Source: Alphaproteobacteria bacterium
Lineage (GTDB): Bacteria > Pseudomonadota > Alphaproteobacteria > JANQMY01
Reading direction: 5' to 3'
Assembly: GCA_028289425.1 (NCBI GenBank)
Contig: JANQPL010000009.1
Coordinates: 248,001 to 312,000, forward strand
Length of the DNA: 64,000 nt
Part shown: in pieces, positions 1 through 64,000 of the stretch
Position numbering within the stretch: position 1 is the stretch's first letter
Layout of the letters: the number at the start of each line of letters is the position of its first letter
The notes under the pieces: model-generated
What the model saw: only the letters and a program-made list of their open reading frames with translations
The model's database searches: none
Told to the model about the DNA's origin: nothing
Program-made: the position numbers and the translations under genes

Positions 1-286
1 CGCCGATATTTTTTCCGCGGCCGGCCGGATCGACGATCAGTTCCTCCAACTGGCAATACTCGCCGCCATAGCGCATGGCCACATTGTAGGAAACAGACGC
101 CATCCCGAGGATGTTTCCATCCTCTTCCGCAACAATGATCCGCCCACGGCGTTGATCGAGAAGCTGATCGAAGGTTTCGTCCGCTCCGGCGTGCACCTCT
201 TGTTCTGCAAAGGCACCCAGCTGTCCCAGCAGCTCCAAGCAGCGGTCCTTATCGCCGCGCTTCGCGTGTCGAATGGTGATGGTCAT
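1..286 (-). CDS. GNAT family N-acetyltransferase (5' part, cut by window edge)
   Basis: The gene reads leftward and runs off the left edge; 95 codons are visible. The protein starts MTITIRHAKRGDKDRCLEL and contains the stretch EEDGNILGMASVSYNV followed by QLEELIVDPAGRGKNIG. That is the GNAT beta4 strand and the start of the acetyl-CoA pyrophosphate-binding loop (R/Q-x-x-G-x-G/A type, here GRGKNIG). GNAT enzymes transfer an acetyl group from acetyl-CoA to an amine; the acceptor cannot be told. The ATG lies seven bases after the TGA of the upstream crotonase gene, so the two are probably co-transcribed. The fold assignment is firm, the substrate unknown, and the C-terminal third is outside the window. 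Confidence 0.8.
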   Translation of the reverse strand, partial: MTITIRHAKRGDKDRCLELLGQLGAFAEQEVHAGADETFDQLLDQRRGRIIVAEEDGNILGMASVSYNVAMRYGGEYCQLEELIVDPAGRGKNIG

Positions 287-292
287 GGATAT

Positions 293-1144
293 TCACTTCT
301 CCAACCACTGATTAAACTGCGGCGCGCGCTTATCTTGGAACGCTTTCACCCCTTCCCGGGCATCCGGGTGGTGGTCCGCCATGGGCGTTTTCGCGGCGAT
401 TTCGTCTAGGGATTGATCGAAGGGCATTTCGGCCGCCCGGTAAATGGATTGCTTCAGCAGGCGCATGGCGATTTGCGGACCATTGGCCAATTCGCGCGCC
501 AAGGCCATGGTGTGACCATGCAGCGCCTCGTGCTCCACCACCTCGTGAACCAGTCCCAGCTCAAGCGCGCGCTCCGCCGGCACGATCCGTTTGCGCATCA
601 AGAAATCCATGGTGTTGGCGACGCCCATCAATTGCACCAACAAATACTGTCCACCTTCGTCGGGCAATAACCCGAAACGTAATGTGCCCGAACCCATTTT
701 CGCCCCTTGAGCCGCAATGCGGAAATCGCAGGCCAGCGCCAGAGAAAAACCGGTTTGAATGGCCACCCCATTGATCGCCGCGATGGTCAGCTTGTCGAGC
801 TTGCGGATCGATTGATTGATGGGCTGGGATATCCAGCGCAATCCATTATAGGTGCCGTTATGATTGTGGTGTCCGTGGAAGATATCGGGCACCAGTCCTT
901 CTTCCGTGTTCGGATCTTCCTTGCCGCTGATATCGTCGCCTGCGGAAAACGCACGGCCGGATCCCGTAAACACCACGACACGAATGGCATCGTCCATCTG
1001 GATCTGAGTAATGGTTTCCAGCAGATCCCGCTTCATGGTCGCCGTCATGCCGTTTAACCGGTCCGGCTGATTGAACGTGATGAGCGCGATGCCGGGATTT
1101 TCCACCGCCACATCGAATCCACGAAAACTGCCTTCCTTGATCAT
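293..1144 (-). CDS. Enoyl-CoA hydratase/isomerase (crotonase) family protein
   Basis: A 283-residue crotonase-fold protein, the usual length for the family. The oxyanion-hole segment GSGRAFSAGDDIS (about residues 61-73) and the second CoA-site segment AAINGVAIQTGFSLALACD are clear. Both catalytic glutamates of true enoyl-CoA hydratases (GGGCELA and QPEI in the mammalian enzyme) are missing: the equivalents here read QTGFSLA and FGLLPDEGG. It is therefore probably another crotonase-superfamily activity (isomerase, thioesterase or C-C hydrolase) on a CoA thioester rather than a standard hydratase. The ATG at 1144 follows a good Shine-Dalgarno (AGGAGGATGGC). It is the first gene of a leftward pair with the GNAT gene and diverges from the TIR gene. 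Confidence 0.88.
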   Translation of the reverse strand: MIKEGSFRGFDVAVENPGIALITFNQPDRLNGMTATMKRDLLETITQIQMDDAIRVVVFTGSGRAFSAGDDISGKEDPNTEEGLVPDIFHGHHNHNGTYNGLRWISQPINQSIRKLDKLTIAAINGVAIQTGFSLALACDFRIAAQGAKMGSGTLRFGLLPDEGGQYLLVQLMGVANTMDFLMRKRIVPAERALELGLVHEVVEHEALHGHTMALARELANGPQIAMRLLKQSIYRAAEMPFDQSLDEIAAKTPMADHHPDAREGVKAFQDKRAPQFNQWLEK

Positions 1145-1271
1145 GCCATCCTCCTGGTTGATCGCTTTGACGCAAGACTAACACGGAGATCTCGCGGGTA
1201 AATGTGGGATTCAGGCCTGGATTACCCTGCCGGACACGCTGGAAGCGCGTATTAAGCCGTAGGAAGGCTAT

Positions 1272-1299
1272 CTGACATCTCGCGCCCGCATGCTATAGT
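1272..1299 (+). promoter_or_regulatory. Candidate sigma70 promoter of the TIR gene
   Basis: A -35 box CTGACA (1272-1277, 5/6 to consensus), a 16-base spacer and a -10 box TATAGT (1294-1299, 5/6) stand upstream of the TIR gene. Transcription would start near 1306, leaving a leader of about 65-70 bases. Found by eye only. Confidence 0.45.
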
Positions 1300-1368
1300 C
1301 AGGGGCAGGATTACGTCAGTATGGAACATCGTTAGAAGAAACTGGATTGTCGTCTTGGCAGGGGGAAT

Positions 1369-3051
1369 GTGCTCGTCATGAGCTGCCAGGTCTACATTAG
1401 CTACACGATTGATGACAAGGCGACGGCCGACGCAGTGTGTAATCTGGTCGAACGCCGCAAGATCCGCTGCTGGATTGCGCCTCGGGACATTCTCCCCGGC
1501 GAAAACTGGGCGGAAGCGATTCCGAAGGCCATTTCCGCCTGCGACGCACTGGTGGTCATCTTATCGGGAGAAGCGAACAAGTCCTCGCATGTATTGCGGG
1601 AAGTCGAACTCGCGGTCAGCGCCGGCAAATACGTCATTCCGATTCGTATCGAGGATGTCGAACCGTCGCAAGGAATCCAATACCTGATCCAGACCGCGCA
1701 TTGGCTCGACGCCCTCACACCCCCGTTGGAACGTCATATCGAACGCCTTGCCGACTCTCTTGAAGCGCTATTGTGTCGGGACGAAAAAACGTCTCCGCCA
1801 TCGGACGGTCAATCCCTCAAGGGCGATCGCCGCACGGGCGTTGGCGCCACGTCCGAACCTGTAACGGATCATCCACCCCACAGTGACCAACTTGATCGCC
1901 AAAAACTTGCTTTCAGCATATTCGCGGGTCTTGTGATGATCGGCCTCGTGGCATTTGCTGCAACGACGGTCTTCGATGTGTTTTTGCCCGGCGAGCGAAA
2001 CGAGGTCGCGGAACCACTTCCCTCATCGCCGGCTCCCCTCTTGGAAAAACAAATACAGGTTGGCGGCAACCTGATCTACCGTTGGAAAGATGAAACGCGC
2101 AATCGTCAAAATCTGACATACGAGATTACGCGCACGCTTGTCTCCACCGGGAAGTCGTTTCCAAACGAAAAAAATATCGACGCAACATCGTGGCGAGAAA
2201 ACAGGGCGTTTCAGGAAAAGGTTCTGGGAAATGTCGTTTGGCAAGTTCGCGCCAGGTGGGAGAACGATTTGGGCGAAATCGAACGTTCGGATTGGTCGGC
2301 GCCAGCAACCATCGAATACTATCAAGATACGCTTGCGCGCATTCTGGACAAAGGGACCGTCCAAGTCATCTCGAGCTCAAACATCCAATCGAGAGAGGCG
2401 CGAAGCGTCGAGCTACGCTTTCTCGATGAAGCCTTGAGCGCATACGTGAACGAACATTCGACCAAACCTTTCCGGCTTGTGCGCAACCGGCGAACTCAAG
2501 GAACGGAATTGTTTGAGAGCCTCGCATTCGACCAATTCGATGTTATTGTCGGTCAAACCAGCGCCACGCCCGAACGGGAAAACAAGTACAATATTGTCTT
2601 CACAAACCCTCTTTATACTGACATTCAGGCCATCGTACATCTCCGAAACGAAAGTGTTTGCTTCGACAATCAGATCTGCCGGATTCTTTTCTCGGAAAGT
2701 TCCACAAGCGCGGCGTCTGCAACCAGGTTGCAACAGAAGTTCGATAGCGTTTCGCTGAGGCCCGTGAAGTCGATGCAAGGCATCTACAACGAGATCACCA
2801 ACAAATTGATCCGGCGGGAAGCGGACCTTGCCATAATGGATCGCAATATTGCCCTTCGATTTGCCGACGGTGATGAATTCGGTATTAGAAACTTGGACAG
2901 TTCGATCTTGTCCGATCCGCCCTGCGAACGAATATCCATTGCGACCAAAAGGTTCGATTCAAGATTGCGTAAAGTGCTTAACGATGCAATCTCGGAACGC
3001 AAACCGGACCTTGCCAAAGAAGGGACATCCTGTGAGGGGGCCGCCGGGTGA
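1369..3051 (+). CDS. TIR domain - transmembrane - periplasmic Fn3-like/solute-binding sensor protein
   Basis: A 560-residue protein in three parts. Residues 5-117 are a bacterial TIR domain (VYISYTIDDK; CWIAPRDILPGENWAEAI, the BB-loop region; LVVILSGEANKSSHVLREVE). Glu78 in LREVE sits where the catalytic glutamate of NAD-cleaving TIRs such as SARM1 lies. After a polar linker, residues 181-206 form one hydrophobic span. Residues about 228-318 look like a beta-sandwich (WQVRARWENDLGEIERSDWS, Fn3-like). Residues about 325-550 resemble SBP_bac_3 solute-binding domains: FDVIVGQTSATPER followed by FTNPLYTDIQAIV matches their D-x-x-I-x-G..T-x-x-R...F-S-x-P-Y core. Predicted topology is TIR inside, ligand-binding domain in the periplasm. 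The start is GTG; an ATG nine bases on (1378) is an alternative. It has no operon partners. Known TIRs signal or cleave NAD+; a periplasm-gated TIR enzyme is my inference. Confidence 0.85.
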   Translation: MLVMSCQVYISYTIDDKATADAVCNLVERRKIRCWIAPRDILPGENWAEAIPKAISACDALVVILSGEANKSSHVLREVELAVSAGKYVIPIRIEDVEPSQGIQYLIQTAHWLDALTPPLERHIERLADSLEALLCRDEKTSPPSDGQSLKGDRRTGVGATSEPVTDHPPHSDQLDRQKLAFSIFAGLVMIGLVAFAATTVFDVFLPGERNEVAEPLPSSPAPLLEKQIQVGGNLIYRWKDETRNRQNLTYEITRTLVSTGKSFPNEKNIDATSWRENRAFQEKVLGNVVWQVRARWENDLGEIERSDWSAPATIEYYQDTLARILDKGTVQVISSSNIQSREARSVELRFLDEALSAYVNEHSTKPFRLVRNRRTQGTELFESLAFDQFDVIVGQTSATPERENKYNIVFTNPLYTDIQAIVHLRNESVCFDNQICRILFSESSTSAASATRLQQKFDSVSLRPVKSMQGIYNEITNKLIRREADLAIMDRNIALRFADGDEFGIRNLDSSILSDPPCERISIATKRFDSRLRKVLNDAISERKPDLAKEGTSCEGAAG

Positions 3052-3067
3052 TACCTCTTTTAGTCGG

Positions 3068-4786
3068 TCATTTGGGCGCAGCTTGCGCCCCGCGCACCAG
3101 GCGGCCCGGAAGCGCGTCGGTCGGCTCACCCTTTTCGTAGGTGATTTCACCGGAAACGATTGTTGCCTCTATGCCGTGAGAACGCTGGAGCAAGCGCTTG
3201 CCCCCCGCCGGCAGGTCATAAGCCATTTGCGGGCGGTCAAGCCTTAGGTTGTCAAAATCGATGACATTGATGTCCGCCTTCATGCCGGGCGCGATAACAC
3301 CGCGATCATCCAGGCCCACGGTCCGCGCCGTATCCGCCGTCTGGCTTTTGATAAGCCATTCCAGCGGCAAGCGACCTTCTTTTCGGTCGCGGCCCCAATG
3401 GGTCAAAAGGAAAGGCGCAAAGCTCGCATCGCAAATGATGCCTACATGAGCGCCGCCGTCCCCCAGACCCATCACCGTGTCTTTGTGAAGCATCATTTCG
3501 CGCACCGCCCCCAAATTGCCGTCCGCATAATTGATGTGTGGTGAGTAGAGAAATGCGCGGCCGTCATCTTTCAGCATGTAGTCATAGGCCACGTCCCGCG
3601 GCTCTCGGCCTTCCCGCGCCGCAATTGCCGCCACACTTTTTTCGGGCCCCGGCTCATAGTCCGGCGGATCCTCGAATTCATACATGCGCTGGTAGTCCTG
3701 TACCCGACGAGCGGCGTCGTGAAACCCCGGCAGCGCTTCTTCCGAAAACAGCCTTTGGCGAAAGGCCGGATCGCGCAGCGCTGCCACCTTCTGTTCCAGT
3801 GGCAGGTCTGCAATTTTTTCCATAGACGGTAGGCCGGTGAAGGGGTTGTGGCTTGCTTGCAGACCAAGAAGAGTGCCGATGGCGCGTGATGCCACCTGCC
3901 CTTTGATCTTAACGCCGTCGTCCGATGCCTGTTCGATACGTTGAAGAAGGCGGCGCCAGGAATCGGGCGCGCGGGCAACCTGCCCCAGCGAGATGGTCAT
4001 CGGCCGTCTTGACCGTTCGACCATTTCGCGGAACGTGGCGAACTCTTCATCCATGACTTTGAAATCCGAGATCATTTCGAAGACGCCGGCTTCGACATCG
4101 GCCAGTCCCTGGGCCAGGCCCAAGAGTTCATCTTTTGAGGCTGTGAGAGACGGCGTCGGCTCGCCTTTGCTTGTGCGGTGATTGAGGGTGCGCGACGTGG
4201 TGAAGCCGATGGCGCCTGCCCGGATACCTTCCGCCACCAGCTTGCGCATGGCCTCAATGTCCTCCGGTGTTGCCGGTTCGCGATTGGCACCCCGTTCCCC
4301 CATGACAAAGACACGCAAGGCGCCGTGCGGGATTTGCGCACAGAAATCCATATCGTGCGGCACGGCTTCCAGTGCGTCCATATATTCCGGAAAACTTTGC
4401 CAATTCCAGCTCAACCCTTCATGAAGCGCCGTACCCGGAATATCTTCGACGCCTTCCATCAACTCAATGAGCAAATCATGCTGATCCGGCCTTACCGGCG
4501 CAAACCCCACGCCGCAATTGCCCATGACGACTGTCGTGACGCCATGCCAGCTCGATGGGGTCAGCCGGCTGTCCCAGGTGGCCTGCCCGTCATAATGAGT
4601 GTGTATGTCCACAAAGCCGGGCGTGACCATCAAACCATCCGCCTCGATCTCGCGCACACCCGAAGCGGCGACCTGCCCCACCTCGGTGATCTTGCCGCCG
4701 GCGACGGCCACATCCGCTGTACGCGGTGCAGCGCCGGTGCCGTCATAGAGCGTTCCGCCGCGGATCACGAGATCAGCTTGAGCCAT
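3068..4786 (-). CDS. N-acyl-D-amino-acid deacylase family amidohydrolase
   Basis: A 572-residue member of the amidohydrolase-3/D-aminoacylase group. It begins MAQADLVIRGGTLYDGTG, the usual beta-sandwich start of the superfamily, followed by the metal-binding HxH in FVDIHTHYDGQATWD. A late GLGDGGAHVGIICD segment carries the conserved metal/proton-relay Asp and His, and the C-terminal GVIAPGMKADINVID closes the beta-sandwich. Family members hydrolyse N-acyl-D-amino acids or related cyclic amides with one or two zinc ions; the substrate here is unknown. The ATG at 4786 is preferred over upstream in-frame starts because GAGGAGGAC precedes it. It is transcribed away from the Rieske gene across a palindrome-bearing gap. 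Confidence 0.88.
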   Translation of the reverse strand: MAQADLVIRGGTLYDGTGAAPRTADVAVAGGKITEVGQVAASGVREIEADGLMVTPGFVDIHTHYDGQATWDSRLTPSSWHGVTTVVMGNCGVGFAPVRPDQHDLLIELMEGVEDIPGTALHEGLSWNWQSFPEYMDALEAVPHDMDFCAQIPHGALRVFVMGERGANREPATPEDIEAMRKLVAEGIRAGAIGFTTSRTLNHRTSKGEPTPSLTASKDELLGLAQGLADVEAGVFEMISDFKVMDEEFATFREMVERSRRPMTISLGQVARAPDSWRRLLQRIEQASDDGVKIKGQVASRAIGTLLGLQASHNPFTGLPSMEKIADLPLEQKVAALRDPAFRQRLFSEEALPGFHDAARRVQDYQRMYEFEDPPDYEPGPEKSVAAIAAREGREPRDVAYDYMLKDDGRAFLYSPHINYADGNLGAVREMMLHKDTVMGLGDGGAHVGIICDASFAPFLLTHWGRDRKEGRLPLEWLIKSQTADTARTVGLDDRGVIAPGMKADINVIDFDNLRLDRPQMAYDLPAGGKRLLQRSHGIEATIVSGEITYEKGEPTDALPGRLVRGAQAAPK

Positions 4787-4873
4787 GGGGTCCTCCTCAT
4801 CTGGTCCAGCGGAAAGCATAGCAAAACAGGGCAGAAAATAGTCACCGCGTATGTGATGTCGGCGAGGATCTTG

Positions 4874-4919
4874 CAAAACTGACCTAACAGTCTATATATA
4901 GACCAATTAGTCAGTTTTG
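4874..4919. promoter_or_regulatory. Nested inverted repeat: candidate TetR operator and promoter before the Rieske gene
   Basis: A perfect 14-base palindrome GTCTATATATAGAC (4890-4903) sits inside longer arms, CAAAACTGACCTAA (4874-4887) and TTAGTCAGTTTTG (4907-4919), which pair with one extra base. A possible promoter overlaps it: TTGCAA (4871-4876), 16 bases, TATATA (4893-4898). The site lies between the amidohydrolase and Rieske genes, and the TetR gene 5878-6453 follows the latter, so autoregulation is the simplest reading. Confidence 0.5.
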
Positions 4920-4929
4920 GAGAACGGCC

Positions 4930-5877
4930 ATGATTCCCAATCGCTGGTACCCGATCCTTGAATCGCAAAAGCTCAAAAGACGGCCCGTTGGCCTAACGCG
5001 GTTGGGCGAGCGTCTGGTGGTGTGGCGGGACCAGGCCGGGACCGCCCAAGCTCTGCCGGCGGTGTGCCCTCATCGCGGCGCCGATCTCGCAACCGGGTGC
5101 ATCAAAAACGGTGAGATCACCTGCCCCTATCATGGTTTCCAATTCAAGGGAGATGGCACCTGCACCCACGTGCCTTGCAGCGGTGCCGAGTCAAAGATTC
5201 CTCACGGTCTGCACATGCAGCCTTACCGGATCGAAGAAGCCCACGGGCTTGTCTGGTTGTGGTGGGGCGATGCCGCGAACGAAACTCCTGTTCCTTTTTT
5301 TGAAGAGGTTGGGAGCGATCTTCGATGCAGCTCAGAGGCCTCTTACATTCTGCCCTATCACTACAGCCGCATGGTGGAGACCAATTTGGACATTCACCAC
5401 ACGCCGTTTGTACATGGGTCCGTCATCCCGGTCGGCCAGCGCGTATCAAACTTTTCAGCCCGACTTGAAGGCGACCGGATCTACACGCAAGGAGAACTGA
5501 CCCGCGACGGTAAGACAGAAGGCATGGCTTTCCGAGCCGATATGATCTTCCCTTGCCTTGGACTTATCGAATTGGCGACCAAGTTTTGGATTGTCGTTTC
5601 CGCAACACCTGTCGATGACACGCACAGTTGGATGTGGTTCCGCTACTATCAGGGCAGAACCAATATTCCGCTCCTGCGCAAGTTCATTCCCTGGTTCAGT
5701 GTGCTGACGGAACTAAGGCTGGTTCAACCACAAGATTGGCGCTTGTTCGAAGGTTTTGAGCCGGGATCTGTCGATGATGTCACCTATCATCTGGTGGAGG
5801 CGGACCAAGGAATTGCGCTTTACCGTGGACGCCGCCGGCAATTGCTCAGCCAACCAAATCTGGCCGAGGCAAGCTAA
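4930..5877 (+). CDS. Rieske [2Fe-2S] non-heme iron oxygenase, VanA-like oxygenase component
   Basis: A 315-residue terminal oxygenase. The Rieske cluster ligands are Cys46/His48 (CPHRGADL) and Cys65/His68 (CPYHGF). The mononuclear iron site is recognisable in ETNLDIHHTPFVHGS (about 151-164), with the conserved Asn and Asp followed by the His pair. The length and the MIPNRWYPI start resemble the vanillate O-demethylase/phthalate-dioxygenase type more than the hydroxylating dioxygenase alpha subunits. Such enzymes need an electron-transfer reductase; none is adjacent. GGAGAACGGCC precedes the ATG. The TAA is immediately followed by the GTG start of a TetR gene, so the two form an operon. The substrate is unknown. 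Confidence 0.9.
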   Translation: MIPNRWYPILESQKLKRRPVGLTRLGERLVVWRDQAGTAQALPAVCPHRGADLATGCIKNGEITCPYHGFQFKGDGTCTHVPCSGAESKIPHGLHMQPYRIEEAHGLVWLWWGDAANETPVPFFEEVGSDLRCSSEASYILPYHYSRMVETNLDIHHTPFVHGSVIPVGQRVSNFSARLEGDRIYTQGELTRDGKTEGMAFRADMIFPCLGLIELATKFWIVVSATPVDDTHSWMWFRYYQGRTNIPLLRKFIPWFSVLTELRLVQPQDWRLFEGFEPGSVDDVTYHLVEADQGIALYRGRRRQLLSQPNLAEAS

Positions 5878-6453
5878 GTGGGTAAACACGCAGCACCCGA
5901 GGTTCGCCGTCAACAAATCCTGGATGCAGCCCTGATCTGTTTCGCGGAGAAGGGCTATCACGAAACCACCGTCGACGACATTGTTCGCGCAAGCTCCCTA
6001 TCCAAGGGCTCGATTTATTGGCATTTCGACACCAAGGAATCGATATTCTTGGGTCTTTTCGATCTCTTTAATGAAGCTATCTTCGAAAGCTGGTCACACG
6101 TTGAGAGCGATCATGTGATCGACGACATACGCCGGTTCGGTGAAATCGCTCTTGATAAATTGCTTGAAGTGCGTCCGCTGCTCAGCGCTTGGACCGAGTT
6201 CTTCCGACATCAAACCATCCGGCGTGAGCTGGGAAAAACCTATACGGCGTCCCGAAAAACCATTAGCAAGCGACTGAAAGCCGGCATTCACTCCGGTGCC
6301 GTACGCAATGTGGACACAGACCACGTGGCCGCTCTTCTCACCGCCGCGGTGGAAGGGCTGCTGCTGCAAGCCGCCGTCGACGAACAATTCGATGCACGGG
6401 CGGCGTGGCCGACAACGTTTGACGTGATCGCACACGGGCTTGTGCCAAACTGA
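5878..6453 (+). CDS. TetR/AcrR family transcriptional regulator
   Basis: 191 residues. The N-terminal helix-turn-helix (RRQQILDAALICFAEKGYHETTVDDIV, then SKGSIYWHFDTKESIF) is the standard TetR DNA-binding fold, and the remainder is a divergent all-helical ligand-binding domain. The GTG start directly abuts the TAA of the Rieske oxygenase gene, implying translational coupling. By family precedent it represses its own operon in the absence of a ligand related to the oxygenase substrate. The likely target is the nested palindrome at 4874-4919. Confidence 0.92.
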   Translation: MGKHAAPEVRRQQILDAALICFAEKGYHETTVDDIVRASSLSKGSIYWHFDTKESIFLGLFDLFNEAIFESWSHVESDHVIDDIRRFGEIALDKLLEVRPLLSAWTEFFRHQTIRRELGKTYTASRKTISKRLKAGIHSGAVRNVDTDHVAALLTAAVEGLLLQAAVDEQFDARAAWPTTFDVIAHGLVPN

Positions 6454-6466
6454 CTGCGCGCGTGAC

Positions 6467-6841
6467 TTATTCAAGAGCGTAGTAGTCGCCCTTGTCTTCC
6501 ACAAAAATATGTTTGTCGATGGATAGTCCGGTGGGCCCGTTCAGCGTGCCCATGGCGACGGAAACATAGGACGTATCCCCCTTGGTTCGGCGCCAAAACA
6601 AAGACGATCCGCACACGATGCAAAACCCGCGCTCCGCCTTGTCGGAAGATTCATACCAGGCGATGCTTTCGGCCCCATGGGTGATGACCAATTTTTCCTG
6701 ATCCACATCCGCGGACGGCCAGTAATGGCCGCCCCATCGCCGGCATTGACCGCAATGACACGCATTGGTCCTGATGACGTCCGCATCAAGCCGGAATTTG
6801 ATGTCGCCGCAAAGGCATTCGCCAGTTCGGATCGCAGCCAT
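6467..6841 (-). CDS. GFA family protein (glutathione-dependent formaldehyde-activating enzyme fold)
   Basis: 124 residues with the zinc-ligand pattern of the GFA/CENP-V fold: CLCGDIKF (about 9-16), CHCGQCRRWGG (about 29-39) and CIVCGSSLFWR (about 75-85). The founding member catalyses condensation of formaldehyde with glutathione, but most members are uncharacterised and several need no glutathione, so the reaction is not assigned. Its stop lies 14 bases from the convergent TetR stop. A glutathione S-transferase gene lies just upstream on the same strand. Confidence 0.85.
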   Translation of the reverse strand: MAAIRTGECLCGDIKFRLDADVIRTNACHCGQCRRWGGHYWPSADVDQEKLVITHGAESIAWYESSDKAERGFCIVCGSSLFWRRTKGDTSYVSVAMGTLNGPTGLSIDKHIFVEDKGDYYALE

Positions 6842-6914
6842 TCGAAGCCCCTTCCACCCGTGTTCAATGAACGAATGGTAGTGGAACGAGCCAAGGCTGG
6901 ATAGCGGCAGGCGA

Positions 6915-7565
6915 TCAAAAACCGTCGGTCTGAATGCCGTTGTCGGTCAAGAAGCGGCGCATCGTGCCGACAACTTGGCCGACGGCGGGGCGTGCGCCTA
7001 CCCGCTCCCGCCAATCGATGAGTTTGGCGTTTGAGGCCGGTATGGGATGACCGATGAAACTGGCAAAGAACTGCGCCATGTAGAACGCGATGTCCGCATA
7101 GGAATACGAACCTGCGAGGTATTCCTGAACGCCCAGCAGCTTTTCCATATCTCCGTAATAGGCCGGGATCGCTACCAAGGAGGCTTCCGTCTCTGCTTGG
7201 CGCTCTGGTGTCTGATTATGGGGAAAAAGATTCACCACATTGGGAAAAAACACCTCATCGGACTTCAATTCCAGAAGCCGCGCCCGCGCGCGCTGTTTTG
7301 GCTCTTCAGGCCACAGGGGCGGCGTGGGCTGGATGTGTTCGAAGTATTCGAAAATCTGCGTTGAATCGAAAATCTCCAGATCGCCGTCGATTAACACAGG
7401 CACTTGTTCTTTGGGATTGATCCGCAGCACATCCGGATGCCGTGGTTGATAGAGCGTCGCAAGCGAGAACGGGACGAATTCCCGGTTCGCGTCTATGCCT
7501 TTTTCCAGCGCCGCAATTTCCGCCTTTGCGCCGAACATGCTCAAGGGTCCAGAGAGGAGTTTCAT
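6915..7565 (-). CDS. Glutathione S-transferase family protein
   Basis: 216 residues, standard GST length. The N-terminal thioredoxin-like half contains the cis-Pro segment KEQVPVLIDGDLEIFDSTQIFEYFE (about residues 53-77): VPVL carries the cis-proline and D-S-T binds the gamma-glutamyl group of GSH. The C-terminal half is helical (YLAGSYSYADIAFYMAQFF, the N-capping S-x-x-D motif). The ATG at 7565 follows AGAGGTTGCC. GSTs conjugate or isomerise electrophiles with glutathione in the cytoplasm; the substrate is unknown. Confidence 0.88.
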   Translation of the reverse strand: MKLLSGPLSMFGAKAEIAALEKGIDANREFVPFSLATLYQPRHPDVLRINPKEQVPVLIDGDLEIFDSTQIFEYFEHIQPTPPLWPEEPKQRARARLLELKSDEVFFPNVVNLFPHNQTPERQAETEASLVAIPAYYGDMEKLLGVQEYLAGSYSYADIAFYMAQFFASFIGHPIPASNAKLIDWRERVGARPAVGQVVGTMRRFLTDNGIQTDGF

Positions 7566-7648
7566 GGCAACCTCTTGTGTTGTGGTGACAACGCCTCATA
7601 TGGCGCGCCCCATGGGAAAGCACAATTACGCGGGACGTAATAACGGCG

Positions 7649-9106
7649 TTAGCTTGCCTTCACCCGATCCGCGCGCAGCGATTTACGGCGCACTTTGCCC
7701 GCATCGTCCCGCAAAGGCTCCAAGACAAACTCTAGCGTGCGCGGGACTTTGTACCGCACCAGCCGCTCGTTCAGGTGCTCAAGCAAGGCTTCTTCGGTGA
7801 CATCGCCAGCGGGCGCATCCACAATGCCATGAATTGCATTTCCCAGATCTTCATGGGGCAGACCGATTACCGCCGATGAACGCACGCCCGGAAAGGCGTC
7901 AATGGCTGCTTCCACCTCTGCCGGATAGATGTTGGCGCCCCCCGACAGGATCATGTCGGTCAGGCGGTCGGACAAATAAAGGTAGCCCTCTTCGTCCATG
8001 TAACCGAGATCGCCCAGGCTTTCCCACCCGCCGTCGATCGTTTTCGCTTCCGCCCCGATATAGTGATAGGTGGTTCCCGGCCCCGTCTTTGGACGCAAGA
8101 ACACCTCACCCACTTCTCCGGGCGGCAAGATTTCCCCATTGTCGCCGACAATTTTGATTTCGCACGTTTCCACGGGCTTACCCACGGATCCTCTGTGTGC
8201 CAACCATTCACTGCCGGTGATGACCGTGGTGCCCGTGCCTTCCGTGCCGCCATAGAGTTCCATGATGACGTCTGCGCCCAACCAATCGATATAGGCTTCT
8301 TTGAGCCAAGCCGGACAGGGCGCCGCCAAGTGCCACAGCGCTTTGAGGGACGACAGATCATATTTCAACCGCTCTTCGTCGGGCAGATTCCAGATGCGCT
8401 GCATCATGGTGGGCACAAGATAAATCATATCCACCTTCCACTTTTCGATCAGCGCCAGCGTCTGCGCCGCATCGAAGCGGGTGGTGATGGTGATCTGACA
8501 CCCCTTGAACAACGGGTACATGGACCAAAGAAATGGACCATTGTGATAAAGCGGTCCGGGCACCAGAACGGATTTCTCCGCCCCCAGATTAAGCGGTGTT
8601 TCTTCCGGGTCCACCTCCGCCGGGTTTTTGGACACGATCAGCTTGGGACGGCCCGTACTGCCGCCCGATGTCATTGCCTTGAAAGAGATCGCCGTTGCCT
8701 CATCAAGTGGTGCGTCGGACAGCAAAGAATTTGCTTCATAGCCGACCGGCAAAGCCTGTGCGCCGTCGATCTCCTGTGCGGTGACTCCCACCACCAGTTT
8801 GGGCGCCCCAATTTCGATGATTTGGTCCCGTTCAAACTTCGGCAATTTGGCGGAGATGGGCTGCGGTGTCGCGCCTGCCTTCCACGCAGCAAAACAGGAT
8901 TCGAAGAATTCGATGCTGTTTGGCAACGCGATGGTGACAAAATCGTTCTGGCCCACTCCCAGGTCCATATAGGCCCGCGCTAGGCGGTTGGTGCGCCGAT
9001 CAAACTCCGCCCAGGTGATGGTTTGGTCGTCATGGGCGATGACGATGTCGTCTGGCTTTCGCTCGGCCCAGTACGTCAGAATTTTCGACAGGGAAACGAC
9101 AGACAT
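7649..9106 (-). CDS. AMP-dependent acyl-CoA synthetase/ligase (ANL superfamily)
   Basis: 485 residues, on the short side for acyl-CoA ligases. The phosphate-binding A3 motif is MTSGGSTGRPK (about 166-176). YGGTEGTGT is the A5 region, and GDLGYMDEEGYLYLSDR with ILSGGANIYPAEVE forms the A7/A8 hinge. The C-terminal DDAGKVRRKSLR contains the A10 catalytic lysine. The enzyme adenylates a carboxylate and transfers it to CoA; chain length or aromatic nature of the substrate cannot be read off. It diverges from a small membrane-protein gene, and a glutathione S-transferase gene follows on the same strand. Confidence 0.9.
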   Translation of the reverse strand: MSVVSLSKILTYWAERKPDDIVIAHDDQTITWAEFDRRTNRLARAYMDLGVGQNDFVTIALPNSIEFFESCFAAWKAGATPQPISAKLPKFERDQIIEIGAPKLVVGVTAQEIDGAQALPVGYEANSLLSDAPLDEATAISFKAMTSGGSTGRPKLIVSKNPAEVDPEETPLNLGAEKSVLVPGPLYHNGPFLWSMYPLFKGCQITITTRFDAAQTLALIEKWKVDMIYLVPTMMQRIWNLPDEERLKYDLSSLKALWHLAAPCPAWLKEAYIDWLGADVIMELYGGTEGTGTTVITGSEWLAHRGSVGKPVETCEIKIVGDNGEILPPGEVGEVFLRPKTGPGTTYHYIGAEAKTIDGGWESLGDLGYMDEEGYLYLSDRLTDMILSGGANIYPAEVEAAIDAFPGVRSSAVIGLPHEDLGNAIHGIVDAPAGDVTEEALLEHLNERLVRYKVPRTLEFVLEPLRDDAGKVRRKSLRADRVKAS

Positions 9107-9301
9107 ATCCTCGGCGCCTCTTCATTTTGGTTTTGTTCCAGGATAGATGCCATTCAATGGACGTTTTAGGAAGGGGGTTTGGGGCGCAAGACAGCACCAA
9201 CACCTCTGGGCCCTCTTTTACTGGGGCACTTTGTTCCCTATTACTAGGTCTCAAAATAGAGAGCGGCTTTTTCAGGCGCCGCCATAATCAAGGGGAAACA
9301 C

Positions 9302-9682
9302 ATGGTCGACATTATCGTTCGGGTTTTGACGGGTGCACTGGGCGCACTTCTTTTGGTGATCGGCGTCCAATATCTCATCGACCCAGCGGCAACCGCCGGT
9401 CAATTCGGCGTGGCTGTTTCCGAAGACATTGGGCTCGCCACATTGCGCGCGGATATTGGCGGCTTCTTCTGCGGGTCGGGCGGGCTGGCGCTAGCGGCTG
9501 CAATCCGCAACCGGTCTGATTGGCTGCTCGGCCCCATCGTCTTGATGGTGCTGGCTTTTGTGGGACGGCTGATCACAATCATTGTTGACGGAGCAGCGCC
9601 CGGCGCCTTCACGCCCATGATTGTCGAGGCGGTCACGATTACCGTGTTCGGTCTCGCGATGATGCGCGGCCGGACCGCATAG
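9302..9682 (+). CDS. Small four-helix inner-membrane protein, DUF4345-like
   Basis: 126 residues with about four hydrophobic segments (residues 5-25, 45-65, 73-93, 105-122). The pattern GALLLVIGVQYLIDP...ADIGGFFCGSG...MVLAFVGRLITIIVDG fits the DUF4345 family as I recall it. No catalytic motif is visible and the function is unknown. AGGGGAAACAC precedes the ATG. It is a single gene, convergent with the TetR gene that ends at 9688. Confidence 0.75.
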   Translation: MVDIIVRVLTGALGALLLVIGVQYLIDPAATAGQFGVAVSEDIGLATLRADIGGFFCGSGGLALAAAIRNRSDWLLGPIVLMVLAFVGRLITIIVDGAAPGAFTPMIVEAVTITVFGLAMMRGRTA

Positions 9683-9687
9683 ATCAC

Positions 9688-10287
9688 CTATTCGGAAAGC
9701 AGCTTGTCCACCGCAAACTGAAGGACGCCTTCCGCTTGCTTGGCCGACAATCCCCGATCCTGACGCATGGAGCGCCAGGCTTCGAAGCTGATCGTCATTT
9801 CCAGCGCCGCATAAAGTTGTGCATTCTTTTGGACGGCTTTCGGCAACACGTTTTTCAAGCCCGCGCGCTCAATCGCCAGAAACTCGTCATAGTCTTCTTT
9901 CAGATAGGCGGACTGAAAACGGCGGACGCTGCCCGACACTTTCATCGGCATGATGCGTTCATAGACATCAATCCGCTTGCTGATCAGTTCATCGACTTGG
10001 GCACGCCAGTTGGTCGACGTTAACGGCCGCATCAAGATGGGTTTGATCTCCTGCTCGATGATGGCCGTCATCTCGCGAAACAGACTGTCCATTTCTTCAA
10101 AATGACGAAAGACCGTTCGCAAGCTGACACCGGACGCTTCCGCCACTTGCGCTGCGCTTGGACGCATTTCGCCACCGCGGACAAGTTTGAGCATTGCCGC
10201 AACGATCTTTTGGCGGCTGCGCTGGCTCCGCTGCCGCCGACCGTCAGGCTGCGCTTCGTCAATCACACTGTCATCGGTATCGGACAT
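9688..10287 (-). CDS. TetR/AcrR family transcriptional regulator
   Basis: 199 residues from the ATG at 10287, which overlaps the TAA of the upstream DUF1330 gene by one base (TAATG), so it is probably translationally coupled. The helix-turn-helix is SRQKIVAAMLKLVRGG...PSAAQVAEASGVSLRTVFRHFEEMDSLF; the C-terminal part is a variable helical ligand domain. It is the second gene of a two-gene operon whose promoter carries a 21-base inverted repeat (10778-10798), the likely autoregulatory operator. Confidence 0.9.
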   Translation of the reverse strand: MSDTDDSVIDEAQPDGRRQRSQRSRQKIVAAMLKLVRGGEMRPSAAQVAEASGVSLRTVFRHFEEMDSLFREMTAIIEQEIKPILMRPLTSTNWRAQVDELISKRIDVYERIMPMKVSGSVRRFQSAYLKEDYDEFLAIERAGLKNVLPKAVQKNAQLYAALEMTISFEAWRSMRQDRGLSAKQAEGVLQFAVDKLLSE

Positions 10288-10733
10288 TAATTCTGGTTTA
10301 ACAGATTCGCTATTGGAGATCCCGCGGCCGCCACGGTTTCGATGTTCAATTGGCCTTTCAATCCGGCCGTGCGGTGAACGGCAGCTTTGCGCCACTCATC
10401 CGACGACGACATGTCGAACAAAGCTTTACGATTGGGATACATGGCGATGGCCACTTCGTCCCACAACTCTTCAACTTGCCCCAACGCAAGAGACGTGACG
10501 TCGGCTATGAAGACGGCGCGCCCGCCATATTTGGGCAGGATCTCAGAAACTTCGCGGCCGTAAATCATGTAGGCATCGCGCCCGGACAAATCTGTCGGCC
10601 GGCCGTCCTCATAGTCCGCTTTATCCTTGAATTTGAGCAGGTTAATCATGAAGATCGGTCCTTCCGGACCGGGTTCCATCATCCGCTCGATTTGTTTGGG
10701 ATCGGTCGGCATGACCTCGTTGATGACTTTCAT
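10287..10733 (-). CDS. DUF1330 family (dimeric alpha/beta-barrel-like) protein
   Basis: 148 residues. FMINLLKFKDKADYEDGR, then YMIYGREVSEILPKYGGRAVFIADV and WDEVAIAMYPNRKALFDM, reproduce the DUF1330 pattern: beta strand, Tyr-containing helix, GG-R turn, then a strand carrying the E-x-x-x-x-x-x-P-x-R/S-alpha segment. The fold is the dimeric alpha/beta barrel seen in small monooxygenases and EthD proteins, but the function is unknown. First gene of an operon with a TetR regulator. Two further, shorter DUF1330 genes lie at the end of the aromatic locus. Confidence 0.8.
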   Translation of the reverse strand: MKVINEVMPTDPKQIERMMEPGPEGPIFMINLLKFKDKADYEDGRPTDLSGRDAYMIYGREVSEILPKYGGRAVFIADVTSLALGQVEELWDEVAIAMYPNRKALFDMSSSDEWRKAAVHRTAGLKGQLNIETVAAAGSPIANLLNQN

Positions 10734-10768
10734 GGGCGCCTCGTCAGTGCAGGTGAGTTTCGCTTCCC

Positions 10769-10798
10769 ATTAAAAGTATTGTCATTACGAATGTCAAT
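10769..10798 (-). promoter_or_regulatory. Strong candidate promoter with overlapping operator for the DUF1330-TetR operon
   Basis: Read leftward, TTGACA (10797-10792, 6/6), a 17-base spacer and TTTAAT (10774-10769, 5/6) form a near-ideal sigma70 promoter starting about 30 bases before the DUF1330 ATG. The inverted repeat ATTGTCATT-ACG-AATGTCAAT (10778-10798, one mismatch pair) covers the -35 box and spacer, as expected for a repressor site. Confidence 0.6.
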
Positions 10799-10832
10799 TT
10801 AATTTGCAGGCCCCCTCAACAGCGAAAGCAAC

Positions 10833-11936
10833 ATGGTGGATAGGAAGCGAACAGTTCTGATCGTCGGAGCGAGCGGCCTCGTTGGAACAGCGGCAGCACA
10901 TTCCTTTCACGCAGCGGGCTGGCGGGTGATTGCCGCATCCCGGCGGACGCCCGATCTTATTCCGCAAGAGATTGTTCACCTCCCGCTCGACCTTCAAAGC
11001 GACTCCAATTGCGCCGAAGCCGTCGCGTCGTTGTCGGAGGTGACACATGTGGTCTATGCCGCGGTCTTTGAGATGCCGGGTCTTGTCGCCGGATGGACGG
11101 ACCCTCGGCAAATCGATACCAACGACCGCATGCTGCGCAACCTCATCGAACCGCTTGCCGCGCGGGGCACCCTGCGCCATGTATCGATTCTGCAAGGCAC
11201 CAAAGCCTATGGCGCCATGGTCAAACCCATGCGCATTCCGGCGCGCGAGTCCCAACCGCGGGTGGATCACCCGAATTTCTATTGGCGGCAAGAGGATTAC
11301 ATCAAGGAAAAGTCCGCGCGGGCGGGCTTCGAATTCACAATCTTCAGGCCCCAGGTGATTTTCGGCCCCAACACAGGCGTGGTGATGAACCCCATACCGA
11401 TCATCGGGATCTACGCGGCATTGCGGCGCGCGGAAGGCAAACCGTTTTCGTTTCCGGGCGGTCCGGACGTTGTGTGGGAAGCCGCCGACGGGCGGCTTGT
11501 GGGGGATGCGTGTTTGTGGGCGGCCAACAATCCTGCGGCGGCGGGGGAGACATATAACCTCACCAATGGCGAAGTGTTTTCCTGGCGCGACATGTGGCCG
11601 GCCCTCGCCGACAGTCTTGGTGTTGAGTTGGGGCCCGATGAACCTCAATCCCTAGCCGATTACTTGCCAGCCCGCGCGGCATTGTGGGGCCATATTGCCC
11701 GGCAACACAATCTTGCACCAACCCGGTTGACCGATCTGCTGGGTGAATCCCACCATTACGCCGATTTGGTCTTCGCCTATGGGGCGGACCACGCCCCTCC
11801 TCCCACTTTCGTCAGTACGGTGAAAATCAAACAAGCCGGCTTCACCGATACGTACAACACCGAAGAAAGCGTGCGTTATTGGCTGCATGACCTAATGGCA
11901 CGACGTATACTTCCGCCGGCGCACGGGAAAACCTAG
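10833..11936 (+). CDS. PRISE-like SDR family NAD(P)-dependent reductase
   Basis: 367 residues, extended short-chain dehydrogenase. The N-terminal nucleotide-binding motif is VGASGLVGTAAAHSF (about residues 9-23). The segment LQGTKAYGAMVKP...ESQPRVDHPNFYWRQEDYI strongly resembles the plant progesterone 5-beta-reductase/iridoid synthase (PRISE) group, which lacks the usual YxxxK and uses a Tyr in an FY-x-x-QED context. Such enzymes reduce activated C=C bonds of enones. The substrate in this organism is unknown. It diverges from the DUF1330-TetR operon, so it could be under the same regulator. Confidence 0.8.
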   Translation: MVDRKRTVLIVGASGLVGTAAAHSFHAAGWRVIAASRRTPDLIPQEIVHLPLDLQSDSNCAEAVASLSEVTHVVYAAVFEMPGLVAGWTDPRQIDTNDRMLRNLIEPLAARGTLRHVSILQGTKAYGAMVKPMRIPARESQPRVDHPNFYWRQEDYIKEKSARAGFEFTIFRPQVIFGPNTGVVMNPIPIIGIYAALRRAEGKPFSFPGGPDVVWEAADGRLVGDACLWAANNPAAAGETYNLTNGEVFSWRDMWPALADSLGVELGPDEPQSLADYLPARAALWGHIARQHNLAPTRLTDLLGESHHYADLVFAYGADHAPPPTFVSTVKIKQAGFTDTYNTEESVRYWLHDLMARRILPPAHGKT

Positions 11937-12027
11937 AGCGCTTCATTGTCATACTGAAACAGTTCTGTTGTCCAGTTGGCCGGCAGAATCGGCGACCGAG
12001 TCTGCGCGACGCGCCACAGTTCAACGA

Positions 12028-12699
12028 CTATCCCGCCATGGGATTGAATTTGCCGTCCTTCTCAAGCGCGCGCTGATAGGCCGGTTCATCATGCATTTGC
12101 CTAATGAAACGCTGCGCATTGGGATAGCGCTTGTCCATACCGGCGCGGACGGAAGCGATTTCCATGCAATAACCCATGACGATATCCGCCGCCGTCATTT
12201 GGTCGCCTGCGAACCATTTGCTGTCGCCCAGATCCCGTTCGATCAGCCCATAAAGCGCGTCCAATCGGGGATTGAGGAACGCTTTTTCCGCTTGCCCAAT
12301 CACCGCACGGATGACGGGCCGAATGAAGAACGGCACGCGCGTCTTCAACGCGTTAAAAATGAAATGGGTGGTGAGTAAGGGCTGCAAACTGCCTTGCGCC
12401 GTATGAAACCAAAACAGATAGCGCACCCGCTCCGCCGTCCCCGGCGCCGGCCGAAGCTTCCCATCGCCATACCTGTCCAAGATATAGTCGATGATTGCAT
12501 TGGATTCCGACAGCACAAGATCACCATCCGTTATCACGGGCGCCGTCCCTAACGGCGAAATCTTCTTGTATTCGTCCGGTGCAAGAAATGTGGCTTTGTC
12601 GCGGTCATACATCTTGAACTCATAGTCGAGCCCCAGCGCTTCCAGCAGCCAAAGAATGCGGATCGACTGAGAGTTTTCCAAATGATGCAGAGTTATCAA
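12028..12699 (-). CDS. Glutathione S-transferase family protein
   Basis: 223 residues from a TTG at 12699 (GAGAAGGGG lies nine bases upstream); an earlier in-frame TTG at 12720 would add seven residues but lies upstream of that ribosome site. The protein starts ITLHHLENSQSIRILWLLEAL, a GST strand-helix with a Ser that may contact glutathione. LGTAPVITDGDLVLSESNAIIDYIL holds the cis-Pro and the S-x-A gamma-Glu site. The C-terminal helical domain includes FAGDQMTAADIVMGY. The conjugated substrate is unknown. Confidence 0.87.
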   Translation of the reverse strand: MITLHHLENSQSIRILWLLEALGLDYEFKMYDRDKATFLAPDEYKKISPLGTAPVITDGDLVLSESNAIIDYILDRYGDGKLRPAPGTAERVRYLFWFHTAQGSLQPLLTTHFIFNALKTRVPFFIRPVIRAVIGQAEKAFLNPRLDALYGLIERDLGDSKWFAGDQMTAADIVMGYCMEIASVRAGMDKRYPNAQRFIRQMHDEPAYQRALEKDGKFNPMAG

Positions 12700-12920
12700 A
12701 ACGCGTATCCCCTTCTCCAAGTATTGCCCTTTGCAGGCTTTTCCCGACGGCCGCCAAGGTTAAGGCAACGTTAAACGAACTTCTAAAATGAGATCATTGG
12801 GCGTCAAGTCAATCTGCTTAAATGTTTAGAGGCCGTTTAGACGTTCTTGCATAGGCTGTATCCAAATGAATACGCTTCAAATGCGTCTTCCGGGGGATCC
12901 AACGGCACGAGTGGAAACTC

Positions 12921-13529
12921 ATGTCCCAAACCGCTCTCGACATCCTAGATGATCGCCGCGCAATTTCTCCTCCCCGCAGGAGGTCCGGAGCGCTCATCGG
13001 ATATCTCAAACACTTACTGATTGCCGGTGCAGACGGCTACAGGCACAGCGGCGGCACGCTGCTGGACCATCTCACCGGCGTTTATGAGCTGTTGGCCGAT
13101 TGGGGAGCGGATGCGCCGGTCTGCTGGGCCGGACTTTTTCATTCCGTATACGGCACGGACGAATACGCGCCCAAGCTCATCTCGAACCGGTTGGAACTTC
13201 GCACGTTAATAGGCCTGGAGGCTGAGCAATTGGCCTTCTGCTTCGCCCATTTAGACCACGCTTGTTTTTTGGAAGGCGCCGATAAGAAGCGGACACTCAC
13301 GCCAATCATCAAGACCCAAAAGGGAACGCTTCCTGTTTCACCCGACGGATGGCATTCCTTGTGCGAACTGTTTGCTGCGAATGCGCTGGAACAGGCACCG
13401 CGCCGAAACACCGTGTACCGTCAGCAACAGTTGGTACATTTAAAGTTGCTTGAAGACTATCTCAGCGCCGAGGCACGGGCAGCCGTGCAGAATCTCCACG
13501 ATCAAGTGGTTACGGAAGCTGCGGCCTGA
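12921..13529 (+). CDS. DUF6817-like HD-type metal-binding domain protein
   Basis: 202 residues. RHSGGTLLDHLTGVYELLADWG (His at about 42 and 50) followed by WAGLFHSVYGTDEY and FAHLDHACF gives a histidine/aspartate spacing like HD-domain or MIOX-like hydrolase folds. I recognise it as the family labelled DUF6817, with no assigned reaction. A degenerate C-terminal half follows (LHLKLLEDYL type helices). It stands alone, convergent with the flavin monooxygenase gene ending at 13530, with no base between the two stops. Family call moderate, function unknown. Confidence 0.65.
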   Translation: MSQTALDILDDRRAISPPRRRSGALIGYLKHLLIAGADGYRHSGGTLLDHLTGVYELLADWGADAPVCWAGLFHSVYGTDEYAPKLISNRLELRTLIGLEAEQLAFCFAHLDHACFLEGADKKRTLTPIIKTQKGTLPVSPDGWHSLCELFAANALEQAPRRNTVYRQQQLVHLKLLEDYLSAEARAAVQNLHDQVVTEAAA

Positions 13530-14825
13530 TTACTTCTTTTTGTCGACGATGGGTTGGGCCACATCGGCACCGATGAATTCCGGCGCCGGTTCCAGCCCAA
13601 GATAGATCTTGCCCAACTCGCCGTAGAGCGAATGGGACACCCACCGGTGGCTCGCGCAGCCATGGGCGTCGCGCAATTTACGCTCCAGCGGATTGGCCAT
13701 GAACGAGGCGCTGGTGCCCGCTGTGTTGTGCAATACGTCCACCACTTCCATGCACGCATTTGCCGCGAAGATACACGCTAGCCGCGCCGTCTTGGTGGTT
13801 TCAGGACCCGGTACGGGCGCGCCGGCGTTCAGTTCATCCTGAACCGCGCCCAACGCTTCGAACATGAAGGCGCGGGCCGCTCGGTATTTGGCTTCACACT
13901 CGCCCATGCGATGTTGCGCGATGGGCCGGTGCGCCAAGCTCGACGACGACAGCGCCGGTATCTTGTTCTGCGCAAGATCGGAAAACGCCTCCAATGCGCC
14001 TCTGCAAACGCCCAAAGCCACGGCGGATTTGTTGTAGGACAAACGCAAGGGCACCGGTGTGCGATAGACCGGATTGTCGTGCTGCGCCGGTAGGACGAAC
14101 AAGTCCACACCGGCCCATTTGGCCGGCACGTTGACCCCGGTGGCGCGCACCGTATGGCTGCCGGAGCCGCGCAAACCCGCCACGTCCCAGGTGTCGAGAA
14201 TCTCGTATTCGCTTTTGTGCATCATCCAAAGCTTGAACTTCGGATTGCCGTTTTCGTCGAGTACCGGTTCGCCATTCTCGACAATGGGCGCGGGCATGAA
14301 GCACCATTCAGCGTTGTGAACGCCGCTCACAAAGGCGATGGCGCCCCAGACTTTAAAACTGCCGTCCGGCTGCTGCTCCGCCCGCGGAGGTTCGACAACC
14401 GCACCGCCCCCGCCGCACATGACCACGCGCGGATTATCCACATAGACTTCTTTGGCAAGATCCTTATCCATGCCGCCGACAGCCATGGCATTTATTTCGG
14501 ACCCCAGCATCACGTTCCACCCGACCGATCCGTCGATGGCCGAGATCGCTTCAAGCACTTCCACTGTCTCAAGAATGGAAGCGTTTTCGCCGCCAAGCTC
14601 GTGCGGAATGGTAAATCGGAAAAACCCATGATCGATCAACGTATCGACCGTACCCTGATCAAGCCGCCGCAGTTGCTGCGCCTTCTCGCCCCCCTCGCGG
14701 ATCACCTCTGCCACATCCGGCACGCGTTCCAGTGCCCGCTTGTCAAAGGCCCCTTTCGGTCCATAGCCAAACTTCGATCCAAGTCCGTTTCCGCTGTATT
14801 TCGACAGGTCTTCGGCGACTGACAT
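13530..14825 (-). CDS. Acyl-CoA dehydrogenase-fold flavin-dependent monooxygenase (HsaA/DszC-like)
   Basis: 431 residues from the ATG at 14825, which is preceded by GGGAGG; upstream in-frame starts lack one. The protein has the acyl-CoA-dehydrogenase fold (N-terminal helical domain, central barrel WDVAGLRGSGSHTVRATGVNVPA). It lacks the catalytic glutamate context of dehydrogenases and ends with the group-D monooxygenase signature HNTAGTSASFMANPLERKLRD. Family members such as HsaA or DszC hydroxylate aromatic or sulfur compounds with reduced FMN from a separate reductase; no reductase gene is seen here. It is divergent from the TetR gene and its paralogue at 15702, and probably part of the same aromatic catabolic locus. 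Confidence 0.83.
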   Translation of the reverse strand: MSVAEDLSKYSGNGLGSKFGYGPKGAFDKRALERVPDVAEVIREGGEKAQQLRRLDQGTVDTLIDHGFFRFTIPHELGGENASILETVEVLEAISAIDGSVGWNVMLGSEINAMAVGGMDKDLAKEVYVDNPRVVMCGGGGAVVEPPRAEQQPDGSFKVWGAIAFVSGVHNAEWCFMPAPIVENGEPVLDENGNPKFKLWMMHKSEYEILDTWDVAGLRGSGSHTVRATGVNVPAKWAGVDLFVLPAQHDNPVYRTPVPLRLSYNKSAVALGVCRGALEAFSDLAQNKIPALSSSSLAHRPIAQHRMGECEAKYRAARAFMFEALGAVQDELNAGAPVPGPETTKTARLACIFAANACMEVVDVLHNTAGTSASFMANPLERKLRDAHGCASHRWVSHSLYGELGKIYLGLEPAPEFIGADVAQPIVDKKK

Positions 14826-15032
14826 CTCTAGAATTCCTCCCTTGTCCGCACTGAGCCGGAGGCTCGACCCTATCGGCGATTGTTCCGCCAAAGCATGGAT
14901 CTAGATCAATCGCTTGCCCAGCAAATTGTGTCGGCAACTCGCTGATAAACCGCACAATCCCTTCATCGATCGGGCCCCTGAGGAGCTTTTTGCAACGCTG
15001 TTGTGGAAGGCGCAAAAATAGCGATTGACATT

Positions 15033-15050
15033 CTTGAATGATCGATCAAG
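15033..15050. promoter_or_regulatory. Candidate TetR operator in the divergent aromatic-locus gap
   Basis: CTTGAATGATCGATCAAG is an imperfect 18-base palindrome (arms CTTGA/TCAAG, core GATC). It overlaps the first possible ATG of the TetR gene (15038) and follows a TTGACA at 15025-15030. This suggests that the real start is the ATG at 15059 and that the regulator controls the gap between the two monooxygenase genes. Confidence 0.4.
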
Positions 15051-15058
15051 ATAGTTTT

Positions 15059-15733
15059 ATGGCAAAGGTCGGCAGACATCGCGAAGGCGAAGAGACACGG
15101 GAAAAGATTCTGAGCGTCGCACGGCGCTTGATTGCGGAAAACGGTTACTCCGCCACCAGCATTTCCATGATCAGCAAGGCGTCGGGCGTAAGGCCCGCAT
15201 CGATCTATTGGGCCTTTGAAAGCAAAGAAGGCTTGTTGGCCGCCGTGCTGGGACGGGCGGCAGACGACTTTTTTGCGTCCAACATGCATTTGAGCGACCC
15301 GAACCCCAAAAGCATCCGCGACATGATGCAAGCCACTGCGGAAACGATTGCGGCACAGCCGGACTTCCTCCGCCTACTGTTGATCATGTCGACTGAACGT
15401 CAAAAAGGCGATCCGAAAATTCTTGAAGCTGCTCGAAAAATTCGAGACTTGTCGCGGCAATCAATTGAAAACCAATTGGCACCGTTTGTAACCGCCCCGA
15501 CAGAACGCCAGCGCAGAGCGATCCGGCATGACGCAAGCCGTTTGGCCATCATGTTGTTCGACGGCACATTCGTCAGTATGCAGCTCGAACCCAACGAATC
15601 GAGCGTCAAACATCTTGCTCATCTGGTCGCGATCGCCGTCGAAGGGGCCATCGTTCAACTCAATAAAGAACAAACGCCCTCCAAGCGAAAGGGAAAACGC
15701 CATGAACGTGCAACCGAAGACAGTGTCGTCTGA
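15059..15733 (+). CDS. TetR/AcrR family transcriptional regulator of the aromatic locus
   Basis: 224 residues from ATG 15059 (231 from ATG 15038). The helix-turn-helix is GEETREKILSVARRLIAENGYSATSISMISKASGVRPASIYWAFESKEGLL, with TetR_N spacing exactly conserved. The basic C-terminal tail (PSKRKGKRHERATEDSVV) is encoded by the segment that overlaps the next gene by 32 bases, so both are on one transcript. The 15059 start is preferred because the earlier ATG lies inside an operator-like palindrome. Likely controls both the rightward dioxygenase operon and the leftward monooxygenase gene. Confidence 0.9.
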   Translation: MAKVGRHREGEETREKILSVARRLIAENGYSATSISMISKASGVRPASIYWAFESKEGLLAAVLGRAADDFFASNMHLSDPNPKSIRDMMQATAETIAAQPDFLRLLLIMSTERQKGDPKILEAARKIRDLSRQSIENQLAPFVTAPTERQRRAIRHDASRLAIMLFDGTFVSMQLEPNESSVKHLAHLVAIAVEGAIVQLNKEQTPSKRKGKRHERATEDSVV

Positions 15734-16922
15734 CATACAGTCACAGGAAGGCAAGCCGTTATCAAGCGGTGAGATTTGGGAGAACGCTAAAGCCTTACGC
15801 GACTTTCTCAAATCCAAATCCGACGACATCGAAAACGCACGGCGCCTCACGCCCGAAGTGGTAACCGCGATGAAAGACGCGGGCCTGTTCCGCATGATCA
15901 TGCCCAAAATCTGGGGTGGGCCCGAGCTTTCGTCGATGGAACAGGTGGAAGTTATTGAAGAAATCTCACGTGGCGATGCCTCCGCGGGCTGGTGCTTGAT
16001 GATCGGCTGTGACAGTGGGCTTTACTCGGGCTTCATGGAAGACAGTGTGGCGCGTGAGCTCTACCCGCGGCTTGACATGGTTCAGGCGGGCTGGGTCTAT
16101 CCGGTGGGCCAAGCCCACGAGACGGGAGACGGTTACACCGTCAAAAAAGCCCAGTGGGCATTCTGCAGCGGATCGACACACACGGATCGAATTGCCGCCG
16201 GTTGCATCGTTTTCAAAGACGGCGCACCCAAGCTGAACGAGGCAAGGCTGCCCGAATGGCGCATCATGGTGGCACCGGTGGATCAATGGGAGATCCAAGA
16301 TACCTGGCACACAACCGGATTGTGCGGCACCGCCAGTAATGACTACACAATCAAAGGTGAAGAGATGTTCGTGCCGCGCGAACACAGCTTCACCTTCAAA
16401 GAACCCCATCGCGAGGGCCCCCTGTGGAATGCGCCCGACGCGTTGTTGCGGAAGATGTCCGGCATTCCATTGGGAACGGCCCGGGCGGCCATCGACTTCG
16501 CGACAGACATTCTGAAAGACAAGGTTGAGAAACCTTCCGGCACGCCCTACAAGGCGATCCCCCGCGTCCAAACGGCCGTCGCGGAGGCGGAAATGATGCT
16601 GGGGGCTGCGCGCTCTTACGTCTTTTCATCGCTTGAAACCCAATGGCGCAAGCTGGCGCGCGGAGAGGCCCTGACGGAAAAAGACCGCGCGGATGTGTGG
16701 ATGTCGCGGCTCAACGCCTTCCAAAGCGCTCGATCCGTTGTGCAATTGATTTACGATACCGTCGGCGGCAGCGCGATCTATGCGCAAAAGGGACCGTTCG
16801 ATCGCGCTATGCGCGATACCATGACCATGTGCCAGCACATCGCCGGTCAGCGCAAGGGGGCCGAAGCCGTTGGCGCCTTATTGTTGGGAGATGAGACGAC
16901 CCACAAGATTCAGCTTCTATAA
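15702..16922 (+). CDS. Acyl-CoA dehydrogenase-fold flavin-dependent monooxygenase
   Basis: 406 residues beginning MNVQPKTVSSDIQSQ; the start lies inside the 3' end of the TetR gene. It is a paralogue of the product of 13530-14825: ARRLTPEVVTAMKDAGLFRMIMPKIWGG is the N-terminal helical signature, WHTTGLCGTASNDYTIKGEEMFVP the central barrel, and IYDTVGGSAIYAQKGPFDRAMRDTM the C-terminal group-D monooxygenase signature. A reduced-flavin-dependent hydroxylation of the pathway substrate or a CoA thioester is likely; a dehydrogenase role cannot be excluded. It is 24 bases from the dioxygenase alpha gene, in the same direction. Confidence 0.83.
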   Translation: MNVQPKTVSSDIQSQEGKPLSSGEIWENAKALRDFLKSKSDDIENARRLTPEVVTAMKDAGLFRMIMPKIWGGPELSSMEQVEVIEEISRGDASAGWCLMIGCDSGLYSGFMEDSVARELYPRLDMVQAGWVYPVGQAHETGDGYTVKKAQWAFCSGSTHTDRIAAGCIVFKDGAPKLNEARLPEWRIMVAPVDQWEIQDTWHTTGLCGTASNDYTIKGEEMFVPREHSFTFKEPHREGPLWNAPDALLRKMSGIPLGTARAAIDFATDILKDKVEKPSGTPYKAIPRVQTAVAEAEMMLGAARSYVFSSLETQWRKLARGEALTEKDRADVWMSRLNAFQSARSVVQLIYDTVGGSAIYAQKGPFDRAMRDTMTMCQHIAGQRKGAEAVGALLLGDETTHKIQLL

Positions 16923-16946
16923 GAACGCCGACACGGGAGCACGGCC

Positions 16947-18236
16947 ATGAATAAGCTCGAACGCGTACCCTCACAAGCAGCACCCGACTTCGCAAGCTTC
17001 GTTGACTACGAACAAGGCCTCGTGGACCGCCGGATTTTTTCGGACGAAGCGATCTACCAAACAGAACTTGAACGCATTTTCGCGCGTGCGTGGAACTTCA
17101 TGTGCCACGAAAGCCAGATCAAAGAGCCAGGTGACTTTTTCCAGAACCGTATCGGCGACGACCGAGTCGTCATCACCCGTGACAAGAAAGGCGACGTTCA
17201 GGTCCTGCTCAATTCCTGCCGGCATCGGGGCAATGTGATCTGCCGGGCAGAGCAAGGCCGGGCCAAATCGTTCATGTGCCCTTATCACGGCTGGAACTAT
17301 GGTCTCGACGGAAAACTTGTTGGCGTGCCCGGCATGAAGGAGTTTTACCGCAATGATCTGAACAAAGACGAATGGGGTCTTGGCAAGGCCGCAAAGGTGG
17401 AAAGCTACAATGGCTTCGTCTTTGCCACCATGGACCCGGACGCGCCGCCTCTGGAAGAGTACCTTGGCGATGTGGGGAAGGTGGGCCTCGACATTGCGGC
17501 ACGCGATGGCAACATTGAAGTTGTTAACGGTGTGCAGAAAAACCGCATCGGCTGTAACTGGAAAATGGCGGTCGATAATCTGTTCGACTGGTATCACCCG
17601 ACCGTCAGCCATGCCTCTGCGCAGCGATCCGGATTCTTCCCACAATTCGAAGAATCCCTGTCGCACATGGATCAGATGGTGATGATCGGCGAATATGGGC
17701 ACGCCATTGCGGGCCCATTGGTCAAACCCGAGAACGAGACGACCGCAACACCGGCGCAAAACAGGTACGGTATTCAGCAGCTCAAAGCCCACCCCAACAT
17801 CTTTCCCAATCTGTGGATCACGCTGCAGGGCGATCAGCTCAGCCTGCGTCTGCCCAATGGACCGTTTGAAACAGAGATTTGGTGGTTCACCATTTTTCAG
17901 AAGGGCATACCGGAAGAAGAGCGGCGGCTTCGCCTGAGCATGGCAAGCCACGTTTTTGGGCCCGGCGGCTTGCTCGAACAAGATGACGGCGAAAACTGGG
18001 CCCACAGTACACGGGGCACGAAAGGCGTCGCCAGCCGCCGCTATCCCCTGCACTACGCCATGGGCAAAGGTCATGACCAAATGGTCGGCACGCCCGAAGG
18101 GCATATGCGCGCCGAAACCGTCGTGAATGAACACGGACAATTATGGACCTACAAATCCTGGGCCGAATGGATGGACGCGGAAAGTTGGGCGGATTTGAAA
18201 GCCAACCATTCGCCGGCACCGGCCGGGAGGATCTGA
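16947..18236 (+). CDS. Aromatic ring-hydroxylating dioxygenase, alpha (large) subunit
   Basis: 429 residues, the usual length for alpha subunits. The Rieske ligands are Cys91/His93 (CRHRGN) and Cys111/His114 (CPYHGWNYGLDG). The catalytic-iron region DNLFDWYHPTVSHAS (about 210-224) keeps the bridging Asp214 and ligands His217 and His222, with Trp in the position usually held by Gly or Ala. A later EQDDGENW supplies the carboxylate ligand. Together with the beta subunit it would cis-dihydroxylate an aromatic ring. Ferredoxin and reductase components are not encoded nearby. It shares a one-base TGATG overlap with the beta-subunit gene. Confidence 0.92.
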   Translation: MNKLERVPSQAAPDFASFVDYEQGLVDRRIFSDEAIYQTELERIFARAWNFMCHESQIKEPGDFFQNRIGDDRVVITRDKKGDVQVLLNSCRHRGNVICRAEQGRAKSFMCPYHGWNYGLDGKLVGVPGMKEFYRNDLNKDEWGLGKAAKVESYNGFVFATMDPDAPPLEEYLGDVGKVGLDIAARDGNIEVVNGVQKNRIGCNWKMAVDNLFDWYHPTVSHASAQRSGFFPQFEESLSHMDQMVMIGEYGHAIAGPLVKPENETTATPAQNRYGIQQLKAHPNIFPNLWITLQGDQLSLRLPNGPFETEIWWFTIFQKGIPEEERRLRLSMASHVFGPGGLLEQDDGENWAHSTRGTKGVASRRYPLHYAMGKGHDQMVGTPEGHMRAETVVNEHGQLWTYKSWAEWMDAESWADLKANHSPAPAGRI

Positions 18237-18793
18237 TGCGCGCGGCGGAAGACATCCCGATGGGCACTTTGCAGGATTTGGACCCGCAGGCCCACATGCT
18301 GCTTCAATTCGACGTGGAGCGGTTCTTGTATGACGAAGCCGCAGCGCTGGACGACCGACGGTTTATAGAATGGCTCGATCTGCTGACGGAGGACATCCAC
18401 TATTGGATGCCCATCCGCCGCACGGTGAATGCCAATGAGCTGGATCAGGAATTCACCCAAATCGGCGACATGTCCTATTTCGATGACGATAAGGAAATGC
18501 TGAAACACCGGGTGGCACGCCTGGATACGGGATATGCCTGGGCGGAACTGCCGCCGTCGCGCACGCGTCATCTCATCACGAATGTACGCCTTGTGGGCAT
18601 GGACGGCGATGAAATCGATGTGGAGTCGAATTTCCATCTCTATAGATCGCGGTTGGACACGGAAGAAGACAGTTGGTTCGGGAAACGCTGCGACCGCCTG
18701 CGCCGGGTAGATGGTCAATTGAAGATCTGCCGGCGGCATATATTTCTTGATCAGACGGTATTGCTCTCGACGAATTTGAGCAGCCTGTTTTAG
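18236..18793 (+). CDS. Aromatic ring-hydroxylating dioxygenase, beta (small) subunit
   Basis: 185 residues, fitting the SnoaL/NTF2-like beta subunits (170-190). Recognisable family segments are VERFLYDEAAALDDRRFIEWLDLLTEDIHYWMPIRRT, RLDTGYAWAELPPSRTRHLITNVRL and the closing DQTVLLSTNLSSLF. The ATG overlaps the alpha stop (TGATG) and is preceded by GGGAGG. It is a structural partner of the alpha subunit in the alpha3beta3 oxygenase. Confidence 0.92.
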   Translation: MRAAEDIPMGTLQDLDPQAHMLLQFDVERFLYDEAAALDDRRFIEWLDLLTEDIHYWMPIRRTVNANELDQEFTQIGDMSYFDDDKEMLKHRVARLDTGYAWAELPPSRTRHLITNVRLVGMDGDEIDVESNFHLYRSRLDTEEDSWFGKRCDRLRRVDGQLKICRRHIFLDQTVLLSTNLSSLF

Positions 18794-19636
<843 letters not shown>

Positions 19637-19650
19637 ACAAGGAGCGAACC

Positions 19651-20529
19651 ATGACAATTTCCTCCCTGGGCTATGTGGGGTTCAACGTCAGCGACCAAGA
19701 GGCCTGGCATGACTTCGCCACGAAATTCCTTGGCCTGATGCCGGCTGCCAATGATGGTCCAACAAAGAAATACACGATGGACACACACAGTTGGCGTATC
19801 GCCACCGAAAAGGGCGACAAAGACGATATTGCATTTGTGGGATTTGAGGCCACGTCGCGTCAGGCTCTGGAACAGCTCCAAAACACTCTGAAAGAAGGGG
19901 ACATCGCATTTCAGTACGGGTCCGCCGCGCTCTGCAAAGAACGTGAGGTGCGCGAGCTTGTGGTGTTTGAGGACCCGGCAGGCTTGCAGGTGGAAGTTTT
20001 TGTCGGCCCCACGGTGCGCCCGGACAAACCTTTTGTATCACCCGCTGGTGTGTCCGGCTTCCGCACCGGCGACCAGGGCGTAGGACACGTTGTGCTGGCG
20101 TCCGCAAATGTGGCCGATGTCAGCCAGTTTTACAGAAGCATTCTGGGATTTCGCGTGTCGGACACAATCGACATGACCGTGGCCCCCAACGTGACCATCC
20201 CACTGGAGTTCTTGCACTGCAATCCACGCCATCACACAATCGCGCTCGCCCCCGGCGGGGGCCCGAAGCGGCTGCATCATTTCATGATCGAAACCCTTGA
20301 CCTCGACGATGTGGGATATGCACTCGACCGGGTAAAATCCTGCGGCATTAAGCAAGCAACCACATTGGGAAAACACTCCAACGATTACATGGTGTCGTTC
20401 TACAGCTACACACCATCGGGCTTCGAAGTGGAGTTCGGCTGGGGCGGCCGTGAAGTGGATGACGACACGTGGCAGGTGGCGCATCTCGACATCCCCAGCA
20501 TCTGGGGTCACAAACCGATCCCCACCTGA
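19651..20529 (+). CDS. Extradiol ring-cleavage dioxygenase (BphC-like, VOC fold)
   Basis: 292 residues, typical of two-domain type I extradiol dioxygenases. Fe(II) ligands are His146 (GVGHVVLA), His210 (RLHHFMIETLD) and Glu261 (SGFEVEFGW), matching almost exactly the numbering of the biphenyl-pathway enzyme. A catalytic His (NPRHHTIALA, about 195) is present. It cleaves a catechol produced by the preceding SDR next to its hydroxyls. GGAGCGAACC precedes the ATG. No hydrolase for the meta-cleavage product is recognised nearby, so the pathway is incomplete in this window. Confidence 0.92.
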   Translation: MTISSLGYVGFNVSDQEAWHDFATKFLGLMPAANDGPTKKYTMDTHSWRIATEKGDKDDIAFVGFEATSRQALEQLQNTLKEGDIAFQYGSAALCKEREVRELVVFEDPAGLQVEVFVGPTVRPDKPFVSPAGVSGFRTGDQGVGHVVLASANVADVSQFYRSILGFRVSDTIDMTVAPNVTIPLEFLHCNPRHHTIALAPGGGPKRLHHFMIETLDLDDVGYALDRVKSCGIKQATTLGKHSNDYMVSFYSYTPSGFEVEFGWGGREVDDDTWQVAHLDIPSIWGHKPIPT

Positions 20530-20599
20530 CCGATCACGCTGGACTCTTGGTGGCAAACCCTCGAAGCTGAAAGGAAAACAACTCGAGGAAGTAACGTCA

Positions 20600-21655
20600 A
20601 TGAAGTTCAGCATCGCACTTGCTACGGAAGTGGACTCTTGGCGCTGGGTTCAGCGCGCCGAGGAACTGGGTTTTCACGCCGCCTGGTTCTACGACACCCA
20701 ATTGCTCAACCCGGATGCATTCATTTGCATGGGTCTTGCGGCCAGCAAGACCAGCCGTATTCGGCTGGGCACCGGCGTTCTGGTGCCGTCCAACCGGATC
20801 GAGCCGGTCACGGCAAACGCCCTTGCAACCCTCAACAAACTCGCACCGGGCCGCATCGATTTCGGTGTGGGCACAGGATTTACCGCCCGCCGCACCATGG
20901 GCCTCAACGCCATTCCGCTCAAACGCTTTCAGACCTATGTGGAGCGGGTTCAGCAACTCATCCGTGGGGAGACCATCGACTGGGATTTCGAAGGAAAGGA
21001 CCGCAAGATCGCCTTTCTCAACCCGGATCTGGGCCTCATCAATGTGAATGATGAAATCCCTACATGGATTTCGGCTTTCGGTCCCAAATCGCGCCAGATA
21101 ACCGCCGAGCTTGGCGCCCATTGGCTCAACTTCGGCAACATGAATGGGGCGGCACAAGCGCTGGAGGCCATGCAGGGCGCTTGGCGAGAGGCTGGCCACG
21201 ACCCCGCCACCAAGTCGGCCAATCTGTTCTTCTTGGGCGCGGTCTTAACCGGCGACAAGACAACCGACGACGAGCGGCTGATGGGCCAGGCGGGCGTTGC
21301 GGCTTCTACCGTGTTCCACAACATGGCCGATGAATTCGGCCCCATGGGGGGTCTCAATCCCGACGGGCCGCTCAAAGACATTTTCGACGCCTACATGAAA
21401 GTGCACGACACGTATGAGCCATCTGATGCGAAATATCTCAAGAACCATCGCGGTCATTTGATGTTCGTGCGCCCCGAGGAAACCCACATCACGCCGGAAT
21501 TGGCGCGCGTCACCTCTCTAAGCGGTACGAAGGACGAGCTTGTGGACAACTTCCGCACGCTCAAGCAGGCCGGCTATGACCAAGTGACCGTACAGCTTGT
21601 GCATGGGCGCGAACAAGCAATCGACGATTGGGCCGAGGTGTTCAAAGCGATTTAA
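20600..21655 (+). CDS. LLM class flavin-dependent oxidoreductase
   Basis: 351 residues, a luciferase-like (TIM-barrel) monooxygenase or F420-type reductase: MKFSIALATEVDSWRWVQRAEELGFHAAWFYDTQ, RLGTGVLVPSNRIEPVTANALATLNKLAPGRIDFGVGTGFT, and a late LSGTKDELVDNFRTLKQAGYDQVTV. The first two are family hallmarks for FMN or F420 phosphate binding. It is the next gene in the dioxygenase operon, so a role in a downstream oxidation of the aromatic pathway is possible; cofactor and reaction are not determined. Confidence 0.87.
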   Translation: MKFSIALATEVDSWRWVQRAEELGFHAAWFYDTQLLNPDAFICMGLAASKTSRIRLGTGVLVPSNRIEPVTANALATLNKLAPGRIDFGVGTGFTARRTMGLNAIPLKRFQTYVERVQQLIRGETIDWDFEGKDRKIAFLNPDLGLINVNDEIPTWISAFGPKSRQITAELGAHWLNFGNMNGAAQALEAMQGAWREAGHDPATKSANLFFLGAVLTGDKTTDDERLMGQAGVAASTVFHNMADEFGPMGGLNPDGPLKDIFDAYMKVHDTYEPSDAKYLKNHRGHLMFVRPEETHITPELARVTSLSGTKDELVDNFRTLKQAGYDQVTVQLVHGREQAIDDWAEVFKAI

Positions 21656-21668
21656 GAGAGGTTTCGAT

Positions 21669-21959
21669 ATGGCCGTTTACATGATCGGGCAAATCACCAT
21701 CAACGACCGCGACGCCTATGCGGCCTATGAAGGTGGATTCTTGGATATCTTCGCGCAGTTCAAAGGCAAACTATTGTCCGTGGACGAATCTGCCGAAGTG
21801 CTGGAAGGCCAGTGGCCGTGCACGCGCACGGTATTGCTCGAGTTTCCCAGCAAGGAGGACGCCTTGGCGTGGTATAAATCGGATGCCTATCAGGCGCTTG
21901 CCCAACACCGCTTTGCCGCCGCCGATGGAAATATCATCATCGTCCAAGGGATGAGCTAG
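21669..21959 (+). CDS. DUF1330 family protein (first of tandem pair)
   Basis: 96 residues of a small dimeric alpha/beta-barrel protein: MAVYMIGQITINDRDAYAAYEGGFLDIFAQFKGKLLSVDESAEVLEG, then WYKSDAYQALAQHRFAAADGNIIIVQG. The DUF1330 signature (Y-x-x-Y..., strand, W-Y-x-S-D-x-Y-Q) is complete. It follows the LLM gene by 13 bases in the catabolic operon. Function unknown; it could be a small isomerase or monooxygenase-like helper, but that is speculation. It is clearly related to its neighbour at 22004. Confidence 0.85.
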   Translation: MAVYMIGQITINDRDAYAAYEGGFLDIFAQFKGKLLSVDESAEVLEGQWPCTRTVLLEFPSKEDALAWYKSDAYQALAQHRFAAADGNIIIVQGMS

Positions 21960-22003
21960 AGCAATCTCGCCCCACTTGCGTGTTACGACCGGAAAGGAAC
22001 CCC

Positions 22004-22291
22004 ATGGCTGCCTATGTCATTGCCCAACTCAAGATCACCGATATGGACGAATTCAACAAATATGGCGCCGGCTTTATGGACATCTTCTCCAATTACAACG
22101 CCAAAATTTTGGCGGTGGACGAAGATCCCTCCATAAAGGAAGGCGAATGGCCCTATACGCGGACTGTGATTCTGGAATTCGACTCAAAGGCGTCCGCCGA
22201 AGAGTGGTACCACTCCGATGCTTATCAAGAAATCTGCAAGCATCGGTTTGCCGCATCAACGGGCAACTTTGTGATCGTGAAAGGGTTGTGA
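22004..22291 (+). CDS. DUF1330 family protein (second of tandem pair)
   Basis: 95 residues, parallel in architecture to its neighbour: MAAYVIAQLKITDMDEFNKYGAGFMDIFSNYNAKILAVDEDPSIKEGEW and WYHSDAYQEICKHRFAASTGNFVIVKG. The two share the AY/VY-IxQxxIxDxxxFxxY and SDAYQ...HRFAA...GN-IVxG pattern, indicating tandem duplication. It is the last gene of the rightward aromatic operon; GGAAAGGAACCC precedes its start. Function unknown. Confidence 0.85.
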   Translation: MAAYVIAQLKITDMDEFNKYGAGFMDIFSNYNAKILAVDEDPSIKEGEWPYTRTVILEFDSKASAEEWYHSDAYQEICKHRFAASTGNFVIVKGL

Positions 22292-22302
22292 TCACCCACC
22301 CG

Positions 22303-22980
22303 TCAATTCAACAAGCAACGATCTGCGCGTTTTTGAAACGGCGGATCACATTCCCAATCATTACCGGTGTAGTCGAGGTGCGCGTTGTCGGGCAGTGCAA
22401 TCGCAGCGCATGTCCCCCCAGTAGTTTTGTACCCCCGCTTACATCTCCAACCGGGGCCAAATCCGCCGTCCGTTAGGAACGCGTTGTCGGGAACTTGAAT
22501 AGGATCGCACAGATTATTCTTGCGGCGGAAACCACGATTGCATGTCCAACGGTCGCCCGACGCTTCTAAATAGCCGTGTTCTGGAATTTTGATCTTGGCG
22601 CAGCGTTCACTTTCCCGTTGAAATCCTCGCTCGCATTTCCAGCGATCACCAAAAGAATCGAGATAAGCGTTTTCTGGCACGTTTATGACAATGCAAGCAT
22701 CGTTTTCCACTCGGAAGCCCCGCTTACAGGCCCAGCCCAATCCAAAGCTTGTGTTCAAGGCATAGGCATTATCTGGGATGACGACCGGCGCACACACACC
22801 GTCATCCTCTCGAAATCCGGAGTCACATTCCCAACCGCTGCCATAGCTTTTTGGATGGGCATTTTCCGGTATTCCGGGATCACTCTTCTGGGCTTCGGCA
22901 ACGCCCAGTGGCATTGCGATCAGGACAAGAAGAATGACCCGAAATTTTGAAATGAACCGGCGGCGCTTGCGCGCCATCAA
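22303..22980 (-). CDS. Secreted protein of six cysteine-paired repeats
   Basis: 225 residues. An N-terminal signal peptide (basic MMARKRRRFISKFR, then a hydrophobic core, cleavage near AEAQ at about 30) is followed by six imperfect repeats of 28-33 residues: P-x-N-A-x-L-x-x-x-G-x-x-W-x-C-x-x-G-F-x-x-x-x-x-x-C-x-x-I. Each has one conserved Trp and two Cys 11-12 residues apart (C52/C63, C85/C96, C116/C127, C146/C158, C180/C191, C211/C222). The layout suggests one disulfide per repeat and an elongated periplasmic or extracellular protein. Such repeats also occur in larger exported proteins of other bacteria, but the function is unknown. Its start lies 4 bases from the end of the csp gene upstream, same strand. 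Confidence 0.8.
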   Translation of the reverse strand: MMARKRRRFISKFRVILLVLIAMPLGVAEAQKSDPGIPENAHPKSYGSGWECDSGFREDDGVCAPVVIPDNAYALNTSFGLGWACKRGFRVENDACIVINVPENAYLDSFGDRWKCERGFQRESERCAKIKIPEHGYLEASGDRWTCNRGFRRKNNLCDPIQVPDNAFLTDGGFGPGWRCKRGYKTTGGTCAAIALPDNAHLDYTGNDWECDPPFQKRADRCLLN

Positions 22981-22984
22981 TCTC

Positions 22985-23194
22985 TTACTCGGCCTTCAAG
23001 TTGACGGCGGACGACTTTCCGCGGCGCTCGTCGACTTCGATTTCGTATGAGATCTTTTGACCTTCATTGAGTGTGGCCAGTCCGGCGCGCTCAACGGCGC
23101 TGATATGAACGAACACGTCTTTGCCACCATCCTCCGGTTCAATAAACCCAAATCCTTTTGTCGGGTTGAACCATTTTACCGATCCGGTTGCCAT
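22985..23194 (-). CDS. Cold-shock protein (CspA family)
   Basis: 69 residues, one cold-shock domain. RNP1 is KGFGFIEPE and RNP2 is DVFVHISA, the single-stranded nucleic-acid-binding surface. It begins [17 protein letters not shown], the canonical start, and AAAGGATCAAGTT precedes the ATG. Such proteins act as RNA chaperones or antiterminators. It sits between a DEAD-box helicase gene and the Cys-repeat gene on the same strand. Csp and DEAD-box RNA helicase are commonly both cold-responsive, so co-regulation is plausible. Confidence 0.95.
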
Positions 23195-23277
23195 AACTTG
23201 ATCCTTTCGTCTATCGTCAAGTGGGCCTTTCCCACCCGGCTAGTTTTGTTTGCGTGACTTTCAAAAATTTGGGGGTG

Positions 23278-24621
23278 TCACGCAGGGACCCGATCTCGTC
23301 GCGAAGACGCGTTTCTGTGTTTTTGAGGATTTCGTTTTGTCGACGACTTCCGCGCTGTCGATTTGCGACTCGCACGTTTCGGTTTTCGGGAACCGTCACC
23401 TCTTCCGTGCCATGGTTTCACCTGGACGCGCACGCGCTTCTTGCGCTGCGGTGTTGGGGGCACGCTGGCCGCCTCCAAGGCTTTGCGGTCTTCATCGCTT
23501 AGAAGGGAGCGGCCGATCAACCGCTCGATATCGCGCAACTGCTTGCGTTCGGCCGGATCGCAAAAGGAAACGGCAATACCGCTTTTACCGGCGCGCGCTG
23601 TGCGCCCGATCCGGTGCACATAAGCTTCCGGCACGTTCGGCAGTTCGTAGTTGATCACATGCGAGATATCGTCAATGTCGATGCCGCGAGCCGCTATATC
23701 GGTGGCCACCAAAACCTTGATCCGGCCTTTCTTGAAATCGGCCAGCGCGCGCTCCCGCTGCCCCTGGCTTCGATTGCCATGGATTGCTGCAGCCTTATGC
23801 CCGGCCTTTAGCAGGTGCTGGCACACACGGTCGGCGCCGCGCTTGGTCCGGGTGAAGACAATCGCGCGATCGACATCCGACACACCGACCGTTTCGAGAA
23901 GGGCGGTTCGTTTGTCGGCGCTCGCCACCAACATCATGTGCTGATCGATGCGGTCGATCGGCTTCGCGGCTGGTGCCACAGAAACCTCGCAAGGGTCGGT
24001 CAAAAAATCATTGGCTAGCTTGCGGATCTGCTTGGGCATGGTGGCTGACAACAGGACTGTTTGCCGGTCCTTGGGGAGCTTGGCCATCAGCCGCCGGATC
24101 GCCGGCAAAAAGCCGAGATCAAGCATCTGATCCGCTTCGTCCAAGACGACGGTTTCGACTTGGTCGAGGCCCACGGCGCCCGTTGACAAATGGTCCTCCA
24201 AGCGGCCGGGCGTAGCGATCACGATATCAACACCAGGCTTAAGGGCTCGGATCTGTGGGCCCGGCTTCACGCCCCCCACGACGATAGTTGTTTTCAGTTT
24301 CAGAAAACGGCCATAAGCCCGCACTTGTTTGTCAATCTGTGCGGCCAATTCGCGCGTCGGCGCGAGGACCAAATAGCGACAAGATTTAGAATGCAGCTTT
24401 GATTTGCTTTTGCTGATCCGCTGTAGCAATGGCAAAACGAAAGCAGCGGTTTTTCCGGTGCCGGTTTGAGCGATGCCCACCACGTCGCCGCCTTGCACCA
24501 TTGTCGGTATGATCCCCTCCTGAATGGGAGTGGGGGTGGTATATCCCTCGGTTTGAAGGGCCCGAAGAATCGGCTCGGCAAGGCCGAGGTCGTCAAATTG
24601 TGTCAATGAATTATCGTTCAC
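23278..24621 (-). CDS. DEAD-box ATP-dependent RNA helicase
   Basis: 447 residues from the GTG at 24621; a TTG at 24606 (reading (M)TQFDDLGLAEPILRAL) is equally possible since neither has a clear ribosome site. All core motifs are present: Q-motif TPTPIQEG, AQTGTGKTAAF (I), PTRELAAQ (Ia), TPGR (Ib), DEAD (II), SAT (III), ARGIDID (V) and HRIGRTARAG (VI). The C-terminal tail is strongly basic (KPWHGRGDGSRKPKRASRKS...), typical of RhlE-like helicases that remodel ribosomal or messenger RNA. Confidence 0.93.
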   Translation of the reverse strand: MNDNSLTQFDDLGLAEPILRALQTEGYTTPTPIQEGIIPTMVQGGDVVGIAQTGTGKTAAFVLPLLQRISKSKSKLHSKSCRYLVLAPTRELAAQIDKQVRAYGRFLKLKTTIVVGGVKPGPQIRALKPGVDIVIATPGRLEDHLSTGAVGLDQVETVVLDEADQMLDLGFLPAIRRLMAKLPKDRQTVLLSATMPKQIRKLANDFLTDPCEVSVAPAAKPIDRIDQHMMLVASADKRTALLETVGVSDVDRAIVFTRTKRGADRVCQHLLKAGHKAAAIHGNRSQGQRERALADFKKGRIKVLVATDIAARGIDIDDISHVINYELPNVPEAYVHRIGRTARAGKSGIAVSFCDPAERKQLRDIERLIGRSLLSDEDRKALEAASVPPTPQRKKRVRVQVKPWHGRGDGSRKPKRASRKSTARKSSTKRNPQKHRNASSRRDRVPA

Positions 24622-24861
24622 GTCGCCGAAAGCACGTATGCAATACGATTGTGCCGAGGGCGGATGTCCTAAGTAGGGAAGCTTGCGTAGACCAGCTGCC
24701 GGAGTAACGCGCATCTTGGCGCTATGAAAAGGCAACGATCGAATGTGGTCGGTGCGCAGTTAAGGCCACGCCCACGACCGAATCGATGTCTACGCGCGGT
24801 GCCTATAAACGCGATAGACCACAATTGAACGGAAATAGCAAAGGATTTCGCTGAAGGAGCA

Positions 24862-25644
24862 TCAAGAGTTTGGTGAGGGGTCGCCGTTGGGGGACGCGTG
24901 ACTCAACAGGTAATCGTTCCGGGTCAGCGATGGCCGGCGCCATTCACGGTGCCGCCAATGCTGTACTTGAAAGCCAAGGTCCGCGCTAAGGGCGACAAAG
25001 TCCGCCATCGGGACAAACAGATTGGTCATGGGATAAGTGAGAATGGGCTCCCCCCGCAACACGGGCTTGAGGTAGATCGTGGACATCAACCGCGCAAAAG
25101 CGACAAATCCGTATTCATAGAGTTTCCGGCCAAGATGGCGCAGAACGCCCTTCCCCAATTCGCTCCGAAAGGGCAGTTCGCCCACATAGATTGCACCGTC
25201 AGCTTTGCACACGCGCGCAAGGTCGCGCATCGCCTCGACAATGTGGTCGCGTGTCTCGAACATATGCAGAACCGAGTTGATGACCACGATGTCGAACGTG
25301 TCATCCTCAAACGGAATGGCCGCGGCCGTGCCCACGCGAAACTCCACATTCTCATGATCCTGCAGCAGCGATTCCAATTTGGCGACGGCAGCGGCGCTGG
25401 GATCCACACCGCAGCAGCGGGCAACGCGCGGCGCGAGCAGCCGGAACAAGGTGCCGTCCCCCGGCCCCACATCCAACAGACGGGCATCTGGTGATATCGG
25501 CAACCGCTCCGCTATGTGGGTCATCTTCTTTAGCGTCGCCCGATTGTCGCGGTTGGTCATGAGAGCCGGATCGTCAAAATGAGACGCCCACAGATCATAG
25601 GCTTCTTGGTGATTGCGTGCCGACAGTCTTTTTCGCTCAGCCAT
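24862..25644 (-). CDS. Class I SAM-dependent methyltransferase
   Basis: 260 residues from the ATG at 25644, which overlaps the last codons of the VTT gene by eight bases (ATGGCTGA). Motif I is LLDVGPGDGTLFRLL, followed by GVDPSAAAV (motif II Asp), FEDDTFDIVVINSVLHMFETRD and LARVCKADGAIYVGE. These are standard for the Methyltransf_11/25 group. The acceptor substrate is unknown. The translational overlap with a VTT-domain membrane protein suggests a lipid or membrane-related substrate, as inference only. Confidence 0.87.
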   Translation of the reverse strand: MAERKRLSARNHQEAYDLWASHFDDPALMTNRDNRATLKKMTHIAERLPISPDARLLDVGPGDGTLFRLLAPRVARCCGVDPSAAAVAKLESLLQDHENVEFRVGTAAAIPFEDDTFDIVVINSVLHMFETRDHIVEAMRDLARVCKADGAIYVGELPFRSELGKGVLRHLGRKLYEYGFVAFARLMSTIYLKPVLRGEPILTYPMTNLFVPMADFVALSADLGFQVQHWRHREWRRPSLTRNDYLLSHASPNGDPSPNS

Positions 25645-26188
25645 AGGCCCACACCACGCCCGTCGCAACCGCAGGCACAAAGACCGCCAAAGGTAATGTG
25701 CCGATCGCCGCGCAGATGAGAAAGCGCCCGACGCGAACCCGGCCCACACCCGCCGCCACGCTGACCACATGATTGCCGAAAGGTGCCCATCGCCCGGAAA
25801 CCAGGAAGACTGGATGGTGAAGCGGAAGATCTTGGAGGCGCTTGGGCAGTTTTGAGAACTCCACCTGCGCAATGGCTTCGGAAAATAAGTACCGTGCACT
25901 GACATACTCAATCGCGGACCGGCCCACCAAGGCGACCCAATAGATAAGGACCCCGATCGTGAACCCTTTAAGGGACGCGATGGCCGCGCCCAGCGGCTCG
26001 CTGGGCAGCGGCGGGATCATCAAAATCAAAAACAAAACGAACGCTGCGCCGTCGCCGTATCGGGCCTGAATGGCCTCAACGCCGCCAAAAACCTCGTAGG
26101 CCAACAATAAGATCCAGCAAAACGCCACCAATATGCCGACGGGCAGCAGCCAATTGGCGAAACGACACAATGTTTCGGACGTGACCAT
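25637..26188 (-). CDS. VTT-domain (DedA/TMEM64-like) integral membrane protein
   Basis: 183 residues with about four to five hydrophobic segments. LILMIPPLPSEPLGAAIASLKGFTIGVLIYW resembles the re-entrant loop region of VTT proteins, and FLVSGRWAPFGNHVVSVAAGVGRVRVGRFLI the conserved G-R-x3-G-x3-S-x2-A-G segment. Some DedA/VTT proteins move phospholipids or undecaprenyl phosphate between leaflets; that is known for relatives, not shown here. It is divergent from a TetR gene across a palindrome and overlaps the methyltransferase gene downstream. Confidence 0.78.
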   Translation of the reverse strand: MVTSETLCRFANWLLPVGILVAFCWILLLAYEVFGGVEAIQARYGDGAAFVLFLILMIPPLPSEPLGAAIASLKGFTIGVLIYWVALVGRSAIEYVSARYLFSEAIAQVEFSKLPKRLQDLPLHHPVFLVSGRWAPFGNHVVSVAAGVGRVRVGRFLICAAIGTLPLAVFVPAVATGVVWAYG

Positions 26189-26219
26189 TGGAATGCCGGG
26201 CCCTTTTCACTTGACTAGT

Positions 26220-26243
26220 TATGTAATGATCATTACTTACATA
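26220..26243. promoter_or_regulatory. Nested palindrome: candidate operator between VTT and TetR genes
   Basis: A perfect 14-base palindrome GTAATGATCATTAC (26223-26236) overlaps outer arms TATGTAA (26220-26226) and TTACATA (26237-26243). It lies 14 bases before the TetR ATG (26250) and about 35 before the divergent VTT start, the expected place for an autoregulatory TetR site controlling both. Confidence 0.55.
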
Positions 26244-26249
26244 TACAAG

Positions 26250-26861
26250 ATGAAGATTTCAAGGCCCAATCGCAAAGCCAAAGCCGCGGGACAGCCCAGC
26301 AATCGGGAGCGGATCCTTGCAGCCGCTTCCCAGCTCTTTCAGGAAGCCGGTTATCAAGGCCTAAGCATCTCGTCGATCTGCAAGCGCGTGGGAATTGCGC
26401 CCACCTCTCTTTATTGGCATTTCGGCGACAAGGCGGGCCTGATGCGGGCGGTGGTTGAAAACATCAGCGCAGGCCATACCTCGCGGCTGCAAGAGTTCGT
26501 CAAGGCGGCAGATGGGGGCCCGGCAAAACAGCTTGATCTGATTGTTGACGGTGTCAGGTCGCTGGTGCTGACTCAGCCGTCCGGCGCCCTCTCCTTTGTG
26601 GCCATGCTGGCCCAGGGCGCAACCGACGATGCGGCGCTGAACGAGGCCATGGCAGATGCCCGCCGGCGGGAACTGGATTCAATAGCGGAAGCGTTTGGTG
26701 CCATCCTGGGCGCGGACGAGGGCCGCACGGCGGCGCTCACGCTTCTCGCCAGCGTGAATTATGCGGCATTGGTCTATCGGGTCACACACAGCGAACACGA
26801 TGTGGACGAAATCCTCAGTGCCATGAAGAAAGCGATCTCGGCGCAGGCCGGATTGACTTGA
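26250..26861 (+). CDS. TetR/AcrR family transcriptional regulator
   Basis: 203 residues. The helix-turn-helix is SNRERILAAASQLFQEAGYQGLSISSICKRVGIAPTSLYWHFGDKAGL. The start at 26250 is chosen because earlier in-frame ATGs lie inside the operator-like palindrome. The ligand domain is unremarkable. The adjacent palindrome makes autoregulation and control of the divergent VTT-methyltransferase pair likely. Confidence 0.9.
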   Translation: MKISRPNRKAKAAGQPSNRERILAAASQLFQEAGYQGLSISSICKRVGIAPTSLYWHFGDKAGLMRAVVENISAGHTSRLQEFVKAADGGPAKQLDLIVDGVRSLVLTQPSGALSFVAMLAQGATDDAALNEAMADARRRELDSIAEAFGAILGADEGRTAALTLLASVNYAALVYRVTHSEHDVDEILSAMKKAISAQAGLT

Positions 26862-26892
26862 TCCCACCGCTCATCTCAAAAGCAACGGAGAT

Positions 26893-27759
26893 TCAGTTCC
26901 GCGCTTTATCCTTGATCGCCGCGAACTCATCCAGCGTGCGCAGCATCTCATCCGGATCTTCGGTCCAGATGGTCAGCAAAGCCGTATCGACACCTTCGGC
27001 TTCCAAAGTTTTTAGCTTGTCCGGATCGGTCGGGGCGCCGGCAATCACGATTTGAATAGATTTGGGATCCCGGCCATGGCGTTCGAAAGCTTCCGCCAAT
27101 GGCGCCAAACGGTCGGCGATGGAGCCCCGCGCGGTGATGGGCATCCAGCCATCGGCGCAGCGGGCGATGGCGTCATAGGTGCGGGGCCCCATGCCCCCCA
27201 CGACAACGGGCGGCCCACCCTTTTGCGCAGGCTTGGGATAGGCCCAAGAGGGCTCAAGCGTAATGTAATCGCCCTGAAAGCTCGCCTCTTCTTCCGTCCA
27301 CAGAGCTTTCATGACGGCAAGATATTCTTCAAACCGGTCGCGGCGTATTTTGAAATCCACCCCGTGGCTTTCGCCTTGTTCCACATTCCAGCCATAGCCT
27401 ACGCCCAGCACCACACGGCCCCCGGTCAGGAAATCAAGCGTGGCGATCTGTTTGGCAAGCCAAATGGGGTCGTGTTGCGGCAGCAGAGTTACCGATGTGC
27501 CCAATTGAATGCGTTCCGTCACCGCGCCCGCCATGGACAATGCCACGATCTGATCGTGCAGATGGCGGTAATAGTCCGGCAGCGGATCGTTTTTGCCGGG
27601 CCGCGATCCCGGCCAAACCGTTTTACGGGAGACGGGGATATGGCTGTGTTCAGGCAAATAGAGCGCATCGAATCCACGTTCTTCAACGGCTTTGGCCAAA
27701 TCGACCGGATGTAGCGCCCGGTCCGTATCGAATGTGGTGATACCGATTTTCATGGCCAC
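26893..27759 (-). CDS. LLM class F420/FMN-dependent oxidoreductase
   Basis: 288 residues of the luciferase-like fold: MKIGITTFDTDRALHPVDLAKAVEERGFDALYLPEHSHIP, then RIQLGTSVTLLPQHDPIWLAKQIATLDFLTGGRVVLGVGYGWN, and QKGGPPVVVGGMGPRTYDAIARCADGWMP. The pattern fits the F420-type LLM subgroup (TIGR03619-like), but cofactor use cannot be decided from sequence. The GTG at 27759 directly follows the CoA-transferase TAA; an ATG at 27753 is the alternative start. Co-transcribed with that gene; substrate unknown. Confidence 0.87.
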   Translation of the reverse strand: MAMKIGITTFDTDRALHPVDLAKAVEERGFDALYLPEHSHIPVSRKTVWPGSRPGKNDPLPDYYRHLHDQIVALSMAGAVTERIQLGTSVTLLPQHDPIWLAKQIATLDFLTGGRVVLGVGYGWNVEQGESHGVDFKIRRDRFEEYLAVMKALWTEEEASFQGDYITLEPSWAYPKPAQKGGPPVVVGGMGPRTYDAIARCADGWMPITARGSIADRLAPLAEAFERHGRDPKSIQIVIAGAPTDPDKLKTLEAEGVDTALLTIWTEDPDEMLRTLDEFAAIKDKARN

Positions 27760-28971
27760 TTACTTTGCTTGCTTGACGGTTTTGGCCGAAAGGAAGCTTT
27801 CGATTTGCTCAGTTGTGAAATCGAGCTCTGCGAGAACAGCGCTGGTATCTTCGCCGAGCCGCGGGGCCGGTCCCGGCACGAAATTGTGGCCGAAATAACC
27901 GCTCGCCGGGCGGGGCTGGCGCACCCGCCCCGTTACCGGGTGGTCATATTCCTGCACCAAGCCGGCGGCGGCCACTTGAGCGTCTGCATATACGGCCTTT
28001 GGATCAAGCACGGGCGCTACGGGCACATCGGCCTTATGCAGGCGCGTCACCACTTCATCCACAGTGTAATTGATGACCATCGTGTCCATGAGTTCGAAAA
28101 ATTCGGCAAGCGCCGCGCCCCGCCCGGCGGCAGTGTGGAACCGTTCTTGCTCATAGCAATCCATGCGGTCGAGACCTTCGCACATGGACTTCCATTGCTG
28201 ATCCGTACTTGCCGCGATGCTGACCCACCCGTTACTGCATTTATAGAGTCGATAGGTCCGGAGCATGTTTGGGCGGTGTTCCGCGTCATCGTCCAGAAGG
28301 GTCGCATCCATCATCACATCCGACCAATTGTATTGAAGGCTTGCCTCCAGCATGCTCACTTGCACGTGAGATCCTTTGCCGGTCCGTCCCCGTTTGACGA
28401 GTGCCGCCATAATCGCCTGGGCATTGGTGTAGGCCCCAACCTTGTCGGCCACCATGCCACGCACCAGCGTGGGATTGCCGTCTTGTTCCTGAATGCCGGC
28501 CCATCCCGCCAAAGCCTGGATCAATGGATCATAAACCGGCCGCTCCGCATACGGACCGGTTGGGCCGAAACCGGAAGAAGAACAATAAACAATGCGGGGA
28601 TTTCGTTTCGATACCGCATCATAACCGAAGCCGAGCCGCTCCATGACGCCTGCGCGAAAGCCTTCCGCAAACACATCCGCTTGGTCGATCAAGCGCCAAA
28701 TGATTTCTTGACCGGTTTCGGATTTTATGTCGAGGGCAATCGATCGCTTTCCGCTATTGGCGCTGACAAACCAGCCGCTCATGCCGTTCTTTTGGCTGCC
28801 GAAATAGCGCAAGCCGTCACCGGGTCCCACATCTTCCACCTTTGTCACTTGCGCGCCATACCCCGACAATATGTGGGTGGCCAAGGGCAGCGCGATCATC
28901 GTCCCGAACTCCAACACCTTGATGCCGGCAGGAGGAAGATATTCGTCCGCTGACAAATCACTTTGGGCCAT
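27760..28971 (-). CDS. Family III CoA-transferase (CaiB/BaiF)
   Basis: 403 residues. LPPAGIKVLEFGTMIALPLATHILSGYGAQVTKVED and GDGLRYFGSQKNG are the N-terminal CoA-binding segments, and VRGMVADKVGAYTNAQAIMAAL contains Asp176, equivalent to the catalytic aspartate that forms the acyl-anhydride and CoA-thioester intermediates. The enzyme moves CoA between carboxylic acids; typical partners are carnitine, bile-acid, succinyl or racemase substrates. It shares an operon with the LLM oxidoreductase, and the FAD oxidoreductase gene lies 54 bases downstream of its divergent neighbour boundary. Confidence 0.92.
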   Translation of the reverse strand: MAQSDLSADEYLPPAGIKVLEFGTMIALPLATHILSGYGAQVTKVEDVGPGDGLRYFGSQKNGMSGWFVSANSGKRSIALDIKSETGQEIIWRLIDQADVFAEGFRAGVMERLGFGYDAVSKRNPRIVYCSSSGFGPTGPYAERPVYDPLIQALAGWAGIQEQDGNPTLVRGMVADKVGAYTNAQAIMAALVKRGRTGKGSHVQVSMLEASLQYNWSDVMMDATLLDDDAEHRPNMLRTYRLYKCSNGWVSIAASTDQQWKSMCEGLDRMDCYEQERFHTAAGRGAALAEFFELMDTMVINYTVDEVVTRLHKADVPVAPVLDPKAVYADAQVAAAGLVQEYDHPVTGRVRQPRPASGYFGHNFVPGPAPRLGEDTSAVLAELDFTTEQIESFLSAKTVKQAK

Positions 28972-29024
28972 GGCACTCCTCCAATTCGTTTTGGAAGAGT
29001 GTAGCGGAACGCGCGGGGCTTGTC

Positions 29025-30410
29025 TTAAGGGGACCCGTCCACTTCCGCCAAATAAGTTTGCAATTTTTCAGAAGACTGCAGTGCAATTGCAAGAAATGCA
29101 TCCGCCTCGGGACCGTCCACATCGGGAATGGTCGACAGCCCATCAAGCCGTGCCTCTTTCAGCCACGATGTCAGTCCCGGATCTTGGATCCACGTAAACT
29201 GATTGGACCCGTTCGCCAGGGCCGACCGCAAGAAATCAATATCCGAATCCGGGTGCGGCACCACTTGGCACAGGGCATTTTTGGTGTCGTCGTCGTCATA
29301 GGCCGCTTCCACATGGGCGACAAACGCCGCGCTGAAGACCTGTTGGCAGGTGCGGACGGATTGGAGGGTGATGTTGTCGCCCGCAAAGATCGGCACCACC
29401 GGCCGCCGCTCAAGCCCGTCCGCCGTGCAGTTTATGTGAAGCGTTTCGGCATCGGTTTCCACCGTGCCGCCATCGAGCCTGATACAATCCGGATCGATGC
29501 GGATCACTCGCCCCATACGGATGATGTTCTTGATGCCACGCAATTGCTCCAGCTCCGCGCGGGTCACGGTCGCGCAACGATACATGGTGGGTTTCACATT
29601 TTCATCGAAGGGGATGAGAATGCCGGCTTGGCACACCCGTTCGAACATATCGTCGATGGATGTCGACTCCGCAATCGCTTGAAACTGCCGTTTAAAAGCT
29701 TCGTTGATGCGTTCTGAAAACTCTTCCCCAGGCTGAATAAACGCCCGGTCCAGCACCCAAGAATCCCGCGGCATGATCCAACGGATTGCGCCGGGGTCGA
29801 CCCCGTTCTTCAGCAGAAACAAACAGGAATCCATCGCCGTCTTGCCGGCGCCCACCACAACATATTTATTGAATTGGCCGCTGACATCCGGCAGCCCATT
29901 GGGCGGCACAAGATGGACACCCGCCGCCACCTCATATTTCGGGCCGGACACCCCTGGCACCGTCACATTCATGTAGGTACTGTCGACGGTTTTGGTTGCC
30001 GTAACGTGGAATGTGTCGCCGGACAGGTTCGACACAAAGCGACCGTCGCCCTTGTAGTCGCACGATGGAAAATACGCCACCCGGCCCGACGGCAAAAATG
30101 TCTGCTGCATCACCTGATCGAAATAAGCGCAAACTTCGCTGCTGGTCGCCAGTTCGTAAAGCCCCTTGTTCCACCCCACTTGGTCGATCTTGTCGCTGCC
30201 CAGATGCTTGGAATTCACGCCGTAAAAGGCCGACGGCTGATGCAGGCGGACAAACGGATAGGCGTCATTCCAATGGCCGCCCGGCTGATGATGCCGGTCC
30301 ACCATCACGACGGTCGCATTGGTTTCGCTGAGCAGCACGTCGGTAAAGGCCATGCCCATGGCGCCCGAGCCGATGACGAAATAGTCCGCCTTAAGTTGTT
30401 GTGCCGCCAT
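29025..30410 (-). CDS. FAD/NAD(P)-binding oxidoreductase
   Basis: 461 residues from the ATG at 30410, preceded by GGGAGGTGGGATC. The N-terminal dinucleotide motif is YFVIGSGAMGMAFTDVLL, followed by VMVDRHHQPGGHWNDAYPFVRLH, like FAD-dependent monooxygenases of the Baeyer-Villiger type. A second GxGxxx motif (VVVGAGKTAMDSCLF) binds the second nucleotide. Reaction and substrate are unknown; a flavoprotein monooxygenase or NAD(P)H-dependent reductase are both possible. It is transcribed away from the EthD-like gene. Confidence 0.85.
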   Translation of the reverse strand: MAAQQLKADYFVIGSGAMGMAFTDVLLSETNATVVMVDRHHQPGGHWNDAYPFVRLHQPSAFYGVNSKHLGSDKIDQVGWNKGLYELATSSEVCAYFDQVMQQTFLPSGRVAYFPSCDYKGDGRFVSNLSGDTFHVTATKTVDSTYMNVTVPGVSGPKYEVAAGVHLVPPNGLPDVSGQFNKYVVVGAGKTAMDSCLFLLKNGVDPGAIRWIMPRDSWVLDRAFIQPGEEFSERINEAFKRQFQAIAESTSIDDMFERVCQAGILIPFDENVKPTMYRCATVTRAELEQLRGIKNIIRMGRVIRIDPDCIRLDGGTVETDAETLHINCTADGLERRPVVPIFAGDNITLQSVRTCQQVFSAAFVAHVEAAYDDDDTKNALCQVVPHPDSDIDFLRSALANGSNQFTWIQDPGLTSWLKEARLDGLSTIPDVDGPEADAFLAIALQSSEKLQTYLAEVDGSP

Positions 30411-30528
30411 GATCCCACCTCCCGAATTGTTTTGTGTTTTTCTAGGATGCATACAATCACAAATCCGCTTGGTTTCGAACTATGATTGCCGCCCGAAACG
30501 CAAGGCCCGGCAAGAGAGGACAAATAGG

Positions 30529-31275
30529 ATGCCCGCAGAATTCGTGTCGATCACGGAAACACCCGGGGACAAAATGGTGTATTTGATCCGGCGGCGTCCG
30601 ACAGCGTCCCGAGAGGAGTTGGTCGCCCATTGGTTTGCCAACCATATGCCCCCGGTCATTGAGATGATGGAGCGTTGGGCGGAGAAGGGACGGCCTCATG
30701 CCAAGCGCTACATCGCCACCCTGTTCGATGCAGACCGCAGCGGCCACTATGAGCTCGACGGCATGGCTCAAATGTGGTGGGACGAAGCGCCACCACCGCC
30801 GGACGCTCCCTTCGGTACGGAACCGGCAGACATGTTTCAAACAAAAGCGGAGCCCTACGTACCTTGGCAAACCAAGGAATATGTGGTGATGGACGGGTTG
30901 GACCAATTGTCGGCCGAGCCCAACGCGCTGAACGATCCCTACCCCATGACGCGCAGCGGATTCATCAAGATTACGTTTCTTGTGGTGACAAAACCGGGGG
31001 CCGATCACGCCGCATTCTTCTACCATTGGTGCACGGTGCACGCGACAAATGTGGAGGAGGTGATGCGCAAAAGCAGCGGCTTCCGCTATTTGATCAGCCA
31101 CAGCGTGGATCCAGAAAACGACCCCTATGCGGGCATGGCGGAGCTCTATTTTCCGAATGCGGAGGGTTGGAGAACCTACCGCGAGCTGATCAAGCCCGAC
31201 GGTATGGAGCAATGGACCGCCAATACCGGTACCCTCATCCTCCGTACCCAAACGGAAATGGTCGGGATTCCCTAA
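30529..31275 (+). CDS. Protein with two EthD-like domains
   Basis: 248 residues. MVYLIRRRPTASREELVAHWFANHMPPVIEMM and, in the second half, GFIKITFLVVTKPGADHAAFFYHWCTVHATNVEEVMRK are two copies of the EthD pattern (strand, then a helix with W-x-x-x-H near the active-site cleft). Each half has its own strand-helix core, so it is a fused pair of dimeric-barrel units. EthD proteins accompany cytochrome P450 or monooxygenase catabolic loci but their reaction is unresolved. GAGAGGACAAATAGG precedes the ATG. It diverges from the FAD oxidoreductase. Confidence 0.78.
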   Translation: MPAEFVSITETPGDKMVYLIRRRPTASREELVAHWFANHMPPVIEMMERWAEKGRPHAKRYIATLFDADRSGHYELDGMAQMWWDEAPPPPDAPFGTEPADMFQTKAEPYVPWQTKEYVVMDGLDQLSAEPNALNDPYPMTRSGFIKITFLVVTKPGADHAAFFYHWCTVHATNVEEVMRKSSGFRYLISHSVDPENDPYAGMAELYFPNAEGWRTYRELIKPDGMEQWTANTGTLILRTQTEMVGIP

Positions 31276-31289
31276 AACAACCACCCTAT

Positions 31290-31420
31290 TGTCATTCCCG
31301 GCCCACAGGCCGGGAATCTAATGGCTATGCTCCTTGGCAAAGCATAAATTGCCATAGACAGATTGTGCCGCCCAGCCAAGGCCATTGGATCCCCGACACG
31401 CTCCGCGGTCGGGGATGACG
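31290..31420. repeat. Intergenic hairpin repeat, GTCATTCCCGG type
   Basis: A hairpin ATTCCCGGCC-CACA-GGCCGGGAAT (31294-31317) and a second, ATCCCCGAC...GTCGGGGAT (31389-31416), lie in the gap after the EthD gene. The outermost TGTCATTCCC and GGGGATGACG form an inverted boundary typical of dispersed alphaproteobacterial intergenic repeats; no T-run makes it a convincing terminator. The remainder of the 235-base gap holds nothing I recognise. Confidence 0.65.
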
Positions 31421-31510
31421 ATTAGAGTACGCAGGTCCCACCCTACTACCCTGACATCAGAGCATGGTGCGCACGGAGCGGGGAGTACACCGGCCAACGT
31501 GCCGTGGTTC

Positions 31511-32233
31511 TCACTCTTCTGCAGGTACGTGGTATCGCCACAAAATCGTGTTGTCGGTCAGAATGTCGTCCGTCCAAATGAGCTTTGCAGAGGGGTCCCA
31601 ATCGATATCGTTGTAGCCAAACTTGGCGCCGATCTGTTCCCGCGTATATTCGGTCGCCGTCACCCAATTGGAATCGTCGAAATCTGCCGTCTGCCAGCGG
31701 GCGGGCTTCTCCGCGACGGCGTATTTGCACTCCTCAAGCGGTTTGCTCGATTTCTCACAGTCCGGATTGAGCGGTGCCTTGTGAATGACCAATCCTCTCC
31801 AATCTCCGGACGTCACCGCAACCAGTCTTCCGCTGGCGGTTTCTTCGATCTGGGCGATGAAGCCGCCATCCCCCATCTGCTGAAACCAGGTAAAGCCATC
31901 CCACAACCGCATGAAGCCGAACAAAGAGCCGATATATTCAAGGCCGCTATCGTTCTCAATATAGTCCCGGGTGACCATGGCGATGTTCAGCGGATAGGTC
32001 GCGCGAAAGGTAATCGTGTCAGAGTTAAAGGATCTGATGGTGTTGAACGGAACGGAGTCCTCGCCGACGAGCTCGCCGTTGACATAAAGCGCAAACCAAT
32101 TGTCGGCCCAAACGGATGCGGTGAACTCAACCTCTTGACCCAACGTATCCTTTTCTTGCGCCACCGCGACGGAGATGGGTAACCACAACACCATCACCAG
32201 ACTGAAAATGAGTCTCAAGCATTTTTGATACAT
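31511..32233 (-). CDS. Secreted or periplasmic beta-rich protein of unknown function
   Basis: 240 residues from the ATG at 32233, or 249 from 32260. The N-terminus MYQKCLRLIFSLVMVLWLPISVAVAQEK is a clear Sec signal peptide with an AVAQ-type cleavage. The mature protein has VEFTASVWADNWFALYVNGELVGEDSVPFN and TITFRATYPLNIAMVTRDYIEN, reminiscent of carbohydrate- or PA14-type beta-sandwich modules with a D-N-x-x-x-x-x-x-N-G segment. It has one Cys pair (NPDCEKSSKPLEECKY). No function is assigned; location is periplasmic or secreted. Transcribed in the same direction as the P450, 46 bases after it. Confidence 0.6.
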   Translation of the reverse strand: MYQKCLRLIFSLVMVLWLPISVAVAQEKDTLGQEVEFTASVWADNWFALYVNGELVGEDSVPFNTIRSFNSDTITFRATYPLNIAMVTRDYIENDSGLEYIGSLFGFMRLWDGFTWFQQMGDGGFIAQIEETASGRLVAVTSGDWRGLVIHKAPLNPDCEKSSKPLEECKYAVAEKPARWQTADFDDSNWVTATEYTREQIGAKFGYNDIDWDPSAKLIWTDDILTDNTILWRYHVPAEE

Positions 32234-32279
32234 AAGAAGAATGTACCAGGTGTAGCGCATTTATGATACGCGCGGCGAC

Positions 32280-33554
32280 CTATGAACGCTTCGGATGCAC
32301 CACAACGGGAAGGTCCGTAAAGCCCATCACGAAGTTGGAGAAGGTGCGCACCGGCGTGCCCACCACCTCGACACGCTCGAAGCGCTTGAGGATCTCTTCC
32401 CACAGAATGCGCACCTGCATTTCCCCCACACGATTGCCCATGCAGCGGTGGATGCCAAAGCCGAAGGAAAGGTGGCGGCGCGCCCCTTCCCGGTCGATCA
32501 GGAATTCGTTGGGGCGCTCAATCTCGCGCTCGTCCCGATTGCCAGAGATGTACCACATCAAAACGCGGTCGCCCTTCTTGATGGTTTTACCTCCCAGTTC
32601 CACGTCTTCCACGGCGGTGCGGCGCATGTAAGCAAGCGGCGTCTGCCAGCGGATGATTTCCGACACCATGTTCGGAATGATCGATGGATCGGCTTTAAGT
32701 TTCGCAAACTGTTCCGGGTGCTCATGCAAGGCCAGCACGCCCCCCGACATGGAGTTGCGCGTGGTGTCGTTGCCGCCCACGATCAGCAGCATCAAATTGC
32801 CCAACAGATTCATGGGGTCCAGGCTTTTCATATGCTCGTTATGCGCCATCAGCGAGATGAAATCATTCGCAGGCGGAAGAGCGGCACGCTCGGCATAAAG
32901 CGTGCCGAAAACTTCCAAACATTCATAGAGCGCTTCGCGGCGTTGTTCTTCCGTGAGGCCCATGGATTCCAAAACTTCCGGGTTCGCGGTGGTCAGGTCG
33001 GACCAAAAGGTGAGCTTGTAGCGGTCTTCGAACGGGAAATCGAAAAGCGTGGCCAACATTTGGGTGGTGATTTCAATCGACACCAAATCCACCCAGTTGA
33101 ATGTTTCGCCGACAGGCAGACTGTCGAGCACCGTGCCGACCCGCTGACGGATCAGCGGTTCTAATTCTGCAAGAGCGTTAGGGGCAACCGCGGGCGTCAC
33201 TGCTTTGCGCTGCACGTCGTGCTTCGGCGGATCCATGGCAATAAAGGTTTCGGGGTCAAAGTTCTCATCATCGCCATCGGGGCCGTCCACCAAGAAGATG
33301 GAGGGTTCTGACGAAAAAATCTTGTGGTTGGTGTCCACCGCCATGATGTCCGCATAGCGCGTCACGGACCAGAAGCGGCCATATTCTTCGTGATCGAAAA
33401 AGTGCACCGGATCTTCGTTCCGAAGCCGCTCAAACAGCCCCCAATGTTGCTGATTGGAGAAGTAGCTCGGGTTCGACATATCGATGTCTTCGAGCGCGAG
33501 GCTATAGGGGTCAAAAGCGTCCGAGGCGGTTGGTTTCAGGGCAGCCTGACTCAT
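32280..33554 (-). CDS. Cytochrome P450, CYP153-like alkane/fatty-acid omega-hydroxylase
   Basis: 424 residues, from the ATG at 33554 (GGAG upstream). The heme ligand is Cys371 in LSFGFGIHRCMGNRVGEMQ. The I-helix is GGNDTTRNSMSGGVLAL, and the K-helix ExxR lies in EIIRWQTPLAYMRRTAVEDVELGGKTI. The text around the Cys loop, RILWEEILKRFERVEVVG and SNFVMGFTDLPV is highly characteristic of the CYP153 family, which hydroxylates n-alkanes and fatty acids at the terminal carbon with a ferredoxin and reductase. No ferredoxin or reductase gene is in sight. Divergent from a TetR gene through an operator-promoter palindrome. Confidence 0.88.
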   Translation of the reverse strand: MSQAALKPTASDAFDPYSLALEDIDMSNPSYFSNQQHWGLFERLRNEDPVHFFDHEEYGRFWSVTRYADIMAVDTNHKIFSSEPSIFLVDGPDGDDENFDPETFIAMDPPKHDVQRKAVTPAVAPNALAELEPLIRQRVGTVLDSLPVGETFNWVDLVSIEITTQMLATLFDFPFEDRYKLTFWSDLTTANPEVLESMGLTEEQRREALYECLEVFGTLYAERAALPPANDFISLMAHNEHMKSLDPMNLLGNLMLLIVGGNDTTRNSMSGGVLALHEHPEQFAKLKADPSIIPNMVSEIIRWQTPLAYMRRTAVEDVELGGKTIKKGDRVLMWYISGNRDEREIERPNEFLIDREGARRHLSFGFGIHRCMGNRVGEMQVRILWEEILKRFERVEVVGTPVRTFSNFVMGFTDLPVVVHPKRS

Positions 33555-33573
33555 TGCGGTCTCCGGGAGAATG

Positions 33574-33616
33574 TTGACTACAACGATGTTGTAAGTTACA
33601 ACCACGTTGTAGTCAA
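33574..33616. promoter_or_regulatory. Mirror-symmetric divergent promoters with two TACAAC-N3-GTTGTA operators
   Basis: Two palindromes TACAACGATGTTGTA (33579-33593) and TACAACCACGTTGTA (33597-33611) stand 18 bases apart. The outer TTGACT is repeated on both strands. On each strand TTGACT, exactly 17 bases and TACAAC form a promoter: rightward 33574-33579 and 33597-33602, leftward 33616-33611 and 33593-33588. The whole 43-base segment is a dyad between the P450 and TetR genes. Each operator covers the -10 box of one promoter and reaches the last base of the -35 box of the other, so one repressor could shut both genes. Confidence 0.75.
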
Positions 33617-33684
33617 GCGAAATGTGAGCGGCCCTTGCCCGGCCCAGGGCCGAAATGGCTAGATGGCTAAGGACTAGAGAATCA

Positions 33685-34401
33685 ATGGGATCAAACGTCG
33701 TCGGCATGGATCAACGCGCAATCAATATGGAGGCACGGCGCCAGCGGATATTGGATTCGGCTGAGCGGCTGATCATGCGCGACTCCTTAAGCGCCTTCAC
33801 CATGCGGGCGCTGGCCCAGGAAGTCGGCCTAAGCGTGAAGACGCTCTACAATTTGTATGGCGGCGGAAAGGAAGCCATTGCCGCCGTTTTGGAAGACCGC
33901 GCATTCTCGACGCTGGAGGAAGAACTTACGGCATTGCCCGAAGATCAGGATCCGATCGAGCAGGTCCTCACGATCATGACGGTTGCCGCCGAAAAATGCA
34001 TCAAACGCAAAGCCCTTATTCATCCCATGTGGGCCGGCGATAAGGACCGCCCTTTGGGGTCCCCTAGCCGCCCCTTGGAGTTTATGGAATTCGGCGCCGG
34101 CTTGGCGGAGGTTGCGCTGACCCGCGCATTGGACCAGGGCACGCTGGATGCCCGCTTTGACCCTCACCTCTTGGCCTCACAGCTCACGGTCGGATGGTTC
34201 GGCACGGCCATTCTATGGGCGCGCGGCGCGTTGGGCGATGCGGACTTTGTGACCCGCGTTAAGCACACGGGGCTGTGCAACCTTCTTCCCTATGCGGATG
34301 AAAAGCTGGCTCAGTCACTCAAGGAAGAAATCGTTGCGCTTGAAAAGCAGATGACGCCCCTACCCAAGGAAGGCTGCGCCGATCAAAAAGCGTCTGTTTG
34401 A
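33685..34401 (+). CDS. TetR/AcrR family transcriptional regulator of the P450
   Basis: 238 residues from ATG 33685; an ATG at 33655 (no ribosome site) or 33706 is possible. The helix-turn-helix is EARRQRILDSAERLIMRDSLSAFTMRALAQEVGLSVKTLYNLYGGGKEAI. The large C-terminal domain contains HPMWAGDKDRPLG and many helices. It diverges from the CYP153-like gene across the double palindrome at 33574-33616, so it is the probable repressor of both, with the ligand likely an alkane-derived or fatty-acyl compound. Confidence 0.92.
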   Translation: MGSNVVGMDQRAINMEARRQRILDSAERLIMRDSLSAFTMRALAQEVGLSVKTLYNLYGGGKEAIAAVLEDRAFSTLEEELTALPEDQDPIEQVLTIMTVAAEKCIKRKALIHPMWAGDKDRPLGSPSRPLEFMEFGAGLAEVALTRALDQGTLDARFDPHLLASQLTVGWFGTAILWARGALGDADFVTRVKHTGLCNLLPYADEKLAQSLKEEIVALEKQMTPLPKEGCADQKASV

Positions 34402-34427
34402 GAGATTCCTTAAGCCACGGCACCCAA

Positions 34428-34616
34428 TTGTCATCCCGGACACACCGCGGCACCTGCCTTCGCCGTAGCGAAGCTCTGGCTTCGCGCAGGCAGGTCTTTG
34501 ATGATGCGGTGTAGATCCGGGATCCATATCCGTCATGCTGACTCGTGGGCACATGGGTTATGGATCCCGTGTCTGCGACGCGGCGCTTGAGCGCCGCATC
34601 GCGCACGGGATGACAT
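34428..34616. repeat. Compound intergenic repeat with three hairpins
   Basis: The gap between TetR and the enoyl-CoA hydratase holds an outer pair TGTCATCCC (34429-34437) and GGGATGACA (34607-34615). Inside are ACCTGCC...GGCAGGT (34452-34458/34489-34495) enclosing GCGAAGC-TCTG-GCTTCGC (34468-34485), and GCGGCGC-TTGA-GCGCCGC (34580-34597). It matches the GTCATCCCGG-bounded repeats often scattered in alphaproteobacterial genomes; function unknown. Confidence 0.7.
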
Positions 34617-34642
34617 CTGATGAAAGCGGGAATGGGGGGAAA

Positions 34643-35407
34643 CTACTTCCCTTGCCAGTTGGGGGCGCGCTTCTCGATAAACGCCTTGGGGCCTTCCTTG
34701 AAGTCTTCCGTTTTGGCGATGTCGACAAACTCGCGGCCGCTTGCTTTCCAAAGCGCGCCGTCTTCATCCATGAAGGCGCGCGAAGCGACACGCCGACTTG
34801 CTTGCACCGCCAGCGGGGCATTTGCCGTAACGCGTTCGGCAAGCTTCTTGGCTTCGGCGACCACCTGATCCTCCGGCACCACTTTGTTGACCATGCCAAG
34901 TTCGTAGGCCCGCTGTGCCGGAAGCGGATCGCCGGTCATGATCACCTCCAGCGCCGGCGCCATGCCAATGGCGCGCGGCAGACGGAACAGACCGCCGGCG
35001 GCCGCCACCAGCGAGCGCTTCACTTCCGGCAGGCCGAAATTGGTTTGGTCCGATGCAATGATAAGATCGCAAGAGAGTGCGATCTCTGTGCCGCCCGCAA
35101 GCGCGCTGCCCGTCACCGCCGCGATCACCGGTTTTTTGCGTTCGCGTTGCGCGATGCCCCCAAACCCACCGCGTTTGGTGCTGAGGGCCGCGCCGTTTCC
35201 GGCGGCAATTTCTTTCAAATCCGCGCCTGCGCAAAACACCGGACCATTGGCTTTCAATATGGCGACCCACAGGCTCTGATCCTCTTCATACTGATCAAGG
35301 GCGCTTTCGATACCATTTGCCATTTCGCCATTGATGGCATTGCGCGCCTTCTCCCTGTCCAGGGTAATCAGCGCAATGTTTCCTTCTTTCTCAAATAAGA
35401 CGCCCAT
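34643..35407 (-). CDS. Enoyl-CoA hydratase with both catalytic glutamates
   Basis: 254 residues. FCAGADLKEI supplies the oxyanion site, AGGTEIALSCD keeps the first catalytic glutamate (equivalent to Glu144 of the rat enzyme) and FGLPEVKRSLVAAAGGLFRLPRAIG the second (Glu164). Of the five crotonase-fold proteins in the window this is the only one with both, so true hydration of trans-2-enoyl-CoA is the best call. It is a single gene flanked by repeats and reads in the same direction as the acyl-CoA synthetase upstream. Confidence 0.92.
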   Translation of the reverse strand: MGVLFEKEGNIALITLDREKARNAINGEMANGIESALDQYEEDQSLWVAILKANGPVFCAGADLKEIAAGNGAALSTKRGGFGGIAQRERKKPVIAAVTGSALAGGTEIALSCDLIIASDQTNFGLPEVKRSLVAAAGGLFRLPRAIGMAPALEVIMTGDPLPAQRAYELGMVNKVVPEDQVVAEAKKLAERVTANAPLAVQASRRVASRAFMDEDGALWKASGREFVDIAKTEDFKEGPKAFIEKRAPNWQGK

Positions 35408-35570
35408 GGGGGTGTTCCTCGCTATGCAGTGGTGGCTCTTGAATTCGCGGTGAAGCTAATCGCGGGCGTGGCGGCACGCAAGCCATTCTAATGGGAAGGG
35501 CGAATATCATATCCGCGAAGGCCGAGGCGCACCAGAATCCTGTGGCGGCCCCAACGTCAACCTTTGTGCG

Positions 35571-37121
35571 TCACACGATCTTGCTGTCGTGCTTGCCCCA
35601 ATATTTGTCGCGCAAGATGCGCTTGTAGAGCTTGCCCGTGGGCAGGCGCGGCAGCTCGTCGATAAAATCGACGGACCGCGGTGCCTTGTAATGGGCGATG
35701 TGATCGCGCGCATAGGCAATGAGTTCCGCTGCCAGCTCGTCCGACGGCTGAATGCCCGGCGCCAATTGCACAACCGCCTTCACCTCTTCGCCCATTTCTT
35801 CATTGGGCACGCCGAACACCGCCACATCGGCCACTTTGTCGTGGAGCACAAGGGCGTCTTCAATTTCCTGCGGATAAATGTTGATGCCGCCCGAAATGAT
35901 CATGAACGCCTTGCGGTCGGTAAGGTAGAGAAACCCCTCTTCATCTAGGTAGCCCACATCCCCCAGCGTGGTCCAAGTGGGGTGTTCCGGATGACGCGAC
36001 GTGGACGTCTTATCGGGCGCCTTGTGGTATTCAAACGATGTCAATTCCTGTTCGAAAAAGATCACGCCTTCTTCGCGCGCCGGTAACTCTTTACCGGCTT
36101 CGTCGCAAATGTGGACGACAGCCGTGAAGGACTGTCCCACAGATCCCGGATGCGCCAACCATTGTTCACTATTGATGATCGTAGAGCCATTGCCTTCTGT
36201 CCCGGCATAGTATTCCCACAGGACCGGCCCCCACCAATCGATCATCTTGCGTTTGATTTCCACAGGGCACGGGGCCGCGGCATGAATGGCCACCTTGTGG
36301 CTGGACAGGTCGAATTGCGTCCGGTCGGCCTCCGGTTCTTTCAACATCCGGATGAACATGGTGGGCACCCATTGGCTGTGGGTGACCTTGTATTTTTCGA
36401 TGAACCGAAGGGACTCGATAGGATCGAATTTCTCCATCATCACCACGGTGCCGCCCAATCCTTGCGTTCCCATGGTGAAAGCAAGCGGGGCTGCGTGATA
36501 AAGCGGCGCTGGTGACAGATAAATGGTCTCTTCGTTGAAACCATAAACGGCGCCGAGCGTGTCGCGCAGCCGGTCGTTTTCGTGAACCTTTGCATCCGGC
36601 AAGGGGCGCTTGATGCCCTTCGGCCGGCCGGTGGTGCCGGAACTGTACAGCATGGTATCGCCGCGCCATTCCACGTCCAAATTATCCGTAGGCTGACCGG
36701 CAATGGCGTCTTCGTACGAGGCCCAGCCGTCGATCGTGCCCCGCATCATCAAGCGGCCGGGACAATTCGGGATGAGCGCCGGCAAGTCCTTTGCCACATC
36801 CTGGCGCCTGAGCGTGGAAACGATCACCTTTGCTTCGCAATCATCTACGATATAGGCCGCTTCTTCTGCCGTGAGATAGCGGTTGATCGCGGTCACATAA
36901 AGGCCCGACCGGATGGCTGCCCAAATGCACTCGAAGAAGCGAACATCGTTTTCGACGAACACAGCGATGTGATCGCCGCGCCGCAACCCTTCTTTGTACA
37001 AATATTGTGCAAGCTGGTTAGACCGATCGTTCAGTTCGCCGAAGGTGATGGTTTCGCCGGTGCCGGCATTGATGACGGCCGGCTTCTCCGGAAATTTGTC
37101 TGCATAAATGGCTGGGTACAT
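35571..37121 (-). CDS. AMP-dependent acyl-CoA synthetase (ANL superfamily)
   Basis: 516 residues from the ATG at 37121 (MYPAIYADKFPEKPAVI). The A3 phosphate loop is YSSGTTGRPKGIKRP, A5 is YYAGTEGNGST, the A7/A8 hinge is GDVGYLDEEGFLYLTDRKAFMIISGG, and the C-terminal LPRLPTGKLYKRILRDKYW holds the A10 lysine. It resembles long- or medium-chain or short aryl acyl ligases; the substrate is not fixed. It would supply CoA thioesters to the nearby crotonases and SDR. It is separated from the SDR gene upstream by a 74-base inverted repeat. Confidence 0.91.
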   Translation of the reverse strand: MYPAIYADKFPEKPAVINAGTGETITFGELNDRSNQLAQYLYKEGLRRGDHIAVFVENDVRFFECIWAAIRSGLYVTAINRYLTAEEAAYIVDDCEAKVIVSTLRRQDVAKDLPALIPNCPGRLMMRGTIDGWASYEDAIAGQPTDNLDVEWRGDTMLYSSGTTGRPKGIKRPLPDAKVHENDRLRDTLGAVYGFNEETIYLSPAPLYHAAPLAFTMGTQGLGGTVVMMEKFDPIESLRFIEKYKVTHSQWVPTMFIRMLKEPEADRTQFDLSSHKVAIHAAAPCPVEIKRKMIDWWGPVLWEYYAGTEGNGSTIINSEQWLAHPGSVGQSFTAVVHICDEAGKELPAREEGVIFFEQELTSFEYHKAPDKTSTSRHPEHPTWTTLGDVGYLDEEGFLYLTDRKAFMIISGGINIYPQEIEDALVLHDKVADVAVFGVPNEEMGEEVKAVVQLAPGIQPSDELAAELIAYARDHIAHYKAPRSVDFIDELPRLPTGKLYKRILRDKYWGKHDSKIV

Positions 37122-37135
37122 TGTTTGATATACCT

Positions 37136-37209
37136 GGCCACCCACTCCCCCTCCCAAGCCACCCGATAAGGGTACCCTGTGGGTGGCTTGGGAGGGGGAG
37201 TGGGCGGCC
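37136..37209. repeat. Long GC-rich inverted repeat, copy 1 of a local family
   Basis: Left arm 37136-37164 and right arm 37181-37209 pair over 29 bases with one mismatch; the 16-base loop contains the self-complementary AGGGTACCCT (37169-37178). It is a close relative of the copies at 39071 and 43503, which share the arm text GGTGG-x-TTGGGA-x-GGGGAG and a 10-base palindromic loop. It lies between the acyl-CoA synthetase and SDR genes. Confidence 0.8.
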
Positions 37210-37219
37210 GGGCCCCTAT

Positions 37220-38116
37220 CTAATCCAAATCGTTTCCGTCCATGCCCGCATTCTTGCGCGCTTTTGACATCATCTCTTTGACAATGGGACCAAGCTTGGT
37301 GGGATCTTGTTGATGATCGTGGGTGGGACCGCGATGCCAGCTTTCGGCAATGGCCAACAGCCCGCCACCGGCCTCGAACACGCGGCCGGAAATCTCCTTG
37401 GATTCTTCCGACGCGAGCCAGGTCACGATAGGCGCCACGCGGTCGGGCGCGCGCTCCGCTTTGTCGTCTTCCGAGTATTCCCGCAGATCGTCCGTCAGCC
37501 GCGTATACGCGATCGGCGCAATCGCGTTCACCGTGATGCCGTAGCGTCGCAATTCACGCGCCGCGATGATCGAGAAGGACGCAATGCCCGACTTTGCCGC
37601 ACCGTAATTGGTCTGCCCTGGATTGCCATAAATGCCGGATACGGAAGATGTATTGATGATGCGCGCATCCACTGTCCCGCCTTCCTTCACCAACGCCCGC
37701 CAATGGGCCGCCGCATGGTGCGACGGCGCAAACGTGCCTTTCAGATGCACCTTAATCACGGCATCCCATTCGGCTTCGGTCATGTTGACCAACATACGGT
37801 CGCGCAAAATGCCCGCATTATTGACAAGCACGTCGATCTTGCCGAATTCGGAGATCGCCTGGTCGATCATGGCTTTGGATTGGTCCCAATCGCTTACATC
37901 GGCGCCATTGGCAACCGCTTCGCCGCCGGCCGCTTTGATGTCTTCGACCACTTGTTGCGCCGGCGAAAGATCCGCGCCGGTGCCCGCCCGGTCGCCGCCC
38001 AGATCGTTGACCACCACTTTGGCGCCGTGTTCCGCCAGCATTTTGGCATACGCCGCGCCGATACCGCGGCCCGCCCCGGTCACCACGGCGACCCGTCCTT
38101 CGCATAATCTTGCCAT
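37220..38116 (-). CDS. Short-chain dehydrogenase (multifunctional-enzyme-2 type hydroxyacyl-CoA/steroid dehydrogenase)
   Basis: 298 residues. VVTGAGRGIGAAYAKML (about 11-27) binds NAD(P), VNNAGILRDRMLVNMTEAEWD is the NNAG motif and its follow-on, and the catalytic Ser-Tyr-Lys are in NTSSVSG...TNYGAAKSGIA. The VVVNDLGGDRAGTGADLSPAQQVVEDI stretch is characteristic of the peroxisomal MFE-2/17-beta-HSD4-like SDR group, which oxidises (3R)-hydroxyacyl-CoA or hydroxysteroids. A role in beta-oxidation with the neighbouring ligase and crotonase is likely. ATG preceded by GGAGAAACGCG. Confidence 0.9.
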   Translation of the reverse strand: MARLCEGRVAVVTGAGRGIGAAYAKMLAEHGAKVVVNDLGGDRAGTGADLSPAQQVVEDIKAAGGEAVANGADVSDWDQSKAMIDQAISEFGKIDVLVNNAGILRDRMLVNMTEAEWDAVIKVHLKGTFAPSHHAAAHWRALVKEGGTVDARIINTSSVSGIYGNPGQTNYGAAKSGIASFSIIAARELRRYGITVNAIAPIAYTRLTDDLREYSEDDKAERAPDRVAPIVTWLASEESKEISGRVFEAGGGLLAIAESWHRGPTHDHQQDPTKLGPIVKEMMSKARKNAGMDGNDLD

Positions 38117-38232
38117 CGCGTTTCTCCAAATGTGAGTTTGTTCTAAGGTTTTATGAGCGTTTTACACGTTGCAGTCGCGGCCCGTCCATCTAAACTCTCG
38201 GCCAAACTTTAGGATAGTCAGAAGGAGACGTC

Positions 38233-38973
38233 ATGACAGAATTGGTCATTCGGGAAGACAGGGACGGTTTGTGCACGCTGATCCTCAACCGGCCGGAGAA
38301 ACTGAACGCCCTCAATGTGCCGCTGTTTCAGGAACTGCGGGCCCATGTGGACGCGCTGGCCGACCAGACGGAAACGGTGGGCGCGGTGGTCTTGCGGGGC
38401 GCGGGTAAGGCGTTTTCCGCGGGCCATGACTTGAAAGACATCGGCGCGGGCGAACACCCGCCTTATGAAGGCTATCAAGCGGAAACCATTGAAAAACTGG
38501 CCACTCTGCCCCAGCCCATCATCACGGCCGTGCACAGCCATTGCTATACCGGCGCGCTGGAACTGGCGCTGGCGGGCGACATTATCATCGCCTCTTACGG
38601 TGCCCGGTTTGCGGATACCCACACCAAATGGGGCCTCACCCCGGTTTGGGGCATGAGCCAGCGTCTGCCGCGCCGCATTGGCGTCGCCAAAACCAAGGAG
38701 ATGATGTTCACCTCCCGATTTTATTCAGGCGCCGAGGCGCTCGAAATGGGGCTTGTGAATTTCTGCGTGCGCGACGACCGTTTCGATGCCGAAGTGGAGA
38801 AGCTTGCCCGCGAAATCCTCGAAAACTCCTGGTTCTCCAACCGCGCTGTGAAAATGCTGGTGGACGAAAGCGACGGCATGCATCTGCCCGATGGGCTTCA
38901 ATACGAGATCAACAAAAAAGTCGGCCGTGCGCCGGACATGGCCGAGCGCGTTGGCTCTTTCGGAAAGAAGTAA
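38233..38973 (+). CDS. Enoyl-CoA hydratase/isomerase family protein
   Basis: 246 residues. Oxyanion segment GAGKAFSAGHDLKDIG; the first catalytic Glu is retained (GALELALAGD), while the second position is a threonine (KWGLTPVWGMSQRLPRRIG). Hydratase activity is thus uncertain; an isomerase or other crotonase activity may apply. GAAGGAGACGTC precedes the ATG. It diverges from the SDR gene; the GMC oxidoreductase follows after another large inverted repeat. Confidence 0.9.
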   Translation: MTELVIREDRDGLCTLILNRPEKLNALNVPLFQELRAHVDALADQTETVGAVVLRGAGKAFSAGHDLKDIGAGEHPPYEGYQAETIEKLATLPQPIITAVHSHCYTGALELALAGDIIIASYGARFADTHTKWGLTPVWGMSQRLPRRIGVAKTKEMMFTSRFYSGAEALEMGLVNFCVRDDRFDAEVEKLAREILENSWFSNRAVKMLVDESDGMHLPDGLQYEINKKVGRAPDMAERVGSFGKK

Positions 38974-39070
38974 AATCCGAAATCTCATTTGTGATTTCTG
39001 CGTTCGGCCCGATTGACCCGGCCTGGGCTTTAACTCTCTGTACCCGCATCAGTGTGATTGCGCGCCCAAC

Positions 39071-39129
39071 CGCTCGCCCTCCCAACTACCCCAAGGGTAC
39101 CCTAGTCCGGGTGGTTGGGAGGGGGAGCG
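39071..39129. repeat. Long GC-rich inverted repeat, copy 2
   Basis: Left arm 39071-39091 and right arm 39109-39129 pair over 21 bases with two mismatches; the loop again holds AGGGTACCCT (39094-39103). It lies about 35 bases before the GMC oxidoreductase start. Same family as the copies at 37136 and 43503. Confidence 0.78.
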
Positions 39130-39165
39130 GGTGGCAAGGCCACACCGCGAAAAAAGAGGCGGGAC

Positions 39166-40770
39166 ATGCAGGAGAGTGCCACATTCGATTACATCATCGT
39201 GGGCGCGGGCTCGGCCGGCTGCGTGTTGGCCAATCGTCTGTCGGAAAATCCGAACCACCGTGTGCTGCTGATCGAAGCAGGCCCCAAGGACCGCACACCG
39301 TGGATCCATATTCCCGCCGGCTTCTCCCGCATGTTCATCAATGAAAGATACAATTGGGGCTACATGTCGGCGCCGGAGCCGGGCCTCGACAATCGTCCGA
39401 TCTACTCGCCGCGCGGCAAGACCCTAGGCGGCACCAGCGCCATTAACGGCATGATGTATATCCGCGGCCATGCGGCTGATTACGATGGCTGGCGGCAGAT
39501 GGGCAATGACGGCTGGTCTTACGAAGAGGTGCTGCCCTATTTCATGAAGTCGGAAGACAACAGCCGTGGCGCCAGCGACTATCACGGTGCAGGCGGCTTT
39601 ATGGGCGTGAGCGATCAGGTGGAGGTGCACCCCATCTCCAACCGCTTTGTGGAGGCCGCCGTCAACACTGGTCTTCCGGCAACGGATGATTTCAACGGCG
39701 CAAGCCAAGACGGTGCGGGCCTGACCCAAGTGACCGTCAAAAACGGCGTGCGCGAATCCACAGCACGCTCTTTCCTGCGCCCCATAAAAAATCGGTCCAA
39801 CCTGGAGATCTGGACTGAAGTGCTGACCCACAAAATCGTGCTCGACGGTAAGAAAGCCACGGGTGTCGAAATTTCCCGCGACGGACAGCAGCAGTCCGTA
39901 CACGCGGGCAAGGAAGTGATCATCTCGGCCGGCACATACAACTCGCCGCAGCTCTTACAGCTTTCCGGCATTGGCGCGGGCGAGCATTTACAATCGCTCG
40001 GCATCCCCGTCGCCCACGAGCTCAAAGGCGTCGGCGAAAACATGCACGACCATTTGTACGTACACACAATGCACCGGACGTCACGGACCCAGTCGGTGAA
40101 TGACGTTATCAAGGGCCCCGGCATTCTGCTTCATGTGTTCCAGTATCTGTTGCAACGGAAGGGTCTTCTGACCATCCCGGTGAGCCAGGCCTGCGCCTTC
40201 ATCCGTGCCCTGCCGGGGGCCGACCGGCCGGATCTACAGATCGCCTTCCGTCCCGTGAGCTATCAGGTGGGCCCGAATGGGGCGGAGATCACACCATTTC
40301 CCGGCGTGACCGCGTCATGCTGCCGGCTGCGGCCGCAATCCCGCGGTCATGTGCGGATTACCTCCAACGATCCAAAAACCCAGCCGGAGATTCTGCACAA
40401 TTATCTGGTCGATCCGACCGACCAGCAGGCCGTGTTGTTGGGTCTCAGGTGGATGCGCGAAACCTTTAGCACCTCGCCGCTTAAGGAACTGTCCGAAGAA
40501 GAAACCATGCCCGGGCTTGATCATCAGTCTGATGACGAACTGCTCGCCTATGCGCGCGAAACCGCCAGTCCCGTCTATCATCCTGTTGGCACCTGCAAGA
40601 TGGGCCAAGACGACATGGCGGTGGTGGATGAAAAATTGTGCGTCCACGGCATTGATGGTTTGCGCGTGATCGATGCGTCGATCATGCCGGTGATCAGTTC
40701 CGGCAACACCAACGGCCCCACCATCATGATCGCGGAAAAAGGCGCGGACCTGGTGAAGGCCGCAGCTTAG
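39166..40770 (+). CDS. GMC-family FAD-dependent alcohol dehydrogenase (choline-dehydrogenase/AlkJ-like)
   Basis: 534 residues. FAD motif [19 protein letters not shown] at the N-terminus, the GMC signature [19 protein letters not shown], and the catalytic His/Asn pair in [10 protein letters not shown] and [20 protein letters not shown]. It aligns by eye with AlkJ, the alkane-pathway alcohol dehydrogenase, as well as with choline dehydrogenases. Given the CYP153-like P450 about 6 kb away, oxidation of a long-chain primary alcohol to the aldehyde is the most attractive role; inference only. GAGGCGGGAC precedes the ATG. Confidence 0.91.
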
Positions 40771-40878
40771 ACTTCGTCGTCGCCCAGCGCTCGTGTCTGG
40801 CCTTTGGCCAGCACGGGCATAAACTCCAGCCGGGGCCCATACCCCCTTGCGCCAAAAGTTCAACTGCGGTGGATATGG

Positions 40879-40898
40879 ATCCCTGCTTTCGCAGGGAT
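40879..40898. repeat. Small hairpin of the GGATCCCTGC type
   Basis: ATCCCTGC-TTTC-GCAGGGAT (40879-40898) is a perfect 8-base stem with a four-base loop in the gap after the GMC gene. It ends six bases before the stop of the convergent membrane-protein gene. It is similar to widely scattered GGATCCCCGCTTTCGCGGGGATGACG-like repeats. There is no T-run, so it is not a clear terminator. Confidence 0.55.
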
Positions 40899-40903
40899 TA
40901 CGA

Positions 40904-41524
40904 CTATAGTTTTTCTGGGATTTCTACAACATTGGTCGTCTGCAAAAGCTGACCGAATTTTTTCTCGACCATTTTGCGCTTAAACCACCAGCCCACATTC
41001 ATAAAAAGATAACCCGACAGACAAAACAAAATCCCAATCAAAGGAAACGCGATTGGGATTGGAACATCCATTGTCATTTTTCCAAGAGGAATCGGTGTGG
41101 TTTTTTCGAACTCGCTTGGGTCAAACACCAATGGTGCAACGAACACAATGACAGCAAGCGTCCATAAAATTGCAAAACCAAACCACAAACGTGCGAAAGG
41201 ATGCGTTGCAATCTCGTAGTTAATTTGCGTCCTACCATTTCCTGACACGTACTCACCCGAAATAACTGGGGTAAATCCGGGGATCAGAATAGAAAATGGT
41301 CCCCACGGACTTAGAAAAACCTGAAAGTACTTTTCTTCTACAAAGCCAGTTTGGATGCGAAACTGGTTGAATAGTTTGTTGGCCCATCCCAAGCCAGGGA
41401 GGATTTTCAAGTTCGCGCGATCCAGGCGCTCACGAATACCATCGAGAGAGAGTGCGCTCTCTGCTCGATAGATCTTCCTCGGGCAACAAAATCGCCAGAA
41501 TCGTTTCCAGACGCGGAGAACCAC
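40904..41524 (-). CDS. Orphan membrane protein, AT-richer than its surroundings
   Basis: 206 residues, function unknown. Residues about 112-132 (FGFAILWTLAVIVFVAPLVF) and 157-177 (FPLIGILFCLSGYLFMNVGWW) are hydrophobic spans; the N-terminal 100 residues are soluble and basic. No domain is recognised. The base composition is visibly lower in GC than the flanking genes and the gene stands alone between repeats, which suggests recent acquisition. It could be an unrecognised fold or a non-conserved open frame; coding is supported by the hydrophobicity pattern and length. Confidence 0.5.
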   Translation of the reverse strand: MVLRVWKRFWRFCCPRKIYRAESALSLDGIRERLDRANLKILPGLGWANKLFNQFRIQTGFVEEKYFQVFLSPWGPFSILIPGFTPVISGEYVSGNGRTQINYEIATHPFARLWFGFAILWTLAVIVFVAPLVFDPSEFEKTTPIPLGKMTMDVPIPIAFPLIGILFCLSGYLFMNVGWWFKRKMVEKKFGQLLQTTNVVEIPEKL

Positions 41525-41527
41525 TCG

Positions 41528-41630
41528 TCACCCTCCCCTAAACCCTCCCATCAAGGGAGGGGAACACCGTCGAGCGGACAGCATATTCATTCCTCCCCCC
41601 TTGATGGGGGGAGGTCAGGAGGGGGGTGAT
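41528..41630. repeat. Pair of GC-rich inverted segments (CCTCCCTTGATGGGAGG type)
   Basis: A left segment (41528-41562, CACCCTCC...CATCAAGGGAGGG) and a right one (41591-41630, CCCCTTGATGGGGGGAGGTCAGGAGGGGGGTGA) are imperfect inverted copies around a 28-base spacer, in the gap between the membrane orphan and the MFS gene. It belongs to a different class from the three large repeats nearby. Confidence 0.7.
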
Positions 41631-41641
41631 GGCCGGAAAGC

Positions 41642-43264
41642 TCAAACCTCTTCGCCTGCCGCTCTCGCACGCTCGAGCTTAGTCTCCATGTCATGATCCA
41701 GGAACCGCCAAGCCAGCAGCAGGAACGCCACCGCCGCGATCAACATGACGTGGGCGGATAAAAGCCCGTAGCGCAGCGCCTCGCCACTTTCGAGGCCCGT
41801 GGTGGTCAAATAGTCGCTCACCTTGCCGATGGTGAAGGGCCCCATCGCCAACCCAACAAAGGTGGACATGAAGATGATCAGCGCCACGGCAATCGCCCGC
41901 ATGCGCGGCAGCACCAAATCCACCACGGCGGAATAGGACGGACCCACCCACATGGGGGCGAGCGTGCTGAACAAGAAGGACAGCACATAGGCCGCCACAA
42001 TGCTGTCGACAAAAACAAACGCAACACCCACCGGCAACGCGCCACCCGCCGCCACGATGCCCATAATGTGCCGTGCGCCGGAAGTGTGCTGCTGAAGCCG
42101 GTCGGCGATGACACCGCCCAGGGTCACGCCCAGCCAGCCGCCAATGGCGGCCCCTAAACCGATAAACGTGCCCACTTCCGTCTTGCTCACATTGTGGACC
42201 CGCTCCAGGAAGGGGATGGTCCAAAACCCAACGCCGTAGGTAACGAAGGCAATAGACGGAAATCCGATTACGGATAAAAGAAATGTCTTCGATCCGAAAA
42301 TGACCCGAAAGGTGGCCGCATCGCGCATGGCCAAGGACTGTGCCCAGGAAAAAGCCCCATAGATGCCGATGGCCAGAGCGATCCATTGCACCGGCTCGCC
42401 CACCCAACGGGTGAGCAGTACGGCCAGCAGAGACAGAATGGCACCGACCGTGAGATTCAAGGCATAGGCATCCCGGTCCGCATTGGCTTGATAGAGGCCA
42501 TAGAGCGTCAGCGGTGGCAGCACGGCGATGAATTCTTTCACCGTTTCGCGGAATGGGTGCGGGTGCGGCGGTGTAATATGCCCTTCGCTTTGGCCGCGCT
42601 GCGGTTCCTTCAGGGTACTGACCCAATAGGCGATGAGGAGACCCGGCAGGCCGACCACCATGAAGGCCGCCTGCCACCCTTTAAGGCCAAGGGGCGCCGT
42701 CGATGGATCCGGATAGAGGCTTGCCCAGCCGTCCAGAACAACGCCGCCGATAAACAGGCCGATACCGGCGCCGATGTAAATGCCGCTCGAGTAGATCGAC
42801 AAAACGGTGGCGCGCACTTTAGGCGAAAAATAATCCGATAACAGACTATTGGCGGCGGGCGACGCGCTGGCTTCGCCGATACCCACGCCGAAGCGGAAGG
42901 TGGCCAGCATGGCGAAGTTTTTGGCAAAGCCCGACAGCGCCGTCATGGCGCTCCAAAACGCCAACCCGATGGCGATCAGCCGCGTCCGGTGCCAGGTATC
43001 CGCCAGGCGCCCCAGCGGAATGCCGAACACCGCGTAAAACACGGCAAAGGCCGTGCCATACAAAAAGCCGATCTGGGCGTCGGTGATCCCCAAATCGGCT
43101 TTGATGTCTTCCGCCAGGATCGACAGGATCTGCCGGTCGATAAAGTTGAAGACATACACCACCACCAAAACGCCAAGGACGTATTTGGCGTAAGCGCCAT
43201 CCACCTCCGTCGAAGGATCGGCCGCACGAGGCTGAGCCTCGGCGGTCTCTTCGCCCACCGTCAT
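41642..43264 (-). CDS. MFS transporter (Spinster-like)
   Basis: 540 residues from the ATG at 43264 (MTVGEETAEAQPR). The first span is followed by the signature FNFIDRQILSILAEDIKADLGITDAQIGFLYGTAFAVFYAVFGIPLGRLAD, which contains the MFS loop 2-3 G-x-L-A-D motif. GVGIGEASASPAANSLLSDYF is motif C-like, and about 12-14 hydrophobic spans follow. Proteins of this group carry lipids or small aromatic acids; the substrate is unknown. The gene is single and the region upstream contains an inverted repeat. Confidence 0.9.
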   Translation of the reverse strand: MTVGEETAEAQPRAADPSTEVDGAYAKYVLGVLVVVYVFNFIDRQILSILAEDIKADLGITDAQIGFLYGTAFAVFYAVFGIPLGRLADTWHRTRLIAIGLAFWSAMTALSGFAKNFAMLATFRFGVGIGEASASPAANSLLSDYFSPKVRATVLSIYSSGIYIGAGIGLFIGGVVLDGWASLYPDPSTAPLGLKGWQAAFMVVGLPGLLIAYWVSTLKEPQRGQSEGHITPPHPHPFRETVKEFIAVLPPLTLYGLYQANADRDAYALNLTVGAILSLLAVLLTRWVGEPVQWIALAIGIYGAFSWAQSLAMRDAATFRVIFGSKTFLLSVIGFPSIAFVTYGVGFWTIPFLERVHNVSKTEVGTFIGLGAAIGGWLGVTLGGVIADRLQQHTSGARHIMGIVAAGGALPVGVAFVFVDSIVAAYVLSFLFSTLAPMWVGPSYSAVVDLVLPRMRAIAVALIIFMSTFVGLAMGPFTIGKVSDYLTTTGLESGEALRYGLLSAHVMLIAAVAFLLLAWRFLDHDMETKLERARAAGEEV

Positions 43265-43502
43265 AAACTTCCCTTCCCGATTTCTTATTGGCGCGGATGC
43301 TACCACATGGGTTCGCCCACACCAGAAAATCCGGATGCAATCACCCAGGACAGCGTTATGCACCTCCTCGAGTGATGACATATGTGATCAATTCCGGCAG
43401 GCCGCCGAAAGGCGACGCCTTGACCGATGAAACCGCTATTCCGGGATTTGGCGCTCCCCGCCCCAGGCTGGTATGTTGGACGGTGTTGTGCGGCCTAGCC
43501 AG

Positions 43503-43565
43503 CCCGCTCCCCCATCCCAACCACCCGACAGGATATCCTAGGGGTGGTTGGGATGGGGGAGCGGG
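43503..43565. repeat. Long GC-rich inverted repeat, copy 3 (perfect 24-base arms)
   Basis: Left arm 43503-43526 and right arm 43542-43565 are exact reverse complements over 24 bases. The loop (43527-43541) holds the self-complementary AGGATATCCT (43530-43539). It lies in the 408-base gap between the divergent MFS and acyl-CoA dehydrogenase genes; outside the repeat I see no gene or clear signal there, apart from a weak TATGTGATCA near 43381-43390. Confidence 0.8.
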
Positions 43566-43672
43566 TGGCCGGGCGTTCACACAAATTGGGATGAACCCCA
43601 TGCACCCATCTCCCGCGATGGGCGTAAAGGTTAACAAGGGGCGCAAAGACCCCAGTAAAAAAGAGACACGCG

Positions 43673-44839
43673 ATGGAAATTGAACTGTCCGAAGAACACC
43701 GGATGCTGAAGGATCTGGTGGCAAAGTTCGTGGACAACGAGCTGATCCCGCTGGAACCCAACGTGCTGGCACGCGAGGCGGCCGGCGGATCAGGCGGTCT
43801 GTCGGAGGACGAGCTCGAACCACTTCATGCAAAATGTAAGGAGCTGGGGCTCTGGGGCCTCGACGTGCCGGAAGAAGTGGGCGGCGCGAACCTGCCCAGC
43901 GTGGCCCTGGCAGCCGTCAATGAAGAGCTGGGCCGCGTAGCCTACCCCTTCAACTTCCCGCCGGATTCGCCGAACTTGCATATGCTGCTGGCCACCGCCA
44001 ATGACGAACAGCGCAGGCAATATCTGGAGCCCTACGCCGCCGGCGAGACGATCTCTGCCATCGTGATCTCGGAGCCCGACGCCGGCGCCGATCCCGCCGG
44101 TATGGCCACTCGCGCCGTCAAGGACGGGTCCGATTGGGTGATCAACGGCCGCAAGATCTGGATCAGCCGCGCCGCGGAAGCGGATTTTTCCATCGCCATG
44201 GCGGTGACGGACCCGGAGCTGGGCGCTCGAGGCGGCATCACGGCGTTCCTGATCGACAAAGGCACGCCAGGATTTGAGGTAGCCCGTGAGATCCCCATGC
44301 TGGGGGGTCAACGCACCTATGAAGTGGTGTTTGACGATTGCCGTGTCCCTGAAAGCAAGGTGTTGGGCGAAGTTGGGCAAGGCTTCGCGCCCATGCAACT
44401 GCGTTTGACGGTGCGGCGCCTACAGATGGGCGCCTGGAGTGTCGGCATGGCGCGGCGCGCCCTCGACATTATGTGTGAGCACGCGCAAGACCGGGTGACC
44501 TTCGGCGAGCCGCTGGCAAACCGCCAAGCGATCCAGTGGTGGATCGCCGATGCAGCCACAAAGATTCACGCTTGCCGACTAATGGTGATGGATGCGGCGC
44601 GCAAACAAGATGCGGGCCAGGAAGTGCGCACCGAAGCCTCCATGATCAAAGTATTCGGCACCGAAATGGCGACGGAGGTGTTGGACAACGCCATGCAAAC
44701 ACTGGGCGCCATGGGCATGACCAAGGAGCTGCCGTTGCAGCTCATGGCCCAGCGGGTGCGCACGCAACGCGTCTATGAAGGGCCAACGGAAGTTCACAAA
44801 ATGGTGGTAGCACGGCGCGTCCTGCGCGGTGAGCGATAA
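43673..44839 (+). CDS. Acyl-CoA dehydrogenase
   Basis: 388 residues, standard length. N-terminal helical domain with LKDLVAKFVDNELIPLEP, the middle barrel AISEPDAGADP-like text (AIVISEPDAGADPAGMATRAVKDGSDWVINGRKIWIS), and the C-terminal domain with DRVTFGEPLANRQAIQWWIAD and QTLGAMGMTKELPLQLMAQRVRTQRVYEGPTEVHKMVVARRVL. The last holds the R-x-x-x-Y-E-G-T/P-x-E motif; the catalytic Glu position is compatible with classical acyl-CoA dehydrogenases. It introduces the 2,3-double bond in beta-oxidation. It shares an operon with the crotonase 14 bases downstream. Confidence 0.94.
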   Translation: MEIELSEEHRMLKDLVAKFVDNELIPLEPNVLAREAAGGSGGLSEDELEPLHAKCKELGLWGLDVPEEVGGANLPSVALAAVNEELGRVAYPFNFPPDSPNLHMLLATANDEQRRQYLEPYAAGETISAIVISEPDAGADPAGMATRAVKDGSDWVINGRKIWISRAAEADFSIAMAVTDPELGARGGITAFLIDKGTPGFEVAREIPMLGGQRTYEVVFDDCRVPESKVLGEVGQGFAPMQLRLTVRRLQMGAWSVGMARRALDIMCEHAQDRVTFGEPLANRQAIQWWIADAATKIHACRLMVMDAARKQDAGQEVRTEASMIKVFGTEMATEVLDNAMQTLGAMGMTKELPLQLMAQRVRTQRVYEGPTEVHKMVVARRVLRGER

Positions 44840-44853
44840 CAGAAAGAAATCTC

Positions 44854-45648
44854 ATGAAAGAAAAGATCGGTGATGCGGAAGTAACTTTGGACGGACACGT
44901 GGCCACGGTGGAGATCCGGCGGCCGCCGCACAATTTCTTTGACCACATGTTGATCGGCAATCTGGCCGACGCCTTCAATCTGCTGGACGAAGAAAAAGAA
45001 TGCCGGGCCATTGTCCTAGCCGCAGAGGGGAAGAATTTCTGCGCGGGCGCCAACTTCCAATCGTCCAGCGACGATGCGGACATGAAAACCGCCGACGGCC
45101 GCTCGAGTAATTCCGGCAGCCTCTATCAAGAAGCAGTCCGTCTGTACAGCAACAAAAAGCCGGTGGTCGGCGCCATTCAGGGCGCGGCGATTGGCGGTGG
45201 TTTTGGTTTGGCGCTGGTGCCCGACTTCCGCGTGGTGTGCCCGGAAACCCGCTTTGCCGCAAACTTTGTGAAGCTTGGGTTTCATCCGGGTTTTGGCCTT
45301 ACCTACCGGCTGCCCCAATTGATCGGACAGCAAAAAGCAAACTTGCTGTTCTATACGGGCCGCAGGATTAATGGCGATACGGCCTATGAATGGGGCCTGG
45401 GCGATGTGCTCACCACCCTCGATCAGGTGCGCGCGGAAGCTCAAAAGCTTGCGGCGGAAATTGCTGAGAACGCGCCCCTTGGCGTCATGTCCACCCGCGC
45501 CACCATGCGCGACGGCCTTGCGGAAGCGATCCGTAAGCAGACGGATCATGAGCTGAAAGAACAAACCTGGTTGCGGGGAACCGAAGATCACAAAGAAGGG
45601 GTGCGCGCTGTTGCCGAGCGCCGACCGGGCAATTTTGTGGGGCGTTAA
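44854..45648 (+). CDS. Enoyl-CoA hydratase/isomerase family protein
   Basis: 264 residues. FCAGANFQSS is the oxyanion segment and AIQGAAIGGGFGLALVPDFRVVC the CoA site, but both catalytic glutamates are replaced (GGFGLA and KLGFHPGFGLTYRLPQLIG). A nonhydratase crotonase or a variant hydratase is likely. It follows the acyl-CoA dehydrogenase in one operon and precedes a lipoprotein gene, so participation in acyl-CoA degradation is probable. Confidence 0.9.
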   Translation: MKEKIGDAEVTLDGHVATVEIRRPPHNFFDHMLIGNLADAFNLLDEEKECRAIVLAAEGKNFCAGANFQSSSDDADMKTADGRSSNSGSLYQEAVRLYSNKKPVVGAIQGAAIGGGFGLALVPDFRVVCPETRFAANFVKLGFHPGFGLTYRLPQLIGQQKANLLFYTGRRINGDTAYEWGLGDVLTTLDQVRAEAQKLAAEIAENAPLGVMSTRATMRDGLAEAIRKQTDHELKEQTWLRGTEDHKEGVRAVAERRPGNFVGR

Positions 45649-45652
45649 AGAC

Positions 45653-46207
45653 TTGAGCAGTGTTCTGAAAACTTGCGTCCTCGTTGCATTGCTGTTTTTG
45701 GCCGCTTGCGTCAGCAAGAGCGATCCCGCCGTTAGCGATTACCGGCGCGGCCTTGCCGCCTACAGCGCGGGTCTCAATGACAGAGCCATTGCCTTCTTCA
45801 CATCGGCCATCGATCGCCAGACGCTACCCAACGCCGATCAAGCCAATGCCTATGAGCGGCGCTGCGCGGCCAACATCGCCAAGGGCTTCTTTGCCGTGGC
45901 GATTAGCGATTGTTCCGATGCCATCGCCCTCAACAACCAACTGGCCCCCGCCTATAACGGGAGGTGTTGGGCAAGGGCCCGCACCAACCAAGCAGCTGCG
46001 GCGGTTTCCGATTGCGAAAAAGCCGTTGATCTCGACCGTGACGAAAAGTCATACGTCCATAATTTGGGCTTCGTGTATGAGACCCTGGGCGATCCAGCGA
46101 AGGCCAAGACGGCATATGGCCGCGCTTTGACAATCGACTCCACCTATGTGGAAGCGCGTGATGGATTGGCGCGCGTTATCGAGCAAATCAACGCAAATGA
46201 CGGGTAA
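45653..46207 (+). CDS. TPR-repeat lipoprotein
   Basis: 184 residues from a TTG at 45653 (SSVLKTCVLVALLFLAAC); no better ATG or ribosome site exists, and an in-frame ATG at 45611 lies inside the upstream gene. LFLAAC is a lipobox with Cys about residue 19, giving a lipid-anchored protein of the periplasm. The mature chain has about four tetratricopeptide repeats (YRRGLAAYSAGLNDRAIAFFTSAID, ANIAKGFFAVAISDCSDAIAL, ARTNQAAAAVSDCEKAVDL, GFVYETLGDPAKAKTAYGRALTID). Adaptor role inferred; the partner is unknown. It is 13 bases before the cyclase gene. Confidence 0.8.
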   Translation: MSSVLKTCVLVALLFLAACVSKSDPAVSDYRRGLAAYSAGLNDRAIAFFTSAIDRQTLPNADQANAYERRCAANIAKGFFAVAISDCSDAIALNNQLAPAYNGRCWARARTNQAAAAVSDCEKAVDLDRDEKSYVHNLGFVYETLGDPAKAKTAYGRALTIDSTYVEARDGLARVIEQINANDG

Positions 46208-46219
46208 GACAACAGCCAT

Positions 46220-48301
46220 ATGAGTATTGAGCACGACATCGAATACGGCACCGTCCAACTCGGCCAAGAAGGCCAGGATCGATTAGCGCTTAAGACAGCG
46301 ATCCATGAATCCATGACCGATGGTCTGGCCTGGTCCGTTAAAAGTCAGCATCCGGAGGGCTATTGGGTCGGCAAGCTGCAAACCAATTCCTGCATGGAGG
46401 CGGAATGGGTGTTGGCGCTGCATTTCATGGGGCTGAACGATCACCTGTCGCGGCCGGGCCTGATCAAATCGATTTTGCGGGAACAGCGGGAAGACGGGTC
46501 CTGGGAGATCTATTCGAACGCCCCGGCCGGTGACATCAATACGACGGTCGAATGCTACGCGGCCCTGCGCTGTGCCGGCATGTCGAAAGACGATGAGGTG
46601 CTGAAGAAAGCGCGCGACTGGATCATGCAGCGCGGCGGCCTCAAGCATATTCGGGTCTTCACCCGCTATTGGCTTGCGCTGATCGGCGAATGGCCATGGA
46701 CGCATACGCCGAACATCCCACCGGAAGTGATCTACTTTCCCAAGTGGTTCCCGTTCAACATCTATAATTTCTCGTCTTGGGCGCGCGCGACGCTTATGCC
46801 GATCGCCGTACTGAGTGCGAAGCGGCCAACGCGCCCCCTACCCGATGGCTGCAGGCTGGATGAGCTGTTTCCCCAAGGGCGCAAGAATTTCGATTATTCG
46901 CTGCCCAAGGATGTGGACTTTTTCAGCTTAGAAAATTTCTTTCTGTGGGCGGATCGCTTCCTGCACGGTGCCCAAAGCATCGGACTGCCGCCATGGCGCC
47001 GTGGCGCTGTTGCGCGCGTGCTGGAATGGATCGTCAAGCACCAGGACGCTGACGGCGTATGGGGTGGCATCCAGCCCCCGTGGATCTACGGCCTCATGGC
47101 GCTGCATGAAGAAGGCTATCCCCATTCCCATCCGGTGATGGAAAAGGCGCTGGGCGCGTTGCAAGACCCACGCTGGGCTTACGAAGAAGACGGCGCCATT
47201 TACATTCAAGCCAGCACGTCCCCCGTTTGGGACACGGTGCTCACCCTGTTGTCGCTGCAAGACTGTGAAGCAGAAACAAAAGAAGAAAACGCGCCCGCCG
47301 TCGCGAAGGCCATAGATTGGCTGCTCAAAAACGAAGTGCGCACCGGCGGCGACTGGCAGCAGAAGGTCCCGGACGCGGAGCCCGGCGGCTGGGCCTTCGA
47401 ATACAAAAATGCATCGTACCCGGACGTTGACGACACGGCGGTGGCGCTGATGGTGCTGGCGCCCTACCGCACGGAAGAGACGTGGAAGAAAAAGGGACTG
47501 CCCGATGCACTGAAGCGTGCCGCCGAATGGACCATTGCCATGCAATGCAAAAACGGTGGCTGGGGTGCCTTCGACAGGGACAACGACAAAGCAATCTTGT
47601 GCAAGATACCCTTCTGCGACTTCGGTGAGGCGCTTGATCCGCCAAGTGTAGACGTCACGGGCCATGTGCTCGAAGGCTTGGCAGCGCTCGACTACCCAAG
47701 CGATCATCCGGCGATCCGGCGCGGCGTCCAGTTCATCAAAGACCAGCAAGAGCCCGACGGCAGCTGGTGGGGCCGCTGGGGCGTCAATTTCATTTACGGC
47801 ACGGCCGCAGCCCTCCCCGCTCTCAAGGCGGTCGGCGAAGACATGCGCGCGCCTTACATCGACCGCGCCGCGAAATGGCTGGTCGAACACCAGAATGATG
47901 ACGGTGGCTGGGGTGAGACCTGCGCGTCTTACATGGATCAAAGTCTCGCGGGCGTCGGCACAAGCACGGCGTCGCAAACCGCGTGGGCGTTGATGGGCTT
48001 GCTCGCGGTCGCCCGACCTGAGGACCGCGACGCCATCGAGCGGGGCGTGACGTTCCTGGCCGAAAACCAACAAGACGGCACATGGGACGAGAAGGAATAT
48101 ACGGGCACGGGATTCCCGGGCTATGGCCTGGGCTTACGGATCAATCTTAGTAAGAAGTCGCTGGAAACGGACCTGCAGCAAAGCACCGAACTGGGCCGCG
48201 GCTTTATGCTGAATTACAATCTTTACCGCCACTATTTCCCCGTGATGGCCATGGGGCGGACAGACAAATATCTGGATCGGCTAAGCAACCAACCGGCATA
48301 A
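46220..48301 (+). CDS. shc: Squalene-hopene cyclase
   Basis: 693 residues, slightly longer than the roughly 630-residue Alicyclobacillus enzyme. The catalytic D-x-D-D appears at 402-405 (YPDVDDTAVALMVL). QW repeats recur, for example REDGSWEIY, KHQDADGVWGG, MQCKNGGWGAF, QQEPDGSWWGRWG, HQNDDGGWGET and NQQDGTWDE. The enzyme cyclises squalene to hopene, the committed step of hopanoids in the inner membrane. The other hopanoid genes usually found beside it (squalene synthesis, hpn genes) are absent; it is surrounded by beta-oxidation and CoA genes. Confidence 0.96.
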   Translation: MSIEHDIEYGTVQLGQEGQDRLALKTAIHESMTDGLAWSVKSQHPEGYWVGKLQTNSCMEAEWVLALHFMGLNDHLSRPGLIKSILREQREDGSWEIYSNAPAGDINTTVECYAALRCAGMSKDDEVLKKARDWIMQRGGLKHIRVFTRYWLALIGEWPWTHTPNIPPEVIYFPKWFPFNIYNFSSWARATLMPIAVLSAKRPTRPLPDGCRLDELFPQGRKNFDYSLPKDVDFFSLENFFLWADRFLHGAQSIGLPPWRRGAVARVLEWIVKHQDADGVWGGIQPPWIYGLMALHEEGYPHSHPVMEKALGALQDPRWAYEEDGAIYIQASTSPVWDTVLTLLSLQDCEAETKEENAPAVAKAIDWLLKNEVRTGGDWQQKVPDAEPGGWAFEYKNASYPDVDDTAVALMVLAPYRTEETWKKKGLPDALKRAAEWTIAMQCKNGGWGAFDRDNDKAILCKIPFCDFGEALDPPSVDVTGHVLEGLAALDYPSDHPAIRRGVQFIKDQQEPDGSWWGRWGVNFIYGTAAALPALKAVGEDMRAPYIDRAAKWLVEHQNDDGGWGETCASYMDQSLAGVGTSTASQTAWALMGLLAVARPEDRDAIERGVTFLAENQQDGTWDEKEYTGTGFPGYGLGLRINLSKKSLETDLQQSTELGRGFMLNYNLYRHYFPVMAMGRTDKYLDRLSNQPA

Positions 48302-48304
48302 AAG

Positions 48305-49171
48305 ATGACACATACGCTCGAACGGGTTTTGATCAGTACACCGAATGGTGACGTCGCCAATCAGGTAGCGGACCGTTGGATCACACTGTTAGACGCCGCG
48401 CGTGTTGGTGGAAAGACTTACGACAATATCGATGCATCTTGCGTCACCCTTCGCGTCGGCAGCCGGGATCTGGACATTTTGTGGCCCACTAAGGATACCA
48501 GTCCTGTCAAAGCACATTTGTCGACAGTGGGCAGCGGACCGTTCGCGGCCGGTGTCGGTGTGGAAAGCTTGGACGCGTTCAGCAACCACCTTAACGCGCT
48601 TGGTGTTTCTCCGATCGATGGCGGCGACTACCTTTTTCTCAGCGCGGAAACCATTGGCATTCCCGGACTTCGTTTGTTGATCACAGAGCAAGAGGCTCAC
48701 CAATCCGCGGGTCTGATGAAGAACCTATACGAAGTCACTCACCTAACGCCCCAGGCAGACAAAGACGCGGATGCCATTGCCAAGCTATTGAACACGCCGC
48801 GCAACCACTTCGTGCCGATTGCGTCGGAACAATACGGCTATAGCGGACATCTCACCCTGTTCGATCCGGAGAAACTCGACCGCGTCGAGTCGATCACGCC
48901 AACGGACCTTTCCAAAACCATGGGGCGGTTTTTCGACCGTTTCGGGCCCAGCCTCTATATGTGCTACGGCGAGGCGGAGGATGTGGGCGCCATTCGCGCG
49001 CGGCTGCGGGAGAAAATCCCTGACGATTGGACGGGCACGCTGGAAGGTACAAACCCCGACGGCCTCTTCATTCATCCAAAAGCGTTGGGCGGCGTGATGT
49101 TGGGGGTCAGCCGGGTGACCCATGCCTGGACGTGGTCGGGTTACCCCGAACGACGCATTCCGGCCGACTAG
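48305..49171 (+). CDS. VOC (glyoxalase/extradiol) superfamily protein
   Basis: 288 residues. Two beta-alpha-beta-beta-beta units of the vicinal-oxygen-chelate fold can be guessed: ERVLISTPNGDVANQVADRWITLLDAARVGG with GSRDLDILWPTK, and later KNLYEVTHLTPQADKDADAIAKLLNTPRNHFVPIASEQYGYSGHLTLFDPEKLDRVESITP. Conserved iron or zinc ligands are not evident, so no specific chemistry is claimed. It starts only three bases after the squalene-hopene cyclase stop and is followed by a crotonase in the same direction. Confidence 0.7.
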   Translation: MTHTLERVLISTPNGDVANQVADRWITLLDAARVGGKTYDNIDASCVTLRVGSRDLDILWPTKDTSPVKAHLSTVGSGPFAAGVGVESLDAFSNHLNALGVSPIDGGDYLFLSAETIGIPGLRLLITEQEAHQSAGLMKNLYEVTHLTPQADKDADAIAKLLNTPRNHFVPIASEQYGYSGHLTLFDPEKLDRVESITPTDLSKTMGRFFDRFGPSLYMCYGEAEDVGAIRARLREKIPDDWTGTLEGTNPDGLFIHPKALGGVMLGVSRVTHAWTWSGYPERRIPAD

Positions 49172-49183
49172 AAAGCGAGGCAC

Positions 49184-50005
49184 ATGGTGAACCAGCAGAT
49201 CGATACGGGTACGGCAGAACTTCTCTGCGAGATCAAAGAGGGCGTCGCCACCCTGACCATCAACCGCCCGGAAGCACGCAATGCCCTGTCGGACACGCTG
49301 TCACCTGCCATCCGTCGGATGATCCCGGAGCTTGGCGACAACAAAGATGTGGGCGTGGTTGTCATGACCGGCGCGGGCACTGCCTTCTGTGCCGGCGGCG
49401 ATGTGAAAGGCATGGGGGGCCGGTCGTCCAAAAAAGATTGGACGATGGAGGAGCGCATCGAAGATCTCAAAATGCGCCAGCGCAAGCTCACAGGTGCCAT
49501 CTATAACCTCCGCAAACCGACGATTGCCGCCCTGCCGGGGCCGGCCGTGGGCGCGGGCTTATCGATCGCGCTTGCCTGTGACATGCGCATTGCAGCGGAG
49601 TCCGCCTTTGTCAGCACGGGATATGCGCGGGTCGGGCTCAGCGGCGATTATGGCATTAGCTGGTTTCTCACCCATTTGGTGGGACCTGCCAAAGCGCGGG
49701 AACTCTTTTACACGGCAGCCCGCATCGATGCCGCCACTTGCGAAAAGATCGGCTTGGTGAACCAAGTCGTTCCTGACAATGAATTGCAGGCCACCGCGTT
49801 CGATCTCGCAAAATCCATTGCGGACGGACCGCGTTTGGCGCTGGGCTTCATGAAAGACAATCTGGACAAGGCCTATGAAGTGGACCTTGACGGGGCACTG
49901 GTGCAAGAGGCCGAAACCATGATGAAGGCGGCTGCGACGAATGACCACCGTGAAGCGGTCGAGGCTTTTGTGGAAAAACGCAAACCCAATTTTTCAGGAA
50001 CTTAG
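49184..50005 (+). CDS. Enoyl-CoA hydratase/isomerase family protein
   Basis: 273 residues. GAGTAFCAGGDVKGMGG supplies the oxyanion site, but the catalytic glutamates are absent (VGAGLSIALACD and VGLSGDYGISWFLTHLVG), so a non-hydratase crotonase reaction is likely. The C-terminal part reads FMKDNLDKAYEVDLDGALVQEAETMMKA, as in family members. It is co-oriented with the VOC gene upstream and with the 2-oxoglutarate dioxygenase downstream, in one probable transcript. Confidence 0.9.
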   Translation: MVNQQIDTGTAELLCEIKEGVATLTINRPEARNALSDTLSPAIRRMIPELGDNKDVGVVVMTGAGTAFCAGGDVKGMGGRSSKKDWTMEERIEDLKMRQRKLTGAIYNLRKPTIAALPGPAVGAGLSIALACDMRIAAESAFVSTGYARVGLSGDYGISWFLTHLVGPAKARELFYTAARIDAATCEKIGLVNQVVPDNELQATAFDLAKSIADGPRLALGFMKDNLDKAYEVDLDGALVQEAETMMKAAATNDHREAVEAFVEKRKPNFSGT

Positions 50006-50022
50006 GGTTAGATCTCGAAACC

Positions 50023-50829
50023 ATGGCCAGCACGACCGACACTTCCGCGCCCGGATGGTTCGCCCGAACCAAACGTGCCGCCGTGATCGGCTTTGGCACC
50101 TGGTTTGTGCGCAGCATCTCAAGTTTTCTCGCCAACCAGTCGCTGATCGGCGATCCGGAGTTTTTCGACAAGAGTGTGTTTGCGGACGAAACCGCGCTCT
50201 TGGAAAAGAACACGGCAGTCATTCGCAAGGAATTGGAAGAAGTGCTTAAAACGCGGGAGTACATTCCGGCGTTTCAGCAGGTTTCCCCCGATCAGGTGGA
50301 AATCGCCAAGGGCGACAACTGGAAGACCTTTATCCTCTATGGCTTTGGCTTCCAGGCCGAAAAAAATTGTCAGCGCTGCCCGGAAACGGTGAAGATTCTG
50401 GAGCAAATCCCGAACCTCAAAAACGCCTGGTTCTCCATCCTTAAGCCCGGCTATCACATTCCGCCCCACCGCGGCGTGACCAAGGGGCTGGTTCGCATTC
50501 ACCTGGGCCTCATCATTCCCGACGAAAAAGAAAAATGCCGGATTCGTGTGGGGTCGCAAATACGCCATTGGGAAGTAGGTCAGTGCATGGTGTTCGACGA
50601 CACCTTCGAGCACGAAGTTTGGAATGACACAGATCAGGAACGTACAGTTCTGTTTCTCGATGTCGTGCGCCCGTTGAAAACGCCTGGGCGTCTGCTCAAT
50701 AACTTTTTCCTATGGGCGATTAGAAAATCTGCCTACGTCCAAGACGGACGCAAGAACACCGCCGATTGGGAAGAAAAGTTTGAAGCAGCCGTCAGGCGCG
50801 CCGACGGTTATACGGATCCTGCGTCTTGA
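50023..50829 (+). CDS. Aspartyl/asparaginyl beta-hydroxylase-like dioxygenase (LpxO-like)
   Basis: 268 residues. HIPPHRGVTKGLVRIHLGLIIP supplies a His plus the 2-oxoglutarate-binding Arg region, and DDTFEHEVWNDTDQERTVLFLDVVRPL the second His and closing strand, as in the Asp_Arg_Hydrox family. Bacterial members include LpxO, which 2-hydroxylates lipid-A secondary acyl chains, and peptide hydroxylases; which one this is cannot be told. Next to the envelope-lipid genes an acyl-chain hydroxylation (for example of a sphingolipid or lipid A) is attractive, as inference. Its 3' end overlaps the convergent HAD gene by 22 bases. Confidence 0.82.
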   Translation: MASTTDTSAPGWFARTKRAAVIGFGTWFVRSISSFLANQSLIGDPEFFDKSVFADETALLEKNTAVIRKELEEVLKTREYIPAFQQVSPDQVEIAKGDNWKTFILYGFGFQAEKNCQRCPETVKILEQIPNLKNAWFSILKPGYHIPPHRGVTKGLVRIHLGLIIPDEKEKCRIRVGSQIRHWEVGQCMVFDDTFEHEVWNDTDQERTVLFLDVVRPLKTPGRLLNNFFLWAIRKSAYVQDGRKNTADWEEKFEAAVRRADGYTDPAS

Positions 50830-51512
50830 GAGGCTGCGGTCGTGCGCCAATCAAGGATCGGCAGACCACGCTCTTTCCCGTATTGATGGGTGCGGGTATT
50901 AGGGTTCACTAAAAAGGCTTCGTCCACATCTTCCAATAGGGGGCGGTCCGCCAAATCGTCCGAGTAGAACACTCTGTGTACTGATGGATAGCTTGCCGCA
51001 AGAAGTGCCCGAACCGCGTCTCGCTTCACGTCGCCCCGGCAATTTTCCCCGGTAAGCTTGCCGATAATCCGCCCCTCACCGTCCAGCACGATCTGCGTCG
51101 CAATCACATGATCAAATCCGAGGATTTCGGCCATGTGATCGGCATAAAGGTGATAGCTGGCGGTGGCGAGGATCAGCACATGCCCTGCCTGCTTATGCTT
51201 GCCGATTTGCGCCCGCGCGCCCGGATAGACGTGCCGCTCCATCCAATACTGGGCAAACGTCTTGGCAAAAGCGCTTGCCTCAACGTGTGGCACGCCACCG
51301 AGAAATGAATTGAGGAAAGCCTCCTTCAACTTCTTGCGATCCCGGTCGCCGGCGAGGTATCGCGCCGCAGCCATTAGCGGCGGCAGCGCTTTCAGCCATT
51401 TCAGCGGGTTTTGCCGGAGATAGGCGAGGTAAAAGGGCACATGCGTATCGCGGCTGGTGATGGTGGAATCCAAATCGAAAATGGCCACCGTCTGGCCGTT
51501 TTGAGAATCCAT
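50808..51512 (-). CDS. HAD-IB family phosphatase (SerB/CicA-like)
   Basis: 234 residues. The nucleophile motif is AIFDLDSTITSRDTHVPF (D-x-D-S-T), motif II is in HVLILATASYHLYADHMAEILG (S/T), and motif IV is RVFYSDDLADRPLLEDVDEAFLVNPN. The cap helices FYLAYLRQNPLKWLKALPPLMAAARYLAGD fit HAD-IB hydrolases that dephosphorylate small or lipid-like substrates. No substrate is assigned. Convergent with the dioxygenase gene; faces the glycosyltransferases across 446 bases. Confidence 0.87.
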   Translation of the reverse strand: MDSQNGQTVAIFDLDSTITSRDTHVPFYLAYLRQNPLKWLKALPPLMAAARYLAGDRDRKKLKEAFLNSFLGGVPHVEASAFAKTFAQYWMERHVYPGARAQIGKHKQAGHVLILATASYHLYADHMAEILGFDHVIATQIVLDGEGRIIGKLTGENCRGDVKRDAVRALLAASYPSVHRVFYSDDLADRPLLEDVDEAFLVNPNTRTHQYGKERGLPILDWRTTAASQDAGSV

Positions 51513-51845
51513 GCGTCGTTCTTTCCGTCGCGTCGCGCTGATGTTCTGGCCGGAATTCCGCCGGAATCCCCTTCGAAGCGCACCTTAGGCAGCCGTGCTC
51601 GCCAAATCCTGTAAGGCCGGCGAGCCAAATTGCCGCATGCCCTTGGATGGCAAAGTTGCGGGTCCACATACGCCCTGACGTTGAGAAACGCTCCCCGTGG
51701 AGCGTTGCTTGCCGTCTCGCTCAAAGGTGGCCGACCCGCATGGCCGCAAAGAGTGATGTCACATACTGAAACAATGTTTGACCTTAAATACTGACAATTT
51801 CAGCCTTTGGCCTTCACGATCGTTACGGATTTCCTGTAATAAATC

Positions 51846-51859
51846 GTACTGATCAGTAC
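51846..51859. promoter_or_regulatory. Perfect palindrome before the glycosyltransferase operon; gap 51513-51958
   Basis: GTACTGATCAGTAC is a perfect 14-base palindrome. The same gap has three more TACTGA words (near 51765, 51789, 51874), as in a multi-site regulatory region. The 446-base gap also holds a perfect hairpin AACGCTCC-CCGT-GGAGCGTT (51687-51706). I find no gene in it. Confidence 0.4.
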
Positions 51860-51958
51860 TTCTGATCCCAATTACTGAGGCGGGAAACCAAAAAAAGGCA
51901 GTAATGGGCTCAGAAAGTGGGGCAACATTAGAAATCTAGTGCAGGGTGGGCAGATCCC

Positions 51959-53164
51959 GTGAGAATTGCGTTATTCTCTGGTAACTATAACTACGTGCGT
52001 GATGGCGCGAACAGAGCACTCAATCGACTGGTCTCTTATTTGGAGAGACAGGGTGTCGAAGTCCTCGTTTTCTCACCGACCACCGCAACTCCTGCCTTTG
52101 CGCCGGCAGGAACACTCGTTTCCGTTCCGTCGGTTCCCGTGCCGCTCAGATCCGAATACCGGATCGCCATGGGCCTGTCGGAAAGCATCCGTAAGAAAGT
52201 CGAAGCCTTCAAGCCGGACCTGATCCATCTGTCCGCGCCCGATATTCTGGGCTACAGCGCATTACGCTATGCGTTGAGGCGTGGAATTCCGGCGATCGCG
52301 TCCTTTCACACGCGGTTTGACACCTATTTCTCCTACTACGGATTGCCCTGGCTCGATCGGGCATTCTCGAAATATCTAGGTCACTTCTATCGCCACTGCG
52401 AGCGCGTCTATGCGCCATCGGAATCGATGGCTCAAGAAATGCGCAGCCAGAAAATGGGACGAGATATTCGGATCTGGAGCCGCGGTGTCGACGGCACCCT
52501 GTTCAATCCGGCCCAGCGCAGCCTCGAATGGCGACGCGCCCACGGTATTCAAGACGACGACGTGGTTATTACGTTTGTTGGGCGCCTTGTCCTCGAAAAA
52601 GGCTTAGACGTGTTCGCAAACGTTAGCGAAACGTTAACACGCCAAGGCAAGGCCCATCGCGTTCTTGTTGTGGGAGAGGGTCCGGAGCGGGATAGTTTTG
52701 AAAGCAAGTTTCCATCCGCCGTCTTTACAGGGTTCTTGAGCGGCGAAGATCTTGGCCGGGCCTATGCCTCGTCAGATGTCTTCCTTAATCCAAGCACCAC
52801 CGAAACGTTCGGCAACGTGACCTTGGAGGCCATGGCCACAGGGTTGCCGGTCATTTGCGCGGACGCCACCGGCAGCCGCTCACTGGTGCAGCACGGTACC
52901 AATGGCTTTCTGTGCGAGCCGACGACGCTGCACGAATATGCATATTATGCGTCTCAGCTGATCGAAGATCCCGACCTACGCAGCAATATGTCCGATGCCA
53001 GCGTACGGCTGAGCAAAACCTACGACTGGGATCAGGTGATGCATCAGCTCATGGTGCAATATTCGGAAGTCATCGAAACGGGCGAGCGGACCACGCCGCG
53101 GAGGCGATTATCGCCGGCGTTTTTCAGCCTGTCCGATGCGGTGCGCCGCAGTCTTTCACTTTAA
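51959..53164 (+). CDS. GT4-family glycosyltransferase
   Basis: 401 residues from a GTG at 51959. The GT-B fold is shown by the N-terminal MRIALFSGNYNYVRDGANRALNRLVSYLERQGVEVLVFSP and by the C-terminal GRLVLEKGLDVFANV and NPSTTETFGNVTLEAMATGLPVICADATGSRSLV (E-x7-E nucleotide-sugar site: E-T-F-G-N-V-x-L-E). The start text GNYNYVRDGANR is shared with mannosyl- and sulfoquinovosyl-like lipid glycosyltransferases. Sugar and acceptor are unknown; transfer to a membrane lipid (perhaps a ceramide) is suggested by the context. Confidence 0.93.
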   Translation: MRIALFSGNYNYVRDGANRALNRLVSYLERQGVEVLVFSPTTATPAFAPAGTLVSVPSVPVPLRSEYRIAMGLSESIRKKVEAFKPDLIHLSAPDILGYSALRYALRRGIPAIASFHTRFDTYFSYYGLPWLDRAFSKYLGHFYRHCERVYAPSESMAQEMRSQKMGRDIRIWSRGVDGTLFNPAQRSLEWRRAHGIQDDDVVITFVGRLVLEKGLDVFANVSETLTRQGKAHRVLVVGEGPERDSFESKFPSAVFTGFLSGEDLGRAYASSDVFLNPSTTETFGNVTLEAMATGLPVICADATGSRSLVQHGTNGFLCEPTTLHEYAYYASQLIEDPDLRSNMSDASVRLSKTYDWDQVMHQLMVQYSEVIETGERTTPRRRLSPAFFSLSDAVRRSLSL

Positions 53165-53249
53165 TCCGTACCCGCAATCCTCTAAGTTCATGACGGTTTC
53201 GCGTCCTTGCCGGTCGCTTGCCGATGCCTTTTGAGGATCAATTGCGCTT

Positions 53250-54431
53250 ATGAAGATTGCCGATGTCGCCGAATTCTACAGCGAACAAGGCGGCGGCGTT
53301 CGCACCTACATCCATCAAAAATTTGAAGCGTGCCGAGAACATGGGCATGAACTTACCGTTGTCGCCCCCGGCGCATCGACCTATGTGGAACAACGGCCGG
53401 GTGGGCAAATTGCCTGGGTAAAGGCGCCACGTATTCCCGTCGATCACCGCTACCACATATTCGTCAGCGCACGGGAAGCTTTCGAAGCTCTGGATCATTT
53501 CGCGCCGGACATTGTCGAAGGATCTTCCACGTGGAAAGGCGGCTGGATTGCCGCCAAATGGCCAGGCCCTGCTGTCAAATCGCTCATTCTGCACCAAGAT
53601 CCTGTTGCAGTTTATCCGCACACGCTTCTGGAACACTGGATCAGCATACAGAATATTGACCGTGGGTTTGGCTGGTTCTGGCGCTATCTCAAATCGCTCG
53701 GCCGCAATTTCGACACGTCGATCGTCGCGGGCGACTGGCTGGCGGATCGATTTGCCGCGTTCGGCATGGCGCGCCCTCACGTGGTGCCCTTTGGTGTTAA
53801 CAAGGCCGATTTCTCACCCGACTTCGCATCGCCTAAACGACGTCAAGAAATGCTGTCCGCCTGCGGCATAGAAGATCCGGATGCAAAGTTGCTCGTGGCC
53901 GTCAGCCGCCATCACCCGGAGAAGCGATTGGGCCTTCTCCTCAAGGCATTCGATCAAGTTCGGCAATCGCGCACCGTGGGCCTCTACCTCATCGGCGACG
54001 GCCCGACGAGGCGGTGGGTCGAAAAGGCCGCCGCCAAGGTGGCCGGCGTCCACGTAGCGGGCCCGATTAAAGACCGGCCCTTATTGGCGCAAAGCATGGC
54101 CAGCGCCGATGCCATGTTGCATGGGGGCGCTGCCGAAACATTTGGCTTGGTGGTTGCCGAAGCATTGTGTGCAGGCCTGCCCTTGATCGTGCCGGATCGC
54201 GGGGGCGCTGCAGATCTTGCCGGAGAGGCGTATGCGGTTTCCTACAAAACCGGCGATTTGGAAGGGTGCCGAAGCGCAATTCACGAGATGCTCGATAGAG
54301 ATCTCCCTGGGATGCATCGTGCTGCGCGCGACGCCGCCGACCAAAAAGTCGTCACCATGGCCACCCATTTCGATCGCCTGTTCGATCATTACGGCAGCTT
54401 GTTAGACAACAAAGCGGGTGGGAGCGGCTAA
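53250..54431 (+). CDS. GT4-family glycosyltransferase
   Basis: 393 residues. The N-terminus reads MKIADVAEFYSEQGGGVRTYIHQKFEACREHGHELTVVAP, with the GGG-V-R-T-Y donor-binding loop. The C-terminal domain has VAVSRHHPEKRLGLLLKAFD, LIGDGPTRRWVEKAA and HGGAAETFGLVVAEALCAGLPLIVPDRGGAADLA, a clear E-x7-E motif. It is co-directional with the previous GT4, 85 bases apart, and both are probably on one transcript. Its stop overlaps the convergent GT2 stop by four bases. Donor and acceptor unknown. Confidence 0.93.
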   Translation: MKIADVAEFYSEQGGGVRTYIHQKFEACREHGHELTVVAPGASTYVEQRPGGQIAWVKAPRIPVDHRYHIFVSAREAFEALDHFAPDIVEGSSTWKGGWIAAKWPGPAVKSLILHQDPVAVYPHTLLEHWISIQNIDRGFGWFWRYLKSLGRNFDTSIVAGDWLADRFAAFGMARPHVVPFGVNKADFSPDFASPKRRQEMLSACGIEDPDAKLLVAVSRHHPEKRLGLLLKAFDQVRQSRTVGLYLIGDGPTRRWVEKAAAKVAGVHVAGPIKDRPLLAQSMASADAMLHGGAAETFGLVVAEALCAGLPLIVPDRGGAADLAGEAYAVSYKTGDLEGCRSAIHEMLDRDLPGMHRAARDAADQKVVTMATHFDRLFDHYGSLLDNKAGGSG

Positions 54432-55252
54432 GACTGTTCCCCGTCGTCCCAGGCCCGGTCACGCAGATTAAGCTCGTTCAATTGGCGTTCTTCGAACCGA
54501 TCTTTCAAATAGGAATAGAAGAACCAGTCCTTCATGGCGTAGGGCGTGAGGTGATAGAGCAATCGTTCGGAAAGCGTCCATCGCACATTCGACCGGTCGC
54601 CCCGACGGTCTGAGGGTGAACACCAAAGGCTGTAACTATATTTCGAGCGGCCGAATTTGAAGATGCGGTGCATCAGCTCATGATCCTTGATCACGTAAGG
54701 CCATAGTTCTTTGGAATATCCACCGGCAAGGCGCAGCACTTCGGTGCGAAAAATATGGGCATACCCGCCCGTGTGAGCCTGACCACGCAATACTTGCGCC
54801 ACGCAGAACGTCTTCAGGCGTTGCAGCTGGCCCCAAAGACTGTCGCCGTCGCCTTGGACACTTGCCGCCATGACCGCGACCACGGCCGGCGAGGAGCGTG
54901 CAAACAGCTCGCTTGCCGTTTGAAGATAATCCCGCGGGTAATAGGTATCGGCGTCGCAAATCGCCACAAACTCAGTCGTCACCTGTTTGATGCCGGTTTC
55001 CAATGCGTGCACTTGGCCCGGTTTGGCTTCGTCGACAAATACCGAGTTTATGCGTTCTCGGCCTTTCAACAGATCTTCGCATACTTGGCGGGACCGGTCC
55101 GTAGACCCATTGTTCACGAGGATGAGCGTGAAATTGCGGACCGTCTGTTTTTTGAGCGACTCGATCGTGCGCGGCAGAAACTTTTCTTCGTTGTAGTACG
55201 GGATCACCACGCTCCATTGCGCTTGATCGGATTTTTTTGACCCGGCCGGCAT
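54428..55252 (-). CDS. GT2-family glycosyltransferase
   Basis: 274 residues from the ATG at 55252 (MPAGSKKSDQAQWSVVIPYYNEEKFLP), with an AGGTG ribosome site. GT-A signature: VVIPYYNEEKFLPRTIESLKKQ, the D-x-D-like IAICDADTYYPRDYL, and VLRGQAHTGGYAHIFRTEVLRLAGGYS. It begins eight bases after the TupA-like gene ends, so the two form an operon. No transmembrane segments are evident; likely a cytoplasmic or peripheral enzyme acting on a lipid- or polysaccharide-linked acceptor. Confidence 0.92.
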   Translation of the reverse strand: MPAGSKKSDQAQWSVVIPYYNEEKFLPRTIESLKKQTVRNFTLILVNNGSTDRSRQVCEDLLKGRERINSVFVDEAKPGQVHALETGIKQVTTEFVAICDADTYYPRDYLQTASELFARSSPAVVAVMAASVQGDGDSLWGQLQRLKTFCVAQVLRGQAHTGGYAHIFRTEVLRLAGGYSKELWPYVIKDHELMHRIFKFGRSKYSYSLWCSPSDRRGDRSNVRWTLSERLLYHLTPYAMKDWFFYSYLKDRFEERQLNELNLRDRAWDDGEQS

Positions 55253-55260
55253 GGTTGCAC

Positions 55261-56199
55261 CTATGCGCAAGTCGATTGCGCGACGGGCGGGTCGAACACA
55301 ACGGTCGGGTCTTCGGTCATGCGGCCAATCACTTCATCCATATGCCGCGGTTCGAAGTGGATCACACAGTTGGTTGGATAGTTTGTCAGCTCCCCAACGA
55401 ATAGCTTTCCCTTCACTAAATACAGATCTACGCGCAGAAAGTAGAAATCCGCTGCCAGTTTCTGAGCAAGATCCAGCATCTCCCGGATTTTATCTTTATA
55501 CGGAAATTCCCGATTGGCCGGTCGATGGCGAAAGGTCAGGTCCAATCGGCGCCCGTCCAAATCGTAAATGTCTCGCAGATGAATACCATGACGCCCAAAA
55601 TCGATTTGAATGAATCGGGGTTCACCGTGAAAACAGAAAATCTTGATATCGTCGGGCGGTTCGCTTCCCTCACTGATAAAGGGCTCAACGATCACCTTTG
55701 GCACAAGGTTCTTGTAGTTGGGTTCCCGATTGACGTGAAAGAAGTTTGTCTGAAGCCAGCTTTTCATTCGATCGCAGTCGACCGGCGAGGGTTGATCGTC
55801 GCGAATGAATATGACGGCGCCACTTAAATGAGTCGGTTTGGCAACGCTGTTTGGCGGAAATTTGTATGCATCAATTTCACTGTCGGTGCGAAGGATTGCC
55901 AAGGTTTCGATCGTATTGCCGGCACCGGCTCGTTCGGCGACAAATTCCTTAACCAGTTCCTTGTCAGATATGCGTTCAAATATGGGGGCTCGGGCTTCAT
56001 CGGACAGTTTGAAACGCATCAGAAACTCGGGAAACCCCTTCGGGTTTCTCACATTCGCAAAGCGAAAATTATCCAGGAAATACCTATACTGAGAAATTGC
56101 ATAGTTTCCCCACGCGCTGTCTGGGACAAATCGCGCAATGAATCCCTCGATTCTGTTAAGGTATCTAATGACCGGATTTTTGCTGAGCTTTTCGCTCAC
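55261..56199 (-). CDS. TupA-like ATP-grasp protein
   Basis: 312 residues from GTG 56199, preceded by GGAGG; upstream ATGs at 56247 and 56238 lack a comparable ribosome site. The C-terminal two-thirds look like the TupA ATP-grasp family: SVAKPTHLSGAVIFIRDD, PKVIVEPFISEGSEPPDDIKIFCFHGEPRFIQIDFG, FYFLRVDLYLVKGKLFVGELTNYPTNCVIHFEP. Such proteins ligate an amino acid or similar compound to a polysaccharide or lipid. Together with the GT2 and GT4 genes this suggests decoration of a surface glycan or glycolipid. Substrate unknown. Confidence 0.8.
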   Translation of the reverse strand: MSEKLSKNPVIRYLNRIEGFIARFVPDSAWGNYAISQYRYFLDNFRFANVRNPKGFPEFLMRFKLSDEARAPIFERISDKELVKEFVAERAGAGNTIETLAILRTDSEIDAYKFPPNSVAKPTHLSGAVIFIRDDQPSPVDCDRMKSWLQTNFFHVNREPNYKNLVPKVIVEPFISEGSEPPDDIKIFCFHGEPRFIQIDFGRHGIHLRDIYDLDGRRLDLTFRHRPANREFPYKDKIREMLDLAQKLAADFYFLRVDLYLVKGKLFVGELTNYPTNCVIHFEPRHMDEVIGRMTEDPTVVFDPPVAQSTCA

Positions 56200-56266
56200 A
56201 TGGCCTCCAGCGCCTGACAATATGCAATCGTGCCCCATGTACATCAATCCGCATAGAACGTGAAGT

Positions 56267-57235
56267 ATGGCCGACCAATCGTCCCCGTTGGCGCGTTTGC
56301 GAGAATTCGCCGCGAATGACTATTTCAAGTCGCAACGGTTTAAGCGCGTGCTATTGGCCGCGCGTATCGCACTGTTGGCAGGGGTGTTTGCCTATTTGAT
56401 TTGGCGATTGTCGAGCATTGGTTGGGTCGCCGTTCTGCAAGCCCTTCCAACGGCCCCGCTTTTCTACCTCATCTTCGCGGTTCGTTATTGCGTCTTGCCG
56501 ACAACTGAAATGTTGATCTACCGGCGGCTGTGGAGCGTCCCCATGATGCCGTATTGGCCCGTTTTTTTTCGAAAGCGCGTGTTCAATTTCGGCGTGCTCG
56601 ATTATTCCGGCGAGGCTTATTTCCTCGCATGGGCCCGCGCGACGCTCAGGCTGCCCGACAAAACCGCATTTGCCGCCATCCGCGATTCCAATGTGCTCTC
56701 GGCAATCGCCTCAAACCTCATCACCGTCCTCTTTCTTCTCATCTTCGTATGGCAAGGAATGGCCGACACCTTGTCCACAAATACGCCCAATGCATGGATT
56801 TACATTTTGTCGGCCGGCTTCATTGCGGTTTTTTTGACAGCCATCATCGTTACGTTTCGCAGGCATTTGATCGGCGTTTCACACGACACCGCTTTGTGGC
56901 TGCTTGGCATGCATGGGGGGCGCATGCTGGTGATCTTGTTACTTTTGGGTGCCCAATGGGCAAGCGCCCTGCCCACGATCCCCTTATCCGTTTGGTGGCT
57001 GTTTCTGACGGCCAATCTGGTGCTTAACCGTCTTCCTTTCCTGCCCAATAAGGATCTGATGTTCTTGGGTTTGGGCGTCGGTTTGGCTGAATATGTGGAC
57101 GGGCCTGAGGCAGCCATCGCGGCGGTGTTTGTTGCGTCATCAGCCCTCACGCAGCTAACAAACCTTTTGGTTTTCGCGGGTACCACATTCGTCAATGGAT
57201 CTTCAAAATCACCGCGAGATCCCGAAAGTTCCTAA
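56267..57235 (+). CDS. Polytopic inner-membrane protein of unknown function
   Basis: 322 residues with about seven to eight hydrophobic segments (residues about 28-48, 58-78, 142-162, 172-192, 215-235, 240-260, 264-284, 287-307). YRRLWSVPMMPYWPVFFRKRVFNFGVLDYSGEAYFLAWAR and NRLPFLPNKDLMFLGLGVGLAEY are conserved-looking charged loops. The pattern is loosely like the LPG_synthase_TM (UPF0104) group but I cannot place it. It diverges from the TupA-like gene and reads toward LptF, so a part in moving or modifying a lipid is a reasonable guess. Confidence 0.65.
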   Translation: MADQSSPLARLREFAANDYFKSQRFKRVLLAARIALLAGVFAYLIWRLSSIGWVAVLQALPTAPLFYLIFAVRYCVLPTTEMLIYRRLWSVPMMPYWPVFFRKRVFNFGVLDYSGEAYFLAWARATLRLPDKTAFAAIRDSNVLSAIASNLITVLFLLIFVWQGMADTLSTNTPNAWIYILSAGFIAVFLTAIIVTFRRHLIGVSHDTALWLLGMHGGRMLVILLLLGAQWASALPTIPLSVWWLFLTANLVLNRLPFLPNKDLMFLGLGVGLAEYVDGPEAAIAAVFVASSALTQLTNLLVFAGTTFVNGSSKSPRDPESS

Positions 57236-57368
57236 ACCGCCATAATTTGTGTTTTCCAAACTTTAGAGGCCAGCGGTACCCATGGACTTCATAAATGCCC
57301 CCAGTAGAATGCCGCCTCATCGCGCCCCTTTTGGTGGTGTCTTGGCGGCTCCTGAGGTGATTTAGGAC

Positions 57369-58571
57369 ATGTTTGGGAAATTGGACCGGTACATTCTGAG
57401 GTCGATCCTGAACCCGTTGGCCATGGCCCTCTGTATCGCGGCGATGCTCTTAACCCTTGAACGGATGTTAAGGCTCTTCGATTTTGTGTTGGACAAGAAT
57501 GGGCCGGTTGACGTGGTGTGGCAAATGCTGGCTTATCTGCTGCCGCATTATCTGGGGCTGGCGCTGCCCCTTGGCCTATTCATCGGGATCTTGATGGCCT
57601 TTCGCGGGCTGTCGCTCTCCAGCGAGCTGGACGCCATCACCGCCAGTGGTGTCTCCATGCGGCGCCTTCTCATCCCGGTCTACGCGCTCACATTGTTGCT
57701 AATGATAATCGATTTCATTTTGGTCGCGTACCTGCAGCCCTATGCACAGTACCGCTATCGGGAACTTCGGTTCGAGGTCAGCAGCGGCGCTCTGGGCATA
57801 ACAGTTCCCGCAGGCGAGTTTGTTCAGGTGGCCGACGGCGTGACATTGTTTGTGGGATCCACCCAGGGCGAGAACAGCCGTTTGAACGATATCTTTCTTG
57901 AAAGACGGTCACCCAGTGGAGACCGCAGCGTGTTTACCGCACGCGAAGGATCACTTTATGCCGGCAACACGGAGGAATCGTTCACGCTTAGGCTGTTTGA
58001 TGGTCGGCAGATGCAAATCACAGGCGAGAACGATTTGCCCGGTGTTCTCACTTTCGACAAGCTGGATGTACCGCTGGAATTGCCCTCAGTGGGTGTCTTT
58101 CGAGAACGCGGTGGTGAAAAGAAAGAAGCGACCATTGGTGAGCTTTTGCAGGTGATCCGATCGGAAACGCCGGAGACCTTCGAAGAATACAACGCGTTCA
58201 GAGCGAGTTTTCACTGGCGGCTTATTCATCCGCTCACCTTTCTTGCCTTACCCATGTTGGCGGTGGCGATGGGGGTCGTCGACAAGCGGCGACCATCGGT
58301 ACTTCAGCCAGTCATCGGCATAGCGCTGGTCATCGTGTATCACGAGATTTTGGAGGAATGGGGCGAAGTGCAGGTGGCCACAGGCGCAATGTCACCTTGG
58401 GTAGCCATGTGGCCTATCTATTTCCTGTTTTTTGCGTTGGGCGCAGTCTTGTTCCGCGCGACGTCGGAGCAGCCAGGCGGACTTCATGCGGTTTCGCTTG
58501 AACAGCGGATTGCTCAACTCGGGCAAATTCCATTGTCCTTGATCGGGCGCTCCAAACATCAAACTCCATGA
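57369..58571 (+). CDS. lptF: LptF-like permease of the LptFG family
   Basis: 400 residues, the length of LptF/LptG. It begins MFGKLDRYILRSILNPLAMALCIAAMLLTLERMLRLFDFVL, followed by three more spans and a large periplasmic beta-jellyroll domain (about residues 130-260). The last spans come after PLTFLALPMLAVAMGVVDKRRPSVLQPV. It extracts lipid from the inner membrane with LptB2 in the LPS pathway. LptG follows 15 bases on. The lptD/surA-type neighbours of a canonical locus are missing, so a dedicated role in a different lipid is possible. Confidence 0.9.
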   Translation: MFGKLDRYILRSILNPLAMALCIAAMLLTLERMLRLFDFVLDKNGPVDVVWQMLAYLLPHYLGLALPLGLFIGILMAFRGLSLSSELDAITASGVSMRRLLIPVYALTLLLMIIDFILVAYLQPYAQYRYRELRFEVSSGALGITVPAGEFVQVADGVTLFVGSTQGENSRLNDIFLERRSPSGDRSVFTAREGSLYAGNTEESFTLRLFDGRQMQITGENDLPGVLTFDKLDVPLELPSVGVFRERGGEKKEATIGELLQVIRSETPETFEEYNAFRASFHWRLIHPLTFLALPMLAVAMGVVDKRRPSVLQPVIGIALVIVYHEILEEWGEVQVATGAMSPWVAMWPIYFLFFALGAVLFRATSEQPGGLHAVSLEQRIAQLGQIPLSLIGRSKHQTP

Positions 58572-58586
58572 GTCTGACGCGTACTG

Positions 58587-59696
58587 ATGTTTAACGGCTA
58601 CCCCGAAACTGTCCGCGCCACCACGATCACGCGCTATTTGGTCCGGCAGTTTCTGCTGCGCTTCCTGTTCGTCCTTATTCTTCTGGTGTCGATTCTGCAG
58701 GCACTCGATCTGCTGAACAAATCGGACGATATTTTGGACGTTGACGGGGCGGGTTGGAGTTCTATTGCCAACTACATCATGTTGCGGGCGCCGCAATTGG
58801 CCAGCCAGTTCACGCCATTTGCCGCCCTGTTGGCGACGCTCATTACGCTTGGAACGCTCAATCAAAACAGTGAGATTGTGGTCATGCGTGCGGCAGGCTT
58901 GTCGACCCATCGCATCTTGTTTCCGCTGGGGATGGCCTGCGCCATTATCTTTGTTTTTCACTTGTTGCTCCACGAAGCCTTCGTTGTGAAATCGAGCGCC
59001 CGGCTCGATTTTTGGGAGCGCAACGACTTTGCGGTCGATTTGGAATTGAAACCTGACTCCCAACAGGAAATCTGGCTGCAAGAGGACGAAACCGTCATCA
59101 ATGCCCGCTGGATCACACAAACGGTCGACAGCATCATTCTGGACAAAGTCATCGTGTATGAGAAAGACGGGAATGGACTTCTTCAAGGCACTGCCTCTGC
59201 CGAATTCGCCTCCTATCGAAACGGAAAATGGACTTTGTTTGACGTTTTCCGCTTCAACGCAAATGACCTGTCTACCAGCACCACAGAATCGGAGGCGTGG
59301 CAGGTTAATCTTCGTCCGGACAAGTTGGCAGCGCTGGCACTGAAACCAGAGTGGACCTATCTGGCCACCCTCATGCAAAACATACGGCAGTTCAGGCAGG
59401 CCGGCCTGTCGACGCGCGATCTCGATCTTGCGTGGTTTCAGCGGTTTTCCGGTCCGGCGGCAAGCTTGGTCATGCCACTGATGGGCGCGGTCGCGGGCTT
59501 TGGTGTGCACCGACATGGCGCATTGCTGCTGCGCATTATCATCGGCGCAGCACTTGGCTTCAGCTATTTCGTTGCCGAGAATTTTATGATCGCCATGGGA
59601 CAGTTCGGCGTGATGCCACCGGTGGTGTCCACTTTCGCGCCGCTGGTCTTCACGCTCCTATGCGGATTTTCAATCCTGTTCTTCACCGAGGAATAG
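58587..59696 (+). CDS. lptG: LptG-like permease of the LptFG family
   Basis: 369 residues. Its start, TITRYLVRQFLLRFLFVLILLVSILQALDLLNKSDDI, is the LptG form, then PQLASQFTPFAALLATLITLGTLNQNSEIVVMRAAGLSTHRILFPLG. The periplasmic domain is about residues 130-255 and the last three spans lie at 290-365. It forms a heterodimer with LptF. Distinct and adjacent orthologue-like pair; no third component gene (LptB, LptC or LptA) occurs in the window. Probably co-transcribed with lptF. Confidence 0.9.
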   Translation: MFNGYPETVRATTITRYLVRQFLLRFLFVLILLVSILQALDLLNKSDDILDVDGAGWSSIANYIMLRAPQLASQFTPFAALLATLITLGTLNQNSEIVVMRAAGLSTHRILFPLGMACAIIFVFHLLLHEAFVVKSSARLDFWERNDFAVDLELKPDSQQEIWLQEDETVINARWITQTVDSIILDKVIVYEKDGNGLLQGTASAEFASYRNGKWTLFDVFRFNANDLSTSTTESEAWQVNLRPDKLAALALKPEWTYLATLMQNIRQFRQAGLSTRDLDLAWFQRFSGPAASLVMPLMGAVAGFGVHRHGALLLRIIIGAALGFSYFVAENFMIAMGQFGVMPPVVSTFAPLVFTLLCGFSILFFTEE

Positions 59697-59710
59697 GTCC
59701 GCGGTGCAGG

Positions 59711-60226
59711 TTAATTCAAAATATCCCGCGCGCGGGCAAGCCGTATAACCGTGTCCGCCCCGTCCTGGGGAACTTCGAAGGCGGCCTCTTCCAGCTTCGG
59801 TTTACGCAATCCATAACGGGGATTGTTGGAAAGGCCGAACGCCTCTTTCGGAATGCCGAAGAAGTTTTTGTCGAATTTCCAGTTGTCGTTGCGGTCATGA
59901 TAGATACCGACCGCATAAGTACCGGGACGTTCAATCGGAATGCAGAATCTGGTTTGGCCTTCCGAAGCCGGCATACGTATGCGGATTAGTGCTCGGCTGC
60001 CCCTCAGAAAATCTTCAGGCTTCTCATCATGCAGATCGGCCACAATGGTGCCCGTGCCCTTGCGAATGTTGTCAACGACCACCCGTATGGAAAGCTGTTC
60101 GTCTTTGCACCCATTACCGTCGGTGTATTCCAGGGTCGTCACTTCAGCGAGCGTAATCTGGGCGGACGTTGCAATACCGAACGCACAAAGAAACGCGACG
60201 ATCGGTCGGGGCAGAAAACGATACAT
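59711..60226 (-). CDS. DUF2141-domain secreted protein
   Basis: 171 residues from the ATG at 60226 (AGGAAAGAAGGATCA upstream). N-terminal signal peptide MYRFLPRPIVAFLCAFGIATSAQITLAE. The mature part reads LSIRVVVDNIRKGTGTIVADLHDEKPEDFLRG and RFCIPIERPGTYAVGIYHDRNDNWKFDKNFFGIPKEAFGLSNNPRYG, the DUF2141 pattern (D-x-N-x-N-x-K-x-D-x-N-x-x-G-x-P-x-E, a Ca-loop-like segment). The likely location is the periplasm. DUF2141 proteins occur in sphingolipid-producing proteobacteria, but the function is not established. Convergent with lptG. Confidence 0.87.
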   Translation of the reverse strand: MYRFLPRPIVAFLCAFGIATSAQITLAEVTTLEYTDGNGCKDEQLSIRVVVDNIRKGTGTIVADLHDEKPEDFLRGSRALIRIRMPASEGQTRFCIPIERPGTYAVGIYHDRNDNWKFDKNFFGIPKEAFGLSNNPRYGLRKPKLEEAAFEVPQDGADTVIRLARARDILN

Positions 60227-61050
60227 TGATCCTTCTTTCCTAAAGCCAGTTGAACAACAAACAAAGGGTTGTTGAGAGGGGCGGTGCAACGGCAGAAAAC
60301 CTTGGCAGCATTGCCCCAGATGTGCACTCATTCCTACTTCAGAGGGTATGAATAGGCGCTGAATACCGCCCTCCCAGACGATATTCAACTTAATTGTGAG
60401 TGAAGATTAACAGCCGTTTTCCAGCAAAAATAGGCTGTTTTCGCCCTAATTCGACTTTTGTTTGGCCTCAGCACCATCTGATCCGGTGTACATCGTCGAA
60501 TATTACAATTTGACAACTTTTTGTGACGCCTGAGGAACTAGAGCATTAAGGTTAGATCTGATAGCTCTGACTGGTTTTGTGGGGCCCTGTTGGGTCCGGC
60601 GGCCAGCTTTCTCCGCTCGACTGGGATTGAGAAGACGTGGTGGAGAGGTCATTCCGTCGCCGGATGGGTACCAAACTAATAACCTGAAGTTGCACAACAA
60701 GAACAAGCAACTATTGGGACGAAATACGATGTGGGGCACTTGCAACGGGCCGTAATTTGGCTTCTGCGCAAGAATCGATAATGTTATAAGCGGGTTGAAA
60801 AAATTGGACATGTCTCGACCAGGCTGGGTGTGTGGAGCAATTGTCTGAAATTTGACATCAGCAGATCGGGTGATCCTCGACGCCCGGTGCGCATGCGAAG
60901 AATTCACTGACCAAGATTGGGGGATGGGGATAGAGCGACTAACGGTTTAACCGTGCACTGTCTAATTTCTTCCAAACACTGTGTTGCCAGAAAGCCCAGC
61001 AGAATTGAGTGCGAGTAATGGCGTAAGCCGATTAGGGCAGGCTGATTTAT
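60227..61050. other. 824-base gap without a convincing gene
   Basis: This gap separates the DUF2141 gene from the acyl-AMP ligase. It has AT-rich stretches (60370-60430, 60500-60520). I see no RNA gene, intact insertion sequence or known motif; a leftward 134-codon frame at 60503-60907 has no recognisable protein features and is not called. It may carry the divergent promoters of its flanking genes. Confidence 0.5.
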
Positions 61051-62808
61051 ATGAGACAAAAAACACAGACCGTAAATCCTGATTTGGCATTCAATCCAGC
61101 CCATTTCGCCTCTTTGGTGGAAGGCCTGGAATATGCCGCGCGTGGACAGACCGGTTTCAACTTTTACTCCGTGCGTGGAGAACTAAATCACGCCCTTCCC
61201 TACTCGGAATTGTCAGAACGCGCAAAACACATCGGCGCTCGCTTGAGCGGATTGGGCCTTCCACGCCATTCGCGGATTGCCGTTTTGGCGGAAACAATTC
61301 CGGAATTTTCAATCTTCTTCTTCGCGTGTCAATTCGCCGGCCTGCTGCCCGTACCGGTGCCGCTTCCGGTGAGCTTGGGCGGTAAGGCATCCTATATTAA
61401 TCGGCTGAAAGGGTTGGTTGCGGCGGCAAACGTTTCTGCGGTCGTGTCGTCGGAGGATCTTGTTGAGTTGGTCCGGGAAGCAGTGACCGACCTGCCCGGC
61501 TGCATTGTGGGCTCCCACAATGATTTCGCCTCCCTTGAGGCAACCGCCGATTTGTCGCCCTTGCAGCCCGATGAACCCGCATACATTCAGTATTCATCCG
61601 GCAGCACGAGCAAGCCAAAGGGAATTGTAATTTCGCAGCGGGCGATCACGCACAATGCCCGGGGCATCCTGAATAGCGGGTTGGAAGCAAAATCCGGCGA
61701 TCGCGCATTCTCGTGGCTGCCGCTCTATCACGACATGGGATTGGTAGGCTTTTGCCTTACGCCTTTGCTGTCCCAGATCACGACCGACTATATGGCGACG
61801 GCGGACTTTGCTCGGCGTCCCCTGAATTGGCTTCGCTTGATCTCGGAGAACAAAGGCACCATTGCCTTCAGCCCCTCGTTCGGTTTCGACCTTTGCACGC
61901 GGCGTGCCGCTAATCGAGACACGGAAGAATTCGATCTTTCCTCCTGGCGCATAGCCGGCATTGGCGGAGATATGATCCGCGCGGATGTGCTCGACCGGTT
62001 TGCCGACCGCTTCGGGGCGAACGGCTTCAAACGCAAAGCCTTCCTGCCGAGTTATGGTCTTGCGGAATCCACTCTTGCCGTCAGCTTTGCGCGCGTCGAC
62101 GAAACCTTCAAGACCGATCGAGTCGATCTGAAAGAATTCTCACGCACTGGCCATGCAACGCCCGCCAAGCAAATCGACGACGCGCTCAATACTCGCCAGT
62201 TTGTATTCTGCGGAACCAACTTGCCGGGTCACGAAATCAGCGTTCGAGATGAAGACGGCGCGCCGATCGAAGACCGGGTAGTTGGCCACGTATTCATTCG
62301 TGGTCCGAGTTTGACGGACGGTTTCTTCGACAATCCCGCCATGACTCAAAGAACTATTTCGGAAGACGGTTGGCTCGATACCGGCGATCTCGGCTACATG
62401 GTGGACGGCAATCTTGTGGTAACCGGCCGCAGCAAGGATCTCATCATTATCAATGGCCGGAACATATGGCCCCAAGATATTGAGTGGGCGGTCGAACGCC
62501 TTCCCGGCTTGCGCGGCGGCGATGCGGCGGCGTTTTCCGTTGAAGATCAGAGTACGGAAAATGTTGTTGTGGTCGTTCAATGCCGACTTCGCGGCACTGA
62601 AGAGCGTGCGGCCCTGATGCATGACGTCGGGGCGACCGTGCGCGCGGTTGCCGGCGTCGATTGCCTGACCGTGTTGGCCAAACCGGGAAGTTTGCCGATG
62701 ACCTCGTCGGGCAAACTGTCGAGAGCGGCCTCGAAGAAGCAATATCTCGACGGGGAGTATGCCGTGGTAGATCCGGTGCGCGAACCGATTCGAGTTGCTG
62801 TGGGCTAA
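61051..62808 (+). CDS. Fatty acyl-AMP ligase/acyl-ACP synthetase (FAAL, ANL superfamily)
   Basis: 585 residues, longer than CoA ligases, as in FadD32-like FAALs. YIQYSSGSTSKPKGIVIS is the A3 loop. The FAAL-type text ISENKGTIAFSPSFGFDLCTRRAANRDTEEFDLSSWRIAGIGGDMIRADVLDRF is characteristic, together with LPSYGLAESTLAVSF, GDLGYMVDGNLVVTGRSKDLIIINGRNIWPQDIE and the C-terminal TSSGKLSRAASKKQYLDG (A10 Lys). It activates a fatty acid as adenylate and loads it onto an acyl carrier protein. The order ligase - epimerase (CerR-like) - ACP matches known ceramide loci, where such a ligase supplies the acyl-ACP for serine palmitoyltransferase. Confidence 0.9.
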   Translation: MRQKTQTVNPDLAFNPAHFASLVEGLEYAARGQTGFNFYSVRGELNHALPYSELSERAKHIGARLSGLGLPRHSRIAVLAETIPEFSIFFFACQFAGLLPVPVPLPVSLGGKASYINRLKGLVAAANVSAVVSSEDLVELVREAVTDLPGCIVGSHNDFASLEATADLSPLQPDEPAYIQYSSGSTSKPKGIVISQRAITHNARGILNSGLEAKSGDRAFSWLPLYHDMGLVGFCLTPLLSQITTDYMATADFARRPLNWLRLISENKGTIAFSPSFGFDLCTRRAANRDTEEFDLSSWRIAGIGGDMIRADVLDRFADRFGANGFKRKAFLPSYGLAESTLAVSFARVDETFKTDRVDLKEFSRTGHATPAKQIDDALNTRQFVFCGTNLPGHEISVRDEDGAPIEDRVVGHVFIRGPSLTDGFFDNPAMTQRTISEDGWLDTGDLGYMVDGNLVVTGRSKDLIIINGRNIWPQDIEWAVERLPGLRGGDAAAFSVEDQSTENVVVVVQCRLRGTEERAALMHDVGATVRAVAGVDCLTVLAKPGSLPMTSSGKLSRAASKKQYLDGEYAVVDPVREPIRVAVG

Positions 62809-62884
62809 CACCACTTTCTAACTTGAGCGCTTCTCGCAACGACGGGCGGCACACGGTCCCAAAGACGCGACCTATCGGCTAATC

Positions 62885-63823
62885 ATGACCCGAACCATTG
62901 CGCTCACCGGCGCCACAGGATTCATAGGCCAACACGTCCAATCACATGCTGCCGACCTAGGTTGGCAGATTCGCTCACTTACCCGCCGAGACCCCGCAGC
63001 CAAGTCGGTCGCGAATGTGGAGTGGATCCGCGGGTCCCTAGACGACGCGCAGACGCTCAAAACCCTATGCCAGGGCGCCGACGCTGTGGTGCACTGCGCG
63101 GGCGCGATCAAGGCCACCACGCCAAACGGTTTTTTCAAAACCAATGTTGGCGGCACCGAAACCTTGGCGCACGCCGCCGCCCAGATGGGATGCCGGAAGA
63201 TGGTCTATTTGTCCTCCCTGGCGGCCCGAGAGCCCTCGCTGTCCGACTACGCCGCCAGCAAGCGAAAAAGCGAAGAGGTGCTTTCCGAAAACGCAAACAT
63301 GACCCGATGGACGATCTTGCGGCCACCAGCGGTTTACGGTCCCGGCGACCGTGAAACCCTCAAGGTCTTTCGATTCATGAAGCATGGTATTGCCCTGGTG
63401 CCCGGTTCGATACGGAACCGCACGTCTTTCATTCATCTGCATGACCTCAGCCGCGCGGTGGTCGCCTGCGTCGACGCAGAAGCAGTCAACCAAATGACAA
63501 TCGAACTGCGGGACGATCAAGCCGGTGGTTATGATTGGCGGCAAATTTGCGAAGCGGCAACAGCGGCCTTCGGGCGCGCGGTATCATGCCTGACGCTGCC
63601 GCAGTTCGCGGTTTGGCCCGTCGCCCTATTGAACGAGACCCTGTCGCATCTTTCCGGCCGCCCCGCCATACTGACGCGGGGGAAGCTTCGTGAGATGTTT
63701 CATGAAGATTGGTCCGTTGGCGAAAATGTGCTCTGTGCCCATACGGATTGGCGCCCCGAATATGATCTGCCTACAGGCTTTGCCCAAACGGTCAATTGGT
63801 ATCAAGAGGCCGGTTGGCTTTGA
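62885..63823 (+). CDS. cerR: NAD-dependent epimerase/dehydratase, CerR-like ceramide reductase candidate
   Basis: 312 residues, extended SDR. The cofactor loop is IALTGATGFIGQHVQSHAADLGW at the N-terminus; the SDR catalytic pair is likely in SDYAASKRKSEEVLSE (Y-x-x-S-K). AAVYGPGDRETLKVFRFMKHGIALVPG is an extended-SDR substrate segment. CerR-type enzymes reduce the 3-oxo group of oxidised ceramide in bacterial sphingolipid synthesis; the assignment rests on position between the FAAL and an ACP, as in Caulobacter-type loci, not on sequence identity. Confidence 0.65.
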   Translation: MTRTIALTGATGFIGQHVQSHAADLGWQIRSLTRRDPAAKSVANVEWIRGSLDDAQTLKTLCQGADAVVHCAGAIKATTPNGFFKTNVGGTETLAHAAAQMGCRKMVYLSSLAAREPSLSDYAASKRKSEEVLSENANMTRWTILRPPAVYGPGDRETLKVFRFMKHGIALVPGSIRNRTSFIHLHDLSRAVVACVDAEAVNQMTIELRDDQAGGYDWRQICEAATAAFGRAVSCLTLPQFAVWPVALLNETLSHLSGRPAILTRGKLREMFHEDWSVGENVLCAHTDWRPEYDLPTGFAQTVNWYQEAGWL

Positions 63824-63920
63824 GCACGCACGTCAATTTGCATGGTATACTGGCGCAAATTTGTTAGAACAATTCAAGCAGTGGACGGCCCCGCGTCCCG
63901 CTGCCAAATTTCGGGGTGAT

Positions 63921-64000
63921 ATGAACTCTCAGAAAACGGACGATCCCGTCTTTTCAAAGGTGTGCGAGCTGCTCGCCCCTTTCAACAAAGACAATGTCGA
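63921..64000 (+). CDS. Acyl carrier protein (5' part, cut by window edge)
   Basis: An ATG at 63921 opens MNSQKTDDPVFSKVCELLAPFNKDNV, then the window ends. The start resembles small acyl carrier proteins in ceramide loci (F-x-K-V-C-x-L-x-x-P-F-N-K). The serine that carries phosphopantetheine lies beyond the edge. The gene is 97 bases after the CerR-like stop, in the same direction as the ligase. Confidence rests on the N-terminal text plus gene order. Confidence 0.6.
   Translation, partial: MNSQKTDDPVFSKVCELLAPFNKDNV

Follow-up and report, generated by a model that had tools for sequence, protein, structure and literature searches.

Gene content of the locus

The window analysed here is a 64,000-nucleotide stretch of an alphaproteobacterial genome. 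The original prediction had read its last segment (51959 to 64000) as two GT4 glycosyltransferases, a GT2, a TupA-like ATP-grasp protein, a polytopic membrane protein, an LptF-LptG pair, a DUF2141 protein, a fatty-acyl-AMP ligase, an NAD-epimerase and the start of an acyl carrier protein (ACP), and every one of these genes was found where it had been placed. The two GT4 enzymes, GT4a (51959..53164) and GT4b (53250..54431), lie on the forward strand and were assigned with Pfam, GT4a by its GT4 domains. They are followed on the reverse strand by the GT2 (54428..55270; PF00535, E 1.7e-29) and the TupA-type ATP-grasp ligase (55261..56247; PF14305, 131 bits, E 4.9e-38), whose roles are read from position only. 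The forward strand then carries TM322 (56267..57235), a stand-alone polytopic membrane protein with the MprF lipid-flippase fold in its predicted structure, and the permeases LptF2 (57369..58571; PF03739, 227 bits) and LptG2 (58587..59696; PF03739, 216 bits). LptF2 scored 244 bits against TIGR04407 (cut-off 230) and LptG2 scored 270 bits against TIGR04408 (cut-off 240). The DUF2141 gene (59711..60226, reverse; PF09912) encodes a protein with a signal-peptide-like N-terminus; a start at 60226, an ATG followed by this stretch, is likelier than one at 60388. Three further forward genes encode an AasR-type fatty-acyl-AMP ligase (61051..62808; NF006624, 767 bits, over the cut-off), an NAD-epimerase-family protein of the CerR ceramide reductase type (62885..63823; PF01370) and a dedicated AcpR-type ACP, which begins at 63921 and runs past the window end at 64000 to the equivalent of position 64178 (PF00550, E 3.9e-10).

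A serine palmitoyltransferase (SPT) gene had been expected near the ligase, epimerase and ACP genes. Rightward extension revealed it 182 bp past the window end (C19:312182-313384, forward). Its product scored 610 bits against NCBIfam NF047599, above the cut-off of 500, and in the PDB it was closest to solved serine palmitoyltransferases. The NAD-epimerase gene lies between those for the ligase and the ACP in most of the SPT loci compared. Beyond SPT are genes for a Tam41-like cytidylyltransferase (C19:313388-314362, reverse), a ceramide-synthase-like (CerS-like) protein (C19:314494-315663, forward) and a MobA/CofC-like nucleotidyltransferase (C19:315676-316482, forward). Around SPT and CerS, the Tam41-like and CofC-like genes are arranged as in loci with the Caulobacter order. 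The CerS-like protein (389 aa) matched no family model and is 40-52% identical to the products of genes at the CC_1154 place in other SPT loci. The ceramide phosphoglycerate (CPG2) pathway involves CerK, the Tam41-like CC_1161, CC_1153, CC_1159 and CC_1152; of such genes the locus has the Tam41-like and CofC-like ones.

The LpxO-like hydroxylase gene upstream (50023-50829) had also been suggested to act on the same lipid. This link was not borne out: the gene follows one for an enoyl-CoA hydratase at a distance of 17 bp, and the hydroxylase was rejected as a part of the system as no relative was found near SPT among the fetched loci. Because the Caulobacter glycosphingolipid genes are PhoB-controlled, we searched for PhoB boxes; one site with three mismatches was found within the window, outside the locus, which is below chance expectation.

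Recurrent clustering of the glycosyltransferase and flippase-like genes

The proposal that the glycosyltransferases may serve sphingolipids gained support from other lineages, in which genes related to GT4a, GT4b and TM322 stand together or next to sphingolipid genes. GT4a is a candidate ceramide glycosyltransferase: in four SPT-positive genomes that lack LPS, the gene immediately upstream of the flippase-like one encodes a product 57-59% identical to it. Relatives of GT4b (35-41% identical) occur in a sphingomonad cassette beside DUF2141 and the flippase-like gene, and in another genome (G365) a gene 50% identical to GT4b adjoins a GT4a relative. The TupA-type gene also adjoins the TM322 gene in a genome of the same genus (G001), and its product possibly modifies the head group; for it and the GT2, evidence of conservation stops at the genus. 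Sphingomonads have a DUF2141 gene next to TM322, and in Kordiimonadales, G040 and G282 such a gene adjoins LptFG or SPT. The protein is a conserved partner in the module and is predicted to be a periplasmic beta-sandwich. We assign it no function, as its structural model gave only middling matches to pilotins and starch-binding-like domains (best Z 8.6).

TM322 had no match in Pfam or NCBIfam, and none of nine TM322-family sequences matched a flippase-model profile. An AlphaFold2 model (pLDDT 81) aligned with the N-terminal domain of MprF over 279 residues (VIA-align Z 19.9), while the next structure other than MprF reached Z 8.1. Foldseek alone gave no match at E<=0.001, and MprF emerged only in the second alignment. 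Eight of the nine genomes carrying TM322 are SPT-positive, and all eight plasmid matches came from sphingomonads, where the relatives sit in a conserved cassette of the order glycosyltransferase, flippase, DUF2141, glycosyltransferase. On the modelled fold and this context, TM322 is a candidate (glyco)sphingolipid flippase.

Two types of LptFG in Alphaproteobacteria

The original prediction had proposed that the window LptFG, which lacks the usual LPS neighbours, may be a paralogue dedicated to another lipid. A canonical LptFG pair was indeed found elsewhere in the genome, on contig C5, and it is this pair that lptD, surA, pdxA and rsmA adjoin. In phylogenetic analysis the window pair grouped apart from canonical pairs and alongside SPT-adjoining pairs, forming a clade of its own (bootstrap 100%); support was 100/99 for this window-type clade (LptFG2) and 100/99 for the canonical clade (LptFG1). 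Pairs from genomes with the Caulobacter-like gene order fell in the same clade as the window pair. All pairs from LPS-less genomes were in LptFG2 and all SPT-negative controls were in the canonical clade. The SPT gene downstream, the presence of a canonical pair and the separate grouping of the window pair support the reading of the window LptFG as a paralogue that would serve another lipid. A tree with an E. coli outgroup placed types 1 and 2 as sisters, and the idea that LptFG2 is simply nearer to gammaproteobacterial LptFG was rejected; in this tree a third type (G201, G282, G381) grouped with E. coli.

Of 389 genomes compared, 57 alphaproteobacterial ones encode SPT, and the LPS state was scored by LpxC; LpxB agreed with this scoring except in G001, G028 and G062. 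LptFG2 tracks SPT tightly and LptFG1 tracks LpxC. Two LptFG pairs were present in 19 of 20 genomes with both SPT and LpxC, and a clear second pair in 1 of 50 SPT-negative relatives. Among the 37 SPT-positive genomes without LpxC, 30 had one pair, six had none and one had two. Genomes with an LptFG2 pair were concordant in 45 of 45 cases, a count that reflects few independent events (at least five LPS-state changes; four independent pairs, sign test P = 0.125). SPT was within 20 kb of 29 of 49 LptFG2 pairs and of 0 of 34 canonical pairs. One genome with SPT and LPS (G078) has the canonical type only. SPT was present and LptFG absent in a genus-level group of five genomes (g68) and in G396, and sphingolipid export therefore need not use LptFG.

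The two types also differ at residues which in Shigella contact the lipid A 4'-phosphate and the inner core (PMC6744409). LptG positions 40 and 41 were both basic in 29 of 34 canonical proteins and in 0 of 49 LptG2 proteins; canonical alphaproteobacterial LptG usually has R-R here and the window LptG2 has D-D. Mutation of K40/K41 leaves growth of E. coli unaffected (PMC5548808). The transport-critical arginines LptF R292 and LptG R301 (PMC6744409) are kept in LptFG2, in 47 of 49 and 46 of 49 cases, respectively.

Proposed pathway and alternatives

Together with the 4.5 kb that follow it, the segment probably forms one locus for the synthesis, flipping and Lpt-type export of a glycosphingolipid to the outer membrane. 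For the lipid substrate and its sugar structure, the order of the steps and the use of a shared bridge, what follows is inference. In the cytoplasm the acyl-AMP ligase would load a fatty acid onto the dedicated ACP, SPT would condense the ACP-borne fatty acid with serine, and the CerS-like enzyme would supply the other acyl chain. Sugars or head-group extensions would come from GT4a and GT4b, perhaps joined by the GT2 and the TupA-type ligase. TM322 would then flip the lipid across the inner membrane, and a periplasmic CerR-type enzyme would reduce the ceramide. Finally LptF2-LptG2, presumably driven by a shared LptB, would extract the lipid and pass it to the single LptC-LptA-LptD bridge.

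The exported lipid could instead be a phosphosphingolipid of the ceramide phosphoglycerate type, as in the Caulobacter proposal, with the glycosyltransferase block serving something unrelated such as capsule or glycoglycerolipid. We consider this unlikely, though it deserves weight. The Tam41-like and CofC-like genes around SPT and CerS would fit it, as would a CerK relative elsewhere in the genome (C3:625358, unlinked to the locus) and the retention of LptFG2 where a locus carries CerK and CDP-alcohol transferase-like genes but lacks a glycosyltransferase block (L026); the nearest model to GT4a and GT4b, below its cut-off, is a glycolipid synthase, N-acetylglucosaminyl-PG synthase. However, counterparts of the later-pathway genes CC_1159, CC_1158 and CC_1152 were not seen within the locus, and GT4a, GT4b and TM322 cluster mutually; in G365 they also go with CerS, and in sphingomonads with DUF2141. 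The organism may produce both lipids.

Two other readings concern the permeases themselves. It is very unlikely that LptFG2 exports a different envelope lipid, such as a hopanoid or glycoglycerolipid, and was co-inherited with SPT by chance: an apparent squalene-hopene cyclase gene does lie upstream (46220-48301) and glycoglycerolipids are also made by GT4 enzymes, but the tight linkage to SPT is repeated across the pairs compared and no hopanoid genes were recognised in an unsystematic look at the compared SPT loci. There is likewise only a very slight chance that LptFG2 lies near SPT by coincidence and is a second exporter of LPS, either redundant or conditional. Although both permeases exceed the NCBIfam cut-offs for LPS exporter permeases, it is LptFG2 alone that LPS-less genomes retain, in the tree SPT-negative genomes with LPS have the canonical type alone, and LptG2 has lost the basic pair.

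Discussion

The route of bacterial sphingolipids to the outer membrane has been called unknown in recent work (PMC11324152, PMC11087976). In Caulobacter crescentus the sphingolipid region CC_1168-CC_1152 encodes LptC2, LptF2, LptG2 and a potential flippase, and a role of LptC2F2G2 in sphingolipid transport was proposed there in 2024 but not investigated (PMC11324152). The idea of LptC2F2G2 for sphingolipids is thus already published; what we add is the class-wide evidence from LPS loss, a candidate flippase and a glycosyl form of the system. The locus described here resembles the Caulobacter region in its ligase, CerR, ACP, SPT, CerS-like, Tam41-like and CofC-like genes and in its second LptFG pair. 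It differs in containing the GT4-GT4-GT2-TupA block and the MprF-fold protein, in having CerK elsewhere, and in that the genome yielded a single LptC (E<=1e-3). Sgt1 and Sgt2 of Caulobacter and the sphingomonad glycosphingolipids (PMC6445935) offer an analogy in predicted chemistry, two GT4 enzymes that would act on ceramide, whereas Sgt1 and Sgt2 are encoded by phosphate-starvation genes outside the spt region (PMC6445935).

LptFG2 shares its family, pair architecture and transport-critical arginines with the canonical LPS exporter LptB2FGC (PMC6744409), yet it forms a separate clade, is linked to SPT and not to lptD or surA, and is without the LptG 40/41 basic pair. The hexSDF operon of Clostridioides difficile combines a glycosyltransferase, a deacetylase and the MprF-like flippase HexF (PMC10128005). 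TM322 resembles HexF and the MprF flippase domain in a fold without the lysyl-transferase domain, and HexF in its tie to glycolipid glycosyltransferases and, in sphingomonads, to a polysaccharide deacetylase as well; it is distinguished from both by having no detectable Pfam similarity, by its sphingolipid gene context and by its alphaproteobacterial origin.

More broadly, we tentatively propose a scheme that is somewhat more apt to fail than to hold in full, in which sphingolipid-making Alphaproteobacteria have two Lpt systems. The LptF2G2 extractor, dedicated to this lipid in the inner membrane and fed by a hitherto unnamed family of MprF-fold flippases, would place glycosphingolipid on the LptC-LptA-LptD bridge that also carries LPS in that cell; lineages that lost LPS would have kept the sphingolipid extractor only, and the third LptFG, of gammaproteobacterial type, would have been recruited independently to sphingolipid loci.

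These findings allow a prediction on a genome scale, that type 1 LptFG would serve LPS and type 2 sphingolipid, for which LptG 40/41 provides a sequence signature, and they point to TM322 as a specific candidate flippase, one missed by profile libraries. The NCBI equivalog labels that name members of the LptF2G2 clade LPS exporter permeases are probably wrong. LptFG2 is usually the only LptFG copy retained by species that have lost LPS, which suggests a route to LPS loss in which a second Lpt exporter, working in parallel on a different lipid of the outer leaflet, was already present.

The locus extends past the window to serine palmitoyltransferase

The window derives from a 5.42 Mb genome (99.75% complete; contig C19:248001-312000), and every gene named in the original prediction is present in it. 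The ACP gene is completed just past the window end (locus L005), and the serine palmitoyltransferase (SPT) gene lies at C19:312182-313384 (NF047599, 610 bits, cut-off 500); the best PDB matches of its product are SPT structures (E 1e-127). Located 3' of SPT on the opposite strand is a gene for a Tam41-like cytidylyltransferase (PF09139, 28.7 bits, cut-off 24), after which come a gene for a 389-aa protein in the position of the bacterial ceramide synthase, a MobA/CofC-like nucleotidyltransferase gene and, downstream, a putative LysR-type regulator and a panB-like gene, both named from sequence. From this gene order, the locus therefore runs from about window position 51959 to C19:316482.

Upstream of the locus, an apparent squalene-hopene cyclase gene (window 46220-48301, recognised by eye) is grouped with genes for acyl-CoA dehydrogenase and enoyl-CoA hydratase, and an LpxO-like hydroxylase gene (50023-50829) starts 17 bp after the hydratase gene. 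A ceramide-kinase-type relative outside the locus (C3:625358; L131:5266-6207) adjoins a short-chain dehydrogenase gene and is 32% identical to a counterpart in an SPT locus (E 3e-51).

LptFG copy number and LPS loss

Four LptF/G proteins are encoded in the window genome: the window pair (LptFG2, 57369-59696) and a pair on contig C5 that adjoins lptD, surA, pdxA and rsmA. LptA, LptD and LptC were each found once at the thresholds used, and thus no bridge dedicated to the second pair is evident.

We surveyed 389 alphaproteobacterial genomes, each at least 95% complete, of which 57 encode an SPT orthologue (SPT+). LpxC, taken as a marker of LPS, was present in 20 of these 57 and absent from 37; LpxB calls matched save in G001 and G028 (LpxC without LpxB) and G062 (weak LpxB match). 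Two LptFG pairs were found in 19 of the 20 LpxC+ SPT+ genomes, the exception being G078. The LpxC-less SPT+ genomes carried one pair in 30/37 (the G327 pair is cut by a contig end, and G200 has an orphan extra protein), two in 1/37 (G273) and none in 6/37. An LptA/LptD-N match was retained in 32 of these 37 and LptC in 23. Among 50 SPT-negative relatives only G023 had a clear second pair. This pair is a remote one, and a GT4-like gene and an SPT-like gene (33%) are found in its vicinity (L030).

Five SPT+ genomes (group g68: G069, G225, G285, G338, G387) gave no LpxC, LpxB, LptF/G, LptC or LptA/LptD-N match; if they are diderm, their outer-leaflet lipid export must differ in mechanism. No LptFG was found in G396. 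Its locus L033 contains SPT in two tandem copies, which share 59 and 63% identity with the SPT of the window genome; a gene near this cluster shows 41% identity to the HAD phosphatase encoded at window 50808-51512.

The window pair belongs to a separate clade

A concatenated LptF+LptG tree (87 rows, E. coli outgroup, careful IQ-TREE run; quick trees were also built) resolved three groups. The 15 SPT-negative controls all fell in the canonical clade (type 1; 34 rows, 100/99), as did the unlinked copies from 19 LPS+ SPT+ genomes, the C5 pair among them. The window pair fell within the LptFG2 clade (type 2; 49 rows, 100/99), in keeping with the suggestion that it is a paralogue dedicated to another lipid. 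Three Kordiimonadales-like pairs from SPT loci were placed there too, and so were all 30 LPS-less pairs that the tree includes and the second pairs of 16 LPS+ SPT+ genomes, one of which is the window genome. The third clade (type 3; 100/100) joins E. coli, has two of its three pairs beside SPT and is an independent recruitment to sphingolipid loci. Its carriers, G201 (L067), G282 (L040) and G381 (L094), are all SPT+ LPS+.

Counted by genome, the SPT-negative controls have type 1 alone and the LPS-less genomes type 2 alone; LPS+ SPT+ genomes combine type 1 with type 2 or type 3, save for G078, which has just type 1. By coordinates, 29 of 49 LptFG2 pairs lie within 20 kb of SPT, whereas none of 34 canonical pairs does. 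Concordance among type 2 carriers was complete (45/45 genomes), but such raw counts overstate the independent evidence because the tree has at least five LPS state changes and only four independent pairs (sign test, p 0.125).

LptG positions 40 and 41 (E. coli numbering) are both basic in 29/34 canonical proteins and in 0/49 LptG2 proteins; in the window genome they are Q-R in LptG1 and D-D in LptG2. In the Shigella structure the 4'-phosphate of lipid A is contacted by K40, and K41 touches the inner core (PMC6744409); a K40/K41 double mutant still grows (PMC5548808). The transport-critical arginines are kept in LptFG2 (LptF R292 in 47/49, LptG R301 in 46/49). This pattern would fit a working exporter with another head-group preference.

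A candidate flippase and its glycosyltransferase cassette

The polytopic membrane protein TM322 (56267-57235, +) has no match in Pfam or NCBIfam. Its AlphaFold2 model, built from nine relatives (pLDDT 81), is a predicted structure that aligned with the MprF flippase domain at Z 19.9 over 279 residues and with other MprFs at Z 18-19, the next unrelated chain scoring Z 8.1. Relatives occur in 9 of the 389 genomes, eight of them SPT+. Of 72,556 plasmids eight carry one, and all eight come from Sphingomonas, Novosphingobium or Sphingobium. The ninth genome (G365) has its TM322 relative about 1 kb from a ceramide synthase-like gene; within the same 10 kb (L128) lie relatives of both GT4a and GT4b, as well as an SPT-like gene.

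A relative of GT4a (51959-53164, +; 57-59% identity) lies immediately 5' of the TM322 relative in four LPS-less SPT+ genomes, and two LPS-less genomes (L127, L129) share the order TM322, DUF2141, GT4b. Plasmids of sphingomonads, classic glycosphingolipid makers (PMC6445935), keep the order glycosyltransferase, TM322, DUF2141, GT4b relative (L135, L136, L137, L139; 37-41% identity to GT4b, 53250-54431, +), with a polysaccharide deacetylase close by where annotated. The DUF2141 gene (59711-60226, -) also has relatives adjoining LptFG2 or SPT in Kordiimonadales loci, G040 and G282. There is precedent for a glycosyltransferase-flippase logic, since a Clostridioides difficile glycolipid operon combines a glycosyltransferase, a deacetylase and an MprF-like flippase (PMC10128005).

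A single orphan LptF-like permease, with no LptG partner in sight, stands beside the cassette at L129:6171-7313 and L137:10827-11990. At L137:8310-10795 (Sphingomonas sp. FARSPH plasmid p01) an IS256-family transposase gene separates two glycosyltransferase fragments, both matching GT4b.

A proposed export route

Beside the observed gene content, phylogeny, co-occurrence and fold, we infer the substrates and the order of steps. The lipid would be synthesized, glycosylated, flipped by TM322, reduced, extracted by LptF2G2 and passed to the LptC-A-D bridge. This order would fit the topology in Caulobacter, in which Spt and CerS (ceramide synthase) are cytoplasmic and CerR (ceramide reductase) is periplasmic; no flippase or transporter for its sphingolipids had been identified up to that study (PMC11087976). 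LptC2, LptF2, LptG2 and a potential flippase have been described in the Caulobacter sphingolipid region, with orthologues in six other species and a transport role as a proposal only (PMC11324152). The literature searched, from which subscription papers were largely out of reach, yielded no earlier class-wide comparison. To PMC11324152 our analysis adds a glycosyl variant of the locus, evidence from LPS loss across the class, the placing of LptFG2 in a clade of its own that is marked by a residue signature, a third LptFG type recruited independently, and a family of candidate flippases with the MprF fold.
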